Source of the DNA: Burkholderiaceae bacterium | Lineage (GTDB): Bacteria; Pseudomonadota; Gammaproteobacteria; Burkholderiales; WYBJ01 | Length of the DNA: 53,246 nt | Assembly (NCBI GenBank): GCA_011525945.1 | Contig: WYBJ01000030.1 | Location: 1 to 53,246, forward strand | Direction of reading: 5' to 3' | Shown here: positions 1 to 53,246 of the stretch, one piece after another | Layout of the letters: every line of letters begins with the position of its first letter | Position numbering within the stretch: the stretch's first letter is position 1 | Notes under the pieces: generated by a model | Seen by the model: the letters and a program-made list of their open reading frames with translations, nothing else | Database searches by the model: none | What the model was told of the DNA's origin: nothing | Position numbers and translations under genes: made by a program

Positions 1-1
1 C

Positions 2-184
2 AAGGTCGATGACCCTGAACTCGAGGACGGTATGGAAGTCTTCATTCTCGCGCGCGAGCGAGAGGAGGAAGTTCACCTCTCCGCCGAGGAGCGGGCCGAG
101 CTTGAAGCGGGAATCGCGGAAGCCGATCGTGATGAAATGCTCTCGGGCGACGAATTTTTCGCACGATTGCGACGCTACGGCTAG
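2..184 (+). CDS. Type II antitoxin, C-terminal part (cut by window edge)
   Basis: The first 60 codons visible form an open frame that enters from the left edge and ends at TAG 182-184. The product is very acidic (LSAEERAELEAGIAEADRDE followed by a FFARLRR end), which resembles the small addiction-module antitoxins whose C-terminal part wraps the toxin. A ParE/RelE-like toxin frame starts two bases after the stop, the usual antitoxin-toxin order with translational coupling. The N-terminal DNA-binding part lies outside the window, so the family (ParD, RelB or the addiction-module-component type) cannot be fixed. Since the toxin is broken, this antitoxin may be an orphan. Confidence 0.55.
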   Translation, partial: KVDDPELEDGMEVFILAREREEEVHLSAEERAELEAGIAEADRDEMLSGDEFFARLRRYG

Positions 185-186
185 GG

Positions 187-486
187 ATGCTACTTGAACT
201 GTTTATCTCCCGGCGAGCTGCCTGAGAGATTGAACGAGTCGTCCAATGGTGGTTTCTCAATAGGCCGGCAGCTCCGGGCGCTGTGCGCGAAGATTTGCAG
301 GCCGCGCTTGACCTGTTGCTCATCCAGCCAGAGCTCGGCTCCCGAGTCATCGAGGCGAGCTCTCCCGATGTGAGGCGCTTCTATCTCGATCGCGTCCGCT
401 ATTGGGTTTACTACCGCGTTCGGGATGGTCGCTTCGAAGTATTGTCGGTCTGGCACGCGAATCGAGGCCGCAGTCCTTCCGTGTGA
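187..486 (+). pseudogene. ParE/RelE-family toxin interrupted by an in-frame TGA
   Basis: Reading from ATG 187 gives MLLELFISRRAA, then TGA at 223-225, then EIERVVQWW and an unbroken frame to TGA 484-486. The downstream part has the ParE/RelE look: a helical N-terminus, then VRRFYLDRVRYWVYYRVRDG and a FEVLSVWHANR end, like the terminal strands of these mRNA- or gyrase-targeting toxins. A sense codon such as CGA (Arg) at 223 would give a normal 99-residue toxin, so a single C-to-T change is the simplest explanation. A shortened protein from a later start would lack the first helix. It is coupled to the antitoxin just upstream. Confidence 0.6.
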
Positions 487-487
487 G

Positions 488-598
488 CAATGACGCCGAA
501 CCAGTAGTCAGGTCCATCACCACCGCCAGATAGAGCCAGCTGTTGCGGAGGGCGTAAACCCGCGACAGATTGGTGGTGACGCGCGGTTTTGTCAGGCT
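488..598 (-). pseudogene. IS3-like transposase fragment
   Basis: On the minus strand one frame reads VTTNLSRVYALRNSWLYLAVVMDL. The WLYLAVVMDL stretch matches the strand around the first catalytic Asp of IS3-family (rve/DDE) integrase cores, where a 'DITY..T..GWLYLAVVLDL' arrangement is usual. Only about 37 codons are recognisable, and there is no start, no remaining DDE residues and no terminal repeat. It lies directly between the broken toxin and the IS91-type fragment, so it is best read as transposon debris. The family call rests on this one short motif. Confidence 0.4.
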
Positions 599-635
599 TT
601 AAGAACGGGCTGCGCCTTTCAGTAGAGGCACTCTA

Positions 636-880
636 TGCCGCACCATCACCCGCCCCGCGATCGCGAACGAGCGCCTGAGCCGCAACGGCAAGGACCAAGT
701 CGTGCTGTAACTGAAGAGCCCGTATCGCGACGGCACCCCGCACATCGTCATGCACCCGCAGGAATTCATGCAACGCCTCGCGGCGCTCATCCCATGCCCG
801 CGGCTGCACCTGATCCGCTTCCACGGCGTGCTCGCCCCGCATGCGAAGCTGCGTGCCGCCCTCGTGCCCGCTGTCGTGCA
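636..880 (+). pseudogene. IS91-family (Y2) transposase fragment with internal stop
   Basis: The frame beginning at 636 reads CRTITRPAIANERLSRNG, then VVL, then TAA at 708-710, then LKSPYRDGTPHIVMHPQEF and a stretch ending LIRFHGVLAPHAKLRAALVP. This is the conserved C-terminal half of IS91/IS801-type rolling-circle transposases ('..YITRP..NER..', 'PLEFMQRLAALVPRPRLHLIRFHG'). The catalytic HUH and tyrosine region is absent and the stop splits what remains. Its right end runs into the C-terminal tail of an NfeD-like protein, so the element or a deletion beside it destroyed that gene. Confidence 0.7.
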
Positions 881-949
881 GCCGGCGAGCGGGTTCGCGT
901 CACGGACATCGACGGCCTGATCCTGACCGTGGTGCCGGATCAATCGTAG
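881..949 (+). pseudogene. NfeD-family protein, C-terminal remnant
   Basis: The 22 codons before TAG 947-949 read AGERVRVTDIDGLILTVVP, which matches the end of the OB-fold domain of NfeD proteins ('G..VRVV.VDG..L.V.P'). NfeD membrane proteins are classically encoded directly upstream of a stomatin/slipin gene, and a slipin reading frame starts 11 bases later, so the position supports the weak sequence match. Everything N-terminal to the OB-fold end is missing and replaced by the IS91-type fragment. No independent start is plausible. Confidence 0.55.
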
Positions 950-960
950 CCGAGGGGAGC

Positions 961-1728
961 ATGAGCATGCAATGGGGATTGCTGGGCTTGTTGCTGGTTG
1001 TTCTGGGCCTGATCGCCGCCTCTTTCCGCATCCTGCGCGAATACCAGCGAGGCGTTGTTTTTCTGCTGGGCCGCTTCTACAAGGTGAAGGGCCCGGGCCT
1101 CATCCTGATGGTGCCGGGCATCGAGCAGATGGTACGGGTGGATTTGCGCACCATCGTGCTCGATGTGCCGACACAGGACGTGATTTCGCGCGACAACGTC
1201 TCGGTGAAGGTCAATGCGGTCGTCTACTTTCGCATCGTCGATGCGTAGGGCGCGATCATCCAGGTGGAGAACGTGATGGAGGCCACCAGCCAGTTGTCGC
1301 AGACCACACTGCGCTCCGTGCTCGGCAAGCACAAGCTGGACGAGATGCTCGCCGAGCGCGAAAAGCTCAACATCGACATCCAACAGGTGCTGGACGCGCA
1401 GACCGATGCCTGGGGCGTGAAGGTGTCCAACGTCGAGATCAAACGCGTCGATCTCGATGAATCGATGATTCGTGTGATCGCCCGCCAGGCCGAAGCCGAG
1501 CGCGAGCGGCGCGCGAAGATCATCCATGCCGAGGGCGAGCAGCAAGCCGCGGAAAAGCTGCTGGAAGCCGCGCAAATGCTCGCGCGCCAGTCGTAGGCGA
1601 TGCAGCTTCGCTATTTGCAGACGCTCACGCAGATCGCCAACGAGCGCACGTCCACGATAGTGATTCCGCTGCCGATGGAAGGGCTCGCGTCGATGTTCGG
1701 CCGCAGCGAGGCGCGCCCGGGCGGCTGA
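961..1728 (+). pseudogene. Slipin/stomatin (SPFH) gene with two in-frame amber codons
   Basis: From ATG 961 the frame gives a membrane-inserted N-terminus (LLGLLLVVLGLIAASFRIL) and an SPFH domain (EYQRGVVFLLGRF, ISRDNVSVKVNAVVYFRIVDA). It then continues as [40 protein letters not shown] and MQLRYLQTL, ending at TGA 1726-1728. This is the whole slipin architecture at normal length (about 255 codons). TAG codons sit at 1246-1248 and 1594-1596, each one base from the Glu/Gln codon expected there. The rest shows no frameshift, so inactivation looks recent. Nearby genes use TAG as an ordinary stop, so recoding is unlikely. Confidence 0.75.
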
Positions 1729-1748
1729 AGCGGAGGTAGCCCAGCTCA

Positions 1749-1778
1749 TCGAGTTATGTTGAGATCAACATAACTCGA
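1749..1778. repeat. Perfect 14-bp inverted repeat
   Basis: The arms TCGAGTTATGTTGA and TCAACATAACTCGA are exact reverse complements separated by two bases (GA). The arms are AT-richer than their surroundings and no T-run follows, which argues against a terminator. It lies 20 bp after the slipin pseudogene in a stretch full of transposon debris. A recombination site or an element end is a reasonable guess. A dimeric repressor site is also possible. Confidence 0.6.
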
Positions 1779-1946
1779 GTATGTCGCTGCAGAAGATAGT
1801 GAGCATGCCCGCACTTTTTGATGGACACGTGAGCGCGCTATTTGATGGAGATTTCCGCTACCGCTACCGCTGTGCTGTAGAGCGTCCGGAATCGGAAACG
1901 GGAACGGGAAGGCGGTATTCTGTGCGAACAGTCTGCGAAGATGGAT

Positions 1947-2117
1947 TCAGCCGAGTGTAGCCAGCCGATAGCCATCGGGGGTGCGTAGGACTTGGCCCGC
2001 GCGCGTGAGAGTGCCGAATCGTTCATAGAGGGTTGCGTTACGAACGCGGCACAGTGCACGCAGGTTTCGGCTGAAATAATTCGGTTGGCAGAATACACCG
2101 TTTTGTTGTATCGTCAA
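1947..2117 (-). CDS. Small uncharacterised protein, possible gene remnant
   Basis: A minus-strand frame from TTG 2117 to TGA 1947-1949 encodes 56 residues with protein-like composition, including NGVFCQPNYFSRNLRALCRV and LYERFGTLTRAGQVLRTPDG. The FSRNLRALCRVRNATLYERFG segment looks like a small helix-turn-helix or winged-helix piece, but I cannot name a family. A TGA just upstream in frame limits the start to the TTG or a lost upstream exon-like part. It is divergent from the HTH-antitoxin-toxin operon and overlaps that operon's probable promoter region. It could equally be the C-terminal relic of a longer gene. Confidence 0.35.
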   Translation of the reverse strand: MTIQQNGVFCQPNYFSRNLRALCRVRNATLYERFGTLTRAGQVLRTPDGYRLATLG

Positions 2118-2159
2118 CCGTAAAAATCACGTTCCACCGAAACTCCGGACTTATCCTCC

Positions 2160-2549
2160 ATGGCACCGTCTCCCTTCGTCTCGCAGGCAACGATGTCCCA
2201 AGAGGGGAAGAAGTTCTTCCGTGAGCTCGGCGCTCGCGTGGCGCAGTTGCGCAAGGAGCAGGGCTTGACGCAGACCCAGCTCGCCGAGCTGCTCAACACC
2301 ACCCAGCAGCAGATCGCCTCCTACGAGAGGGCGCGGCTGCGCATCCCCGTGTCGCTGCTGCCACGCCTTGCGCGGGTGCTCGGCACCGCCGTGGAGACCC
2401 TGATCGGTGAATCTCAGCCACAAACCGCCAAGCGGGGACCGACGCCGAAGCTGCAGCAGCAGCTCGAGCGGCTCTCGGCGCTGCCGAAGCCCAAGCAGCG
2501 CGCGGTCATGGAAGTGCTGGAAGCGATGCTCGCTCAGGCAAGCCGCTAA
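2160..2549 (+). CDS. XRE-family HTH transcriptional regulator
   Basis: This 129-residue protein carries an N-terminal cro/C1-type helix-turn-helix at about residues 22-75: LGARVAQLRKEQGLTQTQLAE, then NTTQQQIASYERARLRIP as recognition helix, then LLPRLARVLGTAVETLIGE. The C-terminal third (GPTPKLQQQLERLSALPKPK) is a basic helical tail of the kind seen in a family of phage-like or toxin-antitoxin regulators. A second ATG at 2193 gives a shorter version without the first 11 residues, and neither start has a strong ribosome site. The antitoxin gene follows after 12 bases, so this protein likely autoregulates the three-gene operon. Confidence 0.75.
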   Translation: MAPSPFVSQATMSQEGKKFFRELGARVAQLRKEQGLTQTQLAELLNTTQQQIASYERARLRIPVSLLPRLARVLGTAVETLIGESQPQTAKRGPTPKLQQQLERLSALPKPKQRAVMEVLEAMLAQASR

Positions 2550-2561
2550 GGAGAACCGCCC

Positions 2562-2765
2562 GTGAATCAGCCCGCCGAGAACGTACTCATCGAGAAGATC
2601 AAGGGCCTTCGCCCCGAGCGCATCGCCGAGGTCGAGGACTTCGTCGATTTCCTGAAGGCGCGGGACGAGGAACGCGGCCTCACGCTGGCCGCGGGGTCGC
2701 TCGCGGAGGAATCATTGCGGAAGGTCTGGGACAACGCGGACGACGCCGACTATGACCGGCTGTGA
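2562..2765 (+). CDS. Antitoxin of a MazF/PemK-type module
   Basis: A 67-residue acidic protein reads from GTG 2562, with an AAGGAG ribosome site eight bases upstream. The core LRPERIAEVEDFVDFLKARDE and the ending KVWDNADDADYDRL are typical of the small antitoxins encoded just before PemK/MazF toxins in proteobacteria. The acidic C-terminus would occupy the toxin's RNA-binding groove. Its 3' end overlaps the toxin start by 14 bases, which couples translation so that antitoxin is made first. No DNA-binding fold is obvious, so operon autoregulation may rest with the upstream XRE protein. Confidence 0.75.
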   Translation: MNQPAENVLIEKIKGLRPERIAEVEDFVDFLKARDEERGLTLAAGSLAEESLRKVWDNADDADYDRL

Positions 2766-3090
2766 GTTCGGCGACATCGTCCTCGTGCCGTTTCCCTTCA
2801 CCGACCAGAGCACCTCGAAGAGGCGTCCCGCCGCCGTCGTGAGCTCCCAGGCCTACCACCGCGCACGCATCGATCTCATCGTCATGCCGATTACGAGCCA
2901 GGTACGCTCCGCTACCGCCTTCGGCGAAGTGCTCGTGCAGGACTGGAAAGCTGCCGGCCTTCTCAAGCCCGGTGTGGTCAAACCCGTCATCACCACCATC
3001 GAGCGATCGCTCGTGCTGCGCAAACTCGGGCGGCTTAACGACAGCACTCAGGATGCGATCAGGAAGGCAATCGCGCAGAGCGTCGGGTAA
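2752..3090 (+). CDS. MazF/PemK-family endoribonuclease toxin
   Basis: At 112 residues the protein has the standard MazF/PemK length and order of motifs. It begins FGDIVLVPFPFTDQS with the conserved G-D-I-V and the PF..TD loop, followed by KRRPAAVVSSQAY, then IVMPITSQ, and ends GLLKPGVVKPVITTIERSLV. MazF enzymes cut mRNA at short sequence motifs and arrest growth when antitoxin is degraded. The catalytic Arg (in KRRPA) and Thr (in MPITSQ) positions of the family are present, so it should be active. It overlaps the antitoxin by 14 bases and ends the three-gene operon. Confidence 0.85.
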   Translation: MTGCEFGDIVLVPFPFTDQSTSKRRPAAVVSSQAYHRARIDLIVMPITSQVRSATAFGEVLVQDWKAAGLLKPGVVKPVITTIERSLVLRKLGRLNDSTQDAIRKAIAQSVG

Positions 3091-3132
3091 GCTCGAAGCT
3101 AATTTCGTTCCGACCCTCGTCCCTACACGAGC

Positions 3133-3605
3133 TTAGACTGACCCATACTCATCCTTGGATAATATAACGACTACTTCATCGTCATCGGCTTCAAGATATT
3201 GATGGCATGGATGGGGCGTTTCAGCAACAGTCCTCGTCAGAACTTCAAACCCAGCCGCAATGTCTGGGGACATTCGCCAGATAAATTCGCGGCGAGAAGG
3301 TTCTCTGGAAACATATCGCATACTGAACGGCGGCGAATCGGTCGATAGGACAACCTGAAGATCTTCGTTGCATGCGAAGAGTGGTTCATTGCTCAGAGCA
3401 ATTGAGTCCGATACCGTTTTCGAGGCGATCTTGGAAAAAATGACACCAATGACTTGATCGCCCGTGCATCCCCAAGCAGCAGCAATACCGCGTCTCCATC
3501 AAGGAAGTTCTCGCGATAAGCAATCGCGATCTTGGCGGGAGCAATTTGCACCGTACTCATTTTGGCTTTATGGGCGGCAGACCACCAATCGGAATATTCG
3601 GCCAT
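3133..3605 (-). pseudogene. Uncharacterised low-GC gene with a frameshift
   Basis: Two minus-strand frames join into one protein of about 155 residues. From ATG 3605 the frame gives MAEYSDWWSAAHKAKMSTVQ, then IAYRENFLDGDAV. Coding then moves to another frame near 3480-3515 as AAAWGCTGDQVIGVIFSKIA and continues through FIWRMSPDIAAGFEVLTRTV to an acidic end (EADDDEVVVILSKDEYG) at TAA 3133-3135. Each half stops early on its own, so one indel explains both. Base composition is clearly lower in GC than neighbouring genes, which suggests recent transfer. I do not recognise the family; a toxin-immunity-like protein is only a guess. Confidence 0.5.
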
Positions 3606-3756
3606 TGAGAACCCCGGCGATCATGCGGGTTGTAGTCCCAATGGCCCCGGCGGCCACCCAAACTCCCCCACCTGAGAACGCGTAGTCGCGGCTGATCCGC
3701 GGCAGCGCGGCGACGAGACGTTAACCTCGCCCCCTCGCAAACGAGGGGAGGAAGGA

Positions 3757-3930
3757 TTGAACGCCTTGAAACCGCATTTACGTACCACGATCCAGACGTT
3801 GCTGGACAAAGGCGCTACGCAGCGCGAGATCGAACGCTTCACGGGGGTGGATCGCAAGACGATCCGCCGGTATCAGCGGCTTTCAAACTCCCCCGGGGTG
3901 GCCACCGGCTCGGAAGCGCTCCCAGATCAA
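3757..3930 (+). pseudogene. IS21-family IstA transposase, N-terminal fragment
   Basis: A frame from TTG 3757 begins MNALKPHLRTTIQTLLDKGA and TQREIERFTGVDRKTIRRY, the helix-turn-helix that opens IS21 IstA transposases, followed by the SNSPGVATGSE linker usual after it. At about 3930 the match stops, and an IS91-type C-terminus begins in another frame. The DDE catalytic core and the IstB ATPase gene are missing here. Multiple 17-bp repeats of an IS21-like end occur at 6455-6549, possibly from the same element. Confidence 0.65.
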
Positions 3931-3931
3931 A

Positions 3932-4105
3932 TTCCCCGTGTTCGACATCGACGTCGAGCGCTGCGCGTGCGGCGGGAAGCTAAAGATCATCGTCGCGATC
4001 GAAGATCCGGTCGTGATCGTGAGGCCCCTCACGCACCTGGGTCTGCCCGCCCGTGCGCCGCCGCGCGCACCGGCGCGGGAGGCTTCGCTCGTCCACGCAA
4101 CCTAG
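3932..4105 (+). pseudogene. IS91-family transposase, C-terminal fragment
   Basis: The frame from 3932 to TAG 4103-4105 reads FPVFDIDVERCACGGKLKII, then AIEDPVVIVRPLTHLGLPAR and a proline-rich APPRAPARE tail. This is the conserved end of IS91-type transposases: a C-x-CGG zinc-knuckle relic, then 'IAAIEDP..I.RIL.HLGLPARAPPRAPA'. The normal knuckle is C-x2-CGG, so one residue appears lost. It is joined directly to the IS21 fragment at about 3930, making a composite of two unrelated elements. Together with the 636-880 fragment it implies at least one IS91-type element once stood in this region. Confidence 0.65.
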
Positions 4106-4671
4106 GCCGAAAGCACAACAACGGTTCTGCGGCAGAATCGACGGACTCGCTCGGCCTGCGGCTGCGCAGCACGCTCAACGCGCGTCGAAACGACGCAGCT
4201 CGGGACGATTCCGAGGCGAAGAACTCGTCGAGCCCCACGGAACCTCCGCGAATTCTCCCCCATGACCGTGCGATCGACCGCTCGATGCAAGGGCGTTGCC
4301 GTACCGGCTGGCGAGGAAGGTGTCTTGAAAAGCCTATTCGCCGCCGTCGTTTCGCTGAATTGGCCATCCAAACATGATGCCGTTGTCGAACATCTGACGA
4401 AATGCCCGAAAGCGACTATCCATACGCCTCCCAGCCATGATTACCCCATCAACTTACCTACACGATTCCGTGAAGACCCCAGGGAATCCGCCCTCGGAGA
4501 AGCCGGCCATGCGAGGATGTCGCAATCGCGCATCCCCGGGAGCCTGAATCGCCCGCTGCGGCTTCACAGCTGCAGCTGTTCCGCTGTCCGCAAGAAGTGT
4601 AGCCTTGTCGTCAACGCCGCACCCGCACGGGCAGGGCGACGCGAAGGTATCGATATCTCAGGGAGGATGCC
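4106..4671. other. No gene: 566 bp after IS91 fragment
   Basis: No frame on either strand has credible start context, domain similarity or codon use. The stretch directly after the IS91 C-terminus (to about 4400) is probably the noncoding terminal part of that element. Nearer the Bug gene, GGGAGG at 4660-4665 looks like the ribosome site for the ATG at 4672. No promoter could be assigned with confidence. Confidence 0.4.
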
Positions 4672-5643
4672 ATGCGCATTAGAGATCTGATGTTAGTGGT
4701 AGTCGCAGTGTCTGCGGGTTCGCTGATATCGGCGCGGGCGGGGGCGCAGAGCTACCCGAGCAAGCCGGTCCGGATGGTCATTCCCTTCCCGCCCGGCGGT
4801 AGCCTGGATATCACCATGCGCGTGATCGCGCCCAAGATGAGCGAGATCATAGGGCAGAACATGATCCTGGACAGCCGGCCGGGCGCCGACGGGAACATCG
4901 GCACCGAGATCGTCGCGCGCTCACCCGCGGACGGCTATACGGTGCTGATCAATGCGGTTCCGCTGACCGTCAGCCCGGCCCTGCGCAGCAAACTGCCGTT
5001 CGACGTCAACAAGGATTTCATCCCGGTGTCGCTGCTCACCGCGAGCCCACACGTGCTCGTGGCGCATCCGTCGGTGCCGGCGAAGTCGGTCAGGGAGCTG
5101 CTCGCGATCGCCAGGGCGCACCCGGGCAAGCTCACCTACGCCTCCGCCGGTAACGGCAGCAACCTGCATATGGCGGCGGAACTGCTCAACAACATTTCCG
5201 GCGTGAAGATGCTGCACGTGGTCTACAAGGGCGGTGGTCCGGCGCTGGTTGCCGTGCTGAGCGGGGAGACCGACCTGAGCTACCTCAACATCGCCGCCAT
5301 CATGGCGTACGCGAAATCGGGCCGACTGCGCCCGATCGCCATCACCAGCGCGCAGCGCTCGCCACTGATGCCGGACGTGCCTACGATCGCGGAGAGTGGG
5401 GCCCCGGGCTACGAGTTCTCGAGCTGGGCAGGTGCGCTGGTGCCGGCGGGAACGCCGAAGGAGGTCGTCAACAAGCTCTACAACGGCTTCGCGAAGGCGC
5501 TCCAGTCGCCCGAGGCTAAGAAGCGATTCTCCGACCAGGGCGCAATCATCGTCGCGAGCCCGCCCGACGAGTTCGCCAAGTTCTTCAAGGCCGAAGTGGA
5601 GAAGTGGGCGCGGGTCGTCAAGGATCTCGGCATCAAGCTGTAG
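4672..5643 (+). CDS. Bug-family tripartite tricarboxylate (TTT) substrate-binding protein
   Basis: A 323-residue secreted protein with an N-terminal signal peptide (hydrophobic LMLVVVAVSAGSLI, then cleavage near ARAGAQ-SYP). The mature start YPSKPVRMVIPFPPGG is the Bug-family signature, followed by a GGSLDITMRVIAPKM segment, SRPGADGNIGTEIVA and ADGYTVLIN, all conserved around the ligand pocket. Bug proteins bind carboxylates or related small organic acids in the periplasm and often work without a dedicated membrane partner gene nearby. No TctA/TctB membrane genes occur in this window, so it is an orphan. It is flanked on both sides by transposon debris but is intact. Confidence 0.9.
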   Translation: MRIRDLMLVVVAVSAGSLISARAGAQSYPSKPVRMVIPFPPGGSLDITMRVIAPKMSEIIGQNMILDSRPGADGNIGTEIVARSPADGYTVLINAVPLTVSPALRSKLPFDVNKDFIPVSLLTASPHVLVAHPSVPAKSVRELLAIARAHPGKLTYASAGNGSNLHMAAELLNNISGVKMLHVVYKGGGPALVAVLSGETDLSYLNIAAIMAYAKSGRLRPIAITSAQRSPLMPDVPTIAESGAPGYEFSSWAGALVPAGTPKEVVNKLYNGFAKALQSPEAKKRFSDQGAIIVASPPDEFAKFFKAEVEKWARVVKDLGIKL

Positions 5644-5818
5644 TGAGGCAGTCGCGGTGCCGGGGCCGCGTCCCGTGAGCACGGTCATCGTTCTTGATGG
5701 CGATTTCGCCCGTGGCGATCAAGTTTGGCGATGTTTTGAGGAAGATCCCCCTCAGGGATCTTGATCAAACCGATCCCCGTGGGGGAGTCTCCGGTTACCA
5801 AGCCAGGAGACAGCCCAA

Positions 5819-6371
5819 GTGTGCCACGCCATTGTGCAAGAGCCCGCGTTTTTTCGTTTCCTTACCCAGATCGATGAAGAACTCGCCGCTGCGACGCGGC
5901 TTCAGGGGTGGCGCTCCTGCGGGGGAGCGCTGCACGTAGCGAACTATCCACGCAAGCCGCGCGGCTGCCCGGTCGCGGTCCGGGAGGAGTATTCCCCCGC
6001 GGCTGAGCTTCATCTGTGGACGGTGCGAGCTTCGCACGACCTCGGCCTCGGTGCGCTTCGCCGGGCGCCGGGTGTATCTGGCCGTGGTGTGGATGCTGGT
6101 CTCACCGCCTGGCAGCGCCTCGTCTCGGGCGCTACGCGATCGGCTGCGCATTGCGCCCGTTACGCTCAAGCGCTGGCGCAGGTGGTGGTGCGAGATCTTC
6201 CCGTTGACGCGGTTCTGGCAATCAGTGTGTGAACGCTTCATGCCGCCGGCGAGGACCGGTGAGCTGCCGCAGAGCCTGCTGGAACGCTTCGAGGCGAGCA
6301 CGATGACGCATCGTCTGGTGCAAGCGCTGCGCTTCATCGCGCCGTTGAGTACCCGCGCGGTGGTCAGGTAA
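5819..6371 (+). pseudogene. IS-associated zinc-ribbon protein, frameshifted
   Basis: The first part (VQEPAFFRFLTQIDEELAAA, RSCGGALHVANYPRKPRGCP, to VREEYS) is in one frame. The second (RLSFICGRCELRTTSASVRF, GRRVYLAVVWMLVSPP, RIAPVTLKRWRRWWCEIFPL, to TAA 6371) is in another. The shift coincides with five cytosines at 5994-5998; removing one restores a continuous protein of about 180 residues. Proteins of this type, a zinc ribbon plus a helix-turn-helix-like segment, accompany some transposases and other mobile regions in betaproteobacteria. Here the first Cys of the ribbon also seems lost (GWRSCGG). Function is unknown. Confidence 0.5.
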
Positions 6372-6454
6372 TTAGAGGGGCGGCGCCGACCCGCAGAACA
6401 TGTCGATAGCCTGACGCTCGGCAGCTTTGTAGCCTGCGTTCCCATCATGCGCAT

Positions 6455-6549
6455 ACCGGCCATGGCGGACACTGAAACCGGCCATGGCGGACAGTGTCGG
6501 GGCGACGCGACGCAAGCGAGTGGATTATCGGTCAGGGTGTCCGCCATGG
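6455..6549. repeat. IS21-type multiple end repeats
   Basis: ACCGGCCATGGCGGACA occurs at 6455-6471 and again at 6477-6493 with a 22-bp period. Its 12-base core recurs inverted as TGTCCGCCATGG at 6538-6549. Repeated short motifs close to the tips are characteristic of IS21-family ends. No complete IS21 is present between them, so these are leftover or rearranged ends. Confidence 0.6.
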
Positions 6550-6584
6550 GGGTTGGCGGAGCGGTTCTTGCGTAAGGATTCCTT

Positions 6585-6671
6585 GGAACTGAGCTCAAGC
6601 GGCGCGTGCGTTGGATTACGCCGCAGGAGGCAGCCGCGCTGATCGCAGCGATTCCGCCAGGAAACCGATAG
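6585..6671 (+). pseudogene. Tyrosine recombinase (phage integrase) fragment
   Basis: A 28-codon frame ending at TAG 6669-6671 reads ELKRRVRWITPQEAAALIAA and IPPGNR. The 'VRWIT..EA..LI.A.P' pattern is the start of the catalytic domain of tyrosine recombinases. The catalytic R-H-R-Y residues, which would follow, are absent. It has no start of its own and lies between the IS21-type ends and the IS1634-like fragment, so it is debris. Confidence 0.4.
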
Positions 6672-6763
6672 GAGATGATCACCATGTATGTGCTGCGCAA
6701 CACCCGCTACACTGAGACTGCTAACCGTCCACGAAATCGGGGTAAGTCCAGCACCGACGCCAG

Positions 6764-7170
6764 ATGGCGATCTGGCCGCAGGATCAGGAGGCGCCGCAGT
6801 TGTCCTGTGCGGTGGTGCGCATCAAGCTCAACGGAATGCGCCTGCAGCGGCCTCGACAGTGGGGCGCGTGCTGGCTCGCGCTGCAGCTATGGGGATGGCT
6901 TGATCTGGATGCGTTCTGGCCAAGCCGGTTGATCCGATCGCGCAAGGGCACCGAGTGGGTGCATGTGCTCAAGACGCTGTCGGTGTATCGGTTGCTCGAT
7001 CCGGGCAGCGAGTGGCGGCCGCATCAACAGTGGTACGCGCGCAGCGCCATGGGCGATCTGCTCGGCGAGGATATCGCGATCGCGCAGCCGACACGTTGTA
7101 TCGGTGCCTGGATCAGCTGCTTGAACACAAGGCGGCGCTGTTCGCGCATCTGAAGGATCGGTGGCAGTGA
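6764..7170 (+). pseudogene. IS1634/IS4-type transposase, N-terminal fragment with frameshift
   Basis: From ATG 6764 the frame reads VRIKLNGMRLQRPRQWGACW, LALQLWGWLDLDAFW, SRKGTEWVHVLKTLSVYRLL and DPGSEWRPHQQWYARSAM. Near 7080-7090 coding shifts to another frame as ADTLYRCLDQLLEHKAALFA, ending at TGA 7168-7170. This is the region before the DDE core of IS1634-like transposases. The catalytic two-thirds is missing, and the sequence is cut exactly where a 16-bp inverted repeat begins, so insertion of that repeat element or a deletion removed the rest. Confidence 0.6.
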
Positions 7171-7243
7171 GAGCGGTCAGCTTGGTCGGCGGACCATCAC
7201 CAATCGTGACAATCAGTCCATCAAATTAGCTGACCGCTCTCAC
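7167..7243. repeat. 77-bp element with perfect 16-bp inverted termini
   Basis: GTGAGAGCGGTCAGCT at 7167-7182 is the exact reverse complement of 7228-7243, with a 45-bp interior that codes for nothing recognisable. The left arm truncates the IS1634-like frame. Such a short palindromic-ended segment suits a miniature inverted-repeat element or the two joined ends of a deleted IS. No clear target duplication flanks it. Confidence 0.6.
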
Positions 7244-7268
7244 CCGACGGGATAATGCGGGTGGGCCG

Positions 7269-8045
7269 CTATCTTGACTGCGCGTCCAGGAACTCGATGA
7301 TCGGCTTGTTGAACGCCACCGGGTCGTCGAAGCAACCCAGGTGTCCGGTGGGGATAATGTGCTCGATCGCACCGTCGATGAGCCTGGTGAGGTCGTTGGT
7401 GAACGCGACCGGCGTGGTCAGGTCGTGCCGGCCGCACATGACCAGCGTCGGCGCCTTGACCTTGCTGCAGTACTCGGTGAAGTCCGGCAGCAATATCCCG
7501 CGCAGGACGTCGAGGTACGCTTCCTTCTTGCAGAGACAAATCGCCGAGAGGAGCTCGTCAATGGCTGCCTGCGGCGTCTCCGGCAGGAGCCGGGTCGCGA
7601 TGTACTGGCGCGCGTATTCCCGCACCGACATGTAGCGCAGGCACTTCTCGGATTCCTCGATCCGCGCCTTGGAGTGCGTGTGGTTCTTAGCGAAAGTGTC
7701 GATCAGCGTGAGCGAGCGCACCATCTGCGGCCAGCGCGCATTGAAGACCAGCGCGACCGGCCCGCCCATCGAGTAGCCGACGATGTGCGCTTTGTCGACG
7801 CCCAGCGCGTCGAGCCCGGCCTTGAGGTCCTCCGCGCCGATCGGCACGTCCCAGCGGCCGTCGTTGAACGTGGAGAAGCCGAAGCCGCGGTGGTCGAACG
7901 CGATGCAGGTGTAGCGGTCCTGCAGGGCCTCGATCTGGTGCCGCCACTGGTAGGAGAAGCCGCCCAGGAAGTGCACGAAGACGACGGCGGGTCCCTGGCC
8001 CGCCTTCACACAGTTGAGTGTTTCGCCGTTGACGGAAACTTGCAT
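7269..8045 (-). CDS. Alpha/beta-fold hydrolase
   Basis: This 258-residue protein starts at ATG 8045 (MQVSVNGETLNC); an upstream in-frame ATG at 8096 would add 17 unlikely residues. It has the alpha/beta-hydrolase order: oxyanion region VVFVHFLGG (22-29), DHRGFGFS (51-58), nucleophile elbow GYSMGG with Ser92, acid Asp208 in CGRHD, and His235 in PTGHLG. The G-Q-GPAVVFVH start and the IDTFAKN stretch recall 3-oxoadipate enol-lactonase-like or aryl esterase-like enzymes, but the substrate is not determinable. A small gene reads in the same direction 78 bases upstream and may be co-transcribed. Confidence 0.85.
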   Translation of the reverse strand: MQVSVNGETLNCVKAGQGPAVVFVHFLGGFSYQWRHQIEALQDRYTCIAFDHRGFGFSTFNDGRWDVPIGAEDLKAGLDALGVDKAHIVGYSMGGPVALVFNARWPQMVRSLTLIDTFAKNHTHSKARIEESEKCLRYMSVREYARQYIATRLLPETPQAAIDELLSAICLCKKEAYLDVLRGILLPDFTEYCSKVKAPTLVMCGRHDLTTPVAFTNDLTRLIDGAIEHIIPTGHLGCFDDPVAFNKPIIEFLDAQSR

Positions 8046-8123
8046 GGGTTGGCCTTTGGGTTCGGATGCTGAGGTTGGGAGGTTCGTTCTGGCCACGCCG
8101 CCGCGCTCGCGCGGGGGCGGCGG

Positions 8124-8381
8124 TCAGATCGGCCCGTAGCGCCGGTAGACGGACTCGATCAGCGCGTCGAACTGCGGCTGCGAGAGCGTCACGCTGTGCT
8201 CTTTCTTCACCGCCACCGCGATTTCCGGGTAGTTCTTCTTCTGCTTCACCATGCGGATCGCAGTGACGCAGGCATCGAGCTCGGCCGGAATCTCGACCAG
8301 CCGGTCGCCCCACAGGGTGTAGCCGAAAGGCACGTCGCCGCTCAGATAGCGGCCGTCTTCGGTGACTTGCAACTCGCTCAT
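8124..8381 (-). CDS. Small conserved hypothetical protein upstream of hydrolase
   Basis: The frame from ATG 8381 (MSELQVTEDGRYLSGDVPFG) to TGA 8124-8126 encodes 85 residues. A GGGAGA ribosome site lies eleven bases before it. The N-terminal half contains YTLWGDRLVEIPAELDACV and the C-terminal half is helical and charged (VKQKKNYPEIAVAVKKEHSV, SQPQFDALIESVYRRYG). No signal peptide, membrane segment or metal motif is visible. I do not recognise it. It probably forms an operon with the downstream alpha/beta hydrolase, so it may modulate or accompany the same catabolic step. Confidence 0.55.
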   Translation of the reverse strand: MSELQVTEDGRYLSGDVPFGYTLWGDRLVEIPAELDACVTAIRMVKQKKNYPEIAVAVKKEHSVTLSQPQFDALIESVYRRYGPI

Positions 8382-8466
8382 GGCAATGCTCTCCCTGAGA
8401 CTGGCATTAGGACGCGGTCCGGAAGGCATCCCTGGCCTCCGTCGTTCCGGGCGAATGTGAGCTATT

Positions 8467-8667
8467 CTATACGCCTGACTGCCCCGGCGCCCGCTCGAAG
8501 AGCTTCTTGGCATGCCCCTGGGTAATGGCGCGTATCGTGCTCTCACCCAGCAGAATGCCGTAGTGTTCAACCAATTTGTCCGTGACTCGGGCGAAGGCTT
8601 GGTCCGCCCCAAAGTCGGTGACCACATGTCGACCGGTTCGGCGAATCGGCGCCCGCAGCCGAGGTCT
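8467..8667 (-). pseudogene. ISKra4-like transposase fragment
   Basis: A minus-strand frame ending at TAG 8467-8469 reads HVVTDFGADQAFARVTDKLV and EHYGILLGESTIRAITQGHA. This matches the region in ISKra4-type transposases where 'DFG..ESF.R....V.EHYGI......VR.IT..H' is conserved. A TGA precedes it in frame and the DDE core is missing. It lies beside an inverted-repeat segment at 8737-8865 that could be the matching element end. Confidence 0.45.
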
Positions 8668-8736
8668 TCAAGTTTTTCGGTTTCACGGCGGACAATGTTG
8701 TTGCGCGCACGCGCTCGCTCATCGGCGGTTGTGAGT

Positions 8737-8865
8737 AGCGACAATGTTCAGCCGCCCTCATCCCCTGCCCTTCTCCGCCCGGGAGCAGGGGGGTTTGTCT
8801 CCCCTCTCCTCCCGGGCGAGCAACTAAGAGTGAGGGTAGTTATTCGCGTGCTGAGCATTGTCGCT
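8737..8865. repeat. 129-bp element with 16-bp inverted ends and inner palindromes
   Basis: AGCGACAATGTTCAGC at 8737-8752 pairs with GCTGAGCATTGTCGCT at 8850-8865 with one mismatch. The interior contains a pyrimidine-rich tract (CCCTCATCCCCTGCCC) followed by CCCGGG-centred palindromes, resembling the dispersed 'CCCTCACCCC' repeats at 27028 and 53112. It may be a miniature element, or the end of the ISKra4-like fragment next to it carrying an inserted dispersed repeat. Confidence 0.5.
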
Positions 8866-8935
8866 AATCGGGTCGGCGGTTGAGATGCGCTCGGGTGTGG
8901 TACTTGCCTGGATTCAGGCCCTGGAGCGATGGCGT

Positions 8936-8941
8936 TAGAAT
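8936..8941 (+). promoter_or_regulatory. Candidate -10 hexamer for gap
   Basis: TAGAAT lies 36 bases before the gap start codon. No convincing -35 is seen 17 bases upstream. The same hexamer occurs 42-55 bases ahead of the cupin and biotin-carrier genes, which supports it as a real promoter element here. Confidence 0.35.
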
Positions 8942-8977
8942 AGTCCGTAAGGAATTTTTTTCCGCCGGGAGCCTGTC

Positions 8978-9988
8978 ATGACCATCCGCGTTGCCATCAA
9001 CGGTTACGGCCGCATCGGCCGTAACATCCTGCGCGCACACTACGAGTCGGGCAAAACGCATCCGCTCGAGATCGTGGCCATCAACGACCTCGGCAGCGCC
9101 GAGACCAACGCCCACCTGACCCGTTACGACACGGCTCACGGCAAGTTCGGCCACAAAGTCGCGGTCGAGGCCGACGCCATGGTAGTCGATGGCGATCGCA
9201 TCAAGGTGCTTGCGATGCGCAATCCGGCGGAGCTGCCGTGGGGTAGCCTCGGGGTCGATGTCGTGCTCGAATGCACGGGCCTTTTCACGAGCAAGGAAAA
9301 GGCCGGAGCGCATCTGAAAGGCGGCGCGAAGAAGGTCATCATCTCCGCGCCTGGCGGCAAGGATGTCGATGCGACGGTCGTCTATGGCGTCAACCACACC
9401 TCGCTCAAGGCGAGCTACAGCGTGATCTCCAATGCTTCGTGCACGACCAATTGCCTCGCGCCGGTCGCCAAAGTGCTGCACGAGAAGCTCGGCATCGTCA
9501 ATGGCCTCATGACGACCGTGCACGCGTACACCAACGACCAGGTGCTCACCGATGTCTATCACGAGGATCTGCGTCGGGCGCGCTCGGCGACGCAGTCGAT
9601 GATTCCGACCAAAACCGGCGCTGCGGCCGCGGTCGGGCTGGTGCTGCCGGAGTTGAACGGGAAGCTCGACGGATTTGCGATCCGGGTGCCGACGATCAAC
9701 GTCTCGATTGTCGATTTGTCCTTCATAGCCGCGCGCAGCACCACCGTGGAGGAGGTCAACGCGCTGATGAAGGCGGCCTCCGAAGGCGAGTTGAAGGGCG
9801 TGCTCGGCTACAACACGGCCCCGCTCGTGTCGGTCGATTTCAATCACACCACCGAGTCGAGCTTCTTCGATGCCTCGCTCACCAAGGTCTCGGGCGACCT
9901 GGTCAAGTGCCTTGCCTGGTACGACAACGAGTGGGGCTTCAGCAATCGCATGCTCGACGTCACCGTCGCGCTGATGTCCGCCAAGTAG
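8978..9988 (+). CDS. gap: Glyceraldehyde-3-phosphate dehydrogenase, type I
   Basis: A 336-residue enzyme of normal length that oxidises glyceraldehyde 3-phosphate to 1,3-bisphosphoglycerate in the cytoplasm. The NAD-binding Rossmann start is [10 protein letters not shown] (8-17), with Asp37 in AINDLGS at the end of strand 2, as in NAD-preferring enzymes. The catalytic Cys155 is in [12 protein letters not shown], followed by the HAYTNDQ loop and an intact C-terminal [18 protein letters not shown] six bases before ATG 8978 is the ribosome site. pgk and pyk follow in the same direction, a common betaproteobacterial arrangement. Confidence 0.97.
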
Positions 9989-10263
9989 CCGGGATGTCTC
10001 GCTAGGCCTGCATCGTCGCGGCGCAGGCGTAGCTGGGCGCCGCCGCTGCGCTGCGTGGCATTCCGAGTTCGCCGCCGCAGGCACGCGCGTGCCTGCGCCC
10101 GCTCGGGTCACGGCTGCCGTCCGGCCTCACGGCGGCTACAATCCCCATTGGCCAGCGTATCGCGCCCCCGGCTTCGATTGCCCGCGAATAGCGCGCCGAT
10201 TGCGCACAGCGCCGCGATGGGGCAGGCGCTCGGGGGGCCGCTTCACGCGAAGGAGTGAAGATC

Positions 10264-11445
10264 GTGAAATTCCTGCGTATGACCGATCTGGACCTGAAGG
10301 GCAAGCGGGTATTCATCCGCGTCGACTTCAACGTACCGCAGGATGACGCCGGTAACGTCACCGACGATACCCGTATCCGCGCCGCACTTCCCGGCATCCG
10401 CCTCGCCCTCGACGCGGGCGCGGCGCTGATGCTGACCTCGCATCTCGGCCGGCCGAAGGAAGGCGAATTCAAACCTGCGGACTCGCTCGAACCGGTCGCA
10501 CGCCGCCTGTCGGAGCTGTTGGGGCGTGCTGTTCCCGTGCGCCGCGATTGGGTGGACGGTGTCGCGATCGCGCCGGGTGACGTGATATTGCTGGAAAACT
10601 GCCGCGTGAACGCAGGCGAGAAGAAGGACTCCGACACGCTGGCGCGCAAGATGGCCGCGCTGTGCGACATCTATGTCAATGACGCGTTCGGCACCGCCCA
10701 TCGCGCCGAGGCGACGACCCACGGCATCGCCAAGTTCGCCAAGGTGGCATGCGCAGGGCCTTTGCTCGCCGCCGAGCTCGACGCGCTGTCGCGCGCGCTG
10801 GGCAACCCCGCACGGCCGCTGCTCGCGATCGTCGCTGGCTCCAAAGTGTCCACCAAACTCACCATCCTCGAAGCGCTCGCCGACAAGGTCGATCAGCTCA
10901 TCGTCGGCGGCGGAATCGCCAACACGTTCATGGCTGCCGCCGGGCTGCCGATCGGGAAATCGCTGGCCGAGCCGGATCTGGTCGAGGCTGCGCGCAGCGT
11001 GATGACGAAGATGCGGGCACGCGGCGCCGCGGTACCATTGCCCGAGGACGTCGTGGTGGCGAAGCGCTTCGCAGCCGACGCGCAGCCGAGCGCCAAGAGC
11101 GCGCGGGCGGTCGTGGCCGACGACATGATCCTCGACATCGGTGTACGCACCGCCGCGCGCTATGCCGAGCTGATCGCAGCCGCAGGCACCGTGGTGTGGA
11201 ACGGCCCGGTGGGGGTATTCGAGTTCGATGCGTTCGCGGACGGAACTCGCACCGTGGCGCAGGCGATCGCGCGCTCGAACGCCTACTCGATCGCGGGCGG
11301 CGGCGATACGGTGGCCGCGATTGCCAAGTTCGGCGTCACCGCCGAGGTGTCGTATATCTCCACCGGCGGGGGCGCGTTCCTGGAGTTTCTCGAGGGAAAG
11401 ACGTTGCCGGCGGTCGCCATACTCGAAGCGCGCGCGGTTTCGTAG
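10264..11445 (+). CDS. pgk: Phosphoglycerate kinase
   Basis: Transfers phosphate from 1,3-bisphosphoglycerate to ADP. I place the start at GTG 10264 ([20 protein letters not shown]) because AAGGAG ends eight bases before it; GTG 10255 overlaps that site and ATG 10279 is also possible. Substrate-binding motifs RVDFNVP and HLGRPK near the N-terminus, and the ATP-binding [26 protein letters not shown] and NGPVGVFE segments followed by GGGDTVAA and [10 protein letters not shown], are all present. About 393 residues, normal for the family. It lies 275 bases after gap and 52 before pyk. Confidence 0.97.
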
Positions 11446-11497
11446 CGGCGTGCGGCAGCCGAGTGCCGACCGCCAGACACGGAGGAGCACGGGTTCG

Positions 11498-12925
11498 ATG
11501 CCACGCAGAACAAAAATCGTCGCCACGCTGGGGCCTGCCTCGACCGATCCGGCGGTCTTGAGCCGCATGATCGCCGCCGGCATGGACGTCGTGCGGCTGA
11601 ATTTCTCCCACGGCACGCCGCGCGAGCACGAGAAGCAGGTGGCCACGGTGCGCCGGCTCGCGGGCAAGGCCGGCCGCGCAGTCGGCGTCCTGGTCGATCT
11701 GCAGGGACCGAAGATTCGCATCGGACGCTTCCAGGGCGACCGCGTCAGCTTGCAGCCGGGACAGAGGTTCATCCTGGATGCCGAGTGTGAGCTCGGCGAC
11801 CAAGCGCGCGTGGGTCTGGACTATCCCAATCTTCCGCGCGACGTGCACAAGGGCGACACGCTGCTGCTCGATGATGGCGCGATCGTGCTCACGGTGCAGG
11901 ACGTGAAAGGCGCGCGCATCGTCACCAAGGTCGCGGTGGGCGGCGTGCTCTCCAACAACAAGGGCATCAACCGAAAGGGCGGGGGCTTGAGCGCGCCGGC
12001 GCTGACCGGGAAGGACATCGAGGACATCAAGCTCGCAGCGCATTTGAGAGCGGATTTCCTGGGCGTGTCGTTCGCGCGTTCGGGCGAGGACATGCACCAG
12101 GCGCGCGAGCTGCTGCAGAAAGCGCGCGGCTCGGCGCTGCTCGTGGCGAAGATCGAACGCGCCGAGGCGATCAGGGCGCTGGAAGACATCGTCGACGCTT
12201 CGGACGCGATCATGGTCGCGCGCGGCGATCTCGCGGTCGAGGTCGGGGATGCCGCAGTACCAGGCTTGCAGAAGCGCATGATCCGCATGAGCCGGGACCA
12301 CAACCGGCTGGTGATCACGGCGACGCAGATGATGGAATCGATGATGAACCACCCCAGTCCGACGCGCGCCGAGGTCTCGGACGTGGCGAACGCGGTTCTC
12401 GACGGCACCGACGCGGTCATGCTATCCGGGGAGACTGCGGCGGGCAGGTACCCGGTGCAAACGATCGCTGCCATGGCGCGGGTGTGCGAGGCGGCCGAGG
12501 AAGAAGACGTCCCCGGCGCGAACCGGCTCCGTTCCGGCGTGCCGCAGGACGTGGAGGAAGCGATCGGGCGCGCCACCATGTATACCGCCAGCTCGCTCGA
12601 GATCAAGGCGGTGGCGGCGATGACGCAGAGCGGCAAGACGGTGCAACTCATGTCGCGCATGGCGAGCCCGGTGCCAATCTATGCGTTGAGCTCGATCACC
12701 GAAACGCGCCGTCGGGTGACGCTGTTCCGCGGCGTCTACCCGATCAAGTTCAAGGGCGCGCGAGACCCCGAGCGCGCCTTGCACATGGCCGAAGACGAAC
12801 TGCTCAAGCGCGGCGCGGTGAAACAAGGGGACTTCATCGTTCTCACCATCGGCGAGCCGTTCGGCAAGGCGGGCGGCACCAACACCATGAAGATCGTAAA
12901 GGTCGGCGAGCATCGCAAGCCCTGA
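11498..12925 (+). CDS. pyk: Pyruvate kinase
   Basis: Converts phosphoenolpyruvate and ADP to pyruvate and ATP. The 475-residue protein begins MPRRTKIVATLGPAS at ATG 11498, with GGAGGA 11 bases upstream. Characteristic motifs are RLNFSHG, LVDLQGPKIRIG, the B-domain lid, SFARS, the catalytic Lys region LLVAKIERAEA, MVARGDLAVEVG and TQMMESM. The C-terminal effector domain (TMYTASSLEIKAVAAMTQSG, then the GEPFGKAGGTN loop) is complete. Position after pgk suggests coordinated expression of lower glycolysis. Confidence 0.96.
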   Translation: MPRRTKIVATLGPASTDPAVLSRMIAAGMDVVRLNFSHGTPREHEKQVATVRRLAGKAGRAVGVLVDLQGPKIRIGRFQGDRVSLQPGQRFILDAECELGDQARVGLDYPNLPRDVHKGDTLLLDDGAIVLTVQDVKGARIVTKVAVGGVLSNNKGINRKGGGLSAPALTGKDIEDIKLAAHLRADFLGVSFARSGEDMHQARELLQKARGSALLVAKIERAEAIRALEDIVDASDAIMVARGDLAVEVGDAAVPGLQKRMIRMSRDHNRLVITATQMMESMMNHPSPTRAEVSDVANAVLDGTDAVMLSGETAAGRYPVQTIAAMARVCEAAEEEDVPGANRLRSGVPQDVEEAIGRATMYTASSLEIKAVAAMTQSGKTVQLMSRMASPVPIYALSSITETRRRVTLFRGVYPIKFKGARDPERALHMAEDELLKRGAVKQGDFIVLTIGEPFGKAGGTNTMKIVKVGEHRKP

Positions 12926-13053
12926 GCGCCGCACGCCGGGCGCTGCGAGGGGATCGTCAACGCCCGCAGATGCCGGGCGGCACGGTGCTTTGCCGGCATA
13001 ATCCGTGGCGATGGACCGCCTCCTCGCATGCTCCGGGGCTGCGCCCTCGGCGG

Positions 13054-13059
13054 TAGAAT
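13054..13059 (+). promoter_or_regulatory. Candidate -10 hexamer for cupin/carboxyltransferase operon
   Basis: TAGAAT, identical to the elements before gap and the biotin carrier, lies 55 bases ahead of the cupin start. No good -35 is visible. Confidence 0.35.
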
Positions 13060-13108
13060 CGAAGCGCAGCGTCCAGGCCGAGCCCGAAACAACCCACGGA
13101 GGCACCCC

Positions 13109-13663
13109 TTGGCAGCCACCACTTCCACCCGCAACACACGCAAAGCGCCGCCCGTAAAGCGCGCCAAGCGCAAGAGCCCGCCGGCTCGTGCGACCAAGAC
13201 CGAAGGGGCGATCCGCGGCGGCGATGGCCGCTATCAGTACGATCTCGCGCGCGTTCGCAAGGTTGCGGCTGGAACCGGCTATTCCAGCGCGCACGGCGGC
13301 GTGGTCGAGGGCGAACGCATGCTGGTCGGCTACATCCACAAGCCGCGCGGCACCGGTTCGCGCATGCATTCGCACGCGAACGAGCAATTCAATCTCGTCG
13401 TCCAGGGTACGCTCAAGGGCTCGGTCAATGGCAAGCGGGTGCTTGCGCGCGCGGGCACCTTGATCTACATCCCGGCAAACGCACCGCATGCGCTGGTATC
13501 GACCCCCGACGAGGATGTGATTTTCATCGCGATCAAGGACTTGTCGCAGGGGATCATCGGCAAGGCAATGGACGGAACGATGGCCGGTCCCGCCTACCTC
13601 GATGGCTTCGGCCCACGCCGGAACGCAACGCGCGGATTGAAAAAACCCCACAACGGAGACTAG
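13109..13663 (+). CDS. Cupin-domain protein
   Basis: I start this 184-residue protein at TTG 13109 because GGAGG ends six bases before it and no ATG suits. Residues 1-35 are a basic, Lys/Arg/Ala/Pro-rich leader (NTRKAPPVKRAKRKSPPARA). The rest is a single small cupin barrel: GYIHKPRGTGSRMHSHANEQ supplies two His and a Glu for metal, FNLVVQGTLKGSVNGKRV forms the middle strands, and AGTLIYIPANAPHALVS supplies the third His. Such cupins act as metal-dependent enzymes or sensors of small metabolites. A carboxyltransferase gene follows after 8 bases, so it may belong to the same acyl-CoA pathway. Confidence 0.8.
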   Translation: MAATTSTRNTRKAPPVKRAKRKSPPARATKTEGAIRGGDGRYQYDLARVRKVAAGTGYSSAHGGVVEGERMLVGYIHKPRGTGSRMHSHANEQFNLVVQGTLKGSVNGKRVLARAGTLIYIPANAPHALVSTPDEDVIFIAIKDLSQGIIGKAMDGTMAGPAYLDGFGPRRNATRGLKKPHNGD

Positions 13664-13671
13664 GTAGCACG

Positions 13672-15207
13672 ATGGCATTCGACAAGATCCTGCAGGAGTT
13701 GGAGTCCCGGCGCGCCCAGGCGCTGGCGATGGGCGGCGCGGACAAGCTTGCCAAGCGCAGGGCCGAGGGGCAACTCAACGCGCGCGAACGCATCGACTAT
13801 CTGATCGATCCGGGGAGCTTCAGCGAGTCCGGCATGTTCGCCACCTCGCACCGGCCCGAGGTGCGAGCACGCACCCCGGCGGACGGCAAGATTGCCGGCT
13901 TTGCCCGCATCGAAGGGCGCGAAGTCGCTTTGGTCGCGAACGATTTCACCGTGCTGGGCGCCTCCTCCAGCGTCATCAACATGAAGAAGATCAAGCACGT
14001 GAAGCAGGTGGCCAACAAGCGCGGGCTGCCGCTCGTGCTGCTTGGCGAATCGAGCGGCGCCCGCATGCCGGACCGCATGGGCGCGGCCGGGCGCTCGATC
14101 GTCGCGCAGGACGCGACCGAGTACCAGCGACTGCGCGAAACGCCGTGGGTGTCGGCGTTGCTGGGCCCCTGCTACGGCTCGTCGACCTGGTATGCCGCAA
14201 TGTCCGATCTCGTCGTCATGCGCAAGGGCTCGACCATGGCGATCGCCAGCGCGCGCGTGACCTCGATGGCGATCAACAAACCGATCGATCCGGAAGAACT
14301 GGGCGGCTGGCGCGTGCACGCGGACAAAAGCGGTCTGGTCGACATCGTGGTCGATACCGATCAGCAGGCAATCGACGCGGTGCGCCGTTTCCTGTCGTAT
14401 CTGCCGAGCCACAACATGGAGCCGCCGCCGGTCGTGCCTGTGCCGGCCGGATCCGACGATGGTTCGCGCCATATTCTCGATATCCTGCCCGAGTCGCGCA
14501 CCAAGGTGTACGACGTGCGCAAGATCATCGACGCCATCGTCGATGTCGGCAGTCAGTTCGAGATCAAGGCGCGCTTCGGGCGATCGATCACGACCTCGCT
14601 TGCGCGCCTCGACGGCCGCAGCGTGGGTTTCATCGCCAACAACCCGTTGTACAAGGGTGGTGCGCTCGACGTCGACGCGTGCAACAAGGTGACGAGCTTC
14701 ATCGTGTTGTGCGACTCGTTCAATATCCCGATCGTTTTCCTGGTGGATGTGCCGGGCTTCCTGATCGGCCTGGAAGGCGAACTGCGCGGTGCCTCCGGGC
14801 GCGTGATCAACTGGATGAACGCGATGAGCCTCGTGACGGTGCCGAAGATCACCATCATCATGCGCAAGAGCTACGGTCAGGCGTACATCAACATGGGCGG
14901 TGGGCGCAATTGCGACGAGTTCGTCTGCTGGCCGACTGCCGACCTCGGCTTCATGGATCCCGCCGTCGGGGCAAACGTGCTGGTGGGCGAGAAGGCGTCC
15001 GCGGATGAGGCGCGCCGCCAGGAGGTGCTCGACGCCATTTCGCAGGACACCAGCGCCTGGGGGCTCGCCGAGCTGTTCGAGGTGCAGAATGTGATCGACC
15101 CTCGCGACACCCGGGCCTTCCTCCTGCGTGCGCTCGAGACGCATCGCCTGCGTCCGAGCGGCGGTGTGGGCAGGCATCTGCTGCACAACTGGCCGACGAG
15201 TTATTGA
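13672..15207 (+). CDS. Acyl-CoA carboxylase, carboxyltransferase subunit (paralog 1)
   Basis: A 511-residue PccB/MccB-type carboxyltransferase that moves CO2 from carboxybiotin to an acyl-CoA. The N-terminal half has RRAEGQLNARERIDYLIDPG and GESSGARMPDRMG (oxyanion and CoA-binding loop). The C-terminal half has GFIANNPLYKGGALDVDACN, DVPGFLIG and SYGQAYINMGGG, and it ends in NWPTSY. It most resembles the paralog at 25470, sharing the WPTSY tail, and less the one at 19506. No biotin carboxylase lies beside it, so it probably uses the carrier at 18319 and carboxylase at 27128. Substrate is not predictable. Confidence 0.9.
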   Translation: MAFDKILQELESRRAQALAMGGADKLAKRRAEGQLNARERIDYLIDPGSFSESGMFATSHRPEVRARTPADGKIAGFARIEGREVALVANDFTVLGASSSVINMKKIKHVKQVANKRGLPLVLLGESSGARMPDRMGAAGRSIVAQDATEYQRLRETPWVSALLGPCYGSSTWYAAMSDLVVMRKGSTMAIASARVTSMAINKPIDPEELGGWRVHADKSGLVDIVVDTDQQAIDAVRRFLSYLPSHNMEPPPVVPVPAGSDDGSRHILDILPESRTKVYDVRKIIDAIVDVGSQFEIKARFGRSITTSLARLDGRSVGFIANNPLYKGGALDVDACNKVTSFIVLCDSFNIPIVFLVDVPGFLIGLEGELRGASGRVINWMNAMSLVTVPKITIIMRKSYGQAYINMGGGRNCDEFVCWPTADLGFMDPAVGANVLVGEKASADEARRQEVLDAISQDTSAWGLAELFEVQNVIDPRDTRAFLLRALETHRLRPSGGVGRHLLHNWPTSY

Positions 15208-15242
15208 GGCGGGGCGAGTGCCGGGCCCCTGACGCGCGCACG

Positions 15243-16244
15243 ATGGACAACGACGTCCCGACCCCAAAAGCAAGCGTGCCGCCGGCCGAGGAGCAGGCCG
15301 TCCAGGAGGCGAAGAAGGCGGCCGCCCAAGCCGACAAGGTCAGCGCACGCAACAGTGCAGCCGTGGTTGTGCGCACGGTGGTGTTCGCCGACATCGTAGG
15401 GTCGAACGCGCTCTACCAGGCAATCGGCGACCTGCGCGCCATGAGCCTCATCACTCGTTGCCTCGTTGCCGTGGAGGAGCAGATCTATCAACACCGCGGC
15501 GAGGTCATCAAGACCGTGGGTGAAGGGGTGCTGTGCCTGTTCTCCGACGCCAATACCGCAGCAAGTGCCGTCATCGCGTTGCAACAGCGCGTGGAGCATT
15601 TCGCCGCGGACGCCGCACCTTGCTTGAGCTTGCGTATCGGGCTGCACAACGGCTCGCTGATCGAGGAACGGGGTGATGTGTTCGGCGACGGCGTAAACGT
15701 CGCGGCGCGTTTGGTGAAGCTCGCGAGTCCCGGCCAGATTCTCACCGACGCGGGTTCTCTTTCGGCCATGCGCGTAGGCTTTCGTCGTCGCGCGCGCGCG
15801 CTGGACCGGCGTCGGGTCAAGGGCAAGGCGAGCGAGATCGAAATCGTCGAGCTTGGCTGGCGCCGCCGCTCCGGCGAGCCGTTCACCACCGAGCAGGTCA
15901 CCTTGCCGGAGCGCGCGGGCAAGGCGCGCATGACACTGCGTATCGACGCGCGCGAAGTCGTGGTCGACAGTGGGCGCAGCACATTCACGATCGGGCGCGA
16001 AGCCGTCAATGACTTGGCGGTCGCGAGCCGCAAGGCATCGCGCCAGCATGCACGCATCGAATGGCGCCGGGACAAGTTCATCCTGTTCGATCACAGCACC
16101 AATGGGACTTACGTCGTGGTCGATGGCGAGCCGGAGGTCATGGTCAAGCACGAGAGCTTCGTGCTGCGAGGCCACGGCAAGCTGAGCATTGGCGAATCGG
16201 CTGCGGCACGCGGGCGCGGGGTCATCGAGTTCGAGTGCCGCTAG
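15243..16244 (+). CDS. Class III nucleotidyl cyclase with C-terminal FHA domain, atypical metal site
   Basis: This 333-residue soluble protein pairs a class III cyclase catalytic domain (about 44-205) with an FHA phosphothreonine-binding domain (about 230-330). Visible catalytic residues are Asp50 in FADIVGS, Lys90 in VIKTVGE, Asp149 in VFGDGVNVAAR, Asn152 and Arg156. The second metal Asp, normally in KxxGD, is Glu94, so activity may be weak or altered. FHA motifs GRE, SRQH and STNGTY are present. Residues 1-40 are a charged helical leader. Its sister gene follows after 7 bases, which suggests a heterodimer or a regulator/enzyme pair. ATG 15243 was chosen over 15204 because the earlier segment has no family-like sequence. 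Confidence 0.85.
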   Translation: MDNDVPTPKASVPPAEEQAVQEAKKAAAQADKVSARNSAAVVVRTVVFADIVGSNALYQAIGDLRAMSLITRCLVAVEEQIYQHRGEVIKTVGEGVLCLFSDANTAASAVIALQQRVEHFAADAAPCLSLRIGLHNGSLIEERGDVFGDGVNVAARLVKLASPGQILTDAGSLSAMRVGFRRRARALDRRRVKGKASEIEIVELGWRRRSGEPFTTEQVTLPERAGKARMTLRIDAREVVVDSGRSTFTIGREAVNDLAVASRKASRQHARIEWRRDKFILFDHSTNGTYVVVDGEPEVMVKHESFVLRGHGKLSIGESAAARGRGVIEFECR

Positions 16245-16251
16245 AGCGCAG

Positions 16252-17163
16252 ATGAGCGAAAAGTCTCCCCGGGAGCTGTTGGTGCTGTTCGCCGACATCA
16301 GCGGCAGCACGGCGATCTACGAGCAGCTCGGCGACGCGGCCGCGGTCGAGCTGATTCACGGCCTGCTCGCGCGTATGGAAGAAGAGGTGTACTTCCACCA
16401 GGGCGCGGTGATCAAGTCGATCGGGGACGAGTTGCTGTGCACATTTCCCGATGTCGTATCGGCGCTAGCCGGGGCAACCGCGATGCAGCAGCAGGCAGCC
16501 GCGGTGGAAGGCCCGGGCGGGCGCAGGCTCGCGCTACGAATCGGCATGCACTTCGGCCCCGCGCTGGAGGAGCGCGGCGATGTGTTCGGCGATGCGGTCA
16601 ACGTCGCTGCCCGGGTCGTGGAGCTGGCGCGTCCAAGCCAGGTCCTTATCACCGACCGTTGTCTCGACAAGATCCCCCTGCTTGGCAGGAGCCGTATTCG
16701 CGCCATCGACCGCATGAGCGTACGCGGGCGAAGTGCCGAGACCACCATCCTGGAAGTGATGTGGCAGCGCGGGCGATCGATCACGACCGTAGTGCCCCCG
16801 GTCCTGCGCACGCACGGGGACGCGGGTAGCGTGTTGCTGCACCATGGCGGGCGCACGTACACCGTCTCCGCCCAAGGCAACCCGTTCCTGATCGGGCGCG
16901 ATGCGAGCTGTCAGTTGGTGGTCGCCACGACCATGGCGTCGCGTCAGCATGCGAGCATCGAAGCGCGCCGCGGCAAGTTCGTGCTCGCCGACAGGAGCAC
17001 CAACGGGACTTTCGTCGTGCCCGAAGGCGGGCAGCCGATCCATCTGCGGCGCGAGGAGTTCGTCTTGCAGGGGTCGGGCTGGATGAGTTTCGGCGAGCTT
17101 CCCCGTGCCGAGGGCGAAGGCAGCGTCCGCTACGAGTTCCGAACCGCGGGGCCCAAACCCTGA
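16252..17163 (+). CDS. Class III adenylate cyclase with C-terminal FHA domain
   Basis: A 303-residue protein with the same layout as its upstream neighbour but without the leader. The catalytic domain has Asp15 in FADISGS, the adenine-selecting Lys55 and second metal Asp59 in VIKSIGDE, Asp114 in VFGDAVNVAAR, Asn117 and Arg121, so all class III residues for cAMP synthesis are in place. The FHA half shows FLIGRDASCQLVV, MASRQHASIE and STNGTFV. FHA domains bind phosphothreonine, so cyclase output is probably tied to a Ser/Thr kinase, though none is encoded in this window. The seven-base spacing indicates co-translation. Confidence 0.88.
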   Translation: MSEKSPRELLVLFADISGSTAIYEQLGDAAAVELIHGLLARMEEEVYFHQGAVIKSIGDELLCTFPDVVSALAGATAMQQQAAAVEGPGGRRLALRIGMHFGPALEERGDVFGDAVNVAARVVELARPSQVLITDRCLDKIPLLGRSRIRAIDRMSVRGRSAETTILEVMWQRGRSITTVVPPVLRTHGDAGSVLLHHGGRTYTVSAQGNPFLIGRDASCQLVVATTMASRQHASIEARRGKFVLADRSTNGTFVVPEGGQPIHLRREEFVLQGSGWMSFGELPRAEGEGSVRYEFRTAGPKP

Positions 17164-17176
17164 TGCGGCGGCTGCG

Positions 17177-17902
17177 CTATTCCGGCAGATAGCCGGCCGT
17201 GAACGACACCAGCCGCCACTGCCCGCCTTGCGCCGCGAAACACGCCATGTGCTCGATCGGGCTGCGGATCTGCTGCTCGGGCACATAGCCCGACGCGTCC
17301 GACAGGGCGATGCGGGTCCATTTCTGCGGAAAACCGGGCGTCTTGTCGGCCACCTCCCAGTCGTCCACCTTCACCACCTCGTGCGTCAGCGTGGCGAGCG
17401 TGCGTGCTTCCGAGGAGGGTTCGGCCTTGACCAGAACGTCGGTCGATACGATCGCGCCGAATCCGAACGGGTCGATGCTGGTCGGCCACTTGGCGGCCAC
17501 ATACGGAGCGCAAAAGTGGGTGTTGCCTTTCTCGTTCTTGACATAAGCGCCGCCCAACTCGACCGCCTTGCGCAACTCGTCCCATAACCGACTCTTGTCG
17601 TCATCGAAATCCCAACGCCGGCGAAACTCTTCCAAGCCCCGTTTCTGCTCCGGGCCGTTGTCCACGTCGGGGTCGATCGCCGCGAGCACGGTCTTGCGGT
17701 TGCGCGCCTCCAGCGCCTCTACCAGCCGGTTCTTGTAACCAAGCCAATCGAGATTGGTCGCATTCTCGTCGACCGGCGCGAAGCGCATCTCCTGCGCGCG
17801 CGCGGGCAGGCCCGGGAATATCGCCAGGCACAGCGCAGCCGCTATACACGCGCTGCGCGGGAGCGGCGCACGCTGCGCGAGCACGGCGCATGCGACACGC
17901 AT
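17177..17902 (-). CDS. Secreted protein with bacterial SH3 domain
   Basis: From ATG 17902 this is a 241-residue protein with a signal peptide (ACIAAALCLAIFPGLPARAQ, cleavage after ARA). An alternative ATG at 17974 only lengthens the basic leader. The middle (NRLVEALEARNRKTVLAAID) is helical. The C-terminal half has an SH3b-like fold: DVLVKAEPSSEARTLATLTH, then VVKVDDWE and GYVPEQQIRS, as in periplasmic domains that bind peptidoglycan or partner proteins. Function is unknown. It converges on the cyclase gene, 13 bases from its stop. Confidence 0.7.
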   Translation of the reverse strand: MRVACAVLAQRAPLPRSACIAAALCLAIFPGLPARAQEMRFAPVDENATNLDWLGYKNRLVEALEARNRKTVLAAIDPDVDNGPEQKRGLEEFRRRWDFDDDKSRLWDELRKAVELGGAYVKNEKGNTHFCAPYVAAKWPTSIDPFGFGAIVSTDVLVKAEPSSEARTLATLTHEVVKVDDWEVADKTPGFPQKWTRIALSDASGYVPEQQIRSPIEHMACFAAQGGQWRLVSFTAGYLPE

Positions 17903-18318
17903 GGCGCGCCGAGTCGTGGCGAAGACCGTGCGCGCGCGACGGGTGAGGCAGCGCAAAAACGTGGAGGGAGTCATGACGCTCGCGAAAACGCGGATGGTAA
18001 GGCGCGCGGTCGAAAATGTGAACTCTCTCGACGGCGAAAGGGGAGCGCTATGTGCCCGCTGATGCCGGCAGGCTCGTGGGTCGGGGGCTGGGGGGGCGAG
18101 GGCGGAAATTCGCGGACCATGGTTCGCGCCGCGCGAACGGCATCGGCATTTGGGCCGATGGGCGCACCGCAAGGGAGGGAATCGAGCGGCAAGCACTTGC
18201 CGAAAGCTCGATGCTCGCGCTTGCGCAACGGGCGCGAGCGCCACATCGCCGGCCGCAGGCGGCACGCGTGCTAGAATCCCCGCGGCTCACGCGTTCGAGT
18301 CTTTGCGACGAGGAAACC
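17903..18318. other. No gene: 416 bp between divergent genes
   Basis: Open frames here lack family similarity and overlap both flanking regulatory regions. The stretch should hold the promoter of the secreted SH3 protein on the minus strand and that of the biotin carrier on the plus strand. The only element I can point to is TAGAAT at 18272-18277. Confidence 0.4.
18272..18277 (+). promoter_or_regulatory. Candidate -10 hexamer for the biotin-carrier gene
   Basis: TAGAAT lies 42 bases before ATG 18319, matching the spacing and sequence of the elements before gap and the cupin. No convincing -35 is present. Confidence 0.35.
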
Positions 18319-18540
18319 ATGGCGAGGATCGAGATCAAGTCCGAAATCACCGGCACGGTATGGCAGGTCAAATCCCAGCCCGGCGATCGCGTCGAGGAAG
18401 GCGATACGCTGATCGTGATCGAGTCGATGAAGATGGAGATCCCGGTCATCACCGAGGACGCCGGCACGGTGCAGGAGATCCTGGTGAAGGAGAAGGATCC
18501 GGTCGCCGAAGGTCAGGTCGTCGCGATCATCGACGGTTGA
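18319..18540 (+). CDS. Stand-alone biotin carboxyl carrier protein
   Basis: At 73 residues this is essentially just a biotinyl domain. It has the barwin-like beta pattern with the biotinylation motif ESMKME; Lys38 would carry biotin. GDRVEEGDTLIVIESMKMEI leads to the turn and AGTVQEILVKEKDPVAEGQV closes the barrel. Such minimal carriers serve acyl-CoA carboxylases whose biotin carboxylase lacks its own carrier domain, exactly the case for the 452-residue carboxylase at 27128. It is read alone, upstream of the divergent regulator, and so may be shared by three carboxyltransferases in this window. Confidence 0.92.
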   Translation: MARIEIKSEITGTVWQVKSQPGDRVEEGDTLIVIESMKMEIPVITEDAGTVQEILVKEKDPVAEGQVVAIIDG

Positions 18541-18548
18541 GCCCAGGG

Positions 18549-18564
18549 CCGGAGATCTCTCCGG
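18549..18564. terminator. Hairpin between convergent biotin-carrier and regulator genes
   Basis: CCGGAGA and TCTCCGG form a perfect 7-bp stem with a two-base spacer between two convergent genes. No T-run follows on either strand, so it would be a weak or factor-assisted terminator. Confidence 0.35.
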
Positions 18565-18612
18565 TCCGGCCCGAATCACGAAATACGTCTTGATTCCGAT
18601 GAAATATCCGGG

Positions 18613-19377
18613 CTAGCCGCGTGCGGCGAGCAGCCCGACCGCCGCATCGCGTGATTCCAGCACGCGCTCGCGCGCGATGCGCTCGGCCTCAGCACCGTCG
18701 CCGGTGCGAATCGCCCTCACCAGCCTCTGCCAGCGCTGCACCGACTGTCGGCGCCGTTGCGGCGTCGACAGTCCCAGGCGTGAATAACGCGCCGTCTGCT
18801 GCTCCAGCGACGAGAGGTAGGTGCTGAGTCGCCGGTTCGGTGTCGCTCGATTGAGCAGCCGATTGATCTGCAATACGGTGTCCACGTATTGCTCGCCCAG
18901 CTCGGGCGCGCGCGCACACCGGGACAGACGCGCGACTTCGGCCTCGATGAGCGGGAGCAGCTCGCTGCGCCGGTCGCTTTCGGCAACCGAGCGGTCGCGC
19001 AGGCCGTTCAGAACCGCGCGAATCTCGAAAATTTCCTGCACCTCGTCGACGCTCAGATCGGTCACCATTGCGCCGCGCCGCGGTACGATGGTGACGAGCC
19101 CGTCCTTCTCCAGCAGGCGCAGCGCCTCGCGCACCGGCCCGCGGCTGACCGCGAACTCGCGAGCCACCTGCTCCTCGCGGACGCGCTCGCCGGGCGCATA
19201 GGCCGCATCGAGGATACGTGCTGCGAGCCGTGCCGCGATCTGCTCCGGCAGCGAGCGGGTCAGCGGCTCGATCGCGGCGGGCGGCGTGCGGGCAACGCCG
19301 CCGTCACCGCGCGCGAGCGCCCGCGGTTCGACACGCGCTGCCGCGGTGCGCGCTCGCCGCACGGGAAAAGTAGCCAT
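18613..19377 (-). CDS. GntR/FadR-family transcriptional regulator lacking FCD metal ligands
   Basis: A 254-residue regulator with a 40-residue basic leader, then a GntR winged helix: LPEQIAARLAARILDAAYAP, GERVREEQVAREFAVSRGPV and REALRLLEKDGLVTIVPRRG. The C-terminal half is an all-helical FCD ligand domain. In metal-binding FCD proteins an Asp and three His hold a divalent ion. Here the first His position reads QIN (DTVLQINRLLN), the 'EH' is RW and the last His is Arg, so ligand recognition must be metal-independent. It is divergent from the carboxyltransferase operon at 19506, with a palindrome between them, so it is the likely local repressor. Confidence 0.85.
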   Translation of the reverse strand: MATFPVRRARTAAARVEPRALARGDGGVARTPPAAIEPLTRSLPEQIAARLAARILDAAYAPGERVREEQVAREFAVSRGPVREALRLLEKDGLVTIVPRRGAMVTDLSVDEVQEIFEIRAVLNGLRDRSVAESDRRSELLPLIEAEVARLSRCARAPELGEQYVDTVLQINRLLNRATPNRRLSTYLSSLEQQTARYSRLGLSTPQRRRQSVQRWQRLVRAIRTGDGAEAERIARERVLESRDAAVGLLAARG

Positions 19378-19406
19378 GGCCGGCTACGTTACGCCCCAGA
19401 TTGTGC

Positions 19407-19420
19407 GATTGTCAACAATC
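19407..19420. promoter_or_regulatory. Candidate operator for the GntR/FadR-type regulator
   Basis: GATTGTCAACAATC is a palindrome with 6-bp arms and a two-base centre, of the TTGT..ACAA type bound by FadR-like regulators. It lies 30 bases upstream of the regulator's start codon and ends four bases before the -35 hexamer of the divergent operon, well placed to control both. Confidence 0.55.
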
Positions 19421-19423
19421 TTC

Positions 19424-19452
19424 TTGACAACAGCGGGCGGGCTACCTAGCAT
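19424..19452 (+). promoter_or_regulatory. Sigma-70-type promoter of the carboxyltransferase/molybdoenzyme operon
   Basis: A perfect TTGACA at 19424-19429 is followed after 17 bases by TAGCAT (19447-19452). The start codon at 19506 is about 45 bases from the predicted transcription start. The regulator palindrome sits immediately upstream of the -35. Confidence 0.5.
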
Positions 19453-19505
19453 CGGACGCTCGCTGTCCCGCTGTGCGGGGCGGGCCGTACAAGAAAGCCG
19501 TCGCC

Positions 19506-21074
19506 ATGAGCTGGAGAGCAGAAGCCGAGGAAATCCATCGACGTCGTAGCCTCGCCGAGGCGTGCGGCGGGCCGGAGGCGGTGGCCAGACACCATGCCGC
19601 GGGCAAGCTCACCGTGCGCGAGCGCATCGCCGGCATCCTCGATGCCAGCTCGTTCCAGGAAGTCGGCAAGCTCGCGGGCCGCAGCCAGTATGACGCGCAA
19701 GGCAATCTGATCGGATTCGAGCCCGCCCCCTACGTGATGGGCATCGGCGCGATCGACGGCCGGCCGGTCGCAATCGGCGGCGAGGACTACACCATCCGCG
19801 CCGGCACCGGCTTCGGCAGCGACCGGCGCAAGGGCGGCCAGGGCGGATTCATCGAGGATCTCGCCTACGAGTACCGCATTCCCTTGATCAACCTGGTGGA
19901 CGGTACCGGCGGCACGGTCAACACCAGCAAGCGCAAGGGCTTCAGTGTCGTGCCCGGTTACGGCCAGGACGGCTTCGAGCGCTCGGTCGATCTGATGGGC
20001 GTGGTGCCGGTGGTGAGCGCCGTACTCGGCACCTCCGCCGGCGGGCCGTCGGCGCGCGCCATCCTGTGCCATTTCTCCGTGATGGTGCGCGGCCAGAGCC
20101 AGCTCTTCGCCGCAGGTCCGCCCGTGGTCGAGCGCAACTTCGGCGTGAAGTTGAGCAAGGAGGAACTCGGCGGCGCACAGGTGGCCGCCGATACCGCCGG
20201 CACGATAGACAACGTCGCGCAAAGCGAGCAGGAAGCATTCGACATGATCCGCCGCTTCCTGTCGTATCTACCGAGCAACGTGTGGGAGGCGCCGCCGCGC
20301 GCGAGCTGCGACGATCCGCGTGAGCGCTGCGAACAAGCGCTGCTGGAAATCATCCCGCGCAATCCGCGGCAGGCCTACGACATGCGCAAGCTCGTGGCCA
20401 TGGTGGTCGATCGCGGCTCGGAGTTCGAGATCCAGCCAAGCTTCGGCCGCGCGCTCATTACGATGTTCGCCCGCATCGACGGCCACACGGTCGGGGTGAT
20501 TGCGAACAACCCCATGTTCGGCGGCATTATGGATAGCAAGGCCGCACGCAAGCAGGGTCACTTCGTCGAGCTGTGCGACATGTTCAATGTCCCGCTCGTG
20601 TTCTTCGCCGACATCCCGGGTTTCATGATCGGAAAGGAGTCGGAGGAGAACGCGGTGCTGCGCGAAGGCGTGCGCGCGCGCTACATCGGCTTGCAGGTGA
20701 ACGTGCCGGTTTTCACGTTGATCGTTCGGCGCTGCTACGGCATGGCCGGTGGCGGTGCGATCGATCGACGCGGGCTCAACTTCAAGATCGCGTGGCCATC
20801 GGCGGAATGGGGCTCGCTGCCGCTGGAAGGCGGGGTGCGCGCGGCCTACAAGCGACAGATCGAAGCGGCGGCCGACCCGGCGCAGAAGGAGAAGGAGATC
20901 GAGGCGGAGCTCAAGCGGTTGAATTCGCCGTTCCTCACCGCGGAAGGATTCGGCATCGAGGACCTGATCGATCCGCGCGAGACGCGCCCCTACTTGTGCC
21001 GGTTCCTGCAGGCGTGTCAGCCACGTTTACGCTCTCAGGTGGGGCCGAGGCCGAAACTCGGCGTGCGGCCGTGA
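19506..21074 (+). CDS. Acyl-CoA carboxylase, carboxyltransferase subunit (divergent paralog 2)
   Basis: A 522-residue carboxyltransferase starting at ATG 19506. It begins HHAAGKLTVRERIAGILDAS, has the first crotonase-like half with NLVDGTGGTVNTSKRKGFSV, and the second with VGVIANNPMFGGIMDSKAAR, DIPGFMIGKES and CYGMAGGGAIDRRGLNFKIA. The first-half loop is TGGTVN instead of the GESSGAR/GESTGAR of the two other paralogs, and the C-terminus differs, so it probably handles a different acyl-CoA. It is the first gene of the operon behind the GntR-type regulator; the two molybdoenzymes follow after 98 bases. Confidence 0.9.
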   Translation: MSWRAEAEEIHRRRSLAEACGGPEAVARHHAAGKLTVRERIAGILDASSFQEVGKLAGRSQYDAQGNLIGFEPAPYVMGIGAIDGRPVAIGGEDYTIRAGTGFGSDRRKGGQGGFIEDLAYEYRIPLINLVDGTGGTVNTSKRKGFSVVPGYGQDGFERSVDLMGVVPVVSAVLGTSAGGPSARAILCHFSVMVRGQSQLFAAGPPVVERNFGVKLSKEELGGAQVAADTAGTIDNVAQSEQEAFDMIRRFLSYLPSNVWEAPPRASCDDPRERCEQALLEIIPRNPRQAYDMRKLVAMVVDRGSEFEIQPSFGRALITMFARIDGHTVGVIANNPMFGGIMDSKAARKQGHFVELCDMFNVPLVFFADIPGFMIGKESEENAVLREGVRARYIGLQVNVPVFTLIVRRCYGMAGGGAIDRRGLNFKIAWPSAEWGSLPLEGGVRAAYKRQIEAAADPAQKEKEIEAELKRLNSPFLTAEGFGIEDLIDPRETRPYLCRFLQACQPRLRSQVGPRPKLGVRP

Positions 21075-21172
21075 TCGCGCGCTCGGTCGCGCACGCGGCG
21101 ACGGATGTGCGACGATCGCATGCGGCAACGCGCGCGACTTGAAGCCCGAAGCGATTGCCTGAAAGGACGGTC

Positions 21173-22414
21173 ATGGCGAAACGAGAGATCGAAGGCGACT
21201 GGGTGATGGGTTGGCCCGACCGCAAGCGGGCAACGCTGCTGGCGGGCAAGGACGCCGAGGGACGGGTCATAAACGGGCGCGCGCCGCTTATCGAGCTGGA
21301 AGGCTTGATCACGCCCACCGACGCCTTCTACATCGTCAATCAGCTCGAGGTGCCCGAGCCGGTCCATCCCGACGATTGGCGGCTCACGGTGGGCGGCGCG
21401 GTCGATCGTCCATTCGAGCTGGGACTGGAGGATCTGCGCAAGCTCCCGGGACGCAGCGTGCGCGCCGTGACCGAGTGCGCGGGCAACGATGCCGGTTTCT
21501 TCGACTATCTCACCAAGGGCGGCAAGAAGCCGTCGCGGCGCAATCAGCAGGACATGCAGAAGCGCGCCGAAATGCGCATCAAGGGCGCGACGCCGAGCGA
21601 GGCCGAGGTGAGCTCGGAATCGACCACGACGTGTGCGGTATCGGCGGGCGAGTTCACCGGCGTGCCGCTCATCGAGGTGTTGCAGCGAGCCGGGATCAAG
21701 AGCGCCGCGATGGCGGTGCGCGCCGAGGGCTTCGACAGCGGGCGCCCGGATCCGACCGTGCAATATCGCTCGGTCGGCACCACCGACTATCGCTACGTCG
21801 ATCCGGGCGTCATCCATTACGACAAGGGGCTGCCGCTGGAAAAAGCGCTGCATCCCGATACGCTGCTCGCCTGGGCGATGAACGGCGAATACCTCACCCA
21901 TATCCACGGCGGTCCGGTGCGTCTGATCGTTCCCGGGTGGTCCGGCAACTGGTGGGTGAAGTGGTTGCAGGCTCTCGAGGTCACCGAGCAGATGCCGCCG
22001 TGCTACCACCAGACGCACTACTTCGTTCTCGGAGAATCGGCCGACGATCCGCAGAAGAAGATGCTGACCGCGATGGGCGTGCGCTGCATCGTGACCGATC
22101 CGGTGGACGAGGATTCTCCGCTCGAAGCCGGGCGGCGGCGTGTGCGCGGGCTCGCCTGGAGCGGTGAGGGCATGATCGTTCGCGTCGAGGTGAGCTTCGA
22201 CGCCGGCGCGAGCTGGTGCGATGCCCACATCGAGCATCCGCAGGAGCGCTGGTTATGGGTGCGCTGGTCGTGTCCCTGGGATGCGCGGCCAGGTGCGTAC
22301 AAGATCATGGCGCGCGCGACCGACGAGAAGGGCCGCGTGCAGCCGCAGATACCCTGGAATTTTCAGCGCAAACTTTGCGACTGGATCGTGCCGACTGAAG
22401 TCACTGTGAGCTAG
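21173..22414 (+). CDS. Sulfite oxidase-family molybdopterin enzyme, cytoplasmic (paralog A)
   Basis: A 413-residue protein with the sulfite oxidase fold. The molybdenum ligand is Cys102 in RAVTECAGND. FTGVPLIEVLQRAGI, HGGPVRLIVPGWSGNWWVKW and a C-terminal Ig-like dimerisation domain (VRVEVSFDAGASW) follow. There is no Tat signal and no cytochrome or haem domain, unlike the periplasmic SorA/SoxC or eukaryotic enzymes, so the protein is probably cytoplasmic with an unusual electron acceptor. EtfB/EtfA are encoded downstream of its sister gene. It shares MxKREIEGDWVMGWPDRKR with that sister, three bases away, suggesting a heterodimer. The substrate need not be sulfite. Confidence 0.88.
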   Translation: MAKREIEGDWVMGWPDRKRATLLAGKDAEGRVINGRAPLIELEGLITPTDAFYIVNQLEVPEPVHPDDWRLTVGGAVDRPFELGLEDLRKLPGRSVRAVTECAGNDAGFFDYLTKGGKKPSRRNQQDMQKRAEMRIKGATPSEAEVSSESTTTCAVSAGEFTGVPLIEVLQRAGIKSAAMAVRAEGFDSGRPDPTVQYRSVGTTDYRYVDPGVIHYDKGLPLEKALHPDTLLAWAMNGEYLTHIHGGPVRLIVPGWSGNWWVKWLQALEVTEQMPPCYHQTHYFVLGESADDPQKKMLTAMGVRCIVTDPVDEDSPLEAGRRRVRGLAWSGEGMIVRVEVSFDAGASWCDAHIEHPQERWLWVRWSCPWDARPGAYKIMARATDEKGRVQPQIPWNFQRKLCDWIVPTEVTVS

Positions 22415-22417
22415 CGT

Positions 22418-23662
22418 ATGAGCAAGCGCGAGATCGAGGGTGATTGGGTCATGGGCTGGCCTGATCGCAAGCGCCTGGAGCTAAATGCGGGCAAGGATGC
22501 CGAGGGTCGCGTGCTCTCGGGCCGCACGCCGATCCTGGACCAGGAAGGTCTCATCACGCCCACCGACAGCTCCTACGTCGTCACCCAGCTCGATATGCCC
22601 GAGCCGGTGCATCCGGACGATTGGACGCTCACGCTCGGCGGAGAAGTCGAGCGGCCGTTGCGACTCAGTCTCGACGAGCTGCGCAATTTTCCAGGGCGTA
22701 GCGTGCGCGCGGTCACCGAGTGCGCCGGTAACGACGAGGGCTTTTTCGACTACCAGGCGCGCGGCATGCCGAAGCCCTCGCGTCGCTATGTGCCCGATCT
22801 CAGCCGCCGCGCTGCCATGAAGGCGGATCGCGGCACACCCGGCAATGAAGAGCTTCGGGGCGAGATGGGCAATACCTGCGCGATGAGCGGCGGTGAGTTC
22901 ACCGGCGTGTCGTTGGCGGAGCTGCTCGCGCACGCCGGACCGAAAGTCGGTGCGCAATGGGTTTGGCTCGAGGGGTTCGACCGCGGCCGCCCCGATCCGG
23001 CCGTGCAATACCGCTCGATGGGCCATGCCGACGTGGCGATCGATGACCCCGGTGTCATCCACTACGACAAGGCGCTGCCACTCGCCAAAGCACTTGACCC
23101 GGACACGCTGCTGGCATGGGCGCAGAACGGCGAATGGTTGCTGCACGTGCATGGCGCGCCGGTGCGCTGTATCGTTCCCGGCTGGTCGGGCAACTGGTGG
23201 GTGAAATGGCTCTCGCGTATCGAAGTCACGCGCGAGATGCCGCCGTGTTATCACCAGACGAAGTACTTCGTCTATGGCGCGACACCCGACGATCCGCAGA
23301 AGCCCATGCTTACCGCCATGGGCGTGCGTTGCATCATCACCGCTCCTCTGGACGAGGACTCGCCGCTCGAGCGCGGCACACACGCCATCCGCGGCCTTGC
23401 CTGGAGCGGCATGGGGCGCATCGAGCGCGTCGAGGTGAGCGTAGACGGCGGCGCGAGCTGGCGCGATGCGCATATCGAGGCCCCGCGCGAACGCTGGCTG
23501 TGGGTGCGCTGGTCGTATCTTTGGGAGGCGAATGCGCCGGGTGCGTACCGGCTGCTCGCGCGGGCCACCGACGAGAAGGGCCGAGTGCAGCCGCAGACGC
23601 CGTGGAACTATCAACGCAAGCACTTCGACGGTATCGTGCCGAGCGACGTGGTGGTGGTTTAA
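22418..23662 (+). CDS. Sulfite oxidase-family molybdopterin enzyme, cytoplasmic (paralog B)
   Basis: A 414-residue duplicate of the preceding gene. Cys102 in RAVTECAGNDEGFFDY is the molybdenum ligand, and the HGAPVRCIVPGWSGNWWVKW pocket segment and the Ig-like C-terminal domain (VEVSVDGGASW) are intact. The two copies diverge most between residues 111 and 165 (QARGMPKPSRR against LTKGGKKPSRR, then different MG-rich loops), the region near the substrate channel, so they may differ in specificity. The start ATG is three bases after the previous stop and EtfB starts two bases after this stop. Signal peptide and haem domain are absent. Confidence 0.88.
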   Translation: MSKREIEGDWVMGWPDRKRLELNAGKDAEGRVLSGRTPILDQEGLITPTDSSYVVTQLDMPEPVHPDDWTLTLGGEVERPLRLSLDELRNFPGRSVRAVTECAGNDEGFFDYQARGMPKPSRRYVPDLSRRAAMKADRGTPGNEELRGEMGNTCAMSGGEFTGVSLAELLAHAGPKVGAQWVWLEGFDRGRPDPAVQYRSMGHADVAIDDPGVIHYDKALPLAKALDPDTLLAWAQNGEWLLHVHGAPVRCIVPGWSGNWWVKWLSRIEVTREMPPCYHQTKYFVYGATPDDPQKPMLTAMGVRCIITAPLDEDSPLERGTHAIRGLAWSGMGRIERVEVSVDGGASWRDAHIEAPRERWLWVRWSYLWEANAPGAYRLLARATDEKGRVQPQTPWNYQRKHFDGIVPSDVVVV

Positions 23663-23664
23663 CC

Positions 23665-24471
23665 ATGCACATCGCGGTACTCGTCAAGCAGGTGCCGAAT
23701 CCGGAGTCGCTCGCTGCGGTGCTGCGCATCGACGAGGCGGTGTGCAAGATCGTGCTGCCGCCGGGTCACCCCATGGTGATGAGTCCGTTCGACGAGCAGG
23801 CGCTGGAGGCGGCGCTGCGCATTCGCGACCAGTCGGCTGCGCAAATGCGCATCAGCGCCGTCACGCTCGGACCCGAGTCGGCCCGCGCCGCGCTCAAGCA
23901 GGCGCTCGCGCTCGGTGCCGACGATGCGGTGCACGTGCTCGACGCCGCCTTCGACAGTGCCGACAGTTACTTGACGGCGCACGCGCTGGCCGCGGCGCTG
24001 CGCCGGCTCGGAACGGTCGATCTCGTCCTCGCCGGCCGCCAAGCAGCTGACTGGGATGCCGGCGTCGTGGCGCTCGGCGTAGCGGAGATACTCGATCTGC
24101 CGTCGGTCGCCTTCGCCTGCGCGGTGCAGGCGTCGAGCGAATCGGTCCGGGTCGAGCGCGTGCTGCCGGATGGATACGAGACGTTCGAGCTCGCCATGCC
24201 GGCGCTGGTCACGGTGTCGAACGAGCTGGGCGAAGTGCGCAAGCCGAATCTGCGCGAAACCATGCGGGCAGCGCGCAAGCCCGTTGCAAGCTGGAACGCA
24301 GCCGAGCTCGGATTGGACGCGCGCGAGCTTCGCGCGCGACGCAAGCTCGCGCGCCTGTACCTGCCGCAGAAACGGGCGCAGTGCGAATGGATCGAGGCCG
24401 AGACCGCGGCCGCGCGCGGCGCGCTGCTTGCGCAGCGCCTGCATGCCGAACGCCTCATCCCGAAACCATGA
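23665..24471 (+). CDS. etfB: Electron transfer flavoprotein, beta subunit
   Basis: A 268-residue EtfB. It begins MHIAVLVKQVPNPESLA, continues MSPFDEQALEAALRI (AMP-pocket helix) and GADDAVHVLD, then DLVLAGRQAADWDAG, ending near PALVTVSNELGEVRKPNLRE. ETF passes electrons from dehydrogenases to ETF-quinone oxidoreductase, carrying FAD and AMP. No acyl-CoA dehydrogenase or ETF-QO is encoded in the window, so its partner is open; the upstream molybdoenzymes are the nearest redox genes. The stop overlaps the EtfA start by four bases. Confidence 0.9.
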   Translation: MHIAVLVKQVPNPESLAAVLRIDEAVCKIVLPPGHPMVMSPFDEQALEAALRIRDQSAAQMRISAVTLGPESARAALKQALALGADDAVHVLDAAFDSADSYLTAHALAAALRRLGTVDLVLAGRQAADWDAGVVALGVAEILDLPSVAFACAVQASSESVRVERVLPDGYETFELAMPALVTVSNELGEVRKPNLRETMRAARKPVASWNAAELGLDARELRARRKLARLYLPQKRAQCEWIEAETAAARGALLAQRLHAERLIPKP

Positions 24472-25451
24472 GCGCCGACATTCTCATCGTGCCCGAGTTT
24501 GGGCAGGACGCGAGTTCGCCGGTCGTGTGCGAGCTGATCACGCTTGCGCGCCGCCTGGCGCAAAGCGCGCACGGCCGAGTCGGCGTGCTGGTGCTTGGCG
24601 CCGCAGCTCCCGAGCCCGACGCCTGGGCGGGTAGCGGCGTCGATTGCATCTACTTCGCCCGCAGCTCGGGCCTGCCTCTGCCCGAGATGCTGGTGGCAGC
24701 GGCAACCGAGGCGGCGCGCCGCGCTGCGAGCGCGATTGTGCTGTTGCCGCACACCACGGCGGGCGCCGAGCTCGCGCCGCGGCTGGCGTTTCGACTCGAC
24801 GGCGCGGTAGCGAGCGGTTGCGTCGATGTGAGCGTCGAGGCCGACAGCGTGCGCTGCACGCGCCCCTGCTATGGTGGCCTCGCGCGCGAGGTCGATGAGT
24901 TCGCGCTCGCGCCGGTCGTGGCGACGGTACGCGCCGGCATATTCGAGCGCGCGCCCGCACACGCGGGCCGTCGGCCGGAGCTGATCGACCTCGGATCGTT
25001 CGAGGCGACGCGAGCGCGGCGCATCGATCGGCGCACCGAGGCTGCCGCCGGCGCGCGGCTTGAAGACGCCGCGGTCATCGTCGCCGGGGGCCGCGGGCTG
25101 GGGGGAGCGGAGGGTTTCGATCTGCTCGCCAAGCTCGCGCGCGAGCTTGGCGGCGCCGTCGGTGCGAGTCGCGTGCCGTGCGACCTCGGCTGGTGCCCGC
25201 ACTCGTGGCAGATCGGTCTTACCGGCAAGACGGTGACACCCGAGCTCTATGTCGCGGTCGGCATTTCCGGCGCCGGCCATCATATGGCCGGCTGCGGCAA
25301 CGCCAAGACGATCGTCGCGATCAATTCCGACCCCGAGGCCGCCATCTTCCAGGACGCGCGCTTCGGCGTGGTCGGCGACTATCGCGAGGTCGTGCCGGCG
25401 CTGATCGCGCAGTTGCGCAGCTTGAACGACGCTTCCTCGCGGAAGTCGTGA
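24468..25451 (+). CDS. etfA: Electron transfer flavoprotein, alpha subunit
   Basis: A 327-residue EtfA, translationally coupled to EtfB. The N-terminal domain (ILLPHTTAGAELAPRLAFRL in consensus position, here IVLLPHTTAGAELAPRLAF) is followed by the FAD domain: IVAGGRGLGGAEGFDLLAKL, GASRVPCDLGWCPHSWQIGL, TGKTVTPELYVAVGISGAGH and AINSDPEAAIFQDARFGVVG. The GLTGKTV and SGAGHHMAG positions contact FAD. Two Cys in CDLGWCPHSW, where most EtfA have a non-Cys loop, are unusual and lie near the flavin. The next gene, a carboxyltransferase, starts 18 bases later. Confidence 0.92.
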   Translation: MSADILIVPEFGQDASSPVVCELITLARRLAQSAHGRVGVLVLGAAAPEPDAWAGSGVDCIYFARSSGLPLPEMLVAAATEAARRAASAIVLLPHTTAGAELAPRLAFRLDGAVASGCVDVSVEADSVRCTRPCYGGLAREVDEFALAPVVATVRAGIFERAPAHAGRRPELIDLGSFEATRARRIDRRTEAAAGARLEDAAVIVAGGRGLGGAEGFDLLAKLARELGGAVGASRVPCDLGWCPHSWQIGLTGKTVTPELYVAVGISGAGHHMAGCGNAKTIVAINSDPEAAIFQDARFGVVGDYREVVPALIAQLRSLNDASSRKS

Positions 25452-25469
25452 CGACGCTAGAACGGGAGC

Positions 25470-27011
25470 ATGCTGATGGCATTTGAAGCTCTACTGGAAG
25501 AATACGAGCGCCGCCGCGCCAAGGCCTTGGCGATGGGGGGCGAAGACAAGGTCGAGCGGCGCCGAGCACGCGGTCAGCTCGATGCGCGCAGCCGCATCGC
25601 CGCGCTCACCGATCCGGGAAGCTTCATCGAATCGGGCCTGTTCGGCACCTCCGGGGTCTACCCGCAAGACGCCGACGAGACGGCTTGCGACGGCAAGATT
25701 GCAGGTTTCGCCAAGATCGACGGGCGCGACGTTTGCCTGGTGGTGAACGACTTCACCGTCAAGGGCGCCTCGACCAGCGCGACCAACAGCAAGAAGGTCG
25801 GACACATGAAGCGCACCGCGACCGAGCGCGGCATGCCGCTGGTCGTGCTCGGCGAATCGACCGGCGCGCGGCTGCCCGACGCGATGGGCTCGCGCGGAAT
25901 GGGCTTGCTGCTCGGTAACGACATCACGCAGTTTCGCCGCATGCGCGAGACGCCGCTGGTGGCCGCTGCTCTCGGACCCTCGTTCGGCTCGTCGGCGTGG
26001 CTCGCGTGCTGCTCGGACTTCGCCGTGATGTTGAAGGGCTCGACCATGGCGGTGTCGAGTCCGCGCTTGATCGAAATGGCGCTGGGGGAGAAAGTCGATT
26101 TCGACAAGCTTGGCGGCTGGCGCCTGCACGCCGAGATAACCGGGCTCATCGACCGGGTGGCGGACAGCGAGGAGGAAGTGTTCGATAACATCCGGCGCTT
26201 TCTGTCGTATCTGCCGAGCCATCACAACGAAGCGCCGCCGGATGCTGCGGTCCCGGCTGGATCGGGCGAAGGCATGAACGATATCCTGTCGCTGTTGCCC
26301 GAGTCCCGCACCCAGGTCTACGACATGCGCAGGCTGGTGCGCACGATCGTGGACCGCGATTCGATGTTCGAGCTCAAGCCGCGCTTCGGCAACAGTGCGG
26401 TCGTGGCGCTCGCCCGCTTGGGGGGCAAGTCGATCGGCGTCGTCGCCAACAACCCGCTGCATCGCGGCGGCGCGCTCGACGGCAACGCCTGCCGCAAGAT
26501 CGTGGACTTTCTCGTGCTGTGCGATTCGTTCAACATCCCGCTGCTGCTGCTCGTGGACACGCCCGGCTTCGTCATCGGCACCGAGGCCGAGCGCGACGGT
26601 GCGCCAGGCAAGATCATGAATTTCATGAACGCGATGACGCTCGTGAGCGTGCCGCGCCTGTCGGTGCTGGTGCGCAAGAGCTACGGACGCGCGTATGTCT
26701 GCATGGGCGGGGGGCGCCACTCCGACGACATCGCCGCCTGGCCGACGGCCGAAGTGAGCTTCATGAGCCCGGAGTTCGCCACGACCATCGTGCATGGGTC
26801 GAAGCCCGGGGATGCGGATTTCGCCGACAAGCTCGCGCTCATTCGCCAGGACAGCGATGTCTGGGGAATGGCGTCGGTGTTTGCCGCCCAGGCCGTTATC
26901 CGGCCCGAAGAGACGCGCGATTATCTGATCCGCATGTTCGAGGTCTACCAGCTGCGCATGAGCCGGGGCGTGGGCCAACATCTCATGCGCTCGTGGCCGA
27001 CGTCTTATTGA
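25470..27011 (+). CDS. Acyl-CoA carboxylase, carboxyltransferase subunit (paralog 3)
   Basis: A 513-residue carboxyltransferase; ATG 25470 or 25476 (MAFEALLEEYERRRAKALAM) are both usable. Motifs are RARGQLDARSRIAALTDPGS, GESTGARLPDAMG, VVANNPLHRGGALDGNACRK, DTPGFVIGTEAERDGAPGK and SYGRAYVCMGGG. Length and order match paralog 1, and the WPTSY C-terminus is identical. It lies between EtfA and the biotin carboxylase, so it is the paralog most likely to form the main carboxylase complex. The acyl group is unknown; the cluster's CoA-ligase and CoA-transferase suggest an organic acid made by catabolism. Confidence 0.9.
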   Translation: MLMAFEALLEEYERRRAKALAMGGEDKVERRRARGQLDARSRIAALTDPGSFIESGLFGTSGVYPQDADETACDGKIAGFAKIDGRDVCLVVNDFTVKGASTSATNSKKVGHMKRTATERGMPLVVLGESTGARLPDAMGSRGMGLLLGNDITQFRRMRETPLVAAALGPSFGSSAWLACCSDFAVMLKGSTMAVSSPRLIEMALGEKVDFDKLGGWRLHAEITGLIDRVADSEEEVFDNIRRFLSYLPSHHNEAPPDAAVPAGSGEGMNDILSLLPESRTQVYDMRRLVRTIVDRDSMFELKPRFGNSAVVALARLGGKSIGVVANNPLHRGGALDGNACRKIVDFLVLCDSFNIPLLLLVDTPGFVIGTEAERDGAPGKIMNFMNAMTLVSVPRLSVLVRKSYGRAYVCMGGGRHSDDIAAWPTAEVSFMSPEFATTIVHGSKPGDADFADKLALIRQDSDVWGMASVFAAQAVIRPEETRDYLIRMFEVYQLRMSRGVGQHLMRSWPTSY

Positions 27012-27027
27012 TGCGCTAGTCCCGTTT

Positions 27028-27093
27028 CCCTCAGCCCGGCCTCTGCCCAGGGCGACGCTCGCCTCTCCCGCCTGGAGAGAGGTAGGGGTGAGG
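27028..27093. repeat. Dispersed palindromic repeat inside the operon
   Basis: CCTCA/TGAGG outer arms (27029-27033 and 27089-27093) enclose a CCTCTC/GAGAGG hairpin (27062-27067 and 27077-27082). Composition and motif resemble segments at about 8755-8835 and 53112-53218. It lies between carboxyltransferase 3 and the biotin carboxylase and could influence their relative expression. Confidence 0.45.
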
Positions 27094-27127
27094 CAGCGGC
27101 GAGCTAAACCAACAGTGTGAGGTTGAT

Positions 27128-28486
27128 ATGTTCCAGAAGGTTCTCGTCGCCAACCGCGGTGCCGTCGCCGCCCGCGTGTTGCGCGCGCTCCACCAGCTTG
27201 GCATCCGTTCGGTGGCGGTGTACTCGGAAGCCGACGCGCGTGCGCCGTATCTGGAATTGTCGAGCGAGGCGCACCCGATCGGGCCGTCGAGCGCGCGCGA
27301 CAGCTACCTCAACCAGGACACGCTGCTGGCGCTGCTCAAGCGCACGGGCGCCGATGGCCTGCATCCCGGTTACGGCTTCCTTGCCGAGAATGCCGCGTTC
27401 GCGACCCGGGTGAACGCGGCCGGCGCGCGTTTCATCGGCCCGAGCCCGCGCTGGATCGACGCCATGGGGCACAAGACGCGCGCGCGCGAGCTCGCGGTCG
27501 AGTACGGCATGCCGACCGGACGCGGCAGCGGCGTGCTGCCGGCCGAGCCGGAAGCGATCAAGGCGGCCGCGCGCGCAATCGGCTATCCGGTGCTGGTCAA
27601 ACCCGCCGGCGGCGGTGGCGGCATCGGCATGTTGCCGGCGAACGACGAGACCGAGCTGATCGCGGCGGTGGAGCGATCGAGCTCACTCGCCGCGCGCGGC
27701 TTCGGCAGCGCCGAGGTCTACCTGGAGCGCCTGGTGGCGCGGCCGCGGCACGTCGAATTCCAGGTGCTGGGCGATGCGCACGGCAGCCTGCAGCACCTGT
27801 TCGAACGCGACTGCTCGGTGCAGCGCCGGCACCAGAAAGTCATCGAAGAGGCGCCGGCGCCCAATATTGCGCGCGATGCGGTGCAGGCGATGGCCGACCG
27901 GATCGCGGCCACGGTGCGCAACATGGGCTACGATAACATCGGCACGGTCGAGATGCTGATGGACGCCGACGGCGAGTTCAGTTTTCTCGAGATGAACACG
28001 CGCTTGCAGGTGGAGCACGGCGTGACCGAGGAAGTGACCGGGGTCGACCTGGTGAAGGCGATGATCCGAAGTGCGGCGGGCGAACGGCTTGCGGCGTTTC
28101 TCCCGCGCGATGTCGCGATCAGCGGGCATGCCATTCAGGCGCGGGTATACGCCGAGGATCCGAAGAATTTCTTCCCCTCGCCCGGCAAGCTCAACGTGTT
28201 CCGTCCGCCCGAGGACGCGTCGATTCGCATCGAGACCGGCTATGCCGAGGGTCGCGAAGTCACGCCGTTCTACGATCCGATGCTCGCCAAGGTGATCGTC
28301 AAGGCAGCCTCTCGCAGCCAGGCGATCGAGCGCCTGGTGCAGGCGCTGCAGGCGTTCGATATCCAGGGTGTCAAGCACAACATCCCGGCCGTCGTCGCGA
28401 TCCTTAAGTCCGACGCCTTCGGTTCGGGCAACGTGCACACCGGCATCGTGAACGAAGTGCTGGCGCGGCCAAAGGCGAAAGGGTGA
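27128..28486 (+). CDS. Biotin carboxylase subunit of acyl-CoA carboxylase
   Basis: A 452-residue ATP-grasp enzyme that carboxylates biotin on a carrier with ATP and bicarbonate. It aligns well with E. coli AccC numbering: Lys116 (GHKTRAR), Lys158 in PVLVKPAGGGGGIG, Glu275 (TVEML), Glu288 and Asn290 (FLEMNTRLQVEH), Arg292 and Glu296. The N-terminal VLVANRGAVAARVLRAL and HPGYGFLAEN complete it. There is no biotinyl domain at the C-terminus, so it needs the separate carrier at 18319. The GTGA/TGA overlap with the next gene shows coupling to the acyl-CoA synthetase genes. Confidence 0.93.
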   Translation: MFQKVLVANRGAVAARVLRALHQLGIRSVAVYSEADARAPYLELSSEAHPIGPSSARDSYLNQDTLLALLKRTGADGLHPGYGFLAENAAFATRVNAAGARFIGPSPRWIDAMGHKTRARELAVEYGMPTGRGSGVLPAEPEAIKAAARAIGYPVLVKPAGGGGGIGMLPANDETELIAAVERSSSLAARGFGSAEVYLERLVARPRHVEFQVLGDAHGSLQHLFERDCSVQRRHQKVIEEAPAPNIARDAVQAMADRIAATVRNMGYDNIGTVEMLMDADGEFSFLEMNTRLQVEHGVTEEVTGVDLVKAMIRSAAGERLAAFLPRDVAISGHAIQARVYAEDPKNFFPSPGKLNVFRPPEDASIRIETGYAEGREVTPFYDPMLAKVIVKAASRSQAIERLVQALQAFDIQGVKHNIPAVVAILKSDAFGSGNVHTGIVNEVLARPKAKG

Positions 28487-28488
28487 GC

Positions 28489-29202
28489 ATGACGGCGGAC
28501 GATCTGATACGCAGTGCCCGCGCCGCCGGCCGTTCGTCGCTGGACGAAAGCGCGGGCAAGCGCCTGCTTGCGCAGTTCGGCATCGCGGTGCCGAGCTCGG
28601 TCATGGTGGCGCCGGACGAGCCCGCGGGGCCGAAGCTCACGGGGCTCAGGGCGCCTTTCGTCGTCAAGGTGGTATCGCCCGACATCCTGCACAAGAGCGA
28701 TGCCGGCGGCGTGCGCGTCGGCATCACCGACAGTACGCAAGTCGATGCCGCGATTCGTGCCATGTGCGCGCATCCCGTCATTGCGAAGGCGCGCCTGGAC
28801 GGCTTTCTCGTCGAGGAGATGGCGCCGCCCGGCGAGGAGCTGGTCGTCGGCGGCTTGAAGGATCCGCAGTTCGGTCCGCTCGTGATGGTGGGCCTGGGCG
28901 GGATCTTCGTCGAGGTGATGCAGGACGTTGCCTTTCGCATCGCTCCGATCGAGCGCATCGATGCGCACGAGATGCTCTCGGAGCTCAAGGCGGCCGCGTT
29001 GCTCGACGGCGCGCGCGGGCGCGCACCGGTTTGCCGCGAAGCGCTCATCGATGTGTTGCTGCGTGTTGGCGGCGCGGGCGGCTTGTTGCTGCGGCTGCAC
29101 GACGATATCGCCGAAGCCGACTTGAATCCCGTGATTGTTTCGGAGCGCGGCGCGGTGGCGGTGGACGCGCGCTTCATCCTGACCCCGGAGGGGGGCAAGT
29201 GA
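28489..29202 (+). CDS. NDP-forming acyl-CoA synthetase, beta (ATP-grasp) subunit
   Basis: From ATG 28489 (or GTG 28483) this is about 237 residues of the ATP-grasp_5 type: SAGKRLLAQFGIAVPSS, then FVVKVVSPDILHKSDAGGVR (nucleotide-binding Lys and the HKSD..GGV motif), LVGG..PQFGPLVMVGLGGI and an EADLNPVIV metal/ATP end. The beta half of ADP-forming acetyl-CoA synthetase-like enzymes has just this length when encoded separately. The alpha half is the next gene, 76 bases downstream. Together they activate a carboxylic acid to its CoA ester with ATP or GTP. Confidence 0.87.
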   Translation: MTADDLIRSARAAGRSSLDESAGKRLLAQFGIAVPSSVMVAPDEPAGPKLTGLRAPFVVKVVSPDILHKSDAGGVRVGITDSTQVDAAIRAMCAHPVIAKARLDGFLVEEMAPPGEELVVGGLKDPQFGPLVMVGLGGIFVEVMQDVAFRIAPIERIDAHEMLSELKAAALLDGARGRAPVCREALIDVLLRVGGAGGLLLRLHDDIAEADLNPVIVSERGAVAVDARFILTPEGGK

Positions 29203-29278
29203 GCACAGTTCGGTCGCCGACGCGACCGCGCGGGCGAGGGGATCGCAGCGGTACTGCAGCACGGCCGGGAGCCGCATC

Positions 29279-30736
29279 ATGAGCACAGCAAACGACATCC
29301 TCGCAAGCTTCGAGCCGCTGTTCGCGCCGAAGACGATCGCCGTGGTCGGCGCGTCGGCGACTACACTCGCTGCGGCCAACACGTTCATCCGCCGCATGCG
29401 CGAGTTCGGCTATCCGGGGCGCATCTTTCCGATCCATCCGAACGCGGATGCGGTCGATGGCCTGCCCGCTTTCCGCTCGGTGGCGCAGACGCCCGAGCCG
29501 ATCGACTACCTCTACATCTCCGTGGCGGCCAAACACGTGCCGAAGATGCTGGCGGAGGCGAACGGGCGCGTGCGCTTTGCGCAGGTCATCTCCAGCGGCT
29601 TCGGCGAAGTCGACGAAGGCAAGGCGCTGCAGGAGGATCTGGTTCGCGCCGCGCGCGCCGGAGGGGTTCGGCTGCTCGGCCCCAACTGCCTGGGCATGTA
29701 TTCGCCGCGTGGACGGGTGACATTCGTCGAGGGCGGCTCGGTCGAAGTGGGTACGGTGGGAGTGATCTCGCAAAGCGGGGGGCTCGGGACCGACATCGTG
29801 CGCCGCGGCCAGGCGCGGGGGCTGCGTTTCTCGGCTGCGGTTACCGTGGGCAACAGCGCCGATTTGGGTCCCGCCGATCTGCTCGAGTATTACCTGGCCG
29901 ATCCGCAGACGCGCGTGATCGGTATCTACCTGGAAGCGGCGCGCGACGGGCGGCGCATGTTCGAGCTGCTGAAGGCCCAGCGCGCCGCCAAGCCGGTCGT
30001 GATCCTGAAGGGCGGGCGCACGCAGCAGGGCCGCATGGCCGCCGCCTCGCACACCGGCGCGCTCGCCGGCGACGACCGCGTCTGGGTCGCGCTATCGCGC
30101 CAGACCGGTTGCCTGCTGGTCGATACGCTCGATCAGTTTCTGGACACGCTGCTCGTCTTCCAGGCGCTCACGCCGCGCGCGAGCGCGCCCACGCGCGAGA
30201 TCGTCATGTTCGGTAACGGCGGCGGCACGAGCGTGCTGGCGACCGACCTGTTCTCGCGGCTGGGCCTGCAGGTCACGCCGTTCGCCGCGACGACGCTGGC
30301 CGCGTTGCGCGCACTGAAGCTGCCGCCGGGCTCGTCCATCACCAACCCGATCGACACACCCGTGGGCACGCTGCAGCAGGACGAGGGCCGGATCGCGGAG
30401 AAGATCCTTGACGCCATCTTTGCGAATGCCGATCCGCAGGCGCTTGTCATGCATTTGAACATGGCGGCATTCGTCGGCCGCACCCGCGGCGACGTATTGG
30501 GTAATCTCATGCAGGCTGCACTCCGGGTCCAATCGCGCTACCCGGGCCGCGCGCATTTCGTGCTCGCATTGCGTTCCGACGGCTGGCCCGAGGTGGAGGC
30601 GCGCAAGCGGGAGTTCCGCGACCAGGCGCTCGCGCTCGGCATCCCGGTGTACGACGAGATGATGAACGTCGGCTGGGCGCTGGCGGCGCTGGCGCAACAC
30701 GAGCGCTTCGTGGCGAGCCGGCGCGCGTCGCCATGA
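29279..30736 (+). CDS. NDP-forming acyl-CoA synthetase, alpha (CoA-binding) subunit
   Basis: A 485-residue subunit: a CoA-binding Rossmann domain at 16-140 (KTIAVVGASATTLAAANTFI, IFPIHPNADAVDGLPAFRS, then LGPNCLGMYSP), followed by succinyl-CoA ligase-like domains (VGVISQSGGLGTDIVRR). His258 in AAASHTGALAGDD is the expected phospho-histidine that ferries phosphate between acid and nucleotide. The ACDs of this type act on acetate, aryl acetates or branched acids; the substrate here is not clear. Stop and next start overlap by four bases. Confidence 0.9.
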   Translation: MSTANDILASFEPLFAPKTIAVVGASATTLAAANTFIRRMREFGYPGRIFPIHPNADAVDGLPAFRSVAQTPEPIDYLYISVAAKHVPKMLAEANGRVRFAQVISSGFGEVDEGKALQEDLVRAARAGGVRLLGPNCLGMYSPRGRVTFVEGGSVEVGTVGVISQSGGLGTDIVRRGQARGLRFSAAVTVGNSADLGPADLLEYYLADPQTRVIGIYLEAARDGRRMFELLKAQRAAKPVVILKGGRTQQGRMAAASHTGALAGDDRVWVALSRQTGCLLVDTLDQFLDTLLVFQALTPRASAPTREIVMFGNGGGTSVLATDLFSRLGLQVTPFAATTLAALRALKLPPGSSITNPIDTPVGTLQQDEGRIAEKILDAIFANADPQALVMHLNMAAFVGRTRGDVLGNLMQAALRVQSRYPGRAHFVLALRSDGWPEVEARKREFRDQALALGIPVYDEMMNVGWALAALAQHERFVASRRASP

Positions 30737-31956
30737 CGCCGGCCGCATCCGAGCGGACCGGGCCGCGCCCACTCGACGGCGTGCGCGTATTGGAGCTCGG
30801 CACCACGATCGCCGGCCCCTTCTGCGGGCGGCTGCTGGCGGACTTCGGCGCCGAGGTGGTCAAGGTCGAGCCGCCCGAAGGCGACCCGATCCGGGGCGCG
30901 GGCAAGGTCCACGCCGGTGTATCGCTCTATGCGACCAGCATTTTGCGCAGCAAGCGGCTGATCGCCGCTGATCTGCGCAAGCCCGAAGCGCAGGCACTCA
31001 TGCGCACGTTGGTGCCCAAGTTCGACATCGTGATCGAGAACTTCCGCCCCGGTGGTCTGGAGAAGTGGGGGCTCGGCTACGCCGATTTGGCGCAGCTCCA
31101 TCCCGCGCTCGTGATGGTGCGAATCTCCGGCTATGGCCAGAGCGGGCCGTACAGCGCTCGCCCGGGCTACGGGGTCGTCTGCGAAGCGGTCGGGGGTCTG
31201 CGCTACATCACGGGCGACCCCGACCGGCCGCCGGCGCGCGCCAACATCGGGCTCACCGACTACATCACCGGGCTTTACGCGGCATTCGGCGCCATGATGG
31301 CGCTGCGCCACCGCGAGCGCACCGGCCAGGGCCAGTATGTCGACACGGCGCTTTACGAGTGCGCGTTCAGCTTCATGGAGCAGCATGTGCCGGCGTACGA
31401 GAAGTTGGGCGCGATCGCCGAGCGCACCGGCGCGGGCATGGCGGATTCGTACGTGAACAATACCTTTTGCACCAGCGACGGCGTCTACGTGCACGTGCAG
31501 GGGTCGCAGTCGAACAGCTTCCGCCGCCTGTGCGAGGCGATGGGTCGGCCCGAGCTTGCGACCGATGTGCGCTTCGCCGAACGCCGCGCCCGCAATGCGC
31601 ACGGCGCCGAGATCGACGCGATCGTCGGGGCGTGGGTGGGCGCGCGCGCTTACGCCGAGCTCGAGCGCGCCTTCACGCCGCACGGGGTTACCTTTACGCG
31701 CATCTACACCATGGCGGATATTTTTTCCGATCCGCATTTCGCCGCGCGCGAGATGTTGGTTGCGGCCGCGCACGACACCTTGGGGACGGTGACCGTCACC
31801 GCACCCGTGCCGCGCCTTTCGGCCACACCCGGTCGCGTCGACCGCGCCGGTGGCGCGGTCGGCCGGGATACGCGCTCGGTGCTGCACGAGATGTTGGGGC
31901 TGGATCAAGTCCAGATCGACGCACTGGCGCGCTGCGGCGCAATCGCCTGCGCCTGA
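30733..31956 (+). CDS. Class III CoA-transferase (CaiB/BaiF family)
   Basis: A 407-residue protein in the family of formyl-CoA:oxalate and carnitine CoA-transferases. It begins PLDGVRVLELGTTIAGPFCG, has ADFGAEVVKVEPPEGDPIRG, DLRKPEAQALMRTLVPKFDI, VIENFRPGGLEKWGLGY and SGYGQSGPY. The catalytic Asp is Asp176 in GLTDYITGLYAA, a conserved position. It would swap CoA between an acyl-CoA donor and an acid acceptor, an alternative to the ATP-dependent ligase just upstream. It overlaps that ligase gene by four bases, so both are co-translated. Donor and acceptor are unknown. Confidence 0.9.
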   Translation: MTPAASERTGPRPLDGVRVLELGTTIAGPFCGRLLADFGAEVVKVEPPEGDPIRGAGKVHAGVSLYATSILRSKRLIAADLRKPEAQALMRTLVPKFDIVIENFRPGGLEKWGLGYADLAQLHPALVMVRISGYGQSGPYSARPGYGVVCEAVGGLRYITGDPDRPPARANIGLTDYITGLYAAFGAMMALRHRERTGQGQYVDTALYECAFSFMEQHVPAYEKLGAIAERTGAGMADSYVNNTFCTSDGVYVHVQGSQSNSFRRLCEAMGRPELATDVRFAERRARNAHGAEIDAIVGAWVGARAYAELERAFTPHGVTFTRIYTMADIFSDPHFAAREMLVAAAHDTLGTVTVTAPVPRLSATPGRVDRAGGAVGRDTRSVLHEMLGLDQVQIDALARCGAIACA

Positions 31957-32154
31957 TTCGCCCTGGAGCCAGGTCTCGCGGCGGCGCACGGCGGGCGCCG
32001 GCAAGCCGCTCAGGGCGGGTCGGGACGCGAGCGCCGGTCGCGCGGCGCCGCCGTGGCGGCATGGACGTCGATGGCGCGGCGACCTATCATGCGTAACCTA
32101 TCGTATGCGGCGGGCGCGATCGCGCCCCCCGCATCACACGTATAAGGAGCCGAT

Positions 32155-32562
32155 ATGCCGGATGCATTGAAAGCGGGACTGAAGGGAACTTTCACGCTCA
32201 AGATCGAGCGCAAGCACTGCACTTCGCGCGGCGGCCCCTGGGTGTTCGCGACTCCCGAGATGGTGCGCTTCTGCGAGCTTTCGTGCCACGAGCTGGTCGC
32301 GCCGCACCTGGCTGCGGGCGAGAACTCGGTGGGTGCGGTCGTGCACATCAAGCATATGGCGCCGACCCTGGAGGGCCAAACCGTGCGCGCCGAGATCGAG
32401 CTCACCGAGGTCGATCGGCGGCGGCTCAAGTTCAAGATCGAGCTCAGCGATGAGCTCGATCGCATCGGCGAGTGCGAGCACGAGCGCTTCGTGATCGATG
32501 TCGGCAAGGCGGGCGAGCGGTTGCGCGCGAAAGCCAACACGCTTGGCATCGCGCTTCCCTGA
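32155..32562 (+). CDS. Hotdog-fold thioesterase, FlK-like
   Basis: A 135-residue single-hotdog protein. It resembles fluoroacetyl-CoA thioesterase FlK: VFATPEMVRFCELSCHELVA carries the T..M...E helix start, then VGAVVHIKHMAPTLEGQTVR (family His strand and 'P...G..V' loop) and a C-terminal ERFVIDVGKAGERLRAKA. Enzymes of this group hydrolyse or hold short acyl-CoA thioesters. It lies about 200 bases after the CoA-transferase in the same direction, fitting a proof-reading or product-release role. A TATAAGGAG motif just before ATG 32155 provides the ribosome site. Confidence 0.82.
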   Translation: MPDALKAGLKGTFTLKIERKHCTSRGGPWVFATPEMVRFCELSCHELVAPHLAAGENSVGAVVHIKHMAPTLEGQTVRAEIELTEVDRRRLKFKIELSDELDRIGECEHERFVIDVGKAGERLRAKANTLGIALP

Positions 32563-32584
32563 ACAGGGCTCGAACGGGGCCCGC

Positions 32585-33028
32585 ATGCGACATTTCTGCG
32601 CACGCGCATTGCTCGTCCTGATGGGCGCTTGTGCGGCCGACGGCGCGCTGGCGTTGGATGCCGCCGGCGCCAAGCCGGTGATCGACAAGTTTCTCGCCTC
32701 ACAGCGCGAGCCGCAGACATCGGCCGATGCCGTCCAGCACGTCATCGCCGATCTCAACGCCGACGGCAAGCCCGATATCGTGCTCATGTGGAACGTGCTC
32801 GGGCCGACGTACTTCCATCCCAAGCTCACGTTGTTTCTCGATCAGGGTCGTAGCTACCGCGTGCTCACCACCGACCTCAACGGTCAGACCGAACGGCTGA
32901 GCGTGAAGGGCTCCGATATCACGGTCGATACGCTGACGCTGGGCCCGAACGACGCGCGCTGCTGTCCGACCCGCAAGACGCGGATGCATTTTCGCTGGCA
33001 AGGTGGCAAGCTCGTCGTGTTGCGCTAG
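32585..33028 (+). CDS. Secreted hypothetical protein with Ca-loop-like DLNADGKPD motif
   Basis: From ATG 32585 this is 147 residues with a signal peptide (RALLVLMGACAADGALA-LD). After DKFLASQREPQTSADAVQHV comes IADLNADGKPDIVLMWNVLG, a D-x-N-x-DG-x-x-D loop like a dockerin/FG-GAP calcium site, then LTLFLDQG and a C-terminal ARCCPTRKTRMHFRWQGGKL with a Cys pair. It may be a small calcium-stabilised periplasmic protein. I do not know the family. It starts 22 bases after the thioesterase stop and may be co-transcribed. Confidence 0.65.
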   Translation: MRHFCARALLVLMGACAADGALALDAAGAKPVIDKFLASQREPQTSADAVQHVIADLNADGKPDIVLMWNVLGPTYFHPKLTLFLDQGRSYRVLTTDLNGQTERLSVKGSDITVDTLTLGPNDARCCPTRKTRMHFRWQGGKLVVLR

Positions 33029-33185
33029 GGCCACAGAATATGCGCTGATCACGGGCGCTGGCGCCGGCTTGACGCCGAGGCGGATTTGCGATGTGCTGAG
33101 CGCACGGCCGCAGCCGATGCCACCCGCCGGGCGACATCACCGCCACGAGCTCCGATAATCGGCCGTCCAGACGAAAGGGCAAAGA

Positions 33186-33602
33186 ATGGCGACGACGCAT
33201 ACGGGCACCGAAGATCTCGGCAAGCTGATTCTGCGCATCAGTCTCGGCGTGATGATCGTGTTGCACGGTATCGCGAAAGTGACGGGCGGCGTGGACTGGC
33301 TCGTAGGCATGATCGAGAAGGCCGGCGTGCCGGGGGCACTGGGCTATCTGGTCTATGTCGGTGAGCTGCTCGCCCCGCTACTGCTGATCGTAGGGGTATG
33401 GACGCGTCTGGCTGCCGTCGTGATTGCGGGCAACATGGTGGTTGCGGTGGTGCTCGTGCACATGGCGCAGATCTTCAGCCTCAACAAGCAGGGTGGCTGG
33501 GCGCTCGAGCTGCAGGGCATTTTCCTGTTCGCCGCGATCGCCATCGCGCTGCTCGGCGCAGGCCGCTTCAGCGTCGGCGGCGCGCGCGGGCGGTTCAACT
33601 GA
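33186..33602 (+). CDS. DoxX-family membrane protein
   Basis: A 138-residue protein with four transmembrane helices: LILRISLGVMIVLHGIAKVT (with the DoxX 'H/G' start), LGYLVYVGELLAPLLLIVGV, LAAVVIAGNMVVAVVLVHMA and LQGIFLFAAIAIALLGAGRF, separated by short loops such as VDWLVGMIEKAGVPG. DoxX proteins are small inner-membrane subunits linked to quinone or thiol redox systems. Whether it belongs to the upstream acyl-CoA cluster is unclear. It is spaced 157 bases from the secreted protein. AAAGGGCAAAGA just before ATG 33186 is the ribosome site. Confidence 0.85.
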   Translation: MATTHTGTEDLGKLILRISLGVMIVLHGIAKVTGGVDWLVGMIEKAGVPGALGYLVYVGELLAPLLLIVGVWTRLAAVVIAGNMVVAVVLVHMAQIFSLNKQGGWALELQGIFLFAAIAIALLGAGRFSVGGARGRFN

Positions 33603-34039
33603 GCGAGGTTCGCGGCGCGGTCGCCCGGCCGGGTTGTTCGAGCCCGGAGTTGACGACCCGGGTCGGTCCACCATTCCGGCGGACCGCGCCTGGGTTCGAG
33701 CTGGCTCGGGGGCGACAACGCCGGACGCGATCGGCACGGCAATGGCCACGCGCACATCGACATCGATCGGCCGCGCTCGAGCGCCATGGCGACGATCGCA
33801 GGCAGCGCGCCCAGTGTTCCGATTCTGACTCGGGACACTAGCTTCGCGCCGCATGCGTAGGCGTTGGCGAGCTTGCGTCCGGGCGAGCCCCGCCGAGGCG
33901 TGTAAATCGCTTGTAACGGATTGAAAAACCCTCGATATACTGCCGACCGGGCGGCGCTGCGCGCGGTATCCTTAGGCGGATTCCTGCGATCTTGCCTTAC
34001 GTATTGCCCCGAGGACATACCGACTGGCGCCCGCACACC
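33603..34039. other. Control region before the RND efflux operon, no gene
   Basis: No frame on either strand looks coding. The last 140 bases hold the two-component box and promoter described separately and a 5' leader of about 90 bases. The first 290 bases have nothing I can identify. Confidence 0.5.
33901..33941 (+). promoter_or_regulatory. Response-regulator box and promoter of the RND operon
   Basis: TGTAA at 33901-33905 and TGTAA at 33912-33916 are direct repeats 11 bp apart, the pattern bound by OmpR-type dimers. TATACT at 33936-33941 is a good -10, and the second repeat (TGTAACGG) occupies the -35 position, as in activator-dependent promoters. The same box, 19 of 23 identical, lies at 46045-46067 before the two-component operon. 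Confidence 0.6.
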
Positions 34040-35629
34040 ATGAGCGAATCTTCGCTGCCTTCGGACCCCACGACCCCAGACGGTTCTGCCGGGCCCCCCA
34101 CGCGTAAGCCCACCCGCGGCTGGCTATGGTTCGTCCTGATCGCAGCGCTCGGGCTCGCCGGTTACTACTTCTACGATCGCCAGCAGGCGCAGACGCTCGC
34201 GGCGAAAAAGGAGGCGGCAAGCAAGAAGGGCTTCGGCAAGGGAACGGGGGGGCCGACACCAGTGGTCGCGGTGCCGGCGCGCAAGGGGAGTATCAATGTC
34301 TACCTCGACGGGCTGGGCACGGTGACCCCGCTGCGAACGGTGACGGTGCGCAGCCGAGTCGAAGGACAGTTGATGCGCGTGCACTTCGAGGAGGGTGAGC
34401 GGGTCACCCAGGGGCAGCTGCTGGCCGAGATCGATCCGCGGCCGTTCCAGGTGATGTTGCAACAGGCCGAGGGCCAGTTCGCGCGCGACCAGGCGCTGCT
34501 CGCCAATGCCCGCCTCGACGTCGAGCGCTATCGCACGCTGCTCGCGCAGGATTCCATCGCCAAGCAGCAAGTGGATGCGCAGGAAGCGCTCGTGCGCCAA
34601 TACGAAGGCATCGTCCAGTCCGACCAGGGCCAGGTCGACAACGCCCGCCTGCAGCTCACCTATGCGCGCATCACCGCGCCCATCACCGGCCGCGTGGGTC
34701 TGCGCCAGGTGGACCCGGGCAACATCGTGCGTGGATCCGATGCCAATGGCATCGTGGTTATCACGCAGCTCGCGCCGATCGGTTTGCTGTTCACGGTGCC
34801 GCAGGACAGTCTGCCGGCGTTGATGAAACGCGTGCGCGCGGACGAGCGCCTGCCGGTGGAGGCCTGGGACCGCGAGCAGAAGACGCGTCTCGCGCAAGGC
34901 AGCCTCGTCGCGGTCGACAACCTCGTCGATGTGGCCACCGGCACGATCAAGCTGAAGGCTCGTTTCAGGAACGAGCACGACGAGCTTTTTCCCAACCAGT
35001 TCGTCAACGTACGCCTGAAGCTCGAAACCCTCGAGGACCAGACCGTGATTGCGCAGTCGGCCGTGCAACGCGGCGGACGGGGCTTGTTCGTCTACGTGGT
35101 GAAGGATGACATGACGGTCAGCGCGCGCCCGGTCGCGCTCGGGCCCGCGGACGGTTCGCGCGTCGCGGTGGTGAAAGGCATAGAACCGGGCGAGCAGGTG
35201 GTGGTCGATGGTATCGACCGGCTGCGAGAAGGCACGCGCGTATCGCTTGCCAAGCGCCCCGAGTTCAAGCCCTCGGTCGACGGCAGCAGTGGCCGCAAGA
35301 AAGGAAAGGGTAAAGGCAAGGGCAAGCCTGCCGCCGACGCGGCGCCGAGCGAATCGGCGCCGGCCGGCTCCGCGCCGCGCGCGGCCGAGCCTGCGGGGAC
35401 GCCCTCCGCCGCGCGCGGATCGGCGGCAAGCACAGAAGCGAGCCCGCCAGCGGCTGCAGTCGAGCGTGGCAAGAGCGAGCGCAGCCGGCCCGCGGACGCC
35501 CCGGCTGCGGAGCGATCGGCGGAGAAGTCCTCCGCCGAAACGTTCAGCGAAGACGCGTCGACGAAGAAGCGCCGGCGCAAGCCCCCCGCCCAAGGCCAGG
35601 ATGGCGCCGGCGCATCGGCCCCGCAATAG
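34040..35629 (+). CDS. mdtA: RND efflux periplasmic adaptor (MdtA-type)
   Basis: A 529-residue membrane-fusion protein. A single N-terminal membrane helix (LWFVLIAALGLAGYYFY, about 31-47) anchors it. The lipoyl and hairpin domain reads GLGTVTPLRTVTVRSRVEGQ, EGERVTQGQLLAEIDPRPFQ, then ITAPITGRVGLRQVDPGNIV and the beta-barrel LKLETLEDQTVIAQ. From about residue 405 a 120-residue tail rich in Lys, Ala, Ser and Pro (SSGRKKGKGKGKGKPAADA) has no counterpart in standard MdtA. It starts at ATG 34040 and couples to two inner-membrane pumps, which matches MdtABC logic. Confidence 0.92.
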   Translation: MSESSLPSDPTTPDGSAGPPTRKPTRGWLWFVLIAALGLAGYYFYDRQQAQTLAAKKEAASKKGFGKGTGGPTPVVAVPARKGSINVYLDGLGTVTPLRTVTVRSRVEGQLMRVHFEEGERVTQGQLLAEIDPRPFQVMLQQAEGQFARDQALLANARLDVERYRTLLAQDSIAKQQVDAQEALVRQYEGIVQSDQGQVDNARLQLTYARITAPITGRVGLRQVDPGNIVRGSDANGIVVITQLAPIGLLFTVPQDSLPALMKRVRADERLPVEAWDREQKTRLAQGSLVAVDNLVDVATGTIKLKARFRNEHDELFPNQFVNVRLKLETLEDQTVIAQSAVQRGGRGLFVYVVKDDMTVSARPVALGPADGSRVAVVKGIEPGEQVVVDGIDRLREGTRVSLAKRPEFKPSVDGSSGRKKGKGKGKGKPAADAAPSESAPAGSAPRAAEPAGTPSAARGSAASTEASPPAAAVERGKSERSRPADAPAAERSAEKSSAETFSEDASTKKRRRKPPAQGQDGAGASAPQ

Positions 35630-35632
35630 GCC

Positions 35633-38600
35633 ATGAATCCTTCGCGGCTGTTCATCATGCGCCCGGTGGCGACCACGCTGCTGATGGCCGCCATTCTGCT
35701 CTCGGGCATCGTCGCCTACCGTCAGCTTGCGACCTCGGCGCTGCCCGACGTGGACTATCCGACCATCCAGGTGTTCACGTTCTACCCCGGCGGCAGTCCG
35801 GAGGTGCTCGCGTCTACCGTCACGGCACCCCTGGAGCGTCAGTTCGGGCAGATCCCGGGCCTGAAGCAGATGTCGTCCACCAGTTCCGGCGGCGCTTCGG
35901 TCATCACCCTGCAGTTCGATCTGCAAGTGCCGCTCGACGTGGCCGAGCAGGGTGTTCAGGCTGCCATCAATGCCGCCTCGAACCTGCTGCCGAACGACCT
36001 GCCCGCACCCCCCGTCTACAGCAAGGTCAACCCGGCGGATGCGCCGATTCTCACGCTGGGACTGTCGTCGGCGACGCTGCCGCTACCCGAGATCCAGAAC
36101 CTCGCCGACACTCGTCTCGCACAGAAGATTTCGCAGGTGACCGGCGTCGGACTGGTCACGCTCGCCGGCGGTCAGCGACCCGCGGTGCGCGTGCAGGCCA
36201 ATCCCAAGGCGCTCGCCGCCAATGGGCTCAATCTGGAGGATCTGCGAGCCGCGATCGTCGCCGCCAATGTCAAGCGCGCCAAGGGCAACATCGACACCCC
36301 GAGTCGCTCCTACGTGATCGACGCCAACGATCAGTTGCGCTCGGCGCAGGAATACCGTTCGGTCGTGATCGCCTACCGCAACGGCGCACCGGTGTTCCTG
36401 TCCGATGTCGCGGACGTGACCGAGGACGCCGAGAACGTGCGCCTTGCGGCCTGGATGAACGATGTGCCGGCGGTCATCGTCAACATCCAGCGCCAGCCCG
36501 GCACCAATGTGATCGAGGTGGTCGACCGCATCAAGCGCCAGCTCCCGCAGCTCACCGCCTCGCTTCCGGCCGCGGTCGATGTCGCCGTGCTGACCGATCG
36601 CACCATCACCATCCGCGCCTCGGTGCGCGACGTGCAGATCGAGCTCGCGTTCGCGATCGCGCTGGTGGTCCTGGTCATCTTCCTCTTCCTGCGCAACGTT
36701 CGCGCCACCCTCATTCCGAGCGTGGCGGTGCCGTTGTCGCTGGTCGGAACGTTCGGTTTCATGTACCTCGCCGGGTTTTCCATCAACAACCTGACCCTGA
36801 TGGCGCTGGTGGTGGCGACGGGTTTCGTGGTCGACGATGCGATCGTCGTGATCGAGAACATCTCGCGCTACCTGGAGCGCGGGGACAGCCCGCTCGAGGC
36901 GGCGCTGAAGGGCTCGCAGCAGATCGGGTTCACCATCATCTCGCTCACCATTTCGCTGGTGGCGGTGCTGATTCCGCTGCTGTTCATGGGCGACGTGGTC
37001 GGACGGCTGTTTCGCGAGTTCGCGGTTACACTCGCGGTCGCCATCCTGATCTCGGGGTTCGTGTCGCTCACGCTCACCCCGATGATGTGCGCGCGCCTCA
37101 TCCGCCATATCCCGGAGGGCGAGCAAAGCCGCTTCTATCGCGCGAGCCAACGGGTGTTCGATCGCGTGATCCACCGCTACGGCATCATGCTCGCGTGGGT
37201 GCTCGAGCGCCAGACGCTCACGCTCGCGGTGGCGATCGGTGCGCTCGCGCTCACCACGGGTCTGTATTTCGCGGTACCTAAGGGGTTTTTTCCGCTGCAG
37301 GACACGGGCGCGATTCTGGGCATCACCGAGGCCGAGCAAAGCGTGTCGTTTCGTGCCATGGCCGAGCGCCAGGAGGCGCTCGCGCGGGTCGTGCTGGCGG
37401 ATCCGGCGGTTGCGAGCCTGTCGTCTTTCATCGGTGTGGACGGCGTCAACACCACGCTCAACAGCGGGCGCATGCTGATCAACTTGAAGCCGCTCGCCAG
37501 CCGCGACGTCCGCGCCATCGACGTGATCCGCCGCTTGCAGTCTCAGCTTGCCGAGGTAAACGGCATCACGCTCTACATGCAGCCGGTGCAGGATCTGTCG
37601 ATCGAGGATCGCATCAGCCGCAACCAGTACCAGTTCACGCTCGAGTCGCCCGACGGCGCCTTGTTGTCGGTGTGGGTGCCGAAGCTGGTCGATGCGCTGC
37701 GCCGCTCGACCGAGCTCACCGATGTCGCCTCCGACTTGCAGGATCGAGGCCTGCAGGTGTTCCTCGATATCGACCGCGACAGCGCGGGACGCCTGGGGAT
37801 CACGCCGGCGGCGATCAACAGCGCGCTCTACGATGCCTTCGGCCAGCGTCTGATCTCGACCATCTTCACGCAATCGAGCCAGTATCGGGTCGTGCTGGAA
37901 GTCCAGGACGCGTTCCGCCGCGGTCCCGACGCCGTGGATGACATCTATGTCGCCACCTCAAGCGGCAAGCAGGTGCCGATTTCGTCGGTCGCGCGCGTGA
38001 GCGTGGGCAATGCCATGCTCGCGCTCAATCACGTCGGCCAGTTTCCGGCCGCCACCATCTCGTTCAATCTCGCCCGCGGCGCTTCCCTCGGCAACGCCGT
38101 CAGGATCGTGGAGGCCGCCGAGCGCGAGATCGGTCTACCCGCCGCGATCCAGACCAACTTCCAGGGGGCGGCCGCGTCCTTCCGCAGCTCGCTCGGTGAC
38201 ACGTTGCTGCTGGTGCTGGCGGCCGTGGTGACGATGTATATCGTGCTCGGCGTACTGTACGAGAGCTTCATCCATCCGGTGACGATCCTCTCTACGCTGC
38301 CCACCGCGACCGTTGGGGCGCTTGCCGCCTTGCTGCTTGCCGGCAACGAGCTCGACATCATCGCCGTCATCGGCATCATCCTGCTGATCGGCATCGTCAA
38401 GAAGAACGCGATCATGATGATCGACTTCGCTCTGGACGCGGAAAGAAGCGAGGGCCTGGCGCCGCGCGAGGCGATCTTTCAGGCGTGTCTGCTGCGCTTC
38501 CGGCCGATTCTCATGACCACGCTCGCGGCCCTGCTTGGGGCGCTGCCGCTGATGCTCGGCACGGGCGTAGGCTCCGAGTTACGCCACCCGCTCGGACTCA

Positions 38601-38728
38601 CGATGGTGGGCGGATTGATCGTGAGCCAGGTGCTGACCCTTTTCACCACACCGGTGATCTATCTCGCGTTCGATCGCCTGGCGCAGCGCGTGCGTGCGCG
38701 CGTCGCGTCGGTGCGCTCGGCGGCTTGA
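35633..38728 (+). CDS. mdtB: RND multidrug efflux transporter, MdtB-type
   Basis: A 1031-residue HAE1-family proton antiporter with 12 predicted membrane helices. It opens [20 protein letters not shown]. The first periplasmic domain contains [20 protein letters not shown]. Helix 4 shows [20 protein letters not shown] with the paired Asp for proton relay, and helix 10 has [20 protein letters not shown] with the partner Lys. The start is four bases after the adaptor stop. It would pair with the MdtC-like gene as a mixed B2C trimer. Substrate range (bile salts, novobiocin-like compounds in E. coli) is inferred only. Confidence 0.93.
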
Positions 38729-38738
38729 GGTCGCGGCC

Positions 38739-41700
38739 ATGAACCTCCCCGCCATTTTCATCGCCCGTCCCGTCGCCACCACGCTCATCATGCTGGGGCT
38801 CGTGCTGGCAGGGGCGATCGCGTTCACGCGCCTGCCGGTCTCGCCTCTGCCGCAGGTCGAGTATCCGGTGATTATGGTGACGGCGAATCTGCCGGGCGCG
38901 AGCCCCGAAACGATGGCGGCGACGGTGGCGACTCCCCTCGAACGTCAGCTCGGTCGCATCGCCGGGGTGAACGAGATCACCTCCTCGTCATCGCTCGGCA
39001 CGACCCGGGTGGTGCTGCAATTCGATCTCAGCCGCAACATCAACGATGCGGCGATTGAAGTACAGGCGGCGATCAACGCCGCGCGCGGGCAACTGCCTTC
39101 GGGCATGCCGAACAACCCGACGTACCGCAAGGTGAACCCGGCCGATGCGCCGATCCTGGTGCTCGCGCTCACCTCCGCGACGCACTCGCGCGGACAGCTC
39201 TACGACGTGGCCTCGACCATCGTCGCGCAGAAGCTCTCGCAGGTGCGCGGCATCGGCCAGGTCACCGTCAGCGGCAGTTCGCTGCCCGCCGTGCGTGTGG
39301 CGATCAATCCGCGCGCGCTCAGTCACCAGGGTATCGGGCTGCAGGAGGTGCGCAGTGCGCTGATCGCGGCCAACTCCAACAGGCCGAAGGGGATGGTGGA
39401 GGAGGGCGAGCGGCAATGGCTCATCCATGCCAACGACCAGGCGTTCACCGCGGCCGAGTACCTGCCGCTGGTCATAGCCTATAGAAATGGCGCGCCGGTG
39501 CGCCTGAGCGACGTGGCCACCGTGACCGACTCGGTGCAGGACAAGAACAACGCCGCCATTTCGGACGGCCACCCGGCGGTGCTGCTGATTCTCTATCGCG
39601 AGCCGAACGCCAACATCCTGGAGACGGTGCAGCGGGTGGACGACCTGTTGCCGTGGCTGCGCGCCTCGATGCCCGAGGCGATGGAGCTCAGCACGGCGAT
39701 GGAGCGAACGAGCACGATCCGCGCGTCGATCCGCGAAGTGGAGCGCACGCTCATCATCGCGGTTGCTCTGGTGGTGCTGGTGGTGTTCGCCTTCCTGCGC
39801 AACTTGCGCGCGACGCTCATTCCGGCGGCTACCGTTCCAGTGTCGCTCATCGGCACCTTCGCCTTCATGTATCTCGCCGGCTACAGCATCAACAACCTGT
39901 CGCTGATGGCGCTGATCGTGGCGGCGGGTTTCGTGGTCGACGACGCCATCGTCGTGCTGGAGAACACCACACGCTACCTCGAGCGCGGCATGGCGCCGCG
40001 TGCGGCGGCGCTCATCGGCGCGCGCGAGGTCGCTTTTACCGTGCTGTCGATGAGCTTGTCGTTGATCGCCGTGTTCATCCCGATTCTGCTCATGGGCGAC
40101 GTGGTCGGGCGTTATTTGCGCGAGTTCGCGGTCACGCTTTCGGTCGCGATCCTCATCTCGCTCGTGGTGTCGCTCTCGCTCACCCCGATGATGTGCGCCC
40201 GGCTGCTGCGTCCGCAGCGCGCGCAGGGCAGGCTTGCTCGCGCGGGCGAGCGATTCTTCGCCGCGATGCTGCGGGGCTACGAGAAAAGCCTCACCCTGGC
40301 GTTGCGTCACTCCTTGCTCACCCTCATCGTGCTCGCCGCGATCATCGGCTACAACGTGCACCTGTACAGCACGATTCCGAAGGGTTTTTTCCCGCGCCAG
40401 GACACCGGGCGGCTGTTCGGCAGCCTGCGCGCCGACCAGTCGGCGCCGTTCGAGCTCACCCAGCGCAAGATGGAGTCCTTCGTCGAGATCGTGCGCGCCG
40501 ATCCGGCGGTGCAGAAAGTGACCGCGGTGGTGGGCGGCGGCTCGCGCCGCTCGGGCATGATGTTCGTGACGCTCAAACCGCTCGCCGAGCGAACCGACAC
40601 GGCGATGCAGGTGGTGGACCGGTTGCGCCGGCAGTCGTTGCGCGTTCCCGGTGCGCGACTTTTCCTCTTCCCCGTGCAGGATGTGCGCATCGGCGGCCGG
40701 CAGGCGTCCAGCACCTTTCAATACACGCTGCGCAGCGACGACCTGGATCTGTTGCGTATCTGGACGCCGCGACTGGAGCAGGCGCTCGAGGGTGCGCCCG
40801 AGCTGACGGATGTCGATTCCGACCAGGAGACCCGCGGGCTGCAGCTCATGCTGGTGATCGATCGGCCGACTGCCGCGCGCTACGGCCTCACCCCGGATCT
40901 GATCGACACCGCGCTCGGCAATGCGTTCAGCCAGGCGGTGATATCGACCATCTACCGCGAACGCAACCAGTATCGCATCGTCATGGAGGTCGAAGAGCAG
41001 TTTCAGCGCAGTCCCGAGGCGCTGGAGCGCATCTACCTGCAAGCGCCCGGCGGGGCTACCGTGCCGCTCGCCGCGGTGGCGCGCTACGAGTTCACGAACA
41101 CGCCGCTGTCGGTCAATCATCAAAGCCAGTTCGCCGCCGCCACCATCTCCTTCAACCTCGCCGAAGGCGCGTCGCTCTCGGACGCCACGGCGCGCATCGA
41201 GGACACGATCGCCCGCATCGGCATGCCGACCGCCATCTTCGGCACGTTCGAAGGCACGGCGCGCGGCTTCCAGCGCTCGCTGCAGTATCAGCCGTGGCTC
41301 ATCCTGGCCGCGATCGTCGCGGTCTACATCGTGCTCGGCATCCTGTACGAGAGCTACATCCATCCGCTCACGATCCTGTCGACGCTTCCGTCGGCCGGCG
41401 TGGGCGCGTTGCTCGGCCTCAAGCTGTTCGATACCGAGTTCGGCGTGATCGCGTTGATCGCGCTCTTCCTTCTCATCGGCATCGTGAAGAAGAACGCCAT
41501 CATGATGGTGGACTTCGCGCTCGCCGCCGAGCGAGCCGAACGCAAGCGGCCCGAGGAGGCGATCTTCGAGGCGTGCCGCCTGCGCTTTCGGCCGATCATG
41601 ATGACGACCATGGCGGCGATGCTGGGCGCGCTGCCGCTCGCGCTCGGCGCGGGCGACGGAGCGGAATTGCGCACTCCGCTCGGCATCGCGATCGTCGGCG

Positions 41701-41831
41701 GGCTCATGCTGAGCCAGTTGTTGACGCTCTACACCACACCGGTCGTGTACCTGTACCTGGATCGCTTCCGTCTGTGGTGCGCGCGCGCGCGGCGCAGACC
41801 GCGTGCACGCGAGCGCATGGAGGCGCACTGA
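38739..41831 (+). CDS. mdtC: RND multidrug efflux transporter, MdtC-type
   Basis: A 1030-residue second RND subunit beginning MNLPAIFIARPVATTLIMLG at ATG 38739, ten bases after the MdtB stop. The proton-relay pair is in [20 protein letters not shown] and the helix-10 Lys in [20 protein letters not shown]. Periplasmic segments such as SPLPQVEYPVIMVTANLPGA and [20 protein letters not shown] follow the MdtC pattern. The stop codon TGA shares its A with the ATG of the outer-membrane gene. Two different RND pumps in series is diagnostic of MdtABC-like systems. Confidence 0.93.
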   Translation: MNLPAIFIARPVATTLIMLGLVLAGAIAFTRLPVSPLPQVEYPVIMVTANLPGASPETMAATVATPLERQLGRIAGVNEITSSSSLGTTRVVLQFDLSRNINDAAIEVQAAINAARGQLPSGMPNNPTYRKVNPADAPILVLALTSATHSRGQLYDVASTIVAQKLSQVRGIGQVTVSGSSLPAVRVAINPRALSHQGIGLQEVRSALIAANSNRPKGMVEEGERQWLIHANDQAFTAAEYLPLVIAYRNGAPVRLSDVATVTDSVQDKNNAAISDGHPAVLLILYREPNANILETVQRVDDLLPWLRASMPEAMELSTAMERTSTIRASIREVERTLIIAVALVVLVVFAFLRNLRATLIPAATVPVSLIGTFAFMYLAGYSINNLSLMALIVAAGFVVDDAIVVLENTTRYLERGMAPRAAALIGAREVAFTVLSMSLSLIAVFIPILLMGDVVGRYLREFAVTLSVAILISLVVSLSLTPMMCARLLRPQRAQGRLARAGERFFAAMLRGYEKSLTLALRHSLLTLIVLAAIIGYNVHLYSTIPKGFFPRQDTGRLFGSLRADQSAPFELTQRKMESFVEIVRADPAVQKVTAVVGGGSRRSGMMFVTLKPLAERTDTAMQVVDRLRRQSLRVPGARLFLFPVQDVRIGGRQASSTFQYTLRSDDLDLLRIWTPRLEQALEGAPELTDVDSDQETRGLQLMLVIDRPTAARYGLTPDLIDTALGNAFSQAVISTIYRERNQYRIVMEVEEQFQRSPEALERIYLQAPGGATVPLAAVARYEFTNTPLSVNHQSQFAAATISFNLAEGASLSDATARIEDTIARIGMPTAIFGTFEGTARGFQRSLQYQPWLILAAIVAVYIVLGILYESYIHPLTILSTLPSAGVGALLGLKLFDTEFGVIALIALFLLIGIVKKNAIMMVDFALAAERAERKRPEEAIFEACRLRFRPIMMTTMAAMLGALPLALGAGDGAELRTPLGIAIVGGLMLSQLLTLYTTPVVYLYLDRFRLWCARARRRPRARERMEAH

Positions 41832-43291
41832 TGCGGCCCGGCGCAAGCGCTGGGTTGCGCGCGTTCGCGGCGTTACGTCCGCTTGCGCTGGCCGCGGGCG
41901 CGGCCTCGCTCGCGGCCTGCACCGTGGTGGGTCCGAGCTACCAGCGCCCCGCCGTGGTAACGCCTGCCGAATACCGCGAAGCAGGCGCATTGTGGAAGAC
42001 TGCTCAGCCGAGCGACGTGCTGAAGCGCGCGAGCTGGTGGGAGCTCTACCAAGACCCGCAGTTGAACGCTCTGGCCGTGCGCGTGGAAAGCGCCAACCAG
42101 GACGTGCGCCAGGCCGAAGCGCGCGTGCGCCAGGCGCAGGCCGCCTTGCGCGAGGCGCGGGCACAGCGTTATCCGTTCGTCGGCGCGGGCGCCACGGCGA
42201 ATCGAAGTCGCGTCGTGAACAACGGCCCGGGCACCAGCACGAGCTTCCAGGCTTCGCTCGATGCTTCCTGGGAGCCGGATCTGTGGGGGCGCGTGCGGCG
42301 TACGATCGAGGCCGGCGAGGCGCAGCTCGAGGCGCAGTCCGCCGACCTGGAGTCGATCCGACTGGCGGCGATCGCCACGCTGGTGCAGAACTATCTCGCG
42401 TTGCGCGTGATCGACGTGCAGGCGCGGCTGTACGACGATACGGTAAGCGCGTTCGAGCGTTTCTTGAAGCTTACCGACAATCGCTACAAAGCCGGGGTCG
42501 CCTCCAAGGTCGACGTGATCCAGGCCGAAACGCAACTGCGCGGCGCCCAGGCGCAGCGCGTCGATCTGGGCGTTCAGCGCGCGCAGCTCGAGCATGCAAT
42601 CGCAGTGCTCATGGGAGAACCGCCTGCCGCCGTGTCGCTAGCGCCTGCCACGATGGTCGCGGTGCTACCGTTCATTCCAACGGGCATCCCGTCGGAGTTG
42701 CTGCAGCGCCGGCCCGACATCGCGCGCGCCGAGCGTAACGTCGCTGCCGCCAACGCGCGTATCGGCGTGGCGCAGGCGGCGCTCTACCCTTCGCTCGACC
42801 TGTCGGCGGCGGCCGGATTGCGCAGCGGCACGCTGGCGAACTTGCTGAGCGCGCCGAACGTGTATTGGGCGCTCGGCGTGGCCGCCAGCCAGGTCCTGTT
42901 CGACGCCGGCGAGCGGCAGGCGGTTACGGACGAGGCGCGCGCCGTGCACGCGGGCGAGGCGGCCTTCTATCGCAAGACCGTGCTGACGGCGTTCCAGGAA
43001 GTCGAGGACCAGTTGGCCGCGTTGCGCATTCTGGAGGAAACGGCGAAGCTGCAAGCCGACGCCGTTTCGGCCGCGCGCGAGTCGGTGCGATTGGTGGAGA
43101 ACCAGTACAAGGCAGGCACTGCGAACGCGCTGGCGGTCATCACGGTGCAGGCGATCGCGCTCAACAATGAGCGCGCCGCGGTGCAGATCCTCGGCCGGCG
43201 CCTCGACGCCAGCGTGCAGCTCGTGCGCGCGCTCGGCGGCGGATGGGAGGCGCCGCCAGTCGCCGCGCAGGTGGGAGCGCAGTCGCGATAA
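41831..43291 (+). CDS. Outer-membrane efflux lipoprotein (NodT/OprM family)
   Basis: A 486-residue TolC-like protein. The lipobox LAAC with the acylated Cys follows the hydrophobic LALAAGAASLAACTVVGPSY. Then come YQRPAVVTPAEYREAGALWK, WWELYQDPQLNAL, two coiled-coil repeats typified by NQDVRQAEARVRQAQAALRE and GVASKVDVIQAETQLRGAQA, and PSELLQRRPDIARAERNVAA, a strong NodT signature. The C-terminal repeat reads ESVRLVENQYKAGTANALAV. It closes the efflux channel at the outer membrane for the MdtABC-type pump upstream, to which it is fused by a one-base overlap. Confidence 0.94.
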   Translation: MRPGASAGLRAFAALRPLALAAGAASLAACTVVGPSYQRPAVVTPAEYREAGALWKTAQPSDVLKRASWWELYQDPQLNALAVRVESANQDVRQAEARVRQAQAALREARAQRYPFVGAGATANRSRVVNNGPGTSTSFQASLDASWEPDLWGRVRRTIEAGEAQLEAQSADLESIRLAAIATLVQNYLALRVIDVQARLYDDTVSAFERFLKLTDNRYKAGVASKVDVIQAETQLRGAQAQRVDLGVQRAQLEHAIAVLMGEPPAAVSLAPATMVAVLPFIPTGIPSELLQRRPDIARAERNVAAANARIGVAQAALYPSLDLSAAAGLRSGTLANLLSAPNVYWALGVAASQVLFDAGERQAVTDEARAVHAGEAAFYRKTVLTAFQEVEDQLAALRILEETAKLQADAVSAARESVRLVENQYKAGTANALAVITVQAIALNNERAAVQILGRRLDASVQLVRALGGGWEAPPVAAQVGAQSR

Positions 43292-43355
43292 GCGAGCGCC
43301 GGGTCGGCTACGTGCGACGCGGGTTTTGCTGGCGAGCCAATAAGTCCGACTACGA

Positions 43356-44333
43356 CTACATGACGCCACGTTCCAGTTGGACGGCGATCCCGTGAAGTCC
43401 GACCGTGGCGATTTCCTTGAGGAAGACAGCCAGTTGCGTCATATCGGAGCTCAAGGAAAAGTGCATGTCGACTTCGGCGTTCCGATAGCTTCGCGTGAAA
43501 GTGCGTACCCTGACCGCGTAAACGCGAGCAAAAAGAAGCTCTCGAAGGAGCTTATCCGCGCGACGCGCGGACAGCACGCGCCACGTTGCCTTGGACAAGG
43601 CATCATGAAGATCAGCGACGTGAGCAGCAAAAGAGTCGGGAGGCCTGCTTATCAGATATTCGACAATCTTCTCCTCGGTAAGCCGCTTACTTGTCGTCTT
43701 CTTCGATTCATGTACCAAGCATGATAGTCGGACCCACTCGGATGGGATCGCTTCGGCCACATCGCCAGCAGCAATCGGGCAGCTGACAACGACGAACAAG
43801 TACGGCAACTTCTCCCGTTCCTGTTTGTTCAGACCTTGCCATATCTTGTATGTCGCGAGCGCAAAGCAGTCCGTGGGCTCGAGGCCGACGAGCTCCTTCG
43901 CCTGCCGAAACAATGTTCCGTGAAATTTGATATTGATGCGAAAGACCGGCCGTTTATGTCCATTGAGAACACGGTAGTCGGTATCACTGCGAGCTTCCCG
44001 GGCATCCTCCAATTCGAGATCCGCGGTTCCCATCGTTGCCTTGTAGATCCGCTCGAACTCACGCTCGGCCAGGACTCCAAGCATCAGCTGGCCGAGCATG
44101 ATCGCGACGCGGTCTCGTCTCGCCTGGTCGGGTTCGTATGACGAAGCAAGGCCGAGCGCCTCCAGATAGGGATCACTGACCGTTCGGAGTTTGCCAATGC
44201 GTTTCCTTGCCGCCGGCGATAGGTTCTCGATGGATACCTCGGGCGTCAGCGCCGCCTCGATCAGATGAAACGGCTTGGGCAGAGATTCGGTACCGAAGGC
44301 CGCACGTAGCAGTCCAATCGGATCGGGTGACAT
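43356..44333 (-). CDS. Putative type II restriction endonuclease
   Basis: This 325-residue protein starts one base inside the methyltransferase stop, a normal arrangement for restriction-modification pairs. It has no well-known fold signature, but ELEDAREARSDTDYRVLNGH, Arg/Lys, then PVFRINIKFHGTLFRQAKEL offers an Asp-x(n)-N-I-K arrangement (Asp119, Lys136) compatible with a PD-(D/E)xK-like nuclease core, and LVGLEPTDCFALATYKIWQG follows. GC content is lower than neighbouring genes. Recognition sequence cannot be told. An alternative is a non-nuclease partner of an orphan methyltransferase. Confidence 0.6.
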   Translation of the reverse strand: MSPDPIGLLRAAFGTESLPKPFHLIEAALTPEVSIENLSPAARKRIGKLRTVSDPYLEALGLASSYEPDQARRDRVAIMLGQLMLGVLAEREFERIYKATMGTADLELEDAREARSDTDYRVLNGHKRPVFRINIKFHGTLFRQAKELVGLEPTDCFALATYKIWQGLNKQEREKLPYLFVVVSCPIAAGDVAEAIPSEWVRLSCLVHESKKTTSKRLTEEKIVEYLISRPPDSFAAHVADLHDALSKATWRVLSARRADKLLRELLFARVYAVRVRTFTRSYRNAEVDMHFSLSSDMTQLAVFLKEIATVGLHGIAVQLERGVM

Positions 44334-45313
44334 CAGGCGAGAAAGCCCTCGAAACGCAGCCGCGAATTCTCCACGTAGCGTGCCTCATTCTCGAAGGCAA
44401 GCCAGCGACGATCAAGCGACTCAGCTATCGCTCCGGTCGTATTGCTTCCAGCGAATGGGTCCAGGACGATATTCCCGGAGTCCGATAGGAAATTGATGAA
44501 GAACTCGGGCAGCGCAGCCGGAAACCGTGCCGGATGCGGCTTCTGACCGGCATCCGCGCATCGCTTGATGTAACCGCTGTTGCTCTCGTTATTACCGCGC
44601 TCGATCACGTTGGTCGGTATTGCGCCCCCCAGGTTTTTCTGAAACTTGTGGGTGATCTTGTGTCCGCTCGGTCGATCCTTCGCGCGGTAACCTCGCTCGA
44701 TGAGTCGCTTCATATCCGCGCTGTACTCGGTAAGGACCCGGCGGTTATCGGCCTTCGGAAAAGGCGACTTTGCAAGCCACCAGACGTACTCGATCGAGTC
44801 TTTGATTCGAATCCTTCGCACCGTGACCCACTCTGCCGGGGAAGGAAGCTTTGCCGGGTTGTACCAGAAGCACTCCTGTGCCAAGTGAAAGCCGATCTCC
44901 TCGCACAGCATGATGAGAAGCTTGAAGTGGTAGAGGGAGCGCGTGGGGGAACCCGGGTTGTAGCTTCCGCCGATATTGAGCACGAAGCTTCCCTCCGGGC
45001 TCAGCACGCGAAAGATCTCTCTCGCGAAAGGTTTGAACCAGTCGACGTACTCGCGCTTCTCGACGTTGCCGTATTCTTTCTTGAAGTGCAGGGCGTAAGG
45101 CGGCGAGGTGACGATGAGCTGGATCGAACCCGTCGGAATCTGACCGAGGAGCATCCTGCCGTCACCGTGGTATGCAGCGCCGCAACGTGTAGCGTAGGTC
45201 GCTGCATCAGACAGCAGGCGGGCGGGATGGTCCGCTGGCACCTCTAGCCGGCGAGACTCCACCCGGGGTTCTGCAACGTCGTGTGCGTGGGCGGTATCGT
45301 TATAAAGTTGCAT
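44333..45313 (-). CDS. Beta-class DNA methyltransferase (N4-cytosine or N6-adenine)
   Basis: From ATG 45313 ([20 protein letters not shown]) this is 326 residues. Motif IV TSPPY is at 69-73 in [20 protein letters not shown], the S-adenosylmethionine motif I is near the C-terminus as [20 protein letters not shown], and [20 protein letters not shown] lies between. IV before I defines the beta class; SPPY suits N4-cytosine or N6-adenine modification. The gene is translated first, then the presumed nuclease, as protection of host DNA requires. Two TTATAAAG repeats at about 45299 and 45333 flank the start and may act in control. Confidence 0.87.
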
Positions 45314-45387
45314 TCTGTTTGTGCCCGGGATGCTTATAAAGAACCGACGCTGAATCGACGGCGAGTGTACTACAGGCGGATGCGAAG

Positions 45388-45415
45388 AAGGCAGTGCAGG
45401 TTCCTGCACTGCCTT
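45388..45415. terminator. 13-bp perfect stem between restriction-modification and Spy-like genes
   Basis: AAGGCAGTGCAGG and CCTGCACTGCCTT form a perfect 13-bp stem with a two-base loop. On the minus strand it lies 17 bases after the Spy-like stop. Short A/T ends on both sides suit a bidirectional or factor-aided terminator. It also sits close to the edge of the lower-GC restriction-modification block. Confidence 0.5.
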
Positions 45416-45432
45416 TCATCACGGGCGACCCC

Positions 45433-45966
45433 TCAGGCCCGAGGGCCGAAGCCGTGATGCTCCCCGCCGCGTGTTCCGTCATGGCGCTGAGCGCCCTGCC
45501 TGCCGCGTGGACCGGATTGGCGCGAGATCTCGTCCAGTACCTTGCGTTGCTGCGGATCGAGCGCCGCCTGCAAGCTCGCCGTGGCTTCGGCCATAGCTGT
45601 CAGGTGTTGCGCACGGCGCTGCGCCATGTCGGCGCGGAAGCGCGCCCAGGTGGCGGCGTCGGCGTCGCGCGCCGGCGGCCGCGCGGGATTGTCGAACATC
45701 GAGCTGCGCGCCTTGCGGTACGCTTCCCACGCGTCTTGCTGCGAGGCCTTGATCTCGAGCCGGGCGGCGAGCCGGTCCAGGCGCTGGCTCATGTGCGCCT
45801 GCATGCGCTCGCGCATCTGCGCGCGGTCGGCGTCGGTCATCTGCGACATACGTTCGAAGCGATGCCCTTCGCCACGCGATTGCGAAAGGGCCGGTGCAGC
45901 GGTGACGAGAACCGCCGAACCGATGAGCGCAGCGGCGATCGAGCGGGCGATGGTGGTGCGATGCAT
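45433..45966 (-). CDS. Spy/CpxP-like periplasmic protein (LTxxQ-type)
   Basis: A 177-residue secreted protein. The signal peptide is MHRTTIARSIAAALIGSAVL through APALSQ. The mature part is a helical, Arg/Met/Gln-rich protein: MSQMTDADRAQMRERMQAHM, then LEIKASQQDAWEAYRKARS and LQAALDPQQRKVLDEISRQ, the two divergent LTxxQ repeats of the Spy/CpxP fold. Spy is an envelope chaperone induced through BaeSR and Cpx in E. coli. Here it is divergent from a two-component system and lies downstream of an MdtABC-type pump, the same functional trio. Confidence 0.75.
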   Translation of the reverse strand: MHRTTIARSIAAALIGSAVLVTAAPALSQSRGEGHRFERMSQMTDADRAQMRERMQAHMSQRLDRLAARLEIKASQQDAWEAYRKARSSMFDNPARPPARDADAATWARFRADMAQRRAQHLTAMAEATASLQAALDPQQRKVLDEISRQSGPRGRQGAQRHDGTRGGEHHGFGPRA

Positions 45967-46044
45967 GATTCACTCCTCAGGTTAGAAACGCATGGCCATT
46001 AACGCGCGAGCATGTAAACGCGCTTGCACGAAGAGCGTCGCGTT

Positions 46045-46067
46045 TGTTAACCGCGTGTAACGGAATG
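46045..46067 (+). promoter_or_regulatory. Response-regulator box upstream of the two-component operon
   Basis: TGTTA at 46045-46049 and TGTAA at 46056-46060 are repeats 11 bp apart, continuing as TGTAACGGAATG. This is 19 of 23 identical to the box before the RND operon at 33901. It lies 79 bases before the Spy-like start on the other strand and 112 before the regulator ATG, so it could serve either or both. Confidence 0.55.
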
Positions 46068-46178
46068 CAAGACGGGCGTTGCAGCCGGTACGCGGGCGCG
46101 CCGAAACGCTATGCTCCGTCGGTGCGCGGATCGCGCAGCCGGCGGCGTGGCCGCCGGGGATGAAGCGAGGGCTCTTCG

Positions 46179-46886
46179 ATGAACCAGCGCCTGCTGGTTG
46201 TGGACGACGACGCGCAGTTGCGTGCACTGCTCGAGAGCTACCTCGGCGAGCAGGGCTTCGACGTCGTGAGCGTTGCCGACGGCGGCGCGATGCGTCGAGC
46301 GCTCGACGCATCGCGCTTCGATCTCGTCATCCTCGACCTCATGCTGCCCGGCGACGACGGACTCTCGCTTTGTCGGGAGTTGCGCGCCGGCTCGCGCATT
46401 CCCATTCTCATGCTGACCGCGCGTGGCGACGAGCTCGATCGCATCATCGGCCTGGAGATGGGAGCGGACGATTACTTGCCGAAGCCGTTCCATCCGCGCG
46501 AGTTGCTGGCGCGCATCCGCAGCATTCTGCGCCGGGTGCACGAGCTCGGCGGCGAACGACCGGCACGGGAGCTGCGCTTCGCCGGCTGGACCTTGAGCAT
46601 CGGCATGCGCCATCTCGTGGGCGCCGACGGCGTCGCCGTGCCGTTGTCGACGGGTGAATTTCGCCTGCTGCACGCGCTCGCCGAGAACGCCAACCGGGTC
46701 ATGTCGCGCGATCGGTTGATGGACGTGCTATCGGGGCGTGAAGCGGGACCCTTCGACCGCAGCGTCGATGTCATGATCAGCCGCCTGCGCCGGCGTCTGA
46801 ACGACGATGCGCGCGAGCCCGAGCTCATCAAGACGGTGCGCAACGAAGGCTACGTGCTCGCAGCCAAGGTGGAGCGCAACGCGTGA
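46179..46886 (+). CDS. OmpR/PhoB-family response regulator
   Basis: A 235-residue regulator. The receiver domain (1-120) shows LLVVDDDAQLRALLESYLGE, phosphoacceptor Asp53 in FDLVILDLMLPGDDG, and LMLTARGDELDRIIGLEMGA with the DDYLPKPF Lys. The C-terminal winged helix has LSTGEFRLLHALAENANRVM, SVDVMISRLRRRLNDD and an RNEGYVLAAKVE end, typical of OmpR-type DNA-binding domains that bind direct repeats about 10-11 bp apart. The direct repeats upstream of this gene and of the RND operon suit it as their regulator. The downstream kinase gene overlaps its stop by four bases. Confidence 0.93.
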   Translation: MNQRLLVVDDDAQLRALLESYLGEQGFDVVSVADGGAMRRALDASRFDLVILDLMLPGDDGLSLCRELRAGSRIPILMLTARGDELDRIIGLEMGADDYLPKPFHPRELLARIRSILRRVHELGGERPARELRFAGWTLSIGMRHLVGADGVAVPLSTGEFRLLHALAENANRVMSRDRLMDVLSGREAGPFDRSVDVMISRLRRRLNDDAREPELIKTVRNEGYVLAAKVERNA

Positions 46887-48313
46887 GGTGGCTTCCGCGC
46901 TCGCTCTTCGGGCAACTGCTGCTCGCATTGGCAGCGGGGCTGCTCGCCGCCCAGGCGCTGGGGGCATGGCTCATGCTCGACGATCGCAGCCGCTTCGCCA
47001 CGCGCATCCTCGGCAGCTACGCGGCACAGCGGGTCGCCGGCATCGTTTCACTGCTCGACGACGCCGACGCCGAGGAGCGTGTTCGCCTGGTGCAGGCCTT
47101 GAGCGTTCCGCCGACGCGCGTAAGCCTGGACGAGCCCTGGCGCCGCGAAACCGGGCCGCTTTCGCCCGAGGCTCGCGCCTACGTCCGCTATCTGCAGCAA
47201 GCACTGGCGCCGCCGCGCGACGTGCAGGTACTGTCGCTCGTGCCCGCGAGGCCGGTGCGATCGCATGAGGGACGGCGGCCGCCCGGGCAGCGCGGCGATG
47301 CCGCTGACGTATCCCCGGTCTCGCCGGATGGCGCGCGCGAGATGCGCCGCGGTAAACCCGGCGCGCGTTTCCCGCTCCTGCTGATGATCGCGCAGGTGCG
47401 CCTGGCCGACGGCGCGGTCGCGACGTTTCGCCATGTCGTGCCGACTGCCCCGGCGGACCGGCCGCTACGGCTGATCGCGCTGGTGACGATCGGCGGCATC
47501 ACGGTGGCGTTGCTCGCAGGCTGGGCGGTGCGCCGCCTCACGCGCCCGCTCGCTACATTGGCCGATGCGGCGAGCGGGCTCGCACGCAATCTCGACCGGG
47601 CGCCGTTGCCCGAGAGCGGGCCGGTCGAGGTGGCGCGCGCCGCGCGCGCTTTCAACGCGATGCAGCGCGAACTGAAGTCCTATCTCGAAACGCGCTCGCA
47701 GGCGCTGGCGGCGGTGTCGCACGATTTGCGTTTACCGCTCACGCGCGCGCGGCTGCGGCTCGAGCGCATCGATGACGCCCAGGTGAAGGCGAGCCTCGAA
47801 TCCGACTTCGAGGAGATGGAGCAGATGATCGGCGGTACGCTTGAGTTCCTGCGTGCCGGCGCGAACGACGAGAAGCCGATTCTGCTCAATCTGAATGCGC
47901 TGGTCGACGGGGTAATCGAGGATATGGAAGCGCTCGGGGCGCGCGTTACGCTGCACGGCCGCGTCGGGGCGCCCCTTAAGGCGCGCGCGCAGGCATTGCG
48001 CCGCTGCCTCGCGAACCTGTTGGACAATGCACGCCGCCACGGCGTCGGTCCGATCGATGTCACGGTGCTCGAAGCGCCGGGGCGCGTGCGCATTCGCATC
48101 GAGGATCGCGGCCCCGGTATTCCCACAGCCGAGCGCGAGCGGGTGTTCGAGCCCTACGTGCGCCTCGAACCGTCGCGCGCGCGCCACACCGGCGGTAGCG
48201 GCCTCGGGCTAGCCATCGCGCGCGCCGTCGCCCGCGCGCACGGCGGTGACATCACCTTGTCGGATCGCGCCGGCGGCGGATTGTGCGCCGAACTGACGTT
48301 GTCGCGCTCTTAG
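46883..48313 (+). CDS. EnvZ-type sensor histidine kinase
   Basis: A 476-residue inner-membrane kinase starting at GTG 46883. Two transmembrane helices (about 10-31 and 196-215) enclose a periplasmic domain of about 165 residues, which is Pro/Arg/Gly-rich around residues 120-160. HAMP is about 214-268, and the H-box is His280 in AAVSHDLRLPLTRARLRLER, like EnvZ except for Leu where Thr normally follows DLR. The ATPase domain has NLLDNARRHG, EDRGPGIP, HTGGSGLGLAIAR and GGGLCAELTL. It probably senses envelope stress, by analogy with BaeS or CpxA; the ligand is unknown. Confidence 0.92.
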   Translation: MRWLPRSLFGQLLLALAAGLLAAQALGAWLMLDDRSRFATRILGSYAAQRVAGIVSLLDDADAEERVRLVQALSVPPTRVSLDEPWRRETGPLSPEARAYVRYLQQALAPPRDVQVLSLVPARPVRSHEGRRPPGQRGDAADVSPVSPDGAREMRRGKPGARFPLLLMIAQVRLADGAVATFRHVVPTAPADRPLRLIALVTIGGITVALLAGWAVRRLTRPLATLADAASGLARNLDRAPLPESGPVEVARAARAFNAMQRELKSYLETRSQALAAVSHDLRLPLTRARLRLERIDDAQVKASLESDFEEMEQMIGGTLEFLRAGANDEKPILLNLNALVDGVIEDMEALGARVTLHGRVGAPLKARAQALRRCLANLLDNARRHGVGPIDVTVLEAPGRVRIRIEDRGPGIPTAERERVFEPYVRLEPSRARHTGGSGLGLAIARAVARAHGGDITLSDRAGGGLCAELTLSRS

Positions 48314-48319
48314 TACAAT
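48314..48319 (+). promoter_or_regulatory. Candidate -10 hexamer for the second Bug gene
   Basis: TACAAT lies immediately after the kinase stop and 47 bases before the Bug start codon, a spacing like that of the TAGAAT elements elsewhere in the window. Confidence 0.3.
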
Positions 48320-48365
48320 CGGGCGCCGTACCCGAAATGGGCCACCACATGAGGAGGGAGGAATC

Positions 48366-49334
48366 GTGAGAGTCTCGGTCGCGTTGCTTTGCCTCGCGGG
48401 TCCGTTCTTGAGCACCGTCGCCGCCGCTCAGGGCGGCTTCCCCAGCAAGCCGATTCGCTTCGTCGTCGGCTACGGACCGGGATCGACGCTGGATATCATG
48501 GCGCGCACCTTGGGGCCGCATCTGCACACGGCGCTGGGCCAGCCTGTCATCGTCGACAATCGCCCGGGGGGAGGCGGAAGAGTCGGCACCGATGCGGTGG
48601 CGAAAGCGGCGCCGGACGGCCATACGCTCGCAATGACCGCGCTTGGTCCGCTCGCGGTCAATCCCAATCTGTACCCGAATTCACCGTTCGACCCGGTGAA
48701 GGATTTCGCCGCCGTGACGCTCATCGCGACCGGCCCGGTGGCGGTCGTCGTTCACCCCGCATTGCCGGTGAAAAGCGTGAAGGATCTGGTCGCGCTGGCG
48801 AAGAGCAAGCCCGGAGCGCTCAACTTCGGTTCTCCGGGCATAGGCACCAGCACCCATCTCGCCGGCGAGCTGTTCAAGATCGTGGCCGGCATCGATCTGG
48901 TGCACGTGCCATACAAGGGCAATGCCGAAGCGCTCAACGAACTCGTCGGCGGCCAAGTCCCGATCGTATTCTCGGGCGTTCCGCCGGTCGTGTCTCTGGC
49001 GCAAGCGGGCAGGGTGCGCATTCTCGCGACCACGGGCAAGACGCGCCTGGCGGCGTTTCCGCAGGCCGAGACGATGTCGGAGGCGGGGTATCCGGGTGCG
49101 GCACTCCTGATCTGGTACGGGGTCGCGGTTCCGGGTGCAACACCGAAGGCGATCGTCGCGCGCCTGCACGACGAATTGGTGCGCATCATGGCGCTGCCCG
49201 AGGTGCGTGATCGCTTCGTCAAGCTCGGCGTCGATCCCGAGACCAGTTCATCGGCCGAGTTCGCCAAGCTCATTCGCGACGAAGTCGCTCGCTGGGGCAA
49301 GGTGATCAAGACCGCCAACATCAGGGTGAACTAA
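48366..49334 (+). CDS. Bug-family tripartite tricarboxylate (TTT) substrate-binding protein
   Basis: A 322-residue secreted protein from GTG 48366, with GGAGGGAGG as ribosome site. The signal peptide (VALLCLAGPFLSTVAAAQ) precedes GGFPSKPIRFVVGYGPGSTL, the Bug-family opening, then NRPGGGGRVGTDAVAKAAPD, GHTLAMTALGPLAVNP, and HLAGELFKIVAGIDLVHVPY. It binds a small organic acid or related molecule in the periplasm. The subunits of a molybdenum hydroxylase follow in the same direction about 220 bases later, so it may capture that enzyme's substrate or a product precursor. Confidence 0.9.
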   Translation: MRVSVALLCLAGPFLSTVAAAQGGFPSKPIRFVVGYGPGSTLDIMARTLGPHLHTALGQPVIVDNRPGGGGRVGTDAVAKAAPDGHTLAMTALGPLAVNPNLYPNSPFDPVKDFAAVTLIATGPVAVVVHPALPVKSVKDLVALAKSKPGALNFGSPGIGTSTHLAGELFKIVAGIDLVHVPYKGNAEALNELVGGQVPIVFSGVPPVVSLAQAGRVRILATTGKTRLAAFPQAETMSEAGYPGAALLIWYGVAVPGATPKAIVARLHDELVRIMALPEVRDRFVKLGVDPETSSSAEFAKLIRDEVARWGKVIKTANIRVN

Positions 49335-49554
49335 CCCGCGGTTGCTTTGCGCAACTCTTGTCAGTACGATTTCGAGCGAACCCGCCTGGTGTCCGATGCC
49401 TGCACGCCGTTACCGATTACCCACCGCGCAGCGAGGAGCCGCGTCCATTGCGGCCCGACACGAATGATTGCTCGTCCCGAATGAGTACCGTGGCCCCGAG
49501 GTCGCGACGGCCCGAACGCGCGCGAGCGCTGTATTTGCGGCCGATGGTCCGGCC

Positions 49555-50430
49555 GTGAGCCCGTTCGAGCTGATCGAACCCAGCGCGCTGGCGGAAGCGG
49601 TGGGCCTGCTCGATCCGAACGATTCGTCGGTGCGCGCAGCTGCCGGTTGCACCGCGCTCATGCTCATGATGAAGGCCGGCGTGCTGAAACCGCGCCGCCT
49701 GGTGAGCTTGCGCCGCATCGAGCCGCGCTATTGCGCCATCGAACGCGAGCCTCGAGCGATACGCCTCGGCGCGCAGGTGACGCTCGCGCAGATCGAGCGC
49801 TCTGCGGTGGTGCGCGCCGCGCTTCCGGCCGTGTGCCGCACGCTCGAGCGGCTTGCCAACGTGCGCGTGAGGAACGTCGCCTGCATCGGCGGCAACCTCG
49901 CGCACGCCGACCCGCATATGGATCTGCCCGCGCTGCTGATTGCGCTCGACGCGGGTCTCGTCGTGCACGGTGGCGCGGGTGTACGCACACTCGCGGTCGC
50001 CGAATTGATCACGGGCTACATGGAGACCGCGCTTGCGGGCGATGAGCTGATCGCCGAGGTGCATATCCCGATTCATGCGACACGCCGCGCGGTGTACCGG
50101 AAAGTCACGACCCGGTCGGCCGATGACTGGCCGGCGCTCGGGATCGCGATCGCGCTGGATATGAACCCGGACGGTACGGCGGCCGATGCACGCGTGGTGG
50201 TGAGCGCGGCGACGGATCGGCCTACGCGTCTTGGCGAGGTGGAAGCGCTCGTTTGCGGCGCCCGGATCGACGATGCGCTGCTCGGGCGCGCGGGCGACGC
50301 GGCAGCCGAGCAGGCGTTGATCGGGGACCAGCACGGTTCGGCGGCGTACAAGCGCGAGCTGCTGCGCGTGCACCTGAGGCGCGCGCTGCGCGAAGCCGCG
50401 TCGGCGCCCCCCGCCGCGATGACGTCATGA
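49555..50430 (+). CDS. Molybdenum hydroxylase, FAD-binding medium subunit (CoxM/XdhB type)
   Basis: From GTG 49555 this is a 291-residue protein; a TTG at 49468 is an alternative. The first FAD loop reads AAGCTALMLMMKAGVLKPRR instead of the usual AGGxxLLxLMK. The second, NVRVRNVACIGGNLAHADPH, is well conserved, with MDLPALLIALDAGLVVHGGA, ELITGYMETALAGDELIAEV and the CO dehydrogenase C-terminal domain PALGIAIALDMNPDG. It moves electrons from the 2Fe-2S subunit to FAD and on to an acceptor. The order M-L-S matches CO dehydrogenase and nicotinate-type hydroxylases. The substrate is unknown. Confidence 0.88.
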   Translation: MSPFELIEPSALAEAVGLLDPNDSSVRAAAGCTALMLMMKAGVLKPRRLVSLRRIEPRYCAIEREPRAIRLGAQVTLAQIERSAVVRAALPAVCRTLERLANVRVRNVACIGGNLAHADPHMDLPALLIALDAGLVVHGGAGVRTLAVAELITGYMETALAGDELIAEVHIPIHATRRAVYRKVTTRSADDWPALGIAIALDMNPDGTAADARVVVSAATDRPTRLGEVEALVCGARIDDALLGRAGDAAAEQALIGDQHGSAAYKRELLRVHLRRALREAASAPPAAMTS

Positions 50431-50516
50431 GCGCGATAGAAGCCATGGGTTGCGCGCATGTCGATGCAATATTGCGTCGAGCAGGTGCGATGATCCGATC
50501 GGAAGGGCTGCGATGA
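50427..50516 (+). CDS. Possible 29-residue ORF between subunit genes
   Basis: ATG 50427 overlaps the medium-subunit stop (ATGA), and TGA 50514-50516 overlaps the large-subunit start (ATGA). The peptide (MSAIEAMGCAHVDAILRRAG, then AMIRSEGLR) is hydrophilic and has no known family. Its exact overlap at both ends could couple translation of the two large genes, or it may be chance in an 82-bp spacer. Confidence 0.25.
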   Translation: MSAIEAMGCAHVDAILRRAGAMIRSEGLR

Positions 50517-52801
50517 GCGCGCCACGCGATAGCGAACCGCAGATCGGCCGCTCGGTTCTACGCAAGGAGGCGCGTGCCAAGCTCACGGGTCGCGCGCCCT
50601 ACGTGCACAACCTCGTCCTGCCCGGCATGCTATACGGCAAGCTCGCGCGCAGCCCCGTCGCGCACGGCCGCATCCGCCACATCGACACGGCAGCCGCGCG
50701 CGACCATCCCGGCGTGCATCGCGTGCTCACGGGCGAGGACATGCGCGCGCTCATCCCCGATCCGCACTATGGACCGGCGTTCCACGACCAGCCGATTCTC
50801 GCGCTCGACAAGGTGCGCTACGCCGGCGAGCCGGTCGCCCTGGTGCTTGCGGCCGACCCGCACGTGGCCGAAGCGGCTGCGCAGTCGATCGAGGTCGAGT
50901 ACGACGAGCTGCCCGCGGTCTACGACGAGGTCGAGGCGATGACGTCGAAGGCCGTCGTGCACGAGACGCTCAAGCCCGCCGGCACTTTCCCCGATCTCAA
51001 GCATCTGGCCGGCAAGCGCGACACCAACATCGCGCTCGATTTTCACTTGCGCCGCGGTGATGTGGCGGCGGCGTTCGGCCGCGCCGCGCACGTCTTCGAG
51101 CACACGTTCAAGACCCAGCAGGTGCTGCACGTGCCGCTCGAGCCTTTCGTCACGGTGGCCGAGCCTGGCGATGGCCGCCTGACCATCCATACCGCGTCGC
51201 AGAGCCCGTCGTTCGTTCGCAGCGAGATCGCGCGCCTGCTCGGCTGGGCGGAGAACCGCGTGCGCGTGCAGGTGCCGTTCCTCGGCGGCGGCTTCGGCGC
51301 CAAGCTCTACATCAAGCTGGAGGCGCTGGTCGCAGCGGCGGCGTTGATCGTGCGCTGTCCGGTGAAGGTGGCGGCGTCGATGGAGGAGCAGTTCTACACG
51401 CTCACCAAGCATGCGGCGACGCTGCGCATCAAGAGCGGCGTGGACGCCAACGGCCGCATCATCGCGCGCGCGTGCGAGGTGTGGTGGAACGGCGGCGCTT
51501 ATGCCGACATCGGCCCGCGCATCACGCAGAAGTCGGGGTTCACCGCGCCGGGGCCGTACGACATCGACAACGTCGCGGTCGATTCCTACGCGCTTTACAC
51601 CAATCTTCCACCCGCGGGTGCGTTGCGCGGCTTCGGCATTCCCCAGCTCGTATGGGCGTATGAAAGTCATGCCGACATGATTGCGCGCGCGATCGGCATG
51701 GATCCGCTCGAATTCCGCCGCAAGAACATCCTGCGCGAGGGCCGGCCGCAGGCTACCGGCACCGTGATGCGCGATGCGGCGCTCGGAGAGGTGCTCGAGC
51801 GCCTGGCGCAACGCATGCGCTGGAACGAACCGTTCGATCGCGGCAGCGCGGCGCTGAGACGCGGGCGCGGCATCGCGATCGGCTTCAAGGCGAGCATCTC
51901 GCCGACCACCTCGGTCGCGATCGTGACGGTCAACGCCGATGCGAGTTGCACGCTCCTCTGTGGCACCGTCGACATGGGTCAGGGCTCGGACACCGCGATG
52001 GCGCAGATCGTGGGCGAAGTGCTCGGCGTAGCTGCCGAGCAGGTGAGCGTGGTACACCCGGATACCGATGTCACGCCGTACGATATGGCGACACTCGGCT
52101 CGCGCTCGACCTACCACATGGGTAACGCCGTGCGGCGCGCGGCCGAGGATGCGCGCGACAAGCTGCTCGCGCTCGCCGCCGAACTCGGGCTTGCGCCGGA
52201 GACGACGCCGATACCGGATCTGTTTCGCCACAAGTACGGCATGCAGGCGGGCAACGTGATCGGCATGGGCAGCTTCGTGCCTGCGTACACGCCAACCGAT
52301 CACGCCAGCGGCCAATCGGACAACGTCACGCCGTTCTGGATGGTGGGGGCGACCGGGGTCGAAGTCGTCGTTGACACCGAAACCGGGCACTTCGAAGTCA
52401 CGCGGCTCGTCAACGTCGCCGATTGCGGCGAGGCGATCAATCCTGCGCTGGTCGCAACGCAACTTTCCGGTGGCGCCATCATGCAGCTCGGCTTCAGCAC
52501 GTCCGAGCAGATGCTTTTTCGCGACGGCCAGGTGACGAATGCATCGCTCGCGGAGTACAAGATTCCCGGCATGCTCGACATGCCGGCGCGGATCGAGAAC
52601 GAGGCGGTGGCGGGCAACGAGCGCGGCGGGCCGTTCGGCGCCAAGGGCGTGGGCGAGAGCGGCACGTTCGGCGTGTCGCCGGCGATCGCGAACGCGATCG
52701 AGGATGCGGTCGGCGTGCGTCTGAGCGCGCTTCCGCTCACCGCCGAAGCGGTGTATCGGGCGCTGCGCGCCAAGCGCGGCGAGCCGCTGGAGGATGCATG
52801 A
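50513..52801 (+). CDS. Molybdenum hydroxylase, large molybdopterin subunit (CoxL/XdhA type)
   Basis: A 762-residue protein of normal length. The N-terminal domain begins IGRSVLRKEARAKLTGRAPY and includes LYGKLARSPVAHGRI. The cofactor region shows VPFLGGGFGAKLYIKLEALV, NLPPAGALRGFGIPQ and GTVDMGQGSDTAMAQIVGEV. The active-site Glu is in GGPFGAKGVGESGTFGVSPA, conserved across xanthine oxidase-family hydroxylases. CoxL of true CO dehydrogenase carries a VAYRCSFR loop with a Cys bonded to copper. I see no such loop; the corresponding stretch reads ALRGFGIPQLVW. It is therefore more likely an aldehyde- or N-heterocycle-type hydroxylase. Confidence 0.9.
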   Translation: MSAPRDSEPQIGRSVLRKEARAKLTGRAPYVHNLVLPGMLYGKLARSPVAHGRIRHIDTAAARDHPGVHRVLTGEDMRALIPDPHYGPAFHDQPILALDKVRYAGEPVALVLAADPHVAEAAAQSIEVEYDELPAVYDEVEAMTSKAVVHETLKPAGTFPDLKHLAGKRDTNIALDFHLRRGDVAAAFGRAAHVFEHTFKTQQVLHVPLEPFVTVAEPGDGRLTIHTASQSPSFVRSEIARLLGWAENRVRVQVPFLGGGFGAKLYIKLEALVAAAALIVRCPVKVAASMEEQFYTLTKHAATLRIKSGVDANGRIIARACEVWWNGGAYADIGPRITQKSGFTAPGPYDIDNVAVDSYALYTNLPPAGALRGFGIPQLVWAYESHADMIARAIGMDPLEFRRKNILREGRPQATGTVMRDAALGEVLERLAQRMRWNEPFDRGSAALRRGRGIAIGFKASISPTTSVAIVTVNADASCTLLCGTVDMGQGSDTAMAQIVGEVLGVAAEQVSVVHPDTDVTPYDMATLGSRSTYHMGNAVRRAAEDARDKLLALAAELGLAPETTPIPDLFRHKYGMQAGNVIGMGSFVPAYTPTDHASGQSDNVTPFWMVGATGVEVVVDTETGHFEVTRLVNVADCGEAINPALVATQLSGGAIMQLGFSTSEQMLFRDGQVTNASLAEYKIPGMLDMPARIENEAVAGNERGGPFGAKGVGESGTFGVSPAIANAIEDAVGVRLSALPLTAEAVYRALRAKRGEPLEDA

Positions 52802-53246
52802 GCGTCGAAGCCGCGACCGAGCGCGTCATCCGGTTTCACCTAAACGGCGAGCCGGTCAGCGCGCAGATCGCAAACCATCACACGCTGGTCGAGCTGCTGC
52901 AGCGGCTGGGCCTTACCGGCGCGCGCGAAAGCTGCGCCCAAGGTCTGTGCGGGTGCTGCACGGTGCTCGTGAACGGGTTGGCGGTTTCGGCCTGCCTGTA
53001 CCTCGCGGCGTTCGTGGATGATGCGGAAGTGATAACCATCGAGCAGGCGCAGGGCGATGACCGGCAACGGATGCTTGCGACGGCGCAGCAAGCAAAATCC
53101 GCGACGCTCCGCTCTCCCTCTGGGAGAGACGCCACGATGGCGCATCGCGACTTGCGCCCTGGAACCTCGCGTGGCGCCTCTTCCCTCACCCCCAACCCCT
53201 CTCCCGGTGGGAGAGGGGAGCGTTGTGTGCCCGCGCGGCGGGCAGG
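52798..53246 (+). CDS. Molybdenum hydroxylase, 2Fe-2S small subunit (partial, apparently interrupted)
   Basis: ATG 52798 overlaps the large-subunit stop. The N-terminal plant-type ferredoxin domain is intact: GARESCAQGLCGCCTVLVNG with Cys46, Cys51, Cys54 and Cys66. After AEVITIEQAQGDD the family normally continues to a second 2Fe-2S domain with a CGFCTPG motif. Here the frame instead runs into a palindromic repeat (translated SSLTPNPSPGGRGE) and stays open to the window edge without that motif. Either the repeat truncates the gene or coding resumes outside. Without the second cluster, electron transfer from molybdenum to FAD would be impaired. Confidence 0.7.
   Translation, partial: MSVEAATERVIRFHLNGEPVSAQIANHHTLVELLQRLGLTGARESCAQGLCGCCTVLVNGLAVSACLYLAAFVDDAEVITIEQAQGDDRQRMLATAQQAKSATLRSPSGRDATMAHRDLRPGTSRGASSLTPNPSPGGRGERCVPARRA
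53112..53218. repeat. Dispersed palindromic repeat inserted in the 2Fe-2S gene
   Basis: Two hairpins are present: CTCTCCC/GGGAGAG at 53112-53128, and CCCCTCTCCC/GGGAGAGGGG with a GGT loop at 53196-53218. CGCCACG/CGTGGCG lie between them. The segment resembles those at 8755-8835 and 27028-27093, and such 'NPSPGGRGE' repeats are commonly found between genes in GC-rich proteobacteria rather than in them. Confidence 0.6.

Follow-up and report, generated by a model that had tools for sequence, protein, structure and literature searches.

Two adjacent genes for proteins of the sulfite oxidase (SUOX) fold, lying immediately ahead of a pair of ETF genes, raise the question of what reaction such proteins catalyze and with which partner they exchange electrons. 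The genes are found in a Burkholderiaceae bacterium (assembly GCA_011525945.1, contig WYBJ01000030.1), in a stretch of 53,246 nucleotides that was analyzed as a whole and that we refer to as the window. To our knowledge, SUOX enzymes rely on haem, cytochrome or oxygen, and all known clients of ETF are flavoproteins, whereas the client proposed here, which we call Suox, is a molybdopterin enzyme. Our searches of the open-licence literature turned up no description of an ETF paired with a SUOX enzyme. The reading that we favor, with a probability of roughly 0.6, is that Suox is an ETF-dependent oxidoreductase of the SUOX family which probably acts on a substrate other than sulfite and passes its electrons to ETF, then to ETF-QO, and on to quinone.

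SuoxA and SuoxB are cytoplasmic proteins of the SUOX fold

SuoxA (21173..22414, + strand, 413 aa) and SuoxB (22418..23662, + strand, 414 aa) share 69% identity. Both match the Pfam profiles Oxidored_molyb (E ~1e-41) and Mo-co_dimer (E ~1e-15), PF00174 and PF03404, above the curated cut-offs, and by profile match the SUOX fold is complete in each. The initial annotation had described them as tandem cytoplasmic paralogs with neither a haem domain nor an adjacent cytochrome gene, and this description holds: there is no Tat motif in the N-terminus of either protein, no haem domain profile match in either, and no CXXCH motif in the window ORFs from 13 to 33 kb. An alternative TTG start at 21155 would give SuoxA a longer ORF, but it is unnecessary because the SuoxA orthologues share the same start Met, and for the same reason no signal peptide has been lost to a mis-called start.

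The family alignment reveals an insertion of ~37 residues after the Cys loop, which carries an invariant KPSR motif, together with a family-specific N-terminal REIEGDWVMGWPDRKR block and the invariant residues Arg97, His243 and His245. An AlphaFold2 model derived from a 27-row alignment (pLDDT 61, pTM 0.63) was too poor for placement of the pocket or for a fold search. Elsewhere in the genome (L063, 5440-5979) there is a 179-aa SUOX-domain protein that scores below the SoxC and MsrP cut-offs. A second molybdenum enzyme of the window, unrelated to Suox, is encoded at 49468-52801, where FAD and Mo subunits of the xanthine dehydrogenase/CO dehydrogenase type lie beside a TctC receptor gene. The window also holds a PemK/MazF-like toxin gene at 2562-3090, ahead of which a small ORF may encode the antitoxin.

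The Suox family is rare and distinct from known SUOX enzymes

Scanning the proteins of 84,980 species genomes gave 29 Suox loci, nearly all from uncultured Betaproteobacteria/Burkholderiales, plus three from Alphaproteobacteria. Genome searches added a single-copy locus from the window's own genus (G001) and one from a small Burkholderiales genome (G008). We consider the family rare, since the window's own genome was the only match when 369 genomes from the class and 398 from the phylum were searched; among the best matches listed in a plasmid search, there were only relatives of ~38% identity or less. The family MAG records L035, L037, L041, L043, L047 and L051 are titled Bordetella parapertussis group, a species name that is probably a mislabel.

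In the phylogeny, the Suox proteins group together in a single clade (support 100/99), which sits on a long stem and is separate from SoxC, from SorA-type and SorT-type proteins, and from cytoplasmic homologues of Deinococcus and Rhizobium. SorAB and SorT/SorU, the nearest solved structures by sequence, share with Suox the Mo-Cys, the catalytic Tyr, and the SUOX-fold and dimerization domains, but they are exported and work with a haem protein, whereas Suox is cytoplasmic and accompanied by ETF. SuoxA falls far below the NCBIfam equivalog cut-offs of SorA and SorT (178/600 and 153/570 bits, respectively). The best NCBIfam match of both copies is SoxC, of SoxCD, although here too the scores of the two copies, 212 and 214 bits, reach only half the TIGR04555 cut-off of 420. 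SoxC and Suox both lack the Arg of the CxGNxR loop that follows the Cys, but SoxC differs in possessing a signal peptide, a retained substrate Arg, and a nearby cytochrome gene; no soxD-type cytochrome gene is found beside Suox. The cytoplasmic “sulfite oxidases” of Deinococcus and Rhizobium plasmids (33-38% identity) resemble Suox in having no cytochrome gene nearby, but keep both active-site Arg positions and have neither the KPSR insertion nor an adjacent ETF. The Suox proteins belong to the SUOX fold family and fall short of those defining features of SorA, SorT, and SoxC that were tested. One of these plasmid genes, from Deinococcus (L069, 2935-4032), lies within a 4-hydroxyphenylacetate degradation operon (hpaB, hpaD, hpaH, hpaI), and is another case of a SUOX homologue in an organic-acid pathway.

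Suox genes are linked to ETF genes in three unrelated contexts

EtfB (23665..24471, + strand; PF01012) begins 2 bp past the SuoxB stop, as initially annotated, and EtfA (24468..25451, + strand; PF00766 and PF01012) overlaps it by 4 bp. Profile search finds ETF domains in these beta and alpha subunits and an FAD-binding domain in the alpha subunit. The pair appears to be a second, dedicated ETF, as the window's genome encodes a separate canonical ETF pair as well as one ETF-QO. Across the family, an EtfB gene lies directly 3' of Suox on the same strand at every locus with readable downstream DNA (28/28), at a gap of 2-332 bp; three further loci end at a contig edge and stand outside this count.

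The Suox-EtfB-EtfA trio occurs in three unrelated genomic contexts. In Betaproteobacteria, it is flanked by the two carboxyltransferase genes in an operon for a biotin-dependent acyl-CoA carboxylase; CT1 is upstream of Suox at most loci and CT2 downstream of EtfA. In the window, CT1 (19506..21074, + strand; PF01039) is of the propionyl-CoA carboxylase beta type (PDB 1vrg, E 8e-94) and CT2 (25476..27011, + strand; PF01039) is the second carboxyltransferase. The operon also encodes a biotin carboxyl carrier protein (18319..18540, + strand), which is conserved across loci and whose orthologue at L034 matches Biotin_lipoyl, a biotin carboxylase subunit identified by Pfam (27128..28486, + strand), and an NDP-forming acyl-CoA synthetase with an ATP-grasp (beta) subunit (28483..29202, + strand; PF13549) and an alpha subunit (29279..30736, + strand; PF13607, PF13380; PDB 2csu, 4xyl). 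A CoA-transferase, of Family III in the window (30733..31956, + strand; PF02515), or a 3-hydroxyacyl-CoA dehydrogenase/enoyl-CoA hydratase is often added, and a GntR/FCD regulator (18613..19377, - strand; PF00392, PF07729) may control the operon. This gene content points to carboxylic-acid/acyl-CoA metabolism. In Alphaproteobacteria, the trio stands alone between ilvC/DUF924 and leuA, and in G008 it stands alone beside an ETF-QO gene.

Two neighbors of the operon in the window deserve mention. An FlK-type thioesterase (fluoroacetyl-CoA thioesterase family) is encoded just past the CoA-transferase gene, at 32155-32562, and the triad loci gave no orthologue match to it above threshold. The region 15246-17163, immediately ahead of the carboxylase operon, encodes two tandem proteins conserved in the genus, the first with adenylate/guanylate cyclase and FHA domains and the second similar to it by sequence.

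The usual client of ETF is an acyl-CoA dehydrogenase. A query that recovered its positive controls found none, either across the window or at any of the triad loci, and a cytochrome partner is represented across the 28 triad loci by only two chance-looking CXXCH ORFs. The pattern is reversed for 15 related SUOX genes of other Burkholderiales (five above the SoxC cut-off, one SorT, one SorA-like and the rest untyped): each of these lies within 1.5 kb of a CXXCH ORF, and none has ETF genes beside it. Suox sequence distances also correlate with those of EtfB and EtfA (r of 0.80 and 0.76, with 0/2000 permutations as high), as against an r of 0.14 for CT2, which is a rough control since CT paralogues may be mixed. 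The Suox-ETF correlation owes something to shared ancestry.

It could be argued that Suox and ETF are mere operon neighbors, in which case the ETF would serve acyl-CoA dehydrogenases encoded at a distance, of which the window's genome has 42 matches, and Suox would use another acceptor or, with oxygen, no protein acceptor at all. The acyl-CoA operon of Betaproteobacteria would suit this explanation, and plant sulfite oxidase indeed works without a protein acceptor (PMC10574614). We consider it improbable, given that in Alphaproteobacteria and in G008 the trio is kept although the acyl-CoA operon is not there, that a canonical ETF is already present in the window's genome, and that the triad loci themselves contain no acyl-CoA dehydrogenase. 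In G008, the only ETF detected is the Suox-linked one (the genome is 68% complete), and since three acyl-CoA dehydrogenase-like proteins are encoded elsewhere there, this ETF may serve them as well. The ETF-QO gene of G008 is divergent and lies ~0.9 kb upstream of the trio; ETF-QO was found in 9 of the 10 triad genomes tested. The earlier proposal of ETF as the redox partner of Suox has thus gained strong genomic support from the gene order, the three contexts, and the lack of a cytochrome partner or local acyl-CoA dehydrogenase, and transfer between the two is what the genomic evidence suggests.

The sulfite-binding site is altered throughout the family

Cys102, which the initial annotation had rightly noted in both copies, aligns with the Mo-ligand Cys and is invariant in 30/30 orthologues, as is Tyr283 (SorA Tyr236). 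The other two of the three sulfite-site residues are gone. At the position of SorA R55, Suox has Val in 29 of the 30 orthologues and Ile in the remaining one, and the His two residues beyond it (SorA His57) is replaced by Gln in all 30. All nine aligned SUOX relatives, SoxC among them, retain this substrate Arg. We take SorA Arg55 to be equivalent to SorT Arg78 and human Arg160, judging from spacing, position, and what is generally known about this family; SorT Arg78 stands 49 residues ahead of the Mo-Cys, the same spacing as SorA R55. The human R160Q variant still contains Mo, yet its activity is below 5% (PMC10574614). In SorT, Arg78 also forms a salt bridge to a haem propionate, and the main path of electrons to the cytochrome runs through it (PMC4760952). 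Loss of the Arg therefore fits a change of electron partner, and since it would affect both sulfite binding and haem docking, it is to be expected if substrate and partner have both changed.

The initial annotation's view of these proteins as sulfite oxidases does not fare well in this comparison, as the substrate Arg and the neighboring His are lost in SuoxA, in SuoxB, and in every orthologue. Loss of the substrate Arg from both copies is the outcome that the initial annotation itself had named as counting against its proposal. On sequence grounds, sulfite is a doubtful substrate, and the true one is probably something else. A genuine sulfite oxidase with ETF as acceptor would need to hold the charge of sulfite by other residues, and the family does offer new invariant basic residues near the Cys loop, R97 and those of KPSR, which could functionally replace the lost Arg in a protein that keeps the fold, the Mo-Cys, and the catalytic-site Tyr. 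However, the universal loss of Arg and His, the near-inactivity of the human variant, and the retention of the Arg in all of the aligned relatives make such an enzyme quite unlikely in our view.

The direction of electron flow

The adjacency of genes gives no direction to the electron flow between Suox and ETF. SUOX-family reductases exist, for instance MsrP (YedY) and eukaryotic nitrate reductase, and the flow could in principle be reversed, with ETF, reduced by NADH or by quinol via ETF-QO, driving Suox as an S-oxide or N-oxide reductase. Chemistry would allow quinol to drive the reduction through ETF-QO, and the solved structures closest to EtfB are those of bifurcating, NADH-linked ETFs. 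Such ETFs have a Gly in EtfB that makes room for a second FAD (PMC12630350). In the window, this position of the beta-FAD-admitting Gly is occupied by Trp, and among 25 family members it varies (W in 10, G in 6, other residues in 9), which leans somewhat against a bifurcating ETF. In aerobes, moreover, ETF normally flows towards ETF-QO, and the catabolic operon context favors oxidation. We regard the reductase as unlikely, and the flow from Suox through ETF to quinone as the likelier direction, because ETF-QO is present in the genomes and the operon is catabolic.

The tandem arose by duplication within one genus

SuoxA and SuoxB form separate clades. Three species of a single genus have both, while a fourth has A only. 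The tandem is, as judged from the phylogeny, a recent duplication confined to that genus, and a single copy is the norm. Where the single-copy orthologues are uniform, the fixed differences between A and B include positions 107, 124-126, 150-152, 183, 236, and 282, which lie around the Cys loop, the insertion, and the Tyr. At these positions, SuoxA keeps the ancestral pocket residues of the single-copy orthologues and SuoxB is derived; at the C-terminus, A is the derived copy. The divergence near the active site that was first noted is thus borne out, and suggests a changed specificity or an accessory role of SuoxB. The heterodimer proposed with it is possible but unnecessary, given that most genomes have a single copy.

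A proposed ETF-linked redox unit and its implications

We propose that Suox and EtfB-EtfA would act as one redox unit. Cytoplasmic Suox would oxidize a substrate, probably other than sulfite, in a pocket where the conserved Mo-Cys and Tyr have acquired new surroundings, and would hand the electrons to a dedicated ETF with FAD, from which they would pass via ETF-ubiquinone oxidoreductase to the quinone pool. The exit of electrons via ETF, and ETF-QO where present, would be common to Suox and to the ETF-linked dehydrogenases of acyl-CoA, dimethylglycine, sarcosine, and trimethylamine. In Betaproteobacteria, the operon suggests that the unit may serve a carboxylic-acid/acyl-CoA pathway with a biotin-dependent carboxylase, and in one genus a duplication has given a second copy, B, altered around the pocket. 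That Suox represents a new SUOX subfamily, with ETF as its physiological electron partner and the sulfite-binding site exchanged for a new substrate, seems to us slightly better than an even bet.

If true, a molybdoenzyme feeding ETF would give electrons a new way into the quinone pool and the SUOX family a new reaction, and would tie the chemistry of molybdopterin to the respiratory branch of ETF and ETF-QO. Where such genes of uncultured bacteria from soil and fresh water carry the annotation “sulfite oxidase”, that annotation would then be wrong, which would matter for inferences about the sulfur cycle that are drawn from metagenomes.
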